Assembly (NCBI RefSeq): GCF_026672275.1
Contig: NZ_JANQCD010000042.1
Span: 1-35,411, forward strand
Direction: 5' to 3'
DNA from: Marinifilum sp. D737
GTDB lineage: Bacteria > Bacteroidota > Bacteroidia > Bacteroidales > Marinifilaceae
Length of the DNA: 35,411 nt
Below the pieces are notes generated by a model. It did no database searches and had not been told where the DNA came from. It saw only the letters and a program-made list of their open reading frames with translations. Shown here piece by piece: positions 1-35,411 of the stretch. A program made the position numbers and the translations under genes. How positions within the stretch are numbered: position 1 is the stretch's first letter; every line of letters starts with the position of its first letter.

Positions 1-3000
1 ATTGCTGTTATCAGTTGGCGTAAAGATAATCTCTACAGATTTTGTTCCTGCGTTTGGCGTTGCTGATGGATTTGCAAAAGCAAAGCTTCCGTCCACACTG
101 GCAGTTCCTCCTGTAAGGATTGATTCATTTAATGCTTGTCCGTAAGTAATTGTACTTGCCGTTGGCCATTCACTTACATTTGGCGTTGCTTTGTTGACAG
201 TTAGTTTTCCCGGGACATAAGTTATGTCGTAATGCGCAGAACTTAATCCTAAGGGAACAATATTATCGCCTTCTACATTAAAGCTTAAAGTTCCTTCCAA
301 ATCATCAGAAGTGTGATCATGAACAAAGCCCTCATAAGTTACGGTGAAGTCAGGCAGGGGATCTCCATAGGTCATGCTGGCATCCTGTGCTGTGATTGTT
401 AATGGATGCTGGATTGGATTTACACTAAGCGTGAACGAAAATTCTTCACTGGTATATTTTCCATCCGAGACTTGGGTTTTCACCTGTAAATCTCCAAAGA
501 AATAGGGAGCAGGAGTGAGTTTAGAATTGCTGACCGTATAATTATCGCCTCCCAGATAAGTAAAAGTGTAGGCTGCTGCCGGATCATTATCATCATCCTT
601 CACGGTAAACCACTCAGGAAGAAAAGTCAAACTGCTATTCTCATCAACAGAAATATCCTGAACGCTTTCTATTGATGGTTGATGAAAGTTGGCTCTTGAC
701 AATTGGCGGGAGCAAAGAATTTTGTATTCCCCTCTTTTCAGGTAGTATTGCTGACTGGTGCTTGATACATTTATGTTACTGCCATCTTCAAAGTTGTACC
801 AGGTTCCTGTGGAGCCAAAGTGAGGGGTGATGTTACCATCGCTTTCACCAAAGTTTCCAATCACGATAAGTTGAAAGCCTTCATCCGATTTTGTTTTGCC
901 ATTTAAGGTGATGCGTTTCATTGCACCGGAAATGTCAAAATCCTGGGTCTGATCATTATTATAAAGATTGTATGTATTTCGAAGATGAAACAGATCAGCA
1001 TAGAATTCATACAGGCCTTTACGTTGTGCATTCTCGAAATAATCCCAGCGCACTGGTTTCTTTCCGGTTCTTCCATTGTAATCAATACTGTAATCGTAGC
1101 CTAGTTCTCCAAACTGCCAAACCATTCTTGCTCCCGGGAGCAGCAGGTTGAATGCCGCCGACGCTTTTAGTCTGGGAACGATAATTTCCAGTTGAGCGTC
1201 GGTAGGTTGCTGGTATTTGTCAAACGATCCGGCATTGACATCCCTACCGTATTTTAGTGCTTTAAAAGCCAGGCGCTCTTCGTCGTGGCTTTCCATATAA
1301 CTCATCAGGTTGGCGTATTGATAGGATATGTTTCGATAGTAGGCTTGGGAAAGGTCGATATTACCACTCCATCCCATGGCCATCTCTTCGTATTTTTCCG
1401 AGATTCCTTTTCCTCCCCACATCAGGATTCCTTCGTTGGCCAATTCACTGTCTTCGCTGGCATCTGCCAGGTGTTCAAATACGGCAATCGTTCCCGGATG
1501 CTTGCTTCTCATGCTACTCACCATTCTTTTGAGAATTCCAATGCGTTGAGCATCGTATGTACTACCCCAACTATCTTCAGGGTAACTTGTGTTGCTAAAT
1601 CCTTTCGTGAAATCAAATCGGAATCCATCAAAATGGTATTCGTCAATCCAGAAATTCAAAATAGAATCTACCAAATTTTGAGTGTGTTCGCTGGTATGGT
1701 TGAAATCGGCTCCCCAATGTGCTCCCGGATTTTGAAAGTTGTGATTCTCATTGTACCAGGGGTTATGCACCGCCGGACGGTTGTCTGTACTGTTCCAATA
1801 CATTTTTGCCAACGGACTGGAATAAAAAGAGTGATTCAAAACCATGTCGTTAATTACCGCTATTCCTTTCTCGTGGGCCTGATCGATAAAACTTTTCAGA
1901 TCATTCTTGGTACCATAAGCTTTATCGGGGGCAAAGTAAAAATTAGGATTGTAACCCCAGCTGTCGTTTCCTTCGAATTCACTTACCGGCATTAAATGAA
2001 TGCAATTGATTCCCATGTCTTTAAGATAATCCAACTTTTCTGCAGCAGCTTTGTAGTTTCCTTCAGTCGTAAAATCGCGGATGTGAAGTTCGTAAACATT
2101 TAAATCATTATGAGACGGAACAGTAAAATTACTAACCTGCCATTGATAAGCAGACTGTCCGGTTTGCAAAACAGATGCGCGATCGCTGGCTTTTCCGCCT
2201 GGATAGCTTATTAATCCTGGATAAGTGCTTGATGAAATGTATTGATCATCTGGGTCGCTCACTTTTTCGGTATAAGGATCGGCAAGTTGCAGGTAACCAT
2301 CAATTAAATACTGGAAAACATATTCTTGTCCGGCAGTTAATCCTTCCAAAGTAATCCACCAGTAATTACCATTCGTTGTTTTCTTCATTTTGCTGCTTTC
2401 GCTCGCGCTCCAGTTGTTGAAATCACCCAATACGTGAACTACCGATTTGGCAGGAACAGATTGACTACCATATACATTTCCATAACCATCTTTGTAAGTG
2501 ATAGAGGTAGGTGTATGCAGAATCAAGGTTGCCTTGGTATCATCATCGGTCAGGCCGTCAATATCCTTATGGTAGATGATTCCTTTCTGTCCTGTTTTTA
2601 CCCACGATGGAAGGTCTTCCACAGTAACAGACGAATAGGCTTCCATCGCAATGGTTTTTTCCTTGATAGTACTTCCATTGTTTGCACGGATAAGAATCGT
2701 ATGTGATCCTGCGGTTGTAAAACTATGGTTTACTGTGCTTGTTGTTATCGACGAAGCCGTATGTATGGATTGGTTATCAGCGAATACTTCAACGCTTGCA
2801 CTTTCGGAAGTGGTGAAGTTGATCTCGAAAGAAGCTTCGGTTTCTACTGTCTTTTCCTGATCATTGGGATGGACGATGCTAATGTAAAATTCTGGGTCGG
2901 TTTCCAGGTAATAGTCCTTGTCCTCTTCATTTTTCTGTACAATCGATCCATCCTGGTTTCTGAAGAGTAAACCAATGCGAAACAGGTTTTCATTCGGATC

Positions 3001-4572
3001 GCTGATTCCAAAGTAAGTTGATGGAGTAAGCGTAATCTGCCATACTCCAGATGATATTTCAGTCAGTTGTCCTTTGGTATTATCTCCCCACTGCGCCTGA
3101 CCTACGTAATCGGCAGTGGTTTTTCCCGGCCCTGAGGTAACGGCCCAACTGTGCATGTAGATATTGCTTTCGGCTTGTAATTTCTTTCCCGGAGCAATGC
3201 CAGGTCTGAAGATGATGGTAATTTCATCCGATATTTTCGGAAGAGCGGGACTGATCTCAATCCAATCGGGGATGCTTGCAGCTTGCAGAGACAGGCTGTA
3301 GTTGGATCCGCTGTTGTCTTCTTTTAAAGTACCGTCGGCCGATCTGAACAGAAATTCCAATCCGGTTACCTCTTCTCCCGGAAGCAGGCTGGCAAAATCA
3401 GAGGTGGGCGTAAAACTAAAGGTCCACTGGTTGGCAGAACTTCCCTCACTCATGATACCCACATTATCATCTTCACCCCAGTTTCCTATCCATTCTTTTT
3501 CCCCGGATGTTGTGCTTACTCCATAATGCAGATACACTTTTGATGCATTTTCAAGAGCAGTTCCTTTGGCATTAAAGGTAATGTTTACCTGCTGATCGGC
3601 AGATGGGTTTTCCGGAGAGGTTACCACCACCGGAGGATCGGCAATTGTAATGCTTACCGTATAGTCTTTTGTTGAATTGTCTTCAGCTGTTACGGTATAG
3701 GTTTGTTGACTCGTAAAATCTGTTGTAGTACCTGATGAGGGAGAAACAGAAGCCTTTGGCGATACCTCAATTGTTGGGGCGACCTGGCTTAGATCAACAT
3801 TGGTGTTGTAAGGTAATGTTAAATTAATGGTATTCTCGCCAATGGTGGCATCCATACCATCAACAGTAAACCGGGTAATGTCTTTGGCATTACTCAATTG
3901 CGATACAGTAACCGTATAGGTGCTTTTACTACCGTTTTCGGCAGTTACGGTGTACTGAACTGGTGAAGAAAAATCCTGTGCTACACCCGAAGCAGGTGAC
4001 ACACTGGCATGTTCTGAAACTACAATTACCGGACTTAAACTTGTTATATCTGTGCCTGCATCTATTTGTAAGGCGATTTGGTCTACCGAAATCTGGCCTT
4101 CCTGATTGTTGATGGAAAAAGAAGTAATCTCTTTTCCGGTATGAAATACATGTGCTTCGGTAAGTGTCAGTCCCAAATCAGTAGTTTTGTTGTTTTCACC
4201 ACCATTATACTGGTTTCTAAATATCAAATCGATACTGTAAACGGTAGTCCCTTCGCTTAAGGAGAAATACTCTTTTGGAGTAATCGTTTTCTTCCACACT
4301 TTTGTTCCTTCGTGAGCAGTCATTTCCTGGCTGTCGTTTAGGTTAGAGAAAGCATCGTTTACATTTTGCCAGTGACCTGCATTGGTGTTTACCCCCGCAT
4401 GCATATAAATCCTGGCTTCACCATCGGTCCAGAAATTAGAAGTCTCCTTGTCAAAGTAGATGGTAATCTCATCGTTGATCGTTGCATTGCTTGGTTCAAC
4501 CCATACTCTTTGGGCCATTCCGTTCAGGAGATATCCTGAAAGGAAAATAAAAAGAAGTAAAGTTTTTCTCAT
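1..4572 (-). CDS. secreted multi-modular GH13 alpha-amylase-type glycosidase (3' end outside window)
   Basis: The reading frame is open from an ATG at 4572 to the left edge (1524 codons), so the C-terminus is missing. A signal peptide (about residues 1-21, ending MAQ) indicates export. About residues 22-145 form a beta-sandwich-like module. Two DUF5018-like repeats follow (about 150-310), each with a YTVTAE signature, then two more copies of the first module type (about 310-560). A CBM48-like E-set domain lies near 705-765 (GDFNNW). The catalytic GH13 barrel spans roughly 800-1200 and all four conserved regions are visible: DMVLNH (D909), GFRFDF (nucleophile D987), FEHL (acid/base E1033) and ESHD (D1097). 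It is therefore predicted to be an active alpha-glucan hydrolase. After the barrel come Ig-like and MBG-type repeats (about 1390-1524), typical of Bacteroidota surface proteins; a sorting domain may follow off-window. No Sus transporter genes are visible nearby. GH13 is secure; exact substrate (starch, pullulan or glycogen) is not. Confidence 0.93.
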   Translation of the reverse strand, partial: MRKTLLLFIFLSGYLLNGMAQRVWVEPSNATINDEITIYFDKETSNFWTDGEARIYMHAGVNTNAGHWQNVNDAFSNLNDSQEMTAHEGTKVWKKTITPKEYFSLSEGTTVYSIDLIFRNQYNGGENNKTTDLGLTLTEAHVFHTGKEITSFSINNQEGQISVDQIALQIDAGTDITSLSPVIVVSEHASVSPASGVAQDFSSPVQYTVTAENGSKSTYTVTVSQLSNAKDITRFTVDGMDATIGENTINLTLPYNTNVDLSQVAPTIEVSPKASVSPSSGTTTDFTSQQTYTVTAEDNSTKDYTVSITIADPPVVVTSPENPSADQQVNITFNAKGTALENASKVYLHYGVSTTSGEKEWIGNWGEDDNVGIMSEGSSANQWTFSFTPTSDFASLLPGEEVTGLEFLFRSADGTLKEDNSGSNYSLSLQAASIPDWIEISPALPKISDEITIIFRPGIAPGKKLQAESNIYMHSWAVTSGPGKTTADYVGQAQWGDNTKGQLTEISSGVWQITLTPSTYFGISDPNENLFRIGLLFRNQDGSIVQKNEEDKDYYLETDPEFYISIVHPNDQEKTVETEASFEINFTTSESASVEVFADNQSIHTASSITTSTVNHSFTTAGSHTILIRANNGSTIKEKTIAMEAYSSVTVEDLPSWVKTGQKGIIYHKDIDGLTDDDTKATLILHTPTSITYKDGYGNVYGSQSVPAKSVVHVLGDFNNWSASESSKMKKTTNGNYWWITLEGLTAGQEYVFQYLIDGYLQLADPYTEKVSDPDDQYISSSTYPGLISYPGGKASDRASVLQTGQSAYQWQVSNFTVPSHNDLNVYELHIRDFTTEGNYKAAAEKLDYLKDMGINCIHLMPVSEFEGNDSWGYNPNFYFAPDKAYGTKNDLKSFIDQAHEKGIAVINDMVLNHSFYSSPLAKMYWNSTDNRPAVHNPWYNENHNFQNPGAHWGADFNHTSEHTQNLVDSILNFWIDEYHFDGFRFDFTKGFSNTSYPEDSWGSTYDAQRIGILKRMVSSMRSKHPGTIAVFEHLADASEDSELANEGILMWGGKGISEKYEEMAMGWSGNIDLSQAYYRNISYQYANLMSYMESHDEERLAFKALKYGRDVNAGSFDKYQQPTDAQLEIIVPRLKASAAFNLLLPGARMVWQFGELGYDYSIDYNGRTGKKPVRWDYFENAQRKGLYEFYADLFHLRNTYNLYNNDQTQDFDISGAMKRITLNGKTKSDEGFQLIVIGNFGESDGNITPHFGSTGTWYNFEDGSNINVSSTSQQYYLKRGEYKILCSRQLSRANFHQPSIESVQDISVDENSSLTFLPEWFTVKDDDNDPAAAYTFTYLGGDNYTVSNSKLTPAPYFFGDLQVKTQVSDGKYTSEEFSFTLSVNPIQHPLTITAQDASMTYGDPLPDFTVTYEGFVHDHTSDDLEGTLSFNVEGDNIVPLGLSSAHYDITYVPGKLTVNKATPNVSEWPTASTITYGQALNESILTGGTASVDGSFAFANPSATPNAGTKSVEIIFTPTDNSN

Positions 4573-4601
4573 ACGTTGTAATTCTAGGATTAGATGGGAG
4601 T

Positions 4602-4609
4602 CAAAAATA
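4602..4609 (-). promoter_or_regulatory. -7 element upstream of the amylase gene
   Basis: On the minus strand this reads TATTTTTG, a match to the Bacteroidota -7 consensus TAnnTTTG, about 30 bp before the ATG at 4572. No good TTTG -33 box sits 19-21 bp further upstream, which would suit a promoter that needs an activator. This is inferred from motif only. Confidence 0.4.
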
Positions 4610-4638
4610 AGATAATGAGTGGTTTAAGTCTTTTCTAT

Positions 4639-4688
4639 CGTTTGCGTTATGACGATTTTTTTCTGCAAACGATCCCGCAAACGTTTGT
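4639..4688. promoter_or_regulatory. possible LacI-type operator cluster upstream of the amylase gene
   Basis: Within 50 bp there are three heptamers: CGTTTGC at 4639-4645, and GCAAACG at 4665-4671 and 4677-4683. The last is part of the perfect palindrome CAAACGTTTG at 4678-4687. A central CG dyad is typical of LacI/CcpA-family operators, which often control polysaccharide-use genes. The cluster lies just upstream of the -7 element of the amylase gene, so it could equally be an activator site. The rest of 4573-4875 shows no gene. Confidence 0.4.
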
Positions 4689-4875
4689 TGAAAACATTAT
4701 TTTTGATGAATTTTTTGAAGCCCCTGTGAAGTAGTTATAATAGAATCCAGATAACCCATTTAAGAGTACTGCTTTTTGTTCTAAATTAGAATCATTTTAA
4801 AGAAAAACTTGCACAATTCGCAGATTTGTACGAGATTAAATCATTCAGTTAAATCTTAAAAATAAAATATCAGTA

Positions 4876-5394
4876 ATGAATATTATACTTGAAACCGACC
4901 GACTTTACCTACGCGAAATACTTCCTGAAGACGATGAAAGAATGTTTGAAATGGATTCCGATCCTGAAGTTTATAAGTTCTTGGGAAGAAAACCGATTAG
5001 AGACATCAACCAAAGCAGAAAGATGATTGAAAATATCATTCGCCAATACAAAGAAAATGGTATTGGTCGTTGGGCAATTATCGATAAGAAAACGCATGAT
5101 TTTATGGGCTGGACAGGTTTTAAACTCGAAAAAGAAGAGTTGAACGGATACAGCAATTATTACGATTTGCGATTTCGTTTGCTGCGCAAATATTGGGGCA
5201 AAGGCTACATTACCGAAGCAAGCAGGGCTGCCATTGAATATGCTTTCGAAAAGCTGGATATCAAAGAAATTTGCAGCATGACTTTGGTAAACAACGAAAA
5301 ATCACAAAAAGTACTTGATAAGCTAGGATTGAAATTGGTAGATAAGTTCATGTATCAAGGCGATGAGATTACTTGGTACAAAAGAACACGGTAA
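4876..5394 (+). CDS. GNAT-family N-acetyltransferase (RimJ/RimL-like)
   Basis: 172 aa, the usual length for a single-domain GNAT. It opens with LETDRLYLREI, the classic first strand and helix of RimJ/RimL-like acetyltransferases. It carries the acetyl-CoA pyrophosphate-binding loop RKYWGKGYITEA near residues 108-119, followed by a C-terminal segment containing VNNEKSQKVLDKLG, also typical of the family. The predicted reaction is transfer of acetyl from acetyl-CoA to an amine, either a protein N-terminus or a small molecule; the acceptor cannot be read from sequence. There is no Shine-Dalgarno motif before the ATG, as is normal in this phylum. It stands alone, reading away from the amylase gene and converging on the four-helix gene. 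Confidence 0.92.
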   Translation: MNIILETDRLYLREILPEDDERMFEMDSDPEVYKFLGRKPIRDINQSRKMIENIIRQYKENGIGRWAIIDKKTHDFMGWTGFKLEKEELNGYSNYYDLRFRLLRKYWGKGYITEASRAAIEYAFEKLDIKEICSMTLVNNEKSQKVLDKLGLKLVDKFMYQGDEITWYKRTR

Positions 5395-5401
5395 TGTGAA
5401 A

Positions 5402-5426
5402 TTAATAATGAGTAATGAATAATAAT
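5402..5426 (+). repeat. 25-bp inverted repeat, left arm, beside the four-helix gene
   Basis: This AT-rich 25-mer is the reverse complement of 5815-5839 with a single mismatch (24/25). The two arms enclose the four-helix-bundle gene (5431-5778). Confidence 0.75.
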
Positions 5427-5430
5427 TGCT

Positions 5431-5778
5431 TCAATTTTTAGAGCTTTTAATGATTTTGTAAAGAATCTTTAAAAGTTCTTTGTTTTCTTGATAAAGAGAG
5501 TTGAATAATTTTTCTTCAATGATTGTGGTATCCTTTAAAATTCGCAACCAGTAATCTGTTTCACGAGATTCTTTATAGGCAATTGACATTTTCGCACGAA
5601 ACTCCTTTTTCGAGATACCCCCGACAGCTTCTTCTACAATTGCTCCAATTGATGTTCCACTGCGCAGAATTTGCTTTGAAAGAACAAATTCTGTTTTCTC
5701 TTGCGTTAAAAACTGATTCAGTTTGACAATTCTAACCGCAAATGCATATGATTTTGCAAGAATGATATTATCCTTCAT
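5431..5778 (-). CDS. four-helix-bundle protein (23S rRNA-intervening-sequence protein family)
   Basis: 115 aa, mostly helical, with the family landmarks SYAFAVRIVKL near the start, QILRSGTSIGAIVEEA in the middle and KESRETDYWLRIL in the third helix. These match the family first found as an ORF inside 23S rRNA intervening sequences (four-helix bundle, pentamer-forming). In Bacteroidota the genes are usually free-standing in intergenic DNA, as here. The biochemical role is unknown; the basic helices are often taken to suggest nucleic-acid binding, but no activity can be claimed. It is framed by inverted repeats at 5402-5426 and 5815-5839, which suggests the gene moves, or once moved, as a small cassette. 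Confidence 0.9.
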   Translation of the reverse strand: MKDNIILAKSYAFAVRIVKLNQFLTQEKTEFVLSKQILRSGTSIGAIVEEAVGGISKKEFRAKMSIAYKESRETDYWLRILKDTTIIEEKLFNSLYQENKELLKILYKIIKSSKN

Positions 5779-5814
5779 AGATCAATGGATTGATGCAATT
5801 AAAATTAATTAAAT

Positions 5815-5839
5815 ATTATTATTCATTACACATTATTAA
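5815..5839 (-). repeat. 25-bp inverted repeat, right arm, beside the four-helix gene
   Basis: Partner of 5402-5426 (24/25 match in inverted orientation). It lies between the start of the four-helix gene and the end of the permease operon. Confidence 0.75.
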
Positions 5840-5850
5840 TTACTAATTGA

Positions 5851-5872
5851 GCTTCGCTATTCATAGCGAAGC
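5851..5872 (-). terminator. hairpin overlapping the stop codon of the last permease
   Basis: GCTTCGCTAT, a TC loop, then ATAGCGAAGC form a perfect 10-bp stem. One arm is made of the codons for the conserved C-terminal SLRYE end and the other follows directly after the stop. No strong U-tract follows on the minus strand, so it may act as an mRNA 3'-end stabiliser or a weak terminator rather than a classical intrinsic terminator. Confidence 0.55.
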
Positions 5873-8262
5873 GATTCTACAGGATTTCTTTTGGCAGTTC
5901 TCCACGATTGCCATGTAACAGTTGTGATTGCAATGGCAATGGCAATGATTCCCGACAGTGCAAAAACCCACCAGTTTAATTCGGTTTTGTAGGCGAAGTT
6001 TTGGAGCCAAATGTTCATTACATACCAGGCAATAGGGCAAGCCAAAACAAATGCAACAATTACCCACTTTAGAAATTTGATATTCAACATTTGAATGATT
6101 TCGTAGGTTTTGGCTCCATTGGTTTTTCTTATCCCAATTTCCTTGGTTTTTTGTCTCACTACAAAGCCTACAATGCCAAGCATACCCAGTATGCTAATGA
6201 TAATACTTAGAATGGTAAATGCCTTGGTAGTGTTCTTTAAATGATTTTCATTGCGATATTCTGCTTCCAATAAATCATCGAAGAATTGAAAAGAAAACTC
6301 TCTGTCTTCACGATGCTTTTTGTATGTATCTCGAATATAAGCAATGCTTTCTTTACGCTTGTTTTGGGAAATCCTGATGTTCATTGTCATGATTTGTTCA
6401 GGAGAATTCATTAACACCAAAGGCTCAATTCTGTGATGTAATGATTTAAAATGAAAATCTTTTACTACTCCAACAATCTCATTGTTTCCAATTCTTTGAC
6501 CAATAGGATCTTCGAAGCCAAATAGTTTTTCTGCACTTTCGTTTATCACCACAGGGAATGAAAAAGTGTGATCATCCGATTTTTTTTTCATTTCTTCCCA
6601 ATAGGCAGAATAGTTCATATTTAAGAACTCACCTTTTGTGAGTTTCAGTTCGTAATTATTGGCAAATTCATCGTCAACATGAAGAATAACTGCTTGAATA
6701 CTATCTTTTACTCCATTGTTGTCGATAACAAAATTTGAGCGAAAACCTCCATGCATAGGAGCATAAGTACTTGCCGATGCAGATAGTATGTTAGGGTTTT
6801 GCAAGAGTTCATTTTTGAAGGAATTGCTATCGTACCATAAGCCTGTAGGAACAACTAGCATGTTGCTATGGTTGATTCCCAGATCTTTGGTGGTAATGAA
6901 ATGAAATTGCTTCATAAAGACTCCTGAAACCGAAATGGAAAAAATGGCAATTGCAAACTGGATAACAATGAGTAAATTCATTAGTCCAATATTTCCACCA
7001 CTGTAGTTTTTGGCTTTTAAAATCTGAACAGGATTTAATTTCGACAAGTAAATGGAAGGGTACAAACCAGCTGCTATTGCTGTAAATACAATTAGCAGAA
7101 ACAAGTATGTAATCAACTGCATCGATAGGCTGATTTGTAACTGCTGTCCTGTAAGTTCATTGAATTTTGGCAGCAATACAAATGCCAAAGCAATGGCAAA
7201 AAATGCAGCCACAAAAGTCTGCAGAAAAGAATTCATCATGAACTGTAGCAATAAACTGTGTCGTTTTGCACCATTTACTTTTTGAATCCCAATTTCTTTG
7301 GCTTGTTCAGAATAGCTTACCGTTGAAAGAATGGTAAAGTTTAAAATCACCATAATAAGGATTAGTAAAGCCAAGCCCGAAAAAATTACAACATACTTGT
7401 AATTGCTGATCTTATTATCAAGCATATTGGTGGTGTAATCAGAGTGGAGATGAATTTCAGATATAGGCTGAAACATCAGCTTGTCCGTTCTATTTGAGTA
7501 TCTGCTAATATGATTGCTTATTCGGCTCAAAAACAGATCGTTTATTTCAGCATTAGTTGAAAGTTTGATATAGGTTCTTATCCAGTAGGAATCTCTCCAC
7601 GAATTTGTTGTGTGATGCATGTTTAGATTGGCTTCAGACAATAAGTATCCAAAATCGATATGCGTATTTCTTGGAATTTTTAAAACTGCACTAACCGTGT
7701 AAATGTTTTCACTGTATTTGTCGCTTACTATTTTTTTACCCAAAGCCGAAGAGTTGCCAAAAAGTTTACGTGCAACTTTTTCGGAAAGCACAATGTTTGA
7801 TTTGTGTTTGAATGCATTTTCGGCATTACCTTCCAGAAATTGAAAGCCATCAAAGATTTTAAAAAAATCAGTATTGGTATAGTATTTTCTTGCTTCAATC
7901 TTTTTTCCATTCTCGAATTGTAGTGGGGAATCTTCCGATGATCCATAAAGATATGTGGCAGCCTCGATTTGTGGATAATCCTTTTTAATGGTTTCCGCAA
8001 TTGGCTGGTACGAAACTGCTGATTTAATAATATCCTCACCTTGCTTTGAGAGTGTTAAAACCCGATAAATTCTGTTGTAATCTGAATGAAATTTCTCAAA
8101 AGTGCTTTGATCGTAAACCCATAAATAAATGAGCAATGAAGCTAAAATTCCTATGGTAAAACCTGTGAAGTTAATGATGCTTAAAACAGGTTTTTTAAGA
8201 ATTAATCGGAGTATGATTTTGAAGCTATAATGCATATGTCTTAATTTACTTTTAATTGACAT
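5857..8262 (-). CDS. FtsX/MacB-type ABC transporter permease, duplicated 8-TM form (paralogue 5)
   Basis: 801 aa, inner-membrane protein. It consists of two FtsX-type halves in tandem. TM1 lies at about residues 25-48, followed by a MacB-like periplasmic domain and a three-helix block (about 288-415). A further TM near 430-452 leads to a second periplasmic domain and the last three TMs (about 683-795). Each half has the cytoplasmic coupling motif: KEIGIQKVNGAK near 322 and KEIGIRKTNGAK near 706. This is the only one of the five paralogues in which both copies are well preserved. It is the last gene of the minus-strand operon, 95 bp after the lipoprotein gene, the widest gap in the operon. It should pair with the ATPase encoded at 19618-20310. 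Substrate unknown; families of this type move lipids, lipoproteins or peptides, or transmit force to the periplasm. Confidence 0.93.
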   Translation of the reverse strand: MSIKSKLRHMHYSFKIILRLILKKPVLSIINFTGFTIGILASLLIYLWVYDQSTFEKFHSDYNRIYRVLTLSKQGEDIIKSAVSYQPIAETIKKDYPQIEAATYLYGSSEDSPLQFENGKKIEARKYYTNTDFFKIFDGFQFLEGNAENAFKHKSNIVLSEKVARKLFGNSSALGKKIVSDKYSENIYTVSAVLKIPRNTHIDFGYLLSEANLNMHHTTNSWRDSYWIRTYIKLSTNAEINDLFLSRISNHISRYSNRTDKLMFQPISEIHLHSDYTTNMLDNKISNYKYVVIFSGLALLILIMVILNFTILSTVSYSEQAKEIGIQKVNGAKRHSLLLQFMMNSFLQTFVAAFFAIALAFVLLPKFNELTGQQLQISLSMQLITYLFLLIVFTAIAAGLYPSIYLSKLNPVQILKAKNYSGGNIGLMNLLIVIQFAIAIFSISVSGVFMKQFHFITTKDLGINHSNMLVVPTGLWYDSNSFKNELLQNPNILSASASTYAPMHGGFRSNFVIDNNGVKDSIQAVILHVDDEFANNYELKLTKGEFLNMNYSAYWEEMKKKSDDHTFSFPVVINESAEKLFGFEDPIGQRIGNNEIVGVVKDFHFKSLHHRIEPLVLMNSPEQIMTMNIRISQNKRKESIAYIRDTYKKHREDREFSFQFFDDLLEAEYRNENHLKNTTKAFTILSIIISILGMLGIVGFVVRQKTKEIGIRKTNGAKTYEIIQMLNIKFLKWVIVAFVLACPIAWYVMNIWLQNFAYKTELNWWVFALSGIIAIAIAITTVTWQSWRTAKRNPVESLRYE

Positions 8263-8357
8263 CCCAATAACTATCGGGAGGAAATCGCCAGTTTTGTCAT
8301 TCCTTTGTATGAGGAGTTTTTCTCATGGCTCGTTTCATTTGAGTGTTTTTAATGGAA

Positions 8358-9896
8358 CTATTTAACCAGCATTAGTACTTGGTCGGTATCGGAGCAGCCA
8401 TTTGCCAACTGTATCAGCTTTTCTTTCTTGGCTGCAGGAGCAGTTGAATTTTTAAATTCATCAGAAGCAACTTTTTCCTTAATATCTTTTCCTAGTAATG
8501 AAACCATTATATTACCCTCTCGATTTATCATGTAAGAGCTAGGCCAAACAGAAAATCCTCCATCAATGTCGTTTTCGAGTATTGGACTGTTGTAATTGTA
8601 AGGGTCTGATTTTACGAAGTGTAATTGTTTATTTTTCTTGGAGTAAAGGGCATAAAGTAGCTTAATGCTTTTTCTTTTTCTGGAGTTAGGGCAGTAATTA
8701 TCATCCATGATTAAGCCAATAAAAATATAATTATTGCCGTCGGCCCATTGGTTTGGAACCATTTTTCCTTTAAGATCAAACTTAGAATTACTGGCATCTT
8801 GTTTGCTAACCTTATGCTTGCCCAGTTTGATTACATATTCAGGTTTTATAATATTTGGAGGAATTACTTTGAAAATGGTATCGTTATAATCCGATCTGAA
8901 ATAATAATTTCCACTTTTTTCATATTGGGTTCCATAATCAAAACCTCGAATAACACGAGCTTTAAAATTAACCAGACGTTCGAATTTGGTAAATTCGGCT
9001 AAGGTGTCTCCTTTGGTATTGAAAATTTCCAACATGTTACCCTTTCTGCTCCTTCTTGAAAAATAGGTGTTTCGGTCAGGAGTGAAAATTCCAATATACT
9101 CATATGAATTTTGAGGAGCGAATGATGACATGCCGTTTGGATAAGGAGCCTTGAATGGTTTGTTCTGGCCTCTGTTTAGGTCAACCAAAACTTTACCAGC
9201 ACCTGAAACTGCTAATGGATTTTCGGGGTCGAACTGGTACTGAGTATTGATTAAATCTTTGGAGCAATCTACCTCCATAATGTAATTTTGCCCGGAGTTA
9301 GTATTTCTGTAGTTATAATACAATTGATCTCCTCTTGACCAAACACTAGTACTTCCCCCAATATTCGCATATTCGGAATAGTACACTAAAACTTGATTTT
9401 GATCCTCTTTGTACTTTACACCACTTAGTTGGTTTTTTACAATTGTATTTTTAAACTCCCCATTTTTTGTAAACAGATGAATGCCATAAAGATTAGAGGC
9501 TACGATGTGTTTATCTGTCATGTAGTATTTGTAATTGATGTTATTTACAAAACCAGAGTCTGGCAGATTTTGCATTTTAATATATTCAATACTTTTTGCT
9601 ACATCCGAGAGTTTGAATTCTTTAATACTATCCATTCGGTTTTCAATATCAATAACAATTGGAGGATGAGAGGCATCTGTTTTTCTAACCGATTCGAATC
9701 GAAATCCTTTGGGCAATCTGGCCAAAGAGTCAGCCAATTCTTGCTCTTTTTTCAATCGCAGTTCTTCTTTTTGCGCTAAAATTTCTTCTTCACTTAAAAT
9801 TTTTTGAGCCAAATCTTTTTCATTCAACTTCAAGATTTTGTTCTTGCATGAAAAACAAATGATTAACAAGATTGATAGTAAGAGGTTAAGTTTCAT
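8358..9896 (-). CDS. predicted six-bladed beta-propeller lipoprotein within the permease operon
   Basis: 512 aa from the ATG at 9896. That start places a lipoprotein signal at the N-terminus (hydrophobic stretch ending in CFSC, lipidated Cys near residue 17). An ATG at 9923 would add nine residues and overlap the upstream stop, and is less likely. After the Cys comes a highly charged helical stretch (about 20-60, rich in E, K and Q), which could be a stalk. From about 80 to 500 there are repeating four-strand-like segments resembling the 6-bladed beta-propeller lipoproteins of Bacteroidota. No catalytic motif is visible. The gene sits between two permease genes in the same orientation (19 bp downstream of one, 95 bp upstream of the next). 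It is therefore likely co-produced and could act as a periplasmic or outer-membrane partner of the transporter. The propeller assignment rests on pattern, not a search. Confidence 0.8.
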   Translation of the reverse strand: MKLNLLLSILLIICFSCKNKILKLNEKDLAQKILSEEEILAQKEELRLKKEQELADSLARLPKGFRFESVRKTDASHPPIVIDIENRMDSIKEFKLSDVAKSIEYIKMQNLPDSGFVNNINYKYYMTDKHIVASNLYGIHLFTKNGEFKNTIVKNQLSGVKYKEDQNQVLVYYSEYANIGGSTSVWSRGDQLYYNYRNTNSGQNYIMEVDCSKDLINTQYQFDPENPLAVSGAGKVLVDLNRGQNKPFKAPYPNGMSSFAPQNSYEYIGIFTPDRNTYFSRRSRKGNMLEIFNTKGDTLAEFTKFERLVNFKARVIRGFDYGTQYEKSGNYYFRSDYNDTIFKVIPPNIIKPEYVIKLGKHKVSKQDASNSKFDLKGKMVPNQWADGNNYIFIGLIMDDNYCPNSRKRKSIKLLYALYSKKNKQLHFVKSDPYNYNSPILENDIDGGFSVWPSSYMINREGNIMVSLLGKDIKEKVASDEFKNSTAPAAKKEKLIQLANGCSDTDQVLMLVK

Positions 9897-9915
9897 AGTA
9901 TATTGTTGTTTTAAT

Positions 9916-12333
9916 TTATTCATAACGTAAGCTTTCCACCGGATTTCTCTTTGCTGCTCTCCACGACTGCCAGGAAACGGTTAGCAAGGCAATTCCCATG
10001 GCAATGATTCCTGCCAAGGCAAATATCCACCAACTGAGCTCGGTTTTATAGGCAAAATTTTGCAACCACTTATTCATAGCGTAGTATGCAACAGGACAGG
10101 CAATAAGAAATGCGATGCACACCCATTTAACAAAGCCTTTGTTTAGCATTAGAATGATTTCGTGAGTTTTGGCTCCGTTTATTTTTCTAACACCTATCTC
10201 TTTGGTGCGAACCAATGAGCTTATCCACGCCATGGTAAACAGATTGATTACACTAATTACAATTGCGAGGTAGACAAATGCATATAGCATTTTAATTAAT
10301 TGAAATTCCTTGATAAACTGACGATTGTAAAAAGATTTGAGACTTACATATTGGAATGGGTAATTTGGAAAAGTAGTCTCAACTTGTTTTTTAATGTGGG
10401 CAATCACTTCTTGTATATTGGGGTTCTTGTATTTTACAATGTAGTATCCCCACATAATTTCTTGTGTCCAGTTTATTAAAATAGTAGGCCCTGGATATTC
10501 TCGCATACCTTGGAAATTAAAATTAGAACAGATTCCCTTAATCTCAAGTTCAAAGCCTTCCGTCATACTTTCATCTTTCAATTGTAATACTTTCCCAATG
10601 GCATCTTTAGGATGATTGTATCCAAGATCAGACAAACAAGCTTCATTAATCAAGCATCCTGAATTAATGTTATTGGCATTTTTAGGGAAGTTGCTTCCTT
10701 CAAGAAGAGAAATGTCAAAATTCTTTAGGTAATTGACATCAGCTACCATAACGGATGCTTTCGCATTTTTATCTTTTCCTTTTTCTTTAAATGTGAAATT
10801 AAAGGCAAGTAATTCTCCTGGAATTTTGTCACATTGTGAAATCGCTTCTATGTTAGGATGCCTCAGAAGTTCCTGTTCAAATGTTTCGAAATTCTTGAAT
10901 CTACTGGATGATTTGCGCATGTACTTTGGAACTGTTACAGCAATTTTATTGCTTAAATTCATTCCCATATTTTTTTCTTGTAAGAACTCCAGCTGCTTAT
11001 TAATCCCCATAATACATATCAGAATAGCTATTACAATTACAAATTGACTTACCACAAATAGTTTCTGGATAGAAAATCTGGAAGTAAGAGGATTAAATTT
11101 CAATTTTAACAATTCAAGACTATTGTATCGATTAATGAGGATTCCGGTGATAATACCATTGATTAAGGTGCTTAGTAGTACCATGCATAGTAGAATAATC
11201 CAAAAGAGCAGGGGGGCTTCTGAAAAATCAAGTGTAAGCCCGTAATTTGAATATGCCAAAGGAGACAGAGCCTTGCAAATAAAAATGGCCAACACTAAAG
11301 AAAGTAAATGCAGAAGGAATGATTCCAGCAGTGATTGTGAAATTAAACTTCGACCTTTTGCTCCAACCACCTTTCTTAGTCCCCAATTGTTGGCATCTTT
11401 AATGGCTTTGGTATGTGAGAAATGAATGTAATTAAATCCAATGGCAATGAGTATTAAAAGGCCAATTGCCATTAAAACATACAAATAATCAGCACGGGTA
11501 TTTATTGCAAGTTCATCTTTTAAATGTGATTTTAGATGTATATCAGTTAAAGCTTGCAAATAGTAGGTATGTTGAATGTCCCCACCTTCAGCGAGATTCC
11601 TTTTTTTGCTCAATGCAAGTTGATTCATCTTCTTGTTGAATCCATTAATGGAAGCATTGGCTTGGAACTTTAAATAGGTATAAAAAGCAGATTCTCCCCA
11701 TGCTTCCATAGCAGGAGGAGGTAGACGCATATTGTCATGAAAAGACAATAGCATATTGGCCTTAAAGTGTGATTTTTGAGGTAAATCTTTGTATACCCCT
11801 TCTATTTCATAGCTAGCACCTGGATATTTAAATATCGTTTTACCTACCGGATTTTCATCTCCGAAATATTTCCTGGCATATGACTCCGAAAGTATTACAG
11901 TATATGGGCGCTTAAGAGCATCCGAGCGCGATCCGTAAATAAATTCAATCGAAAAGACATTTAATATGCCAGGTGAAGCATGTAAAACATTTTCATTCTT
12001 AAATACTTGTTCATTTATTTTAAATTCAAGATTACCAGGTTTGAAAAAGAAGCCTGATTCCAGAACTTCGGGAGAATTTCTTTTTAACTCGTTACCCATA
12101 GCTCTTTCGCATAAAGGCTTCGTAAGTTTAAGTTCTCCTGAAGTATAAATATTGGTTGCAATGCGATATATATTTTCAGCTTTAGGAAAGTCTCTGTCAT
12201 AACTCATTTCTTGAGAAACATGACTTGCAATAAAAACAAAGGATACAAAACCAATGCATAAAGAAATCAGCAAGAATAAACTTGATAGTAAATTCTTGCT
12301 TAATGATTTAATTGCCATTTTCAACTGATACAT
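9916..12333 (-). CDS. FtsX/MacB-type ABC transporter permease, duplicated 8-TM form (paralogue 4)
   Basis: 805 aa with the same plan as its neighbours: N-terminal TM (about 14-38), MacB-like periplasmic domain, a middle TM block (about 280-400), a TM near 425-445, a second periplasmic domain, and three C-terminal TMs ending in NPVESLRYE. The coupling motif of the second half is KEIGVRKINGAK. The corresponding first-half motif is degenerate (WGLRKVVGAK), with the acidic residue lost. Its last 121 coding bases (9936-10056) are 119/121 identical to the same part of the next gene upstream (12383-12503), although the rest of the proteins differ widely. It lies 29 bp downstream of paralogue 3. It is likely a complete transmembrane unit using the shared ATPase. 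The substrate is unknown. Confidence 0.93.
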   Translation of the reverse strand: MYQLKMAIKSLSKNLLSSLFLLISLCIGFVSFVFIASHVSQEMSYDRDFPKAENIYRIATNIYTSGELKLTKPLCERAMGNELKRNSPEVLESGFFFKPGNLEFKINEQVFKNENVLHASPGILNVFSIEFIYGSRSDALKRPYTVILSESYARKYFGDENPVGKTIFKYPGASYEIEGVYKDLPQKSHFKANMLLSFHDNMRLPPPAMEAWGESAFYTYLKFQANASINGFNKKMNQLALSKKRNLAEGGDIQHTYYLQALTDIHLKSHLKDELAINTRADYLYVLMAIGLLILIAIGFNYIHFSHTKAIKDANNWGLRKVVGAKGRSLISQSLLESFLLHLLSLVLAIFICKALSPLAYSNYGLTLDFSEAPLLFWIILLCMVLLSTLINGIITGILINRYNSLELLKLKFNPLTSRFSIQKLFVVSQFVIVIAILICIMGINKQLEFLQEKNMGMNLSNKIAVTVPKYMRKSSSRFKNFETFEQELLRHPNIEAISQCDKIPGELLAFNFTFKEKGKDKNAKASVMVADVNYLKNFDISLLEGSNFPKNANNINSGCLINEACLSDLGYNHPKDAIGKVLQLKDESMTEGFELEIKGICSNFNFQGMREYPGPTILINWTQEIMWGYYIVKYKNPNIQEVIAHIKKQVETTFPNYPFQYVSLKSFYNRQFIKEFQLIKMLYAFVYLAIVISVINLFTMAWISSLVRTKEIGVRKINGAKTHEIILMLNKGFVKWVCIAFLIACPVAYYAMNKWLQNFAYKTELSWWIFALAGIIAMGIALLTVSWQSWRAAKRNPVESLRYE

Positions 12334-12362
12334 ACTTTATGTTTTTTTTCTTAGAAAATGAA

Positions 12363-14747
12363 TTATTCGTACCTCAAACTCTCCACCGGATTTCTCTTTG
12401 CTGCTCTCCACGATTGCCAGGAAACGGTTAGCAAGGCAATTCCCATGGCAATGATTCCTGCCAAGGCAAAAATCCACCAACTGAGCTCGGTTTTATAGGC
12501 AAAGTTTTCAAGCCATTTGTTCATGGCGTACCATGCAATTGGAGATGCCAAAACAAATGCAATAATTACCCACCTTAGGAAATCCTTGTTTAGCATTTTG
12601 ATAATCTCATGAGTTTTGGCTCCATTGGTTTTGCGAATCCCAATCTCTTTGGTTCGTTGTTCCGATGAAAAGTAGGAGAGGGCACTTATACCCATGATTC
12701 CGATGATGATACCAAGAAGAGAAAAACTCAAGAGAATTTTTCTAAGTATATTTTCTGATTTGTATTGTTGACCAACTTTTTCATCCATAAAGAAATAATC
12801 CATTTCCTGGTTTGGATAGTGTTTATGCCATTCTTCCTGAATGTAATCCATTGCCGGTCTGATATTTCCGGAAGCAATTTTGATATGAGTAAACCTGGAT
12901 CTACTTCGCGACTCTCCAATTAGGAAAACATAGTCTCCGATCTGTTCATGGGCCGAATTGTAATTGAAATCTTCGACAACTCCTATAATATCATACCTTC
13001 TCTGATCTGCTTCCAAAGGAATTCCTGATCTAAAGGCATTCAGATTTTCAATGCTTTGATGTTTTTCCATCAATCTCTCGTACAAATGATTGTTGATAAT
13101 CATTCCTTCAATGGTATCTTTCGATCTGTTGATGTAATCGTGAACCAACTGAATGTCCATTGTTTGTAGAAAATCAAAGTTTGGGAACGACATTTCCGCA
13201 GTACCTTCAATTCCCAATCCATCCAATGAAATGGTTTGAGTAGGATGTCCAAAGTATTGCCTGGTAAAACCAACGGAAATAATTTGAGAATTCTTTTTTA
13301 ACTCGTTGGCAAACACTTTTGGGTCTTTAGAATAGTCCTTTTGATGGATGACTACAATATTGTCTTTTGTAAAACCAAGGGGTTTGTCTAATATGAAATT
13401 GATCTGTTTGTTTACAAGAATGGTTGATGCAATCAGGATGATTACAATTAGCATTTGAAATATCATTAAAGGTTGCAACAATTGCTTTCCCGATAAGGGG
13501 TGTAAACCTTTAATAATTTCGCTGGTAGAATGATTTTTAAGAATAAAGAACCGAACAAATAAAACAGAAATGATTCCACCAAGTGAAATGATCATTAAAA
13601 TGGACAAGTAGATTGTAGGTTCGTTATAGAAAATATCAAACTGAATTTCGTAAAACTGGCTGATAATAGGTTTTATCAACTCTATTACAAATAAGGAGAT
13701 AAAAATAGCAAACGAACAAAGCAACAATACCTCAATTAGGATCTGGTACAACAAATGCTTTTTGTGAGCTCCAATAGAGGATTTCAAACCAAACTCTTTT
13801 GTTCTTTTGAAAAGATTAACTGTGATTAAGCTGATAAAGTTTACAAGAGATACAAATAGGATCACGAAAGAAACAATAGTAAATAAGCCAATATTAATTT
13901 TGGTATTGCTCTCTTTTAATTCAAACCTGCAGTTCGATCTTAAATGAATGTCAGTCAGTTTTTGAAGACTAAATTTGTAATCTTTAGGACCTCTGGTTTG
14001 TCTAAAAGCAGACTTGTTAAAATGGGTAAGTATTTTTTCGGCAATGAAAGCAGGTGAGGTTCCTTTTTTCAGTTTTAAATAGTTGTAGACCCACTGTATT
14101 TTTCTTGTTGATAAGGAGGCATAACGTTGTTCAAGTACTCCTTTTTGCGAAAGAAGTATTTCACAGTTGAAATGAGTTTTTATAGGCGTATTTTTTATAA
14201 TCCCAACGATTTCAAATTTTCCGGGTGCTTCTCTTGATCGCAATGTTTCAGTCTCTATGTATTGACCGATTGGATTTTCATTCTTAAAATATTTTTTTGC
14301 AAAGCGCTCAGAGATAAAAGCTACATTAGGCTTCGAAATATCCTTTAAATTTCCAATCAGGCTTTCAATTCCAAACATGCTCATAAAGTTTGTGTCAACC
14401 GACAAAACATCTTTTTGAGCAACCGATTCCTCGTGTATTTTGATATTTTCCAGCTTTGCATGGGAAAACCGTGTTGCATTTTCAACTTCAGGGAATTGAC
14501 TTGCAGCTTCTTGAATAAAGCCTAAACTCCTGGCCCAGGAGCTGTTAATATGTGATGGCGTAGAAATTACCCTGTAGATATTCTGATAATCTTTAATGTG
14601 TTTGTCGTAGCTTTTTTCATTTTGCACATGAATAAACAGTACAAAAAATGAGGCGATCCCAAAGCTGAGGCCAAATATATTGGTCAATGAAAAAGCTTTG
14701 TTTTTAAGCAAGCGTAAAACGGATAATTTCAAATGATACCAAAGCAT
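12363..14747 (-). CDS. FtsX/MacB-type ABC transporter permease, duplicated 8-TM form (paralogue 3)
   Basis: 794 aa. Order: TM near 17-40, periplasmic MacB-like domain, middle TM block (about 270-410), TM near 425-445, second periplasmic domain, C-terminal TM block with KEIGIRKTNGAK and the NPVESLRYE end. The first-half coupling motif is altered to KEFGLKSSIGAH. The periplasmic regions have little visible similarity to those of the other four paralogues beyond the domain scaffold, for example the NENPIGQ-type loop before each first-domain exit. It begins 17 bp after the stop of paralogue 2. Its 3' end is nearly identical to that of paralogue 4, which suggests gene conversion or recent partial duplication. 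Confidence 0.93.
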   Translation of the reverse strand: MLWYHLKLSVLRLLKNKAFSLTNIFGLSFGIASFFVLFIHVQNEKSYDKHIKDYQNIYRVISTPSHINSSWARSLGFIQEAASQFPEVENATRFSHAKLENIKIHEESVAQKDVLSVDTNFMSMFGIESLIGNLKDISKPNVAFISERFAKKYFKNENPIGQYIETETLRSREAPGKFEIVGIIKNTPIKTHFNCEILLSQKGVLEQRYASLSTRKIQWVYNYLKLKKGTSPAFIAEKILTHFNKSAFRQTRGPKDYKFSLQKLTDIHLRSNCRFELKESNTKINIGLFTIVSFVILFVSLVNFISLITVNLFKRTKEFGLKSSIGAHKKHLLYQILIEVLLLCSFAIFISLFVIELIKPIISQFYEIQFDIFYNEPTIYLSILMIISLGGIISVLFVRFFILKNHSTSEIIKGLHPLSGKQLLQPLMIFQMLIVIILIASTILVNKQINFILDKPLGFTKDNIVVIHQKDYSKDPKVFANELKKNSQIISVGFTRQYFGHPTQTISLDGLGIEGTAEMSFPNFDFLQTMDIQLVHDYINRSKDTIEGMIINNHLYERLMEKHQSIENLNAFRSGIPLEADQRRYDIIGVVEDFNYNSAHEQIGDYVFLIGESRSRSRFTHIKIASGNIRPAMDYIQEEWHKHYPNQEMDYFFMDEKVGQQYKSENILRKILLSFSLLGIIIGIMGISALSYFSSEQRTKEIGIRKTNGAKTHEIIKMLNKDFLRWVIIAFVLASPIAWYAMNKWLENFAYKTELSWWIFALAGIIAMGIALLTVSWQSWRAAKRNPVESLRYE

Positions 14748-14764
14748 AATTTTAATTTTTAGGA

Positions 14765-17152
14765 TTATTCATATCGTATACTTTCCACCGGATTTCTCTT
14801 GGCAGCCCTCCACGATTGCCATGTAACGGTGAGTAGGGCAATCACTACAGAAATAGAACCAGACAAGGCAAAAATCCACCAGCTGAGTTCAGTTTTGAAG
14901 GCAAATTCTTGTAGCCATAGTTTCATAAGATACCAAGCAATTGGGGATGCAAGAACAAAGGCAATTAGGACTAGTTTTAAAATGTCCTGATTCAACATTT
15001 TTACGATTTCGATAGTCTTAGCTCCATTGGTTTTTCGAATACCAATTTCTTTAGTTTTTTGCTTTCCTATAAATAGGGATAATCCGAGTAAACCTAAACT
15101 TGCAATGAGAATAGCTATGAAGGCAAGCATATCTATTATTTTTGATATGCAAAGATCAGACTTGTACAATTCATTCAAGGCATTATTAGTAAATTGAGCC
15201 ATAAAGGGAGTAGTCCCATCAGTTGAATTATAAACCTTTTCAATTTGCAGAATGGTATTTTTTACATTTTTAGATGAGACTCGAATTACCATCTGTCTTA
15301 CCGAAGATGGTGACAAAATAATCATCATGGGAGGAATCTCTTTTCTTAAGGAAAACATATGAAAATTGTCTATTAATCCCAATACGGGACCAAAACTTGT
15401 TTCTTCCCCAATAATATCAGTCAACCCCAGTTGTGCAACAGCAGATTCATTTACCAATACACCAGATTGATGTTTATTTTCCTGAAAATCTTCTCCTCTT
15501 AAGATCTTAATTCCCATTGTTTTGGTGAAATCATAATTCACGAATAAGCCATGTACAGATACTTTCTCATCTGTTCGATCGACACGATCGAGATTTAAGA
15601 ATAGTTGTTGGCTTGTTGGAGGAAGCCACATTGCAGAACTTACCGATTTGATAGTAGGGATTTTTAATAGTTTTTGTTTTAAGATCTCCTTTTTTCGATC
15701 TCCTATAGGCAAATTCACTAATTCTTCCTTGGCAAATCCTAAATCTATATTAAAAGCGTAGTTAACCTGTTTTTTTATAAGTATTGTGGTAGAGGTGAGA
15801 ATTATAAAAATGATAAGTTGAAAAACAATCATTGCTTTGTGCAATGGAAATTTATGTTTTTCCTTAGATTTTAGTCCTTTTAACATGACACTTAATTGTG
15901 TCTTTTTAAATTTTACAAATGTGGCCGAAGCTGTTACTACACCAGTTGCTATGGTAAGACTTATAAGAATAGAGAATCCGATCAAAAAATCAGCATTAGC
16001 ATTCAATACATAGTCTTTATCCAATAACTCACTGGCATATGGAAGTGAGAGTTGGGCAAAAGCAATGGCAAATGGTAACGCTAGTATTGAAAGTAAACAA
16101 TAATCTAATGTAAATTGCTTAAGAATATCTTTTTGAGATGCACCATATGTTTGTCTAACTGCGATACTTTTTAACTTAGTAATGGTTTGAGCCATTGCTA
16201 AATTGAGATAATTAATACATGCAATGCTTAATATTAAAATAGCTAAAATTCCTATTACAATGAGGTTAGTAATATTTCCCTGCTCCTTTCCGCTATTAGC
16301 CAAAATGTGATTAGAGTGAAAATATACATCATATAAGGATTGAATGGACAAATCTAGTTCCTTGTACTCTTTGGAATGGGTTTTTCCTAAATTTTGTAAT
16401 TTTTCGTTTAAAACAGCAGTAGAGCCTGTTTTTCTTATCAAAAGATAATTTGTAAAACAACTGATAAGCCATTCTTTTTTAAGTTCTTCTTTATCTGTTT
16501 GATGGCCGTTGGTTATGATGCTTTTTTCTAGTTCTTCAAATGCAATTTCAGTATTCACTATTATGTCGGGACGAATGCTGTTGTTTTTTGGAATATTATC
16601 AAATACAGCAGCAACTTGCATTAATTTTTCTACACCAAAGAATTTCATTTTTATGTTTTTCCCTATGGAATTTTCATTCCCGAAATACTTTTGCGAGATA
16701 TCTGAGCTAATGTAAATTTTATTTTGGTCTTGTTTGAATCCGTCTAATTTTCCTTGTGTTATTTTAAGCCCAAAAACATTAAAAAATGATTTAGTGGTTC
16801 CAATCACATCATTTTCTTGAATGTATTCTTTATTCTTTTTAAAGGAAACATTCTTCAAATTATAAGTAAAAGTAGCATCTTCTACTTCGGAAAATTGTTC
16901 TTTGCTTAACTCACAAATTTGGTAAGGGGTGGTTCCCCAGATTTTACTATTTAATTTATCATGGTTCAGTACTCGGTAAATGTGATCTTTATTTTTAAAA
17001 TAGCTATTGTAATTAACTTCATTCAAAATATAGACAAGGATAATGGCTACGATTCCAAGTGCCAATACAAGTCCAGATATGCTAATTAATGTATTAACTT
17101 TTTCGGATCGAAATCTGCGAAGGCTTATAATAATATCTTGATATAGATTCAT
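14765..17152 (-). CDS. FtsX/MacB-type ABC transporter permease, duplicated 8-TM form (paralogue 2)
   Basis: 795 aa. It is the most divergent of the five at its C-terminus, which ends NPVESIRYE instead of SLRYE. The TM and periplasmic layout matches the others: TM about 18-42; middle block about 290-410; TM about 430-455; C-terminal block about 680-790. The second-half motif KEIGIRKTNGAK is intact. The first-half counterpart is changed to SIAVRQTYGAS, so only one half keeps the family coupling sequence. It begins 20 bp after the stop of paralogue 1, so translation is probably linked within one operon. Expected in the inner membrane with the ATPase of 19618-20310. The substrate cannot be inferred. 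Confidence 0.93.
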   Translation of the reverse strand: MNLYQDIIISLRRFRSEKVNTLISISGLVLALGIVAIILVYILNEVNYNSYFKNKDHIYRVLNHDKLNSKIWGTTPYQICELSKEQFSEVEDATFTYNLKNVSFKKNKEYIQENDVIGTTKSFFNVFGLKITQGKLDGFKQDQNKIYISSDISQKYFGNENSIGKNIKMKFFGVEKLMQVAAVFDNIPKNNSIRPDIIVNTEIAFEELEKSIITNGHQTDKEELKKEWLISCFTNYLLIRKTGSTAVLNEKLQNLGKTHSKEYKELDLSIQSLYDVYFHSNHILANSGKEQGNITNLIVIGILAILILSIACINYLNLAMAQTITKLKSIAVRQTYGASQKDILKQFTLDYCLLSILALPFAIAFAQLSLPYASELLDKDYVLNANADFLIGFSILISLTIATGVVTASATFVKFKKTQLSVMLKGLKSKEKHKFPLHKAMIVFQLIIFIILTSTTILIKKQVNYAFNIDLGFAKEELVNLPIGDRKKEILKQKLLKIPTIKSVSSAMWLPPTSQQLFLNLDRVDRTDEKVSVHGLFVNYDFTKTMGIKILRGEDFQENKHQSGVLVNESAVAQLGLTDIIGEETSFGPVLGLIDNFHMFSLRKEIPPMMIILSPSSVRQMVIRVSSKNVKNTILQIEKVYNSTDGTTPFMAQFTNNALNELYKSDLCISKIIDMLAFIAILIASLGLLGLSLFIGKQKTKEIGIRKTNGAKTIEIVKMLNQDILKLVLIAFVLASPIAWYLMKLWLQEFAFKTELSWWIFALSGSISVVIALLTVTWQSWRAAKRNPVESIRYE

Positions 17153-17172
17153 GATTCGTATTTGTTAGTAGA

Positions 17173-19539
17173 TTATTCGTACCTTAAAGATTCCACAGGA
17201 TTAATTTTAGCAGCCCTCCACGATTGCCACGAGACAGTTAGCAAGGCAATGCCCAGGGCAATGATTCCCGCCAAAGCAAAAATCCACCAGCTGAGCTCAG
17301 TTTTGTAGGCAAAACCACTAAGCCATTTGTGCAAAGCATACCAGGCAATAGGGCAGGCAATGATACAGGCAATAAACACCCACTTTACCAAATCGGCATT
17401 CAACATTTTAACAATCTCGAAAGTTTTGGCACCATTGGTTTTTCGTATTCCAATTTCCTTCGTGTGAGTTTCAACAATAAAAAAGGTCAAGCTGATTAAT
17501 CCCAGGCAGGATAGGAGTATAGAAATTATGGTGGCATAATTTAGAATGCGCTGAAATTGTTTTTCCTTCTTGTACAAAGCTTCCCAGCTTGCATCAAGGT
17601 ATTTGATTTCCAGTGAAAAATTAGGAGAAATATTTTCCCAAACCTTGTTAATGGAACGAATACACCTGTTAGTACTGGCAACACTGCTGGTGTTGATTTT
17701 GAAATAAATGTACTCATCAGATTCTCCACAACTTCTAAAAGCAATTGGCCTTATAGCTGAATGCATGGATTCATGGTTAAAATCTTCTACTTCGGCAATT
17801 ACTTTTCCTGTCTTGCCATTGTATCGAATTGTTGCATCTTCTGGTTTTTCGATATTGAATTCTTTAAAAGCCATAGCATTAAAAATCCAATCTGCATTTT
17901 CCTTTGAATAACGATTAAACTGTTTGCCCTGAACCAATTTGATTCCAAAAAAATCGAAGAAATTTGGACTTACGAAAAGATTGGCAAAACCAATTTCCTG
18001 TTTTTCTCCTTTGTTAATCATGCTTAGTCCCCAATTGGATTGATTGTAACCTAATGGAGCAGATGTATAAGTATAATCAGCAATTTCGGGTATCCTTTTA
18101 ATTTCAGTATTAAAGGCACTACTGCTTTTCTCGATTTGCGGATTGGTGGCAGCATAAAGAATTTGTTCTTTATCAAAACCAGGATCCAACTCACTCATGT
18201 AATTGTTTTGCTTGTTGATCAAGAGGATGCCACACAGTAAAATGATTGTAATGCTAAATTGGAAAATCAGCAAAGCATTTCTCAAATGGTTTTGCGAACG
18301 ACTATTTACCGTGTTTTTTAACAATGCCGTAGTTTGGCTCCTGCTAAATCTTATTCCGGGAATAATTCCGGTGAGTACAAAAGTAAAAGCAAGCAGCGCA
18401 ATAAAGATGATCAGGTTTGATCCTGAAAAAATCTCAGCCAAAGTAAATTCCGAATTGGTAATTTGATTTAATCCGATCAGTAAGAAATTGCTCAATACAA
18501 TTACCAGTACACATGTAATGAATAGAACCAATGCAGATTCAACAGCGATTAATTCAACAACTTTGGCCTTTTTACTTCCCATTACCTTAAGGATGCCAAT
18601 ATTTTTTAGGCGCTTAATTTTTTGTGCAGTAACCAGGTTTATGTAATTGATACATGCAAGCAGAAGAATTAAAAATCCTATGATTTGTATAATGTTTAAG
18701 GTAAGTTGATTCCCATGTTTTAAAATCTCAATTTCGGGTAAATCATTATAAGCTTTGGCAAATGGCTGAAGCTCAAATTTGGTCTCTTCTCTATATCCTT
18801 CCGGGATGTTGTCGGTTGAGATATTGGCAAGTTTCCGATTGATAACTCCGGCATCAATATTAGGTGGTAATTTTGCAAAAGCACTATAGTTTTGAGTACC
18901 CCAATATTCTTCGCTGCTTTTAAACCAATGAATTTTATAATTGGTGTCAAGCGACAGTACTGCATCAAATTCCCATGAACAATGATGAGAAAGGTCTTGA
19001 ATAACTGCTCCTACCTCAACAATTACATTTTGCAGGTTGGTGGAATTGTATACCAACTCTTTCCCTATAGGATTTTCATTGCCAAATATCTTTTTAGCTA
19101 CCGATTGAGTCAATACAATTTTATCGGCTGTATTTAAAGCTTTTTTAGGATCACCGTAAACCGCTTTAAACTGAAAAACCTTAAAGAAACATGAATCTGC
19201 AATTAGCAGATTTTCTAGCTTATAATCTGTATTCTCTTTTTTCAGAAAATCCTGTGGCGACCAGGTATACTTTGCAAATGTTATTGCTTCTATTTCCGGA
19301 ACTTCAGACCTAACATGTCTGGCCATGGCGCTGGAAATATCAGGATCTTTTTCATTTAAAAGCGTGTAGGTATATTCGATATCCGCAATCTCCTGATCCA
19401 TATTTTTCTCCTTGTTTACATAGGCGAAAACAAGCAGACTAATTGTAATTCCTATAACTAAGCCACTAATATTAATCGATGATACCAGCTTATTCTTTAA
19501 TAAGTTTTTGAATGATATTTTAATGTTGTAGAAATTCAT
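17173..19539 (-). CDS. FtsX/MacB-type ABC transporter permease, duplicated 8-TM form (paralogue 1)
   Basis: 788 aa, the first permease of the operon, 78 bp downstream of the ATPase gene. It has a TM near 17-40, a periplasmic domain with the GNENPIGKEL loop, a middle TM block (about 275-400), a TM near 420-440, a second periplasmic domain, and a C-terminal TM block carrying KEIGIRKTNGAK. The end is NPVESLRYE, preceded by AAKI rather than the AAKR of its neighbours. The first-half motif is degenerate (NIGILKVMGSK). As with its paralogues, the fused two-half structure could make it a self-sufficient transmembrane partner for an ATPase dimer. Specific cargo is not readable. Confidence 0.93.
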   Translation of the reverse strand: MNFYNIKISFKNLLKNKLVSSINISGLVIGITISLLVFAYVNKEKNMDQEIADIEYTYTLLNEKDPDISSAMARHVRSEVPEIEAITFAKYTWSPQDFLKKENTDYKLENLLIADSCFFKVFQFKAVYGDPKKALNTADKIVLTQSVAKKIFGNENPIGKELVYNSTNLQNVIVEVGAVIQDLSHHCSWEFDAVLSLDTNYKIHWFKSSEEYWGTQNYSAFAKLPPNIDAGVINRKLANISTDNIPEGYREETKFELQPFAKAYNDLPEIEILKHGNQLTLNIIQIIGFLILLLACINYINLVTAQKIKRLKNIGILKVMGSKKAKVVELIAVESALVLFITCVLVIVLSNFLLIGLNQITNSEFTLAEIFSGSNLIIFIALLAFTFVLTGIIPGIRFSRSQTTALLKNTVNSRSQNHLRNALLIFQFSITIILLCGILLINKQNNYMSELDPGFDKEQILYAATNPQIEKSSSAFNTEIKRIPEIADYTYTSAPLGYNQSNWGLSMINKGEKQEIGFANLFVSPNFFDFFGIKLVQGKQFNRYSKENADWIFNAMAFKEFNIEKPEDATIRYNGKTGKVIAEVEDFNHESMHSAIRPIAFRSCGESDEYIYFKINTSSVASTNRCIRSINKVWENISPNFSLEIKYLDASWEALYKKEKQFQRILNYATIISILLSCLGLISLTFFIVETHTKEIGIRKTNGAKTFEIVKMLNADLVKWVFIACIIACPIAWYALHKWLSGFAYKTELSWWIFALAGIIALGIALLTVSWQSWRAAKINPVESLRYE

Positions 19540-19617
19540 AATTCAGTTTAGAAATGGTAATGGCTTAGGCAATAAGATTTAAAAGATTTGATGTGTAAAT
19601 TGTTAAGGCAGTAGCGG

Positions 19618-20310
19618 TTAAAATACCTGCTCCGCTACCAAACTTTCTTCAGTTACAACTTTACCATCAAACAGGTTGATAATTCGGTGAGCATAACCTG
19701 CATCTTTCATGGAGTGAGTTACCATGATGATGGTAGTTCCTTCGCGGTTCAATTCGGTAAGCAACTCCATTACTTCCTGACCATTTTTTGAATCCAGGTT
19801 ACCAGTAGGCTCATCGGCAAGAATAAGTCCCGGGTTGGAAACTACGGCGCGAGCAATGGCAACACGTTGCTGCTGACCACCTGATAATTGCTGAGGGTAA
19901 TGTTTCGCACGATGACTCATGTTCATTCTATCAAGTACCTGGCTTACCATTTCCTTGCGTTTTTTAGAGCTGATGCGCTGATATACCAAGGGCATTTCAA
20001 CATTTTCGAATACATTTAATTCATCTATCAAGTTGAACGACTGAAATACGAAACCAATGTTTCCTTTTCTCAAGTCGGTGCGTTGACCCTCCTTCAAATT
20101 GGCAACTTCGGTCTTGTTAAAATTGTATTCACCTTCCGATGGATTATCCAATAAACCCAGGATGTTTAAAAGGGTAGATTTACCACAACCCGAAGGTCCC
20201 ATAATGGCTACAAATTCACCTTCTCTAATGTTTAAGTTTACATTGTTCAAGGCTAAAGTTTCAATTTCATCAGTTCTGAAAATTTTCGATAAATTTTTAA
20301 TAGAAATCAT
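19618..20310 (-). CDS. ABC transporter ATP-binding protein (LolD/MacB class)
   Basis: 230 aa from the ATG at 20310. A GTG at 20334 would add eight residues but would lie only about 12 nt from the predicted transcription start, so 20310 is preferred. All ABC motifs are present: Walker [10 protein letters not shown] (K44), Q-loop FVFQSFN, signature LSGGQQQR, Walker [11 protein letters not shown]-loop region NLDSKNG, and H-loop THS. Sequence and length fit the LolD/MacB/FtsE class, which drives FtsX-type permeases. It is the first gene of the operon and the only ATPase visible for five permeases, so it is inferred to serve all of them. A -24/-12 promoter lies directly upstream. Confidence 0.96.
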
Positions 20311-20356
20311 ATTCTTTGTTTTTAAATAGTACACATGTAAAATTATTGCTCACTAT

Positions 20357-20371
20357 TGCCAACTTTGTGCC
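20357..20371 (-). promoter_or_regulatory. sigma-54 (-24/-12) promoter for the ABC transporter operon
   Basis: On the minus strand the sequence is GGCAC-AAAGT-TGGCA, which matches the TGGCAC-N5-TTGCA consensus with the required GG-N10-GC spacing. Transcription would start near 20346, about 36 nt before the ATG at 20310. It faces the transporter operon and is next to the gene for an NtrC-type activator, so the assignment has both sequence and context support. Confidence 0.78.
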
Positions 20372-20416
20372 GCAATTTGTAAGTGTCAAAAAATCAATAC
20401 GAAAAGAAAGGTGTGA

Positions 20417-20461
20417 TTTGGAAGTGTGTAAAATATTTGGACAGTGTATGTCTAATATTTT
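20417..20461. promoter_or_regulatory. candidate enhancer (UAS) for the NtrC-type regulator
   Basis: An imperfect dyad spans 20430-20461: AAAATATTTGGACA, a 5-bp spacer, then TGTCTAATATTTT. It overlaps a direct repeat of TTTGGA(C)AGTGT starting at 20417 and 20436, about two helical turns apart. It lies roughly 50-90 bp upstream of the -24 box of the transporter operon and about 95-140 bp upstream of the regulator gene. This fits the usual distance for an activator of sigma-54 promoters. Confidence 0.55.
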
Positions 20462-20554
20462 GAAAAGCTGACTAAATTAGTGCTGGATGTTTACATTTAA
20501 CCACGAATTACACATTCACTCATTCACTAATTCACCCATTCATTCACCAAACCA

Positions 20555-21916
20555 ATGAAAAAATCAAATATTCTAATTGTCGACGACAACCGAAGTGTTT
20601 TAAGTGCATTGGATCTGTTGTTATCGCCATACTGTGCAAAACTGAAATGTTTATCCTCACCCAAAACCCTATTTGCCGAGCTGCAAAGCGAAGACTACGA
20701 TGTTGTTTTGCTGGACATGAACTTTACAGCAGGCATCAACAATGGCAATGAAGGCATTTATTGGTTAAACCAGATATTGGAGCAATATCCGGGCGTGAGT
20801 GTTGTAATGATTACCGCCTATGGGGATGTGGAATTGGCTGTGAAAGCGGTTCGTACCGGCGCTACCGATTTTGTTCTGAAGCCTTGGGACAATGAAAAGA
20901 TGATTGCAACCGTTGATACAGCCTGTAAGCTAAGTCAGTCGAAGCGAGAGCTGAAAAAGATGCAGCTAAAAGAGAAGCAGTTCATCCAGGAGATCAACGG
21001 ATCGAACAAAGATTTAATTGGCTCATCTGCCACCTGGGAACGTGCCATGAACATGGTTCGCAAAGTGGCCGATACCAATGCCAATGTGCTGATCACCGGT
21101 GAGAATGGAACAGGGAAGGAGTTGATTGCAAGGGAAATTCACCGACTTTCGAAACGATCGAACAAAGTAATGGTGAGTGTTGACATGGGAGCCATTGCTG
21201 AAAATCTGTTCGAAAGCGAATTGTTTGGTCACAAGAAAGGAGCCTTTACCGATGCGCATTCCGATAGAATGGGGAAAATAGAGGCTGCCAACAAGGGAAC
21301 ACTATTTCTCGACGAAATTGGAAACCTTACCATGCCCATGCAGGCCAAATTGTTGTCGGTGCTCCAGAACAGGGTACTTACCAAGGTGGGCGACAATTCA
21401 CAAACCAAGCTTGATTTGCGCCTGATATGTGCCACCAATGGAAACCTGCAGCAAATGGTCTCCGAGGGCAATTTTAGAGAGGATCTTCTCTACCGAATCA
21501 ATACCATACACATCGAAGTGCCACCTTTGCGCGATCGTAAAGATGATATCCCCGAACTGGCAGAATTCTTTGTGAACAAGTATGCCGATAAGTATGGAAA
21601 GAATTTAAAAATAAGCAGTCAGGCCCTTTCCAAGTTGAGCGATTACGCCTGGCCGGGAAATGTTAGAGAGTTGCAGCATTCGGTTGAGAAAGCCGTAATT
21701 CTTTCGGATGCCCGGCAATTAACTGCAAGCGATTTTGTGTTCAAGAACGACGATATGAACAATGTATCCAGCTTTGGCGGAACCCTGGAGGATATGGAGG
21801 CACAGTTGATTGCTTCGGCCATCGAAAAACATGCCGGAAACCTTTCAGCCGTATCAACACAGTTGGGCATTTCTCGTCAAACCCTCTACAATAAAATCAA
21901 GAAATATGGGCTATAA
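20555..21916 (+). CDS. NtrC-family sigma-54-dependent response regulator
   Basis: 453 aa with three domains. The receiver domain (1-125) has the phospho-acceptor D54 in VVLLDMNF, a DD pair near residue 10 and the conserved K near 107. The AAA+ domain (about 150-380) has Walker A GENGTGKE (K188), the sigma-54 contact loop GAFTDA (229-234, where GAFTGA is commonest), Walker B LFLDEIG (D253, E254) and R-finger-type motifs. A Fis-type helix-turn-helix closes the protein (about 425-453). It should activate sigma-54 promoters when phosphorylated by the kinase encoded just downstream, whose gene overlaps this one by 11 bp. The divergent transporter operon carries a matching -24/-12 promoter and is the obvious target. 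No convincing promoter of its own was found. Confidence 0.96.
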   Translation: MKKSNILIVDDNRSVLSALDLLLSPYCAKLKCLSSPKTLFAELQSEDYDVVLLDMNFTAGINNGNEGIYWLNQILEQYPGVSVVMITAYGDVELAVKAVRTGATDFVLKPWDNEKMIATVDTACKLSQSKRELKKMQLKEKQFIQEINGSNKDLIGSSATWERAMNMVRKVADTNANVLITGENGTGKELIAREIHRLSKRSNKVMVSVDMGAIAENLFESELFGHKKGAFTDAHSDRMGKIEAANKGTLFLDEIGNLTMPMQAKLLSVLQNRVLTKVGDNSQTKLDLRLICATNGNLQQMVSEGNFREDLLYRINTIHIEVPPLRDRKDDIPELAEFFVNKYADKYGKNLKISSQALSKLSDYAWPGNVRELQHSVEKAVILSDARQLTASDFVFKNDDMNNVSSFGGTLEDMEAQLIASAIEKHAGNLSAVSTQLGISRQTLYNKIKKYGL

Positions 21917-23249
21917 GAATTACAACCTGGCACTTTGGATTAGAATGCTAATTCTGTTGACTACCGCCATTTCATGCGGTTATGCCATTGCCACAGCATC
22001 CTATTTGTCCCTTTCATTTTTGGGTTTGATGATCTTGCTTGAAGTTTGGGAGCTCATTCGATTTCTGAACAAAACCCACAAGCAGATCGACTTTTTTATC
22101 AAAGCCATTAAAAACGAGGATACCACACTTCGCTTTCCCGAAAAATCAGGCAACAGCATTATTAACGAATTGCACCATAGTTTAAACGAGCTGAATGGCA
22201 TATTGCAGCAAGTACAGACCAAATCCAGAATCAGGGAAAAGTATTTTGGCGAAATCTTACAGAACATATCCACCGGAGTGATTGTGCTTTCGGAAAACAC
22301 GCACATTACCAGTGTAAATTCGGCCGCACTCGAATTGTTGGGATTGCCTGCACTTACACACATCAGTCAGCTCAACAGAATGGATACCCGGTTTACCAAT
22401 TCGCTGCTCGAAATCTCGAACCGGCAAAAGCAGGTTCTGGAACTGTCAACCCCAAAGGAGAGAGTGCAGATCAGCACGGCCTGTTCGGTTATCCGAATCG
22501 ATCAGGAAGACATTAAACTCATCACCCTGCAGGACATTCGTGGAGAGCTGGAACGAAAAGAGGTAGATGCCTGGATCAAACTGATACGAGTATTGAGTCA
22601 TGAAATCATGAACTCCCTGGCTCCGGTAACTTCCATTGCACAATCGCTAAAGCGGATTTGGGAAGAAAAATCAGAAATGATTGTAGATGAAAACCTGGCA
22701 ACAGAAGTAGGCAAAACCGTAAACGGATTGGGTGTGATTACCGAAATGAGCGAAGCATTGATTCATTTTGTGAAATCCTACCGCATGTTGTCCAAGCCAC
22801 CAAAACCGATCATGGGCAGTGTAAACTCCATCGAGTTTTTCGACCGATTAAGCATTCTTCTTTCTCCAATTAAGGAGGAATTTGAGGGCGAATTGCTGAT
22901 TCAAACCCCCAAAAGATCCTTCGATTTTGTGGCCGATGAACAGATGATTGTTCAGGTAATTATCAATTTGGTAAAGAATGCCAGGGAAGCATTCAACGGA
23001 GAAGCCGAGCATGGAAAGATCAGTGTGAACTGTAACAAGAAAGGACCAATTTGCGAGATCAATGTAATTGACAATGGCCCGGGCATACCTGCCGAAATTG
23101 CCGACGAAATTTTCATTCCATTCTTCACCACCAAAACAAACGGAAGCGGCGTTGGCCTAAGCCATTCCCGACAAATTATTCGCGCCCATGGCGGAAGCTT
23201 GTATTGCAGCTCCAAACCAAATCAAACCATATTTAAATTGAGGTGGTGA
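21906..23249 (+). CDS. membrane sensor histidine kinase with minimal periplasmic loop
   Basis: 447 aa from the ATG at 21906, which overlaps the regulator stop by 11 bp; upstream in-frame starts lie deep inside the regulator gene and are unlikely. Two TM helices (about 10-29 and 32-51) are joined by only a few residues, so there is no extracytoplasmic sensor domain. A HAMP-like/helical linker and a PAS-like domain (about 105-210) follow. The phospho-accepting H232 is in [11 protein letters not shown]. The ATPase domain has N-box [11 protein letters not shown]1 DNGPGIP, F-box FFTTK and G2 GSGVGLS. It is expected to phosphorylate the adjacent NtrC-type regulator. The sensor layout resembles intramembrane-sensing kinases such as BceS, which detect activity of FtsX-type permeases. 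That parallel is an inference. Confidence 0.94.
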
Positions 23250-23262
23250 TAATTATTTTTAG

Positions 23263-23336
23263 CCTCCAGATAAATCTGGCGGCTATTCAAACCAGCAAGA
23301 TTTTATGAAATGCTGAATTGCCTCAATCTTTGAATT
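23263..23336 (+). repeat. 74-bp composite repeat, copy A
   Basis: It begins with a hairpin-like CCTCCAGA-TAAA-TCTGGCGG segment and continues through a conserved stretch (AACCAGCAAGATTTTATG). It matches 23769-23842 at 66 of 74 positions with no gaps, and the two copies flank the 90-aa gene. The remainder of 23250-23471 holds the 17-bp tandem repeats and no gene. Confidence 0.8.
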
Positions 23337-23391
23337 ATCTCGGGCTTTGAATTGCCTCGGGCTTTGAATTGCCTCGGGCTTTAGCCCGAGG
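23320..23391 (+). repeat. 17-bp tandem repeats ending in a perfect hairpin (block 1)
   Basis: About three units of CTTTGAATTGCCTCGGG (17 bp) run into the hairpin CCTCGGGCT-TT-AGCCCGAGG at 23372-23391. Blocks of the same design and orientation occur near 24352-24450 and 26022-26113. They look like REP-type intergenic elements. Confidence 0.85.
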
Positions 23392-23471
23392 ATAGAATTT
23401 TCTCTAAGAAACCATATAGGATATTTTAATAATATTATGTAATTTTAAATGCAAACATAAAAACTAATATC

Positions 23472-23744
23472 ATGTCATCAGCCGGTCATGTATTCGATAT
23501 GATTCGAAGATTGAGAGGCAATCGTGCCCAACTCACCTCTAACAAAGAAGGTTTCCGCGATAATATCGAAATCAAAGAAAAGCGCAGAACCTTTGTGCGC
23601 TTCAAAAAAATCTCCAAAGAAGAAATGAAGGAGGTAAAAGAGAACATTCGAGTCAGAGCCCGACGCGAAAAACGCAGATACTACATTGCCTCTCTTGTGG
23701 TGAGTGTGATTTTGGTTGTGACGTTGATTTTTATTCTGAGATAG
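23472..23744 (+). CDS. small basic single-pass membrane protein, function unknown
   Basis: 90 aa. The N-terminal two thirds are highly basic and predicted cytoplasmic. One hydrophobic helix near residues 68-89 (IASLVVSVILVVTLIFIL) ends one residue before the C-terminus, so the protein is probably tail-anchored in the inner membrane. The opening AGHVFDMIRRLRGNR resembles short hypothetical proteins seen in other Bacteroidota. No catalytic motif is visible. It is isolated between two copies of a 74-bp composite repeat, downstream of the kinase gene and in the same direction. I do not recognise a function. Confidence 0.75.
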   Translation: MSSAGHVFDMIRRLRGNRAQLTSNKEGFRDNIEIKEKRRTFVRFKKISKEEMKEVKENIRVRARREKRRYYIASLVVSVILVVTLIFILR

Positions 23745-23768
23745 AATCCTTTTGAATTGCTCCCTTGT

Positions 23769-23842
23769 CCTCCGGATGAATCTGAAGGCTATCCAAACCA
23801 GCAAGATTTTATGAAATGCCGAATTGCCTTGATCTTTGAATT
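23769..23842 (+). repeat. 74-bp composite repeat, copy B
   Basis: Second copy of the element at 23263-23336 (66/74 identical). Its opening hairpin is decayed (CCTCCGGATGAATCTGAAGG). It sits between the 90-aa gene and the IS200-like transposase gene. Confidence 0.8.
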
Positions 23843-23874
23843 GCCTCCTAGAGGCAAAATTAAAATAGAACCAT

Positions 23875-24315
23875 ATGCCACATGTAAAAGTATATATACA
23901 TTTTGTATGGAGTACCAAATGCAGAGAGCCTTTTCTTGAAACTCCGGAGTTAAGAAAAAAGATGTGGAATCACATCAAAAAGAATGCAAAGGAAAAAGGA
24001 ATTCATGTCGATTTTGTCAATGGGTATGAAGACCATTGTCATTGTTTGGTATCATTGGGAAGTAATCAAACTTTGAGTAAAATCATGAGTCTAATAAAGG
24101 GAGAGTCATCACATTGGATCAATGAATGTATTTTTCGGAAACCATTGTTTCAATGGCAAGAAGAATATTATGCTGTCTCGGTTAGCCTATCCATGCTCAA
24201 TAAGGTAAGAGAGTACATCAAGAATCAGGAAACACACCATAGCCATAAATCATTTGATGAGGAGAAAAATGAGATGATTGAGAAATTTGGTTTTGTGAAA
24301 CATTCTGGGGTATGA
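23875..24315 (+). CDS. IS200/IS605-type Y1 HUH transposase
   Basis: 146 aa, full length for a TnpA of the IS200 kind. It opens with a VYIHFVWSTKCREP motif, has the HUH metal-binding pair H54 and H56 in DHCHCL, a conserved IKGESSHWIN helix, and the likely catalytic tyrosine Y114 in VREYIKNQETHH. These enzymes cut and join single-stranded DNA at hairpin ends. No accessory tnpB is present. The gene lies between hairpin-bearing repeat blocks (23769-23842 and 24325-24450). Those could be its substrates, or it could be a domesticated REP-processing enzyme. It appears intact. Confidence 0.93.
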   Translation: MPHVKVYIHFVWSTKCREPFLETPELRKKMWNHIKKNAKEKGIHVDFVNGYEDHCHCLVSLGSNQTLSKIMSLIKGESSHWINECIFRKPLFQWQEEYYAVSVSLSMLNKVREYIKNQETHHSHKSFDEEKNEMIEKFGFVKHSGV

Positions 24316-24324
24316 TTTTTGGTC

Positions 24325-24450
24325 CTCCAGATAAATCAGGAGGCAATTCAGAATCTGAATTCCCTCGATCTTTGAATTCCCTCGATCTTTGAATTGCCTC
24401 GGGTTTTGAATTGCCTCGGGTTTTGAATTGCCTCGGGTTTCAACCCGAGG
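24325..24450 (+). repeat. composite repeat with 17-bp units and compensated hairpin (block 2)
   Basis: It starts with CCTCCAGATAAATCAGGAGG, then about five 17-bp units (first with CCCTCGATC, then CCTCGGGTT variants). It ends in the perfect hairpin CCTCGGGTT-TC-AACCCGAGG at 24431-24450. Compared with blocks 1 and 3, an inner G-C pair of the stem is replaced by A-T with both arms changed together, which implies selection on the folded form. Confidence 0.85.
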
Positions 24451-24472
24451 ACAACATATAAACAAACACATC

Positions 24473-24832
24473 ATGACACCAAAACAAACCATTCAAAAAT
24501 GGGTAGAGGCCTTTAATCAGGGCGATGCCGACCAGATAGCAGAATTTTACCACCCCAATGCCATTAACCACCAGGTGGCCAATCAACCGGTAGAAGGAAA
24601 GGAGGCCATCCGTAAAATGTTTGCCGAAGAATTGGCAGCGGCCGAAATGACCTGCATTGTAGAAAATATTTTCGAAGATGGCGATTGGGCCATACTCGAA
24701 TGGAAAGATCCATTGGGACTACGAGGATGTGGATTCTTTCAAATACTCGATGGCAAAATCAAATTTCAGCGCGGCTATTGGGACAAGCTCTCTTTTCTGA
24801 GAATGCACAACTTGCCTCTTCCCAAAAAATAA
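24473..24832 (+). CDS. SnoaL/NTF2-like family protein
   Basis: 119 aa from the ATG at 24473; an earlier in-frame ATG at 24428 would run through the repeat hairpin and is rejected. The sequence has the SnoaL/NTF2-like pattern: a first helix (TIQKWVEAFNQGDADQIAEFY), a short HPNAINH segment, a second helix around GKEAIRKMF, and three or four beta strands ending in a GYWDKLSFL segment. Proteins of this fold bind small hydrophobic ligands or act as polyketide-type cyclases, isomerases or scaffold proteins. No specific substrate is indicated. No obvious operon partner is present, but the next gene follows 77 bp downstream in the same direction. Confidence 0.85.
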   Translation: MTPKQTIQKWVEAFNQGDADQIAEFYHPNAINHQVANQPVEGKEAIRKMFAEELAAAEMTCIVENIFEDGDWAILEWKDPLGLRGCGFFQILDGKIKFQRGYWDKLSFLRMHNLPLPKK

Positions 24833-24909
24833 AACAAATAATCCACCCATAATTAGAGAATTGAATGTAATTTTAAACAATAATTAAATTATCTACCAAT
24901 ACTGATCAA

Positions 24910-25824
24910 ATGAAAAAATTACTAACACTAGCCCTTATCCTAAGTGCTGCACTATGTGTACAAGCCCAAAAGTACAAACTGGCTTTAAATCTCGAAGTGG
25001 GTAAGGAGTACATTCAGAAGTCGAATGCAACAATGACCATTACCCAAAACTTTAATGGCATGCCAATCGAAATAGGTCTGAATATTAAAGGAGACTATGT
25101 CTTTAAAGTACTGGCTGCCGAAAACAATCAGTACGATATGGAGGTGAGCTATACCTCTGTAGAAATGGAAATGGAAAGTGCACAAGGAAAAAACTCTTTT
25201 AGTTCCAAAAATGCCAGCGAACAGGATATGATGTCAACCATGCTATCGAGAATGGTTAACAAGCCTTTCAAGATGACTATGAGTCAAAGTGGAAAGGTAG
25301 TAGACATTACAGGAATCGATAACCTTTTCGGAGGATTATTCGAAGGTTACGATCTTGCACAGCAACAGAAAGACCAGATATTGGCACAGCTAAAACAATC
25401 CTATGGCGCAAAAGCCTTTAAAGGAAGTTTTGAGCAGATCACAGCCATTTACCCTGAAGATAAAGTAAAATTAGGCAAAACATGGTCGACCGAAACCAGT
25501 ATCGAGGCAGGAATGTCGGTGAATTTAACCACCAATTTCGTGCTAAAAGCAGCCAATAACGATTACTTCCTGATTCATGGAGAAGGCAACCTGGCCAGCA
25601 ACCCTGATGCCCCATATGTAAAGCAAAATGGCATGGACATGAAGATTTTGGTAGACGGACAGTTGACCTCGGACATTAAAATTGACAGAAAAACCGGTTG
25701 GATCATAGATGCTACCATTGTTCAGAACCTGAGCGGCAACACAGAATTGAAGGCCAGCGAGCAAATGCCGGAAGGCATGAGCATCCCAATGACCATTAAA
25801 ACAAAATCGCTAATCACAAACTAG
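24910..25824 (+). CDS. DUF6263-like exported protein
   Basis: 304 aa. A typical signal peptide (about residues 1-19, ending QAQ) is followed by a beta-rich body with the pattern LEVGKEYIQKSNATMTITQ near the start. That pattern and the later GTW-type and DRKTGWI segments resemble Bacteroidota periplasmic proteins grouped as DUF6263. No catalytic residues can be proposed. The body contains many Met residues, particularly around residues 75-120. It ends just before a strong intrinsic terminator (25906-25938), so it closes its transcription unit. The function is unknown. Confidence 0.8.
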   Translation: MKKLLTLALILSAALCVQAQKYKLALNLEVGKEYIQKSNATMTITQNFNGMPIEIGLNIKGDYVFKVLAAENNQYDMEVSYTSVEMEMESAQGKNSFSSKNASEQDMMSTMLSRMVNKPFKMTMSQSGKVVDITGIDNLFGGLFEGYDLAQQQKDQILAQLKQSYGAKAFKGSFEQITAIYPEDKVKLGKTWSTETSIEAGMSVNLTTNFVLKAANNDYFLIHGEGNLASNPDAPYVKQNGMDMKILVDGQLTSDIKIDRKTGWIIDATIVQNLSGNTELKASEQMPEGMSIPMTIKTKSLITN

Positions 25825-25905
25825 AAGAACACCACTTGATGCCCATACAAATACAAACCCAAAAACCATTGGGACAAAATTGTAATCTGTATGATAAATC
25901 ATACA

Positions 25906-25938
25906 CCCCAAATCATCACGATTTGGGGTTTGTTTTTT
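25906..25938 (+). terminator. intrinsic terminator after the DUF6263-like gene
   Basis: Perfect 9-bp stem CCCCAAATC-ATCAC-GATTTGGGG followed by TTTGTTTTTT on the plus strand, 82 bp after the stop at 25824. Confidence 0.92.
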
Positions 25939-25941
25939 ATG

Positions 25942-26113
25942 TCCTCCAGATTTTGAATTCCCTCAACCGATGGGCCTTGCCCATCGCTATTGCTCTGGCC
26001 CCTTCAGGGCTAATCGAATTGGAATTGCCTCAACTTTGAATTGCCTCAACTTTGAATTGCCTCGGGCTTTGAATTGCCTCGGGCTTTGAATTGCCTCGGG
26101 CTTTAGCCCGAGG
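25942..26113 (+). repeat. composite repeat region with hairpins (block 3)
   Basis: It starts with a truncated CCTCCAGAT element. A hairpin CGATGGGC-CTT-GCCCATCG follows (25968-25986), then the string shared with the right end of the window (25979-26010). About five 17-bp units end in the hairpin CCTCGGGCT-TT-AGCCCGAGG (26094-26113). There is no gene between 25825 and 26207; this repeat and two terminators account for most of it. Confidence 0.85.
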
Positions 26114-26114
26114 A

Positions 26115-26147
26115 GAAAAAAAATCCCCAAAACCAAAGGTCTTGGGG
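26115..26147 (-). terminator. intrinsic terminator after the 243-aa gene
   Basis: On the minus strand, CCCCAAGACC-TTT-GGTTTTGGGG (10-bp stem with one G-U pair) is followed by ATTTTTTTT. It lies 60 bp after the stop of the gene at 26208-26939. Confidence 0.9.
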
Positions 26148-26207
26148 ACATGCCCGATGCTAAAAAAATTGCCATAGAAATGCATCCAGGCATAGGGATA
26201 AAAAAAA

Positions 26208-26939
26208 CTACTCTACTGATTCGTTTGCAAGACCTTCATACCCTTCCGTATCATCCGCCTCCCCCTTTGTGCCTTTGGAAGAGGGTGCCGGAAATCTAAA
26301 CCACTTCAATAACTCCTCGTCCTCTTCGTACATAATGCGAGCCGCCTTAAAATAGATGACCAGTTTTTCGTACAAAGCATTCAGGGCAATCGTACGCTCT
26401 TCCGTAGCACGATTACGTTTCAGGATACAATCCGATCGCTCATCCATAAAACCTTTTAGCTTATCGCGATGTGTCAGAATTGCAGCAAAAGTATCATCGG
26501 TCCATCCGCTTGTAACAAGAGGATCTTTGTACTTCCTGGAAATCATGTCGAAATCGGTTAAGAAAAGGTACATTAACTTGCCACTTTTGCGGGCATTGTC
26601 GTAATCATTAAAACCAAACTGGTTCCATACCTTCTTGTCGTTCGGGAATGCCATTTCGATATCGAACTTGCACCTTTGGAAAAATTTACCCGCTGCTGCC
26701 AACTCCAGATTCACATTCTCGGTGGCCTTGGCCTGAATGTCGATATAGGTATTGTCGGAAGGAATATTACTGGCCGTTTCGAACAAAGATTTCAGTTCAG
26801 CCAGCGTTTCTGCTGTAAAATGAGGCGAGAAAGTCATGAATTCATCATGTTTGTCGTCGATGATGTTAATACTTTGACTCGAAAAAAAGATAAAATTGGC
26901 ATCTCCGCCATTGTAAGATCTGGCTTGTCCCATACCCAT
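26208..26939 (-). CDS. 243-aa protein of unknown function
   Basis: I do not recognise this protein. It has no signal peptide or TM segment and is predicted to be soluble and mostly helical. The N-terminus is Gly-rich (MGMGQARSYNGGDANF). A helix-rich core spans about 40-215 with many aromatic and charged residues (for example KLMYLFLTDFDM and KWFRFPAP). The last 25 residues are acidic and low in complexity (GEADDTEGYEGLANESVE). The gene is monocistronic, with its own terminator downstream and a gene-poor region upstream. Codon use and composition match the core genes rather than the AT-rich restriction module next door. A helical scaffold or stress protein is possible, but nothing specific is supported. 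Confidence 0.75.
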   Translation of the reverse strand: MGMGQARSYNGGDANFIFFSSQSINIIDDKHDEFMTFSPHFTAETLAELKSLFETASNIPSDNTYIDIQAKATENVNLELAAAGKFFQRCKFDIEMAFPNDKKVWNQFGFNDYDNARKSGKLMYLFLTDFDMISRKYKDPLVTSGWTDDTFAAILTHRDKLKGFMDERSDCILKRNRATEERTIALNALYEKLVIYFKAARIMYEEDEELLKWFRFPAPSSKGTKGEADDTEGYEGLANESVE

Positions 26940-27338
26940 AAGATTTAAATTTAAGATTTACAGTATGAAAACTAAAGCTATCTTTTTGATTGTGCAATAG
27001 AAGAAGTTCAAGATTTCATTCAGATATATGTTAATTACTTTGCAAAGCTTGTAATTGCTCTTGTCTGTGAGTTATTGTTTTTGTCTATAATGTATCGTCT
27101 CTTTATGAATAAAAACTATGAAAAATAATGACGGAAAGTAATAAGTCTGGATACAACGGGCTTTTTAGCCTTTACAAGAAAGAAGTTTAGCTTCTTAACA
27201 GCTTAGCCACAGATAAAAGGAAGCACCTTTAAAGCAAAACAAAACATTCTAAGAAAGTAAAGAGCATATATGAGTGCAGAGAAAGCCATTCTGAGAAAAG
27301 GAGAGCCAGATACATGAATAGAGGAAGCTTTTTAAAAC
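26940..27338. other. gene-poor stretch without recognisable content
   Basis: About 400 bp with no convincing ORF. A short hairpin-like ACGGGCTTTTTAGCC segment near 27158 and several AGCC-containing words precede the tandem repeat. It probably includes the promoter of the 243-aa gene at its left end, but I could not identify a good -33/-7 pair. Confidence 0.5.
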
Positions 27339-27347
27339 ATGAAAGCC

Positions 27348-27536
27348 ATTAGCCAAAATCAATCCGACCTAAGCCAAAGACTTTTTGCTCTTAGCCCAAC
27401 ATTTTCAGAGCTTAGCCAGAGACAATCCGCCCTAAGCCAAACTCACTCCGAGCTAAGCCAAAAGCATTCTGCCCTTAGCCAAAGACATTCCGCCCTTAGC
27501 CAAAGGCATTCCGCCACACGTTTGAAGCATTCCGCC
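27348..27536 (+). repeat. nine-copy 21-bp tandem repeat coding for a heptad peptide
   Basis: The unit is close to CTTAGCCAAAGACATTCCGCC and is repeated nine times without spacers. The outer copies are degenerate and the right-hand copies (about 27453-27515) nearly perfect. Because 21 is a multiple of three, one frame stays open (ATG 27339 to stop 27551, 70 aa) and encodes LSQRHSA-type heptads with a Leu every seven residues. This could be a small coiled-coil-like protein or a non-coding satellite. There is no signal peptide or known domain. The right-hand stretch to 27710 has no other gene. Confidence 0.85.
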
Positions 27537-27710
27537 ACCGACAAAAGATAGAAAAGCAGCGGAATAAGACAAAGGAGCACCGACAAGAGACAGAATAGTA
27601 TGTATAGGGTTTAAAATGGAAGCGGAAAGGGGCAAATGCACAAGCCATGATACAAATGCATAAAGCAAAAGATAGAAATTCGTAAATTGCCAATAAAGAG
27701 ATGACGGAGT

Positions 27711-28124
27711 ATGGCAGACGTTCACGAACCCAAAATAAGATCCTACAATATGTCCCAAGTGAAGGGGAAAAACACCAAACCTGAGTTGGTGGTGAGGAAA
27801 TTTTTGTTTGCCAATGGATTTCGTTACCGCATAAACCAGAAAGACCTGCCCGGAAAACCCGACATAGTTCTGAAAAAATATAAAACTGTAATATTTGTAA
27901 ATGGCTGCTTTTGGCACGGACACAAAGGCTGCAAGTATTTTGTGCTACCCAAAACAAGAACCGAATGGTGGCTGCAAAAAATAAAAAACACTCAAAAACG
28001 TGACCGCAAAGCCGAAATAGAACTCAACATACTGGGCTGGCGCGTAATTACCATTTGGGAGTGTGAGTTGAAAGCGAAGAAGAAGGAAAAAACTCTTAAG
28101 AATCTCATTGATAGATTCGTTTAA
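27711..28124 (+). CDS. vsr: very-short-patch-repair (Vsr) type DNA mismatch endonuclease
   Basis: 137 aa, full length. It has the Vsr hallmarks: RSYNMSQVKGKNTKPE near the N-terminus, catalytic D51 in LPGKPDIVL, the core VNGCFWHGHKGC (C66, H69, H71, C74) and C118 in IWECEL, which can complete the zinc site. Vsr nicks next to T:G mismatches arising from deamination of 5-methylcytosine, so repair restores the C. It lies beside a C5-cytosine methyltransferase and a restriction endonuclease, as is common for type II systems. It points toward the convergent endonuclease gene, with a terminator between them. The start at 27711 keeps the full conserved N-terminus. Confidence 0.94.
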   Translation: MADVHEPKIRSYNMSQVKGKNTKPELVVRKFLFANGFRYRINQKDLPGKPDIVLKKYKTVIFVNGCFWHGHKGCKYFVLPKTRTEWWLQKIKNTQKRDRKAEIELNILGWRVITIWECELKAKKKEKTLKNLIDRFV

Positions 28125-28141
28125 ATATTGGTGTCATTTTG

Positions 28142-28191
28142 TAAGGTGACCTGTTAATAAGAAGCTAACAAGTCACCTATTAAAATTATTT
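28142..28191. terminator. terminator between vsr and the restriction endonuclease gene
   Basis: AGGTGAC-C-TGTTA...TAACA-A-GTCACCT forms a 7+5 bp stem with one internal mismatch, followed by an AT-rich tract ending in TTATTTTTT on the plus strand. It probably serves both convergent genes. Confidence 0.7.
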
Positions 28192-28911
28192 TTTGGAGTT
28201 TAATTCCAATATCTTATTCCAATCTATAGCCCCTTCATCATCGCAAAATTCTATGACAAATTCTTTTGTGAATTTATTAATCATCTTAGAGTATGACTTT
28301 CTAAATTCATCATTTCTCTCTTTTGCTTTATATCCAAGAGGTTCAATTATTTCTTTGTATAAGTTTTCTTCTCCTGAAATAAATTCCCAAAACTGTTGTC
28401 CACAATATTTGTAATAATCACCTTTATCTGGCTTATTGTCTTTTCCATAACAACATCCATTAACTGAGATAACATTAATTCCAGAATTACCAGTTCTTAA
28501 TGCTTTACCCGCGCTTTTATAATATTCTTTAAGCTTCTTTAATGAAGTGCTGTTAGCCCAATTAGGGCCTGATTTTATAGCCACTATATATCTAGCTCCA
28601 TTTAAATCAAACTCTAAATCGATTCCTTCAATTCCTGACTTCCAACCTCCATATACTTTGGAGTTAATGAAAATTGCTAAGCCTTCAAGCCAGTCTCCAA
28701 AAATTGTTTCTTCATTTGAAGAAACATGTGCATTTACAATACCCTTAACTATATCATTTGCGGTTAACACATTCTTAGCTTTGAAGAGGTATGGGTTTTT
28801 TCTTTTCAAAACGTTCTTAAGCTTAAGAGTAGCAAGACTATCAATTCTTTTTTGATGAAAATCACCGATGTGATTTTCAACGTAATTTGTTACTTCAGTT
28901 AAATCTAACAT
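28186..28911 (-). CDS. type II restriction endonuclease, PmeII-like family
   Basis: 241 aa. It resembles the PmeII-type restriction enzymes: KNPYLFKAKNVLTA near 39-52, the SSNEETIFGDWLEG helix, and a PD-(D/E)xK-like core with D98 in GIDLEF and K113 in VAIKSGPNWANS. A conserved VNGCCYGKDNKPDKGDY block lies near 150-170, with QQFWEFISG after it. The middle catalytic acidic position is replaced by A111 in AIK, as in a subset of PD-(D/E)xK enzymes; E76 or E95/E100 may supply a metal ligand. It is transcribed away from the methyltransferase gene. The cut site cannot be deduced from sequence. The region is visibly more AT-rich than the surrounding core genes, suggesting horizontal acquisition. Confidence 0.88.
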   Translation of the reverse strand: MLDLTEVTNYVENHIGDFHQKRIDSLATLKLKNVLKRKNPYLFKAKNVLTANDIVKGIVNAHVSSNEETIFGDWLEGLAIFINSKVYGGWKSGIEGIDLEFDLNGARYIVAIKSGPNWANSTSLKKLKEYYKSAGKALRTGNSGINVISVNGCCYGKDNKPDKGDYYKYCGQQFWEFISGEENLYKEIIEPLGYKAKERNDEFRKSYSKMINKFTKEFVIEFCDDEGAIDWNKILELNSKK

Positions 28912-28977
28912 GTTTTAGGATATTTAACATTAAAATTCAAATCTAATTAAAAATTCTTATAGAATAGAATGATGTTG

Positions 28978-28985
28978 TATATTTG
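28978..28985 (+). promoter_or_regulatory. -7 element for the methyltransferase gene
   Basis: TATATTTG matches TAnnTTTG. Transcription would begin near 28992, leaving a short leader before the ATG at 29004. This is why the TTG at 28983 is not chosen as the start. No clear -33 box was found. Confidence 0.5.
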
Positions 28986-29003
28986 AGCAATAATTTTTTT
29001 TCT

Positions 29004-30485
29004 ATGTCTAAGTTTACGTTTATTGATCTTTTTGCTGGTATTGGAGGCTTTAGGTTAGGCCTAGTATCCAATGGTGGTAAATGTGCAGGGTTTAGTGAGA
29101 TTGATCGAGATGCAATTTCAACTTATTGTGAAAATTATGATGAGGAAGAAAGTGAAAATTTAGGAGATATTAGAAAATTAAAGGAGATACCTGATTGTGA
29201 TATATTAACAGCGGGTGTGCCTTGTCAAAGTTGGTCTATAGCAGGTAAAAATCTTGGTTTTGATGATGATAGAGGACAACTGTGGAATGACACAATCTAT
29301 CTTCTGAATAAAAATAGACCTAAGGCATTCATTTTTGAAAATGTTAAAGGTTTAAGAGATCCAAGAAATAGAGAAGCATTTAAATACATATTAGATAGAA
29401 TAAAGAAAGCAGGATATTTTGCTAATTATTATTTAATTAATTCTCATGATTATGGAGTGCCTCAAAATAGACAAAGAGTCTATATAATTGGATTTAGAGA
29501 AAAAACATATTACGATAAATTTAATATCCCTCCTAAAATACAGGAAGGTAAGAAGCTATATCATTACCTGAGTGATTTGCCAAATGAAACTATTAAAAAG
29601 GAAAAAATAGATCCTGAAACTCTTTTTGGGGAATATAAGCCAGTTGCCAGGACAAAGTTTCAAAAAATGGATGAGCTAAATGATTTCTTCTTATTTAATG
29701 ATATAAGAAATGGACATTCAACAATTCACTCATGGGATCTTCAAGAAACAACAGAAAGAGAAAAACAAATTTGTCATTTGTTATTAACCAATAGGAGAAA
29801 GAAAATTTATGGATCTTTTGATGGTAATGCTCTTTCTTTTGATCATTTTAAATCTTTGGATTCAGATATAACTAATGATGAACTTAAAGGGCTAGTTAGA
29901 AAAGAAATATTAAAAGAAGTAGATTATACTTTTAGGGTAAGTGAGTTAAATGGCTATTTATTAAGTGCATCGGAAGAGTTGATTCTAGATCATGCAGTTA
30001 ATGATATACTGAATCTTGAAAAGTTAAAGAATAGTCATGAGTTGAAGAAGAAAAAGATAAATTTTAGAAGGGGACTTGAAAGTTTATTAAAGAAGTCTAT
30101 AATCACATCAATTGAGAAAAGATATGATTTTAAAAACTCTAAGATTAGTTCTGGGATAAATGGAATTAACAGAATCTATTTGCCTATATCTGATGTTTTT
30201 TCAACTTTAGTTGCAAGTGATACAAATGATTTTATTGCAACAAAAAATATTGTTTCAAATACACCAGAAGATTTTAAAGATAAATTCTTAAAGGAAATTG
30301 TTGAGAAAGGTAATTATCGTAAAATATCTAAAGAAGAAGCATTGATGATTCAAGGATTTCCAAAAGAGTTTAAATTACCAATTAAGAGAAATCGTTGGAT
30401 GAAGTTAATTGGAAATAGTGTGTCAGTACCTGTTATTGACAAACTTTGTCAAGCTATTTTAGAGACAGGTTTATTTAATGAATAA
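29004..30485 (+). CDS. DNA (cytosine-5-)-methyltransferase of a type II restriction-modification system
   Basis: 493 aa from the ATG at 29004. The ordered C5-methyltransferase motifs are clear: I FIDLFAGIGGFRLG (6-19, SAM binding), IV GVPCQSWS with catalytic C74, VI FENVKGL (E112), VIII QNRQRVYIIGF (about 150), and X GNSVSVPVI near the C-terminus. A long central region (about 180-390) is the target-recognition part and is rich in Lys, Asp and Glu. The enzyme methylates cytosine in the site cut by the divergent endonuclease, protecting host DNA. The target sequence is unknown. The gene is strikingly AT-rich and uses A/T-ending codons (many AAA, AAT, TTA), unlike the operons on either side, a sign of lateral transfer. 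The Vsr gene completes the module. Confidence 0.95.
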   Translation: MSKFTFIDLFAGIGGFRLGLVSNGGKCAGFSEIDRDAISTYCENYDEEESENLGDIRKLKEIPDCDILTAGVPCQSWSIAGKNLGFDDDRGQLWNDTIYLLNKNRPKAFIFENVKGLRDPRNREAFKYILDRIKKAGYFANYYLINSHDYGVPQNRQRVYIIGFREKTYYDKFNIPPKIQEGKKLYHYLSDLPNETIKKEKIDPETLFGEYKPVARTKFQKMDELNDFFLFNDIRNGHSTIHSWDLQETTEREKQICHLLLTNRRKKIYGSFDGNALSFDHFKSLDSDITNDELKGLVRKEILKEVDYTFRVSELNGYLLSASEELILDHAVNDILNLEKLKNSHELKKKKINFRRGLESLLKKSIITSIEKRYDFKNSKISSGINGINRIYLPISDVFSTLVASDTNDFIATKNIVSNTPEDFKDKFLKEIVEKGNYRKISKEEALMIQGFPKEFKLPIKRNRWMKLIGNSVSVPVIDKLCQAILETGLFNE

Positions 30486-30520
30486 TTTTAGCCTAAAACA
30501 AGCTTTTATATTTCTACAAA

Positions 30521-30597
30521 AAAACAAAGGGCAAGCCCAAAGCCTGCCCTTCACTATAAAATCGAAGACCTTTAAATCGTATTGACTGTTAATTTTC
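30521..30597. repeat. 77-bp direct repeat, left copy (contains a minus-strand terminator)
   Basis: Identical over 77 bp to 31411-31487. It includes the stem AAGGGCA...TGCCCTT, followed on the minus strand by TTTGTTTTTTT, an intrinsic terminator for minus-strand transcription. With one A indel the similarity extends left to 30513. Confidence 0.95.
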
Positions 30598-30629
30598 CCT
30601 TGATAGTCCCAGAGTGTTGTACAAAAGCT

Positions 30630-30652
30630 AGCGCGAGCGTTTCGCTCGTGCT
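30630..30652. repeat. REP-like hairpin downstream of the RAYT gene
   Basis: AGCGCGAGCG-TTT-CGCTCGTGCT: a 10-bp stem with one G-T pair and a three-base loop, 15 bp from the stop of the RAYT gene. Its core CGAGCG...CGCTCG is repeated on the other side of the gene at 31354-31368. Confidence 0.75.
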
Positions 30653-30667
30653 CTGTGAATACAGAGT

Positions 30668-31213
30668 TTACAAAAGATGAACATCAATTTGTCCTTTCTC
30701 GCCTGCATAGTTTTTAGCACTACTATAATTCCAATGATGTGCTTTTTCTACGAATCCGGCCTCAACAGGATTATTATGAATATAGTTTAACTTCTCGTTT
30801 ATTACTTTATTGCTCCACAACTCAATAGGGTGATTGTTTTGTTGCCAAAACTGTCTGTTTTTCACATTACTATTTAAATTACCAGCACGCTGCATCATCC
30901 AAAGCATCCATTCTTTTCTGCTTTCTTGAGGATTTTCTTCAATTAATTTTTGCATTTGCTTTGACGAGTAGACCTTAAACTCCTTTAGTAATTTACCTGG
31001 ATTCGAATTGGCATCATTAAAAATTAAATGCACATGACTGGGCATAATACAATAGGCAAATAGACACATGCCTTTATTTTGGCAACAATATTCTAAACTT
31101 TCTGTAATAGCAGAGAAATATTGATTGCGAACAAATACATCAATCCAATATACCGTTGCAAAACTTACAAAGTACAATCCTTCTTTGTTATGGAATTTGT
31201 ATTTTCTACTCAA
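30668..31213 (-). CDS. REP-associated tyrosine transposase (RAYT)
   Basis: 181 aa, full length. RAYT landmarks: N-terminal YKFHNKEGLYFVSFATVYWIDVF type motif, the HUH pair H60 and H62 in MPSHVHLIF, and the likely catalytic tyrosine Y144 in KLNYIHNNPVEAGFV, followed by W-NYSSAKNY. RAYTs nick and rejoin single-stranded REP hairpins. The start appears to be TTG at 31213, since no ATG lies nearby upstream and the conserved N-terminus begins there. REP-like hairpins with identical CGAGCG/CGCTCG cores flank the gene (30630-30652, 31354-31368). The whole unit is bracketed by identical 77-bp direct repeats. It appears intact. Confidence 0.92.
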   Translation of the reverse strand: MSRKYKFHNKEGLYFVSFATVYWIDVFVRNQYFSAITESLEYCCQNKGMCLFAYCIMPSHVHLIFNDANSNPGKLLKEFKVYSSKQMQKLIEENPQESRKEWMLWMMQRAGNLNSNVKNRQFWQQNNHPIELWSNKVINEKLNYIHNNPVEAGFVEKAHHWNYSSAKNYAGEKGQIDVHLL

Positions 31214-31353
31214 AATGTTCTTGTTAAAATTTCCAGTTAAGCTAAAGGTTGTTTGTAAAAGATGGAAATTGGTATTGATTGTTAATGTAATATAAAGTCA
31301 CTAACATTACTGCAAGTGTGTTGTGCTTTCAGTATTTTCTTTGAAAATAGATA

Positions 31354-31368
31354 CGAGCGGCACGCTCG
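31354..31368. repeat. REP-like hairpin upstream of the RAYT gene
   Basis: CGAGCG-GCA-CGCTCG, a perfect 6-bp stem with a three-base loop. It shares its core stem with 30634-30648. The rest of 31214-31403 has no gene. An AGTGTTGT motif near the outer side occurs in inverted orientation at both ends (about 30612 and 31386). Confidence 0.75.
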
Positions 31369-31410
31369 CACCATCGGCGCACTGTCACAACACTTTTCTA
31401 ACATCTACAA

Positions 31411-31487
31411 AAAACAAAGGGCAAGCCCAAAGCCTGCCCTTCACTATAAAATCGAAGACCTTTAAATCGTATTGACTGTTAATTTTC
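31411..31487. repeat. 77-bp direct repeat, right copy; terminator of the TPR-propeller gene
   Basis: Identical to 30521-30597. On the minus strand it is the natural terminator downstream of the gene at 31532-33547: 7-bp stem then TTTGTTTTTT. It sits about 100 bp after that stop, so this copy may be the original one. Confidence 0.93.
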
Positions 31488-31531
31488 TGCGTAAATCCGC
31501 GAATAGATTTGCGAATATCTGCGAGAAAAAT

Positions 31532-33547
31532 TTAAAAGCTCAATTGAAACACAATCAAATCCGCTTTATCTCCCAATCGGCTGGCACTAATGGCTACAGT
31601 GTTATCAGCGCCAAGCGTAATGTCGTTTAGTTTTACGCCTTGTGGCAGGCTGAATTCCTTTTCACTTTTTACAGTGCCTGCATCATCAATATGAACCAGC
31701 TTAATTTTCTTATCGTAGGTGCCAGCAAGAACAAAACTGTTATCGGCGAAAGCCACAATCTGCTCGGGCATGCCTTGGCCTGTAAGCTTTAGGGGCGATT
31801 CCCAAAGTTTTTTGCCAGAGCTGTCGTAAGCTGCCGCAAAGGCTCCACTGTCCGTTGATCCTGCAAAGAGAACCTGCTTTTTGGTATTCATGCCCACGGC
31901 AGTAGCCTGCTGATTCCCGGGCAATAGAATGTCCCATTGCAAATAACCTGCTTCATTTATGGCAAAAATCCAGTTTCCGGCTGCAGCAAAAGCAGTGTTG
32001 GAAGCAGTATCGCCAGCCAAAGCATACACTTTGCCCTTGTTGGTATACTTGCGCGACCATAGCTTTTTGCCATTGGCATTTAGCTTTACCAGGGCAGGGG
32101 TGAACAAGGAGTCTTGGGTGTTTTTGGTATAGCCGGCAATTAAAATCTGATTATCGGGGTAGAGCACAAAATCGAGCGCCTCAGCCATGCTCACTTTCTG
32201 GTTGAAAATGTTCTGTCCGTTGGCGGCTAGCTTGTAAATCCATGCCTGTCCTGCCACACTATCCACAATGGCATTGGTAATGCCTGCCACATAAATTTCG
32301 TTTTGGGCATTAATGCTCACCTTGTTTACCAGGTCGTCGAAGGGATTTCCCAAAACCTTATTCCAAAGCATTTCTCCATTGGCATCCAGACCTAAAATCC
32401 AGGAATCGTACATCTCACCTTCGGCTTTAGGCGTGGCCGAAACCACCACCAATTCACCATTGGGGCGTGTGGCAATTCCACCTCCAAAATCCGTAAACTC
32501 CTGATTGTCGAATCCCTTTACAAAGAGATAATTTTCATCGGGAAAGTCTTTCCGAATCTCATCGCCCAATATGTTGGCTTTCAAATTAAAAATATCGATG
32601 TACTGTTCCCCTTCGGGATATAAAGACACAAATTGGTTGTACGCCTCGAGGCTTTTTACACTCTTGGCCCATTCGAAAAGCAATTGCTTCTTTAACAATT
32701 TGGCCGCAGCAATTTTGGGAGAATTGGGAAAGTCGGCAATGTAACTGTCGATGGCCTCCAATGTCTTTGTAGCCGCTGCCTCTTTAAAGGCCATGTCTGC
32801 CACTCGTTTCCTGATCTCATTCACCTGGTCCGCCTCGGGATAATGGTTCATAAAATCGCGCAAGCCCTGTAATGTACCTTTACGGATTGCATTTTGGTAA
32901 GCCAAATTGTTTCGCAATTTTGTTGTAATTGCCACCTGGGCCGATTCAGGATAATCGTTTAGAAACTGATTAAAGGCATCTACCGTATTTTGTTTCTCGG
33001 CCTCACGAAATTTAATGTAGCTTAAAATGTGGGCCACATTGGTCTTGTATTTCGAATCGGGAAACTCTTTCAGAAATCGCCTGGCGTGATCGGCATTGTT
33101 CTCCTCCCTCACGAATTTAATCAACTTGTCTTCCAGGTGCAGATATTCCCATTCCATGTTTTTATCAATGGGGCGGTTCTTGCGCTTCTTGTCCTGCTTA
33201 AAAAACAAGAGATTTAAAATCTCTTTATCGTCATCGCTAAACTTAGGTTTTGCATGGTAGGCTTTCTGAAAATAGGCAAAGGCTTTAAAGTAATCTTTAC
33301 CGGAATATTTATCGACAGCGTAAACTGCCGCCAGACCAATGTTTGCCATTGCCGATTCGGGCTCTTTTGTCAGCACTTTCTCGAAACTTTCTTTGGCCTT
33401 GGCAAGCTCAGAATCGATATCGGCTTGTGCCCGGGCTTCCATGCCTTTAAACAAAGAATTGTTGTATATCCTTTTGGGATTTTGCGCCATGCCAAGCATC
33501 GAGATCAGCATGAACAGGATGAGTATATTTATTTTTTTTGAGATCAT
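31532..33547 (-). CDS. exported TPR plus beta-propeller protein
   Basis: 671 aa. A signal peptide (about 1-21, ending GMAQ) directs export. TPR-like helical repeats occupy about 45-335, including repeats with an F-x-x-x-Y/FP pattern (for example AIDSYIADFPNS). From about 345 to 671 there are repeated segments such as ANGEMLWNKVLG and SGKKLWESPLKL, characteristic of PQQ/WD40-like beta-propellers. No catalytic site is visible; it probably acts as a protein-interaction module in the periplasm or at the outer membrane. It starts 10 bp after the stop of the OmpA-like gene, so both are in one operon, and it ends before a terminator at 31411-31487. Association with peptidoglycan-anchored envelope assemblies is an inference from this pairing. 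Confidence 0.9.
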   Translation of the reverse strand: MISKKINILILFMLISMLGMAQNPKRIYNNSLFKGMEARAQADIDSELAKAKESFEKVLTKEPESAMANIGLAAVYAVDKYSGKDYFKAFAYFQKAYHAKPKFSDDDKEILNLLFFKQDKKRKNRPIDKNMEWEYLHLEDKLIKFVREENNADHARRFLKEFPDSKYKTNVAHILSYIKFREAEKQNTVDAFNQFLNDYPESAQVAITTKLRNNLAYQNAIRKGTLQGLRDFMNHYPEADQVNEIRKRVADMAFKEAAATKTLEAIDSYIADFPNSPKIAAAKLLKKQLLFEWAKSVKSLEAYNQFVSLYPEGEQYIDIFNLKANILGDEIRKDFPDENYLFVKGFDNQEFTDFGGGIATRPNGELVVVSATPKAEGEMYDSWILGLDANGEMLWNKVLGNPFDDLVNKVSINAQNEIYVAGITNAIVDSVAGQAWIYKLAANGQNIFNQKVSMAEALDFVLYPDNQILIAGYTKNTQDSLFTPALVKLNANGKKLWSRKYTNKGKVYALAGDTASNTAFAAAGNWIFAINEAGYLQWDILLPGNQQATAVGMNTKKQVLFAGSTDSGAFAAAYDSSGKKLWESPLKLTGQGMPEQIVAFADNSFVLAGTYDKKIKLVHIDDAGTVKSEKEFSLPQGVKLNDITLGADNTVAISASRLGDKADLIVFQLSF

Positions 33548-33557
33548 AGCTAGGGGC

Positions 33558-34949
33558 TTATTTCTTTAAAACTAAAAATTCCACGCGGCGATTCTTCGAG
33601 CGTCCTTCATCGCTTTGGTTGGTATCGATGGGTCTTGAAGCGCCGTATCCAGCCGCTTTCATTCTGTTGGGATCGATTCCTTTGCCAACCAGATAGTTCA
33701 CCACCGATTCGGCACGTCGCTGACTTAAGCCCTTGTTCAATTCATCGGAGCCCTTGTTGTCGGTATGTCCGCTAATCTGAATCTGGCTCACCATTCCTTC
33801 CTGTAAGAAATTGGCCACCTTGTCGAGCTCCTCAAAGGAAGCTGGCAAGAGCGTGCTTTTGTTGAATTCAAAAAAGATATTGTCGAGAATCAGGGCAGCC
33901 CCTTCCTCAATTTGTTTTAGCTCTTCGGTAAACAAATCCTTAGGCAACTCAGGTTCTGTGAAAGTAATGGTGCCTTGCGAGTGGCAATTGTTTTGGTCAC
34001 TTACGTGATAAGTATAGGTACCAGCCTGCAGATTGCTAAGTTTTGTGCTGTTTTTTACGCCATTGCTCCAATCGATGTTATAGGGTGGCTGTCCACCAGA
34101 TATTCCCAGGCTAATCACACCATCGTTTATAATTTTACTGATTTGGCCCGTAACCGGATTTTTACCTCCTGTGTAAGAAGAATCAATCACCACGGTCTCC
34201 AAACCTTTGGGTACACATGCGCATGAGGTACAATCCACTAAGGGGCGAATCTCAAAATCGTCGAAAAAGTAGTAAGCATATTCTTTGCCTTTTTTGTTCT
34301 TGGTATCGCGACCCGTAACCACATAGTTGGTGTTCTCATAGTTCTTAAAGTTTCCTACAATAAAGTACTCCTCGTAACCTTGGGCGGTATATACCATACA
34401 GAACTGTGCCCACTCTTCGGTATTGTCCAAAAACAGACCTGCTTTATTGCTCAGGTGGGCCTTAAAGGTTAAATGGCTTTTGTTGCCGTTGGCGATTTTT
34501 GTTTCAGAAAAATGCATGCCCAACTGGTCTACCGCAAACTTACTTCCCGATGCCAGTTTGTACCAAAAGGAAACGCAATATTTCTGTCCCTCAACCATAG
34601 GTGTGCTTAAAGTCCCCTGAAAATACTCCCTGAAATTGCGATTGCTTCCACTCAGAATGGCTCCCATGTAGCCTTTGCCGGTTCTGGCTTTGCTGTAGCC
34701 TGCAAAATTATCGGGTACGCCTACTTCGCCGGAACTGCACTCGTTAAAATAATCAGGGGTGGTAAAAGATGGATAAGTCCAATGCGGAATCAACTTGTGG
34801 GTCTTGTCCATAAAGGTGTAGCTTTCGGGGCATTTTTCATACTCTTCGAAACTGGGATTAAGCACCATATTCTCCTCCTGCCCATAGGATGCAAAGCAGG
34901 TAAAAATCGCACTCAATACCATGAGGTACTTTCGGTAAATGTTCTTCAT
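33558..34949 (-). CDS. OmpA-family outer-membrane/peptidoglycan protein with SprB-type repeat
   Basis: 463 aa from the ATG at 34949; an ATG at 35003 lies upstream of the promoter -7 box and is rejected. A signal peptide (about 1-23, ending SYGQ) is followed by a jelly-roll-like domain (about 25-235; NPSFEEYEKCP, WYKLASGS). A short Cys-rich linker CTSCAC follows. Next is one SprB-type repeat (about 265-315; GGQPPYNIDWSNG, LQAGTYTYHVSDQNNC), then the OmpA C-terminal peptidoglycan-binding domain (about 345-463) with SGHTDNKGSDELNKGLSQRR and a final NRRVEFLV. SprB repeats are found in gliding and adhesion proteins of Bacteroidota. The gene forms an operon with the TPR-propeller gene 10 bp downstream. 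Confidence 0.94.
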   Translation of the reverse strand: MKNIYRKYLMVLSAIFTCFASYGQEENMVLNPSFEEYEKCPESYTFMDKTHKLIPHWTYPSFTTPDYFNECSSGEVGVPDNFAGYSKARTGKGYMGAILSGSNRNFREYFQGTLSTPMVEGQKYCVSFWYKLASGSKFAVDQLGMHFSETKIANGNKSHLTFKAHLSNKAGLFLDNTEEWAQFCMVYTAQGYEEYFIVGNFKNYENTNYVVTGRDTKNKKGKEYAYYFFDDFEIRPLVDCTSCACVPKGLETVVIDSSYTGGKNPVTGQISKIINDGVISLGISGGQPPYNIDWSNGVKNSTKLSNLQAGTYTYHVSDQNNCHSQGTITFTEPELPKDLFTEELKQIEEGAALILDNIFFEFNKSTLLPASFEELDKVANFLQEGMVSQIQISGHTDNKGSDELNKGLSQRRAESVVNYLVGKGIDPNRMKAAGYGASRPIDTNQSDEGRSKNRRVEFLVLKK

Positions 34950-34988
34950 TACAAGTAAAGTTATAGTTAAGTCTTTCTCCTTCAATGT

Positions 34989-35020
34989 CAAATGTATTAA
35001 CAAAACATATTTTAAACAAT
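34989..35020 (-). promoter_or_regulatory. -33/-7 promoter of the OmpA-TPR operon
   Basis: On the minus strand: ATTG (35020-35017), 20-bp spacer, TACATTTG (34996-34989). This fits the Bacteroidota consensus TTTG-N19-21-TAnnTTTG with one mismatch. Transcription would start near 34983, giving a leader of about 34 nt before the ATG at 34949. Confidence 0.65.
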
Positions 35021-35044
35021 ATTATGGCATTTAAATATTAAAAT

Positions 35045-35405
35045 AGCCTGCAAGGCTAATGGCAAGGGCTTAGGGCGCAGCCCTATGAATAGGATGTATT
35101 TGCAAATAGAGGGGAATTCATTCTGTCCTCCAGATAAATCTGGAGGCAACTCAAAATCTGGAGGCATTTCAAAATCTGGATGCAATTCAATAAAATAGCC
35201 TGCAAGGCTAATAGCAATAGCATAGGGCATCGCCCTATGAATGGAATATCATACAAATGAAGCCCTGCAAGGGCACCAGCCAAAACATATTTCAAATGAT
35301 ATGGATGCATTAAAAAACAGGCTCTCGCCCCTTCAGGGCTCAGGCAATGGAATCTATTCATTCGATGGGCTGCGCCCATCGCTATTGCTCTCGCCCTTTC
35401 AGGGC
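35045..35405. repeat. cluster of short hairpins with three-base loops
   Basis: The stretch 35004-35411 has no gene but at least eight hairpins. AGCCT-GCA-AGGCT occurs twice (35045-35057, and from 35197). Others are TAGGGC-GCA-GCCCTA (35071-35085), CCTCCAGA-TAAA-TCTGGAGG (about 35125-35145), CATAGGGC-ATC-GCCCTATG (35221-35239), GCCCT-GCA-AGGGC (35262-35274), CGATGGGC-TGC-GCCCATCG (35363-35381) and GCCCT-TTC-AGGGC (35393-35405). They share members with the block at 25942-26113 and look like REP-type elements. Confidence 0.8.
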
Positions 35406-35411
35406 AATTCA

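Follow-up and report, generated by a model that had tools for sequence, protein, structure and literature searches.

The window analysed here (35,411 nt; contig C67 of the 5.08-Mb genome of Marinifilum sp. D737) carries a run of exporter genes and, divergently beside it, a two-component gene pair, which raises the question of what controls the exporter. The initial annotation had proposed that the regulator acts through a sigma-54 promoter on the exporter genes. This wiring was supported by conservation, fixed helical spacing, repeated paralogous modules and the presence of rpoN in the genome (one PF04552 match, at C90, E 6e-53). We consider it very probable that the locus forms a local, phased sigma-54 switch composed of a two-component regulator, tandem operators and an exporter operon. 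The features are collected in Table 1.

Table 1. Features of the exporter locus and its putative control region in the window
Feature	Position	Strand	Remarks
MacB/FtsX-type permease E	5857..8262	-	Pfam
521-aa probable lipoprotein	8358..9923	-	signal peptide and cysteine read from sequence
MacB/FtsX-type permease D	9916..12333	-	Pfam
MacB/FtsX-type permease C	12363..14747	-	Pfam
MacB/FtsX-type permease B	14765..17152	-	Pfam
MacB/FtsX-type permease A	17173..19539	-	PF02687 and PF12704
ABC ATPase, LolD/DarD type	19618..20310	-	PF00005; best NCBIfam match NF038007, below cut-off
Predicted transcription start, exporter operon	20346..20347	-	from -24/-12 spacing
-24/-12 sigma-54 promoter CGGCACAAAGTTGGCA	20357..20372	-	faces ATPase gene; GG-N10-GC present
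Proximal operator (putative) TGTAAAATATTTGGACA	20427..20443		other strand TGTCCA-N5-TTTACA
Distal operator (putative) TGTCTAATATTTTGAAA	20449..20465		centre 22 bp from that of the proximal operator
NtrC-type response regulator	20555..21916	+	Pfam PF00072, PF00158, PF25601, PF02954
Sensor histidine kinase	21906..23249	+	PAS and HATPase_c (Pfam); start codon by comparison with relatives

The regulator gene was found to encode Response_reg, Sigma54_activat, AAA lid and HTH_8 domains, with the receiver, the sigma-54 AAA+ domain and the Fis-type HTH (PF00072, PF00158 and PF02954) all over cut-off, as the initial annotation had claimed for an NtrC-type activator. The phospho-acceptor was placed by eye at Asp54 in VVLLDMNF, the Walker A motif reads GENGTGK, and the recognition helix reads SRQTLYNK. 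The kinase gene begins within the last codons of the regulator gene, so that the two overlap. The nearest named relatives are Marinifilum, whose copies of the regulator in L039-L042 and L052 are 92-97% identical to that of the window.

On the minus strand, the exporter genes run in the order ATPase, four permeases, the 521-aa gene and, ending at 5857, the last of the five permeases, with intergenic gaps of 78, 20, 17, 29, -8 and 95 bp. These gaps are consistent with one transcript from about 20346 to 5857, and we infer that the genes form a single operon. The ATPase gene probably starts at the ATG at 20310, as judged from the start codon in a seven-locus alignment; the ORF list begins at the GTG at 20334. 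All five permeases matched MacB/FtsX over Pfam cut-offs and were 27-32% identical to one another. They scored 179-226 bits against the ADOP model TIGR03434 and did not reach its cut-off of 622.3. The ATPase likewise lay below the DarD and LolD equivalog cut-offs (296.9 vs 375 and 226.3 vs 307.75, respectively). An adaptor gene and an outer-membrane gene, as in a tripartite MacAB-TolC system, were absent from the window operon. By family, the exporter most likely serves to remove peptides, lipids or lipoproteins from the envelope during stress. The sole adaptor relative found in this genome, despite its five exporter modules, lies at C42:435202-436443, and a search of five Marinifilum genomes (E up to 1e-20) gave one such adaptor gene per genome.

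The 521-aa gene sits among the permeases and had no family match over cut-off, only a weak sub-threshold match to DUF4933. A broken permease was considered and rejected, as the product lacks a permease domain and looks like a lipoprotein; two genes related to it were found in L217. Permease sets varied between Marinifilum species (L217, L218 and L219) beside a 98-99% identical ATPase. They numbered five in L217, at least six in L218 and three in L219, as a mix of copies 93-98%, 78-88% and 23-32% identical to the window permeases. Elsewhere in the window, we observed a gene of the 23S rRNA intervening-sequence protein family just past the operon end (5431-5778), a divergent pair of an EcoO109I-type restriction endonuclease and a C5 cytosine methylase (28186-30485), and two IS200-type transposase-like genes (Y1_Tnp; 23875-24315 and 30668-31213). 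Rfam at the gathering threshold and a tRNA scan of the window gave no matches.

In the intergenic region, the GGCAC-N5-TGGCA element was present at 20371-20357 on the minus strand, and the imperfect dyad was present at 20430-20461 as AAAATATT..AATATTTT with the core GACA-N5-TGTC (20440-20452), both as first described. The direct repeat TTTGGA(C)AGTGT was rejected as an element, since its first copy (20417-20427) is not kept in relatives. The proposal that the dyad is the regulator's motif held in that the dyad is conserved, and was revised in its form. Instead of one operator, we prefer to see in it the meeting point of two putative 17-bp sites of the form TGTnnn-N5-nnnACA that stand in tandem; the dyad takes in the inner halves of both and parts of their outer halves. 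The centre of the proximal site lies 64 bp upstream of the -24 GG, and the outer half of the distal site is degenerate in Marinifilum (TTT for TGT). By sequence, two putative upstream activator sites are present, which are conserved and phased as described below.

The 244-nt intergenic region (20311-20554) was shuffled 5000 times with dinucleotide composition preserved. An equal-scoring -24/-12 element arose in 140/5000 shuffles, a GACA-N5-TGTC dyad in 20/5000 and the tandem-site pattern in 13/5000. In the whole window, six sites scored at least 10 on the sigma-54 consensus used, and two of them, at 8792 (+) and 7187 (-), outscored the promoter, both inside genes. The window without conservation is only suggestive: its matches are, taken alone, only moderately unlikely, and it is conservation that makes the case for the promoter and operators.

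We compared 16 loci from close relatives, comprising seven Marinifilum (including the window), six Labilibaculum, one Ancylomarina and two unclassified Marinifilaceae. Left out were L049, which has only 185 nt of contig ahead of the regulator, L052, which shares a contig with L010, and the partial genome G003 (L013 and L156, the latter showing the pattern described below at length 98). As the proposed wiring requires, the -24/-12 element and the dyad were conserved. All 16 loci aligned ungapped over 116 nt, with the distal operator at one end of this stretch and the -12 element at the other, and with the operators and the -24 element at the same offset in 16/16. Mean pairwise identity was 94% in the distal operator, 85% in the proximal operator and 74% in the promoter; it was 42% in the N5 between the operators and 48% in the 55-nt spacer. 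In one of these loci (L050), the promoter fell below the score threshold in one scan. The first gene under the switch was the ATPase in Marinifilum and an HlyD-type adaptor in those Labilibaculum-group loci whose genes were listed (L043, L046 and L048). In L054 and L056, the order was TolC-type gene, adaptor, ATPase; a domain check of the L054 and L043 genes identified the L054 regulator neighbours as HlyD_3 and OEP. By this comparison of predicted sites, the switch has persisted while the operon under its control changed.

These alignments bear on the possibility that the -24/-12 element and dyad are chance matches in AT-rich intergenic DNA, kept by recent common descent. The moderate rarity of the window matches would allow this, but the sites and their spacing are kept where the intervening DNA is down to 48% identity, and the phased geometry recurs in family genomes and paralogues. 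We regard chance as a negligible explanation.

A more serious alternative is that the regulator binds one operator, the central dyad, with the flanking halves as mere context. All 16 close relatives carry an exact central GACA-N5-TGTC, and the dyad reaches seven of eight pairs in L055 and L048, with the window copy below that level. More distant loci point the other way. Among 22 further orthologous loci, seven carried two full TGT-N11-ACA sites (L053, L056, L059, L062, L063, L080 and L105), four carried one and 11 had none in range. The centres in the seven two-site loci were 21-23 bp apart, and the distance from the -24 GG up to the nearer site was 62-66 bp in five of them and 74-75 bp in the other two. 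Paralogues of the C44 type likewise carry two full sites, and those of the C86 and C130 types carry a single TGT-N11-ACA site in the same orientation. A single central operator thus appears unlikely, and we retain the reading of two tandem sites. No TGT-N11-ACA site was found upstream of the regulator in L073, L074, L075, L107 and L082 (gammaproteobacterial, Nitrospirota and Flavobacterium loci), so that the geometry was seen only in Bacteroidales-type genomes.

We then described the geometry as a pattern of a GGCA element, a gap of 46-76 and two sites, with lengths of 88-120 allowed. In the window's own genome, it gave four matches at three places (the window, the C44 module and C69) and no control matches. 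Across 56 family genomes, the pattern gave 109 matches, with a match in 42 genomes, compared to 22 (13 + 9) for the reversed pattern used as control; 72/109 matches had a length of 96-98. We examined 30 loci from this search, corresponding to 34 pattern instances, with downstream genes counted by hand. An exporter gene (TolC, adaptor, ATPase or permease) lay downstream in 19/23 instances of length 96-98, compared to 2/11 of other lengths, namely L143, at length 100, and the L154 site read in a second register. The four instances of length 96-98 without an exporter gene were L129, L145, L149 and L156, the last with none found on a short stretch.

From the regulator side, we sampled 104 distinct loci, drawn from a longer list of regulators matched, with upstream regions identical over the first 250 nt counted once. 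A promoter candidate was present in 83/104 loci, the scan finding none in 21/104. A site lay 50-112 bp above the exporter-facing -24 element in 67/104, with no TGT-N11-ACA in range in 37/104. All 104 site-promoter pairs fell at 62-66, 74-76, 84-88 or 96-98 bp, bins that were drawn after the distances had been seen, and many of the loci are closely related, so that the counts are not independent events. With one distance per site, 93 pairs remained, all within the same four bins; the excess was due to sites that had two candidate promoters, chiefly those of the C44 group. Without the 11 loci that the geometry pattern had supplied, 91/91 pairs were within the bins, and control windows of equal width elsewhere held 3, 4, 11 and 3 pairs. 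When the data were collapsed to 26 distinct helix-distance combinations, phase concentration peaked at periods of 10.75-11 bp (R 0.83, n = 38). The distances between putative sites and predicted promoters are helically phased.

The same distances argue against a further alternative, in which the conserved block serves mainly the divergent regulator gene by autoregulation or repression, with exporter control being secondary or exerted via a primary-sigma promoter. Conservation is highest (94%) in the distal operator, which lies towards the regulator gene and whose flank is conserved among the seven Marinifilum loci, and no promoter of the regulator gene itself was identified, all of which would suit such a role. 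But it is the distance to the exporter-facing -24 element that is fixed, with the dyad found anywhere from -78 to -197 from the regulator start. In L133 and L138, moreover, one site pair lies between two outward, divergent sigma-54 promoters, each at pattern length 97, one facing a TolC-type gene and the other an ATPase, both exporter genes. We therefore judge it quite improbable that the block exists mainly for the regulator gene, and keep to control of the exporter as its probable main function.

Sequence comparison establishes the parts of this switch, their conservation, their fixed spacing and phasing, and the lack of a second exact copy of the operator pair in this genome. From these parts, a route of activation can be proposed. 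The sensor kinase would phosphorylate the response regulator, whose dimers would bind the two tandem operators on one face of the helix. An AAA+ ring would form at the operators and contact sigma-54 polymerase at the -24/-12 element via a short DNA loop of fixed length. This contact would lead to the open complex and to transcription of the ATPase-permease operon. Phosphorylation, binding, ring assembly and activation are what we infer for this locus.

The range of targets was assessed in the window's own genome. An exact search for the window operator pair found no second copy, which makes the window regulator look local. With one mismatch, the search gave one further weak place (C92) against one control match, and the strict operator pattern with up to three mismatches gave the window site only. 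A C44-type tandem operator with a -24 element was observed at C69 (promoter near L126:7850), before a 596-aa gene (L126:5990-7777) that carries an AAT acyltransferase domain and lies on a different contig from the C44 regulator. This gene is likely a second target of the C44 regulator, in trans. C44-like TGTTGG-N5-CCAACA sites were also seen at other places in G001, G002 and G004.

The genome encodes ten sigma-54 activators with near-complete domain matches, in addition to five weak partial matches. Five are of the exporter type (C67, which is the window, C86, C130, C42 and C44), each with a HATPase kinase, an ABC ATPase and MacB/FtsX permeases, and C42 also with an adaptor. Recognisable operator sites were found in 4/5 of these modules, and within the genus the exporter-facing -24 element of each module is conserved. 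The sequence of the half-sites was tracked by residue x of the recognition-helix motif TLYxK. With D at this residue, sites were found in 17/17 loci, with G at half-site position 5 in 66/66. With R, sites were found in 9/24 loci, a group that takes in 11 site-less loci of the C42/L107 helix type, with C at position 6 in 18/18. With N, as in the window, sites were found in 33/54 loci, which include five site-less loci of another, 37%-identical regulator type, and A stood at position 6 in 79/84. For H and S, sites were present in 5/6 and 3/3 loci, with A in 10/10 and 5/8 half-sites, respectively. The link between helix and half-site is nested in clades, D and R each behaving like one clade with few independent changes, and we treat it as a lead. 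The operator of the C42 paralogue was not found: none of 11 loci whose helix reads RTSLYRR or RASLYRR had a TGT-N11-ACA site, and this sets a limit to the one-residue rule.

A second lead concerns the sigma-54 contact loop, which in the window regulator reads GAFTDA instead of the exact GAFTGA. Among 33 orthologues and paralogues, the loop was GAFTDA in 23, GSFTDA in nine and GAFTGA in one. All five exporter-type activators of the genome have GAFTDA or GSFTDA; the five other full activators have GAFTGA (two), GSFTGA and GSFTSA, with C108 not matching the loop pattern. In 60 distinct phased family promoters, G stood at -13 in 59, although it was not a selection criterion, and the -12 C, kept in the window, was present in only 24. 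In this comparison, which covers promoters of the family only, the GAFTDA loop may be paired with a relaxed -12 element. GAFTDA activators would then work at promoters with a relaxed -12. A Desulfovibrio study, in its accessible part, places GAFTDA among the variants expected to keep activity (PMC4641369).

Taken more widely, these observations suggest a picture that we offer tentatively, as a possibility that we lean slightly against. Bacteroidota of this family may run insulated copies of an exporter circuit, with private operators read largely by the TLYxK residue (N for TGTnnA, R for TGTnnC and D for TGTnG). Enhancers would be placed only at whole helical turns, GAFTDA would go with a relaxed -12, and the permeases would turn over rapidly between species under a conserved switch.

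Textbook enhancers tolerate changes in distance, and the NtrC site is TGCACC-N5-GGTGCA. The window system resembles the NtrC/ZraR/LuxO class in its receiver-AAA+-Fis HTH regulator, its tandem dyads upstream of a -24/-12 promoter and its 6-N5-6 sites. It differs in having GAFTDA and not GAFTGA, in its TGTnnA half-sites and in its much stricter spacing. The variable TLYxK residue aligns by eye with LuxO Arg427, which is among the critical residues in the accessible part of that work (PMC11407668). Compared with the DarBCD darobactin exporter, ADOP and MacB, the window ATPase is nearest to NF038007 (DarD) and the permeases match TIGR03434 and the DarB model NF038008. Unlike in these systems, the matches are below curated cut-offs, there are five permeases per ATPase, and the operon has no adaptor or outer-membrane gene. 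In Flavobacterium psychrophilum, sigma-54 (SM4) -24/-12 promoters are experimentally supported at envelope-related genes; the targets named in the accessible part of that report include chaperones, proteases and gliding genes, with no exporter of the window type among them (PMC9723704).

The closest comparison is a 2025 study that predicted COG0577 FtsX-like permeases to be controlled by sigma-54 in Bacteroidia and Gammaproteobacteria and, in its accessible part, calls such control in Bacteroidia first evidence (PMC12316311). Those systems share the promoter class, the kind of target and the phylum with the window. They differ in that the study, in the same part, reports promoter enrichment only and names no regulator operator, phasing or paralogue-specific sites; the literature searched, mostly without subscription papers, gave no description of these three either. 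The type of switch was already known, and its precise, repeated layout, of unusually clean geometry, is the new detail. The layout provides a sequence-readable rule of operator, spacing and target for a class of Bacteroidota regulators, and its repetition within genomes makes exporter regulons predictable. It also raises the testable idea that the GAFTDA loop is linked to the relaxed -12 element, and offers natural sets of paralogues for testing site choice by NtrC-type regulators and the strictness of DNA-loop phasing.
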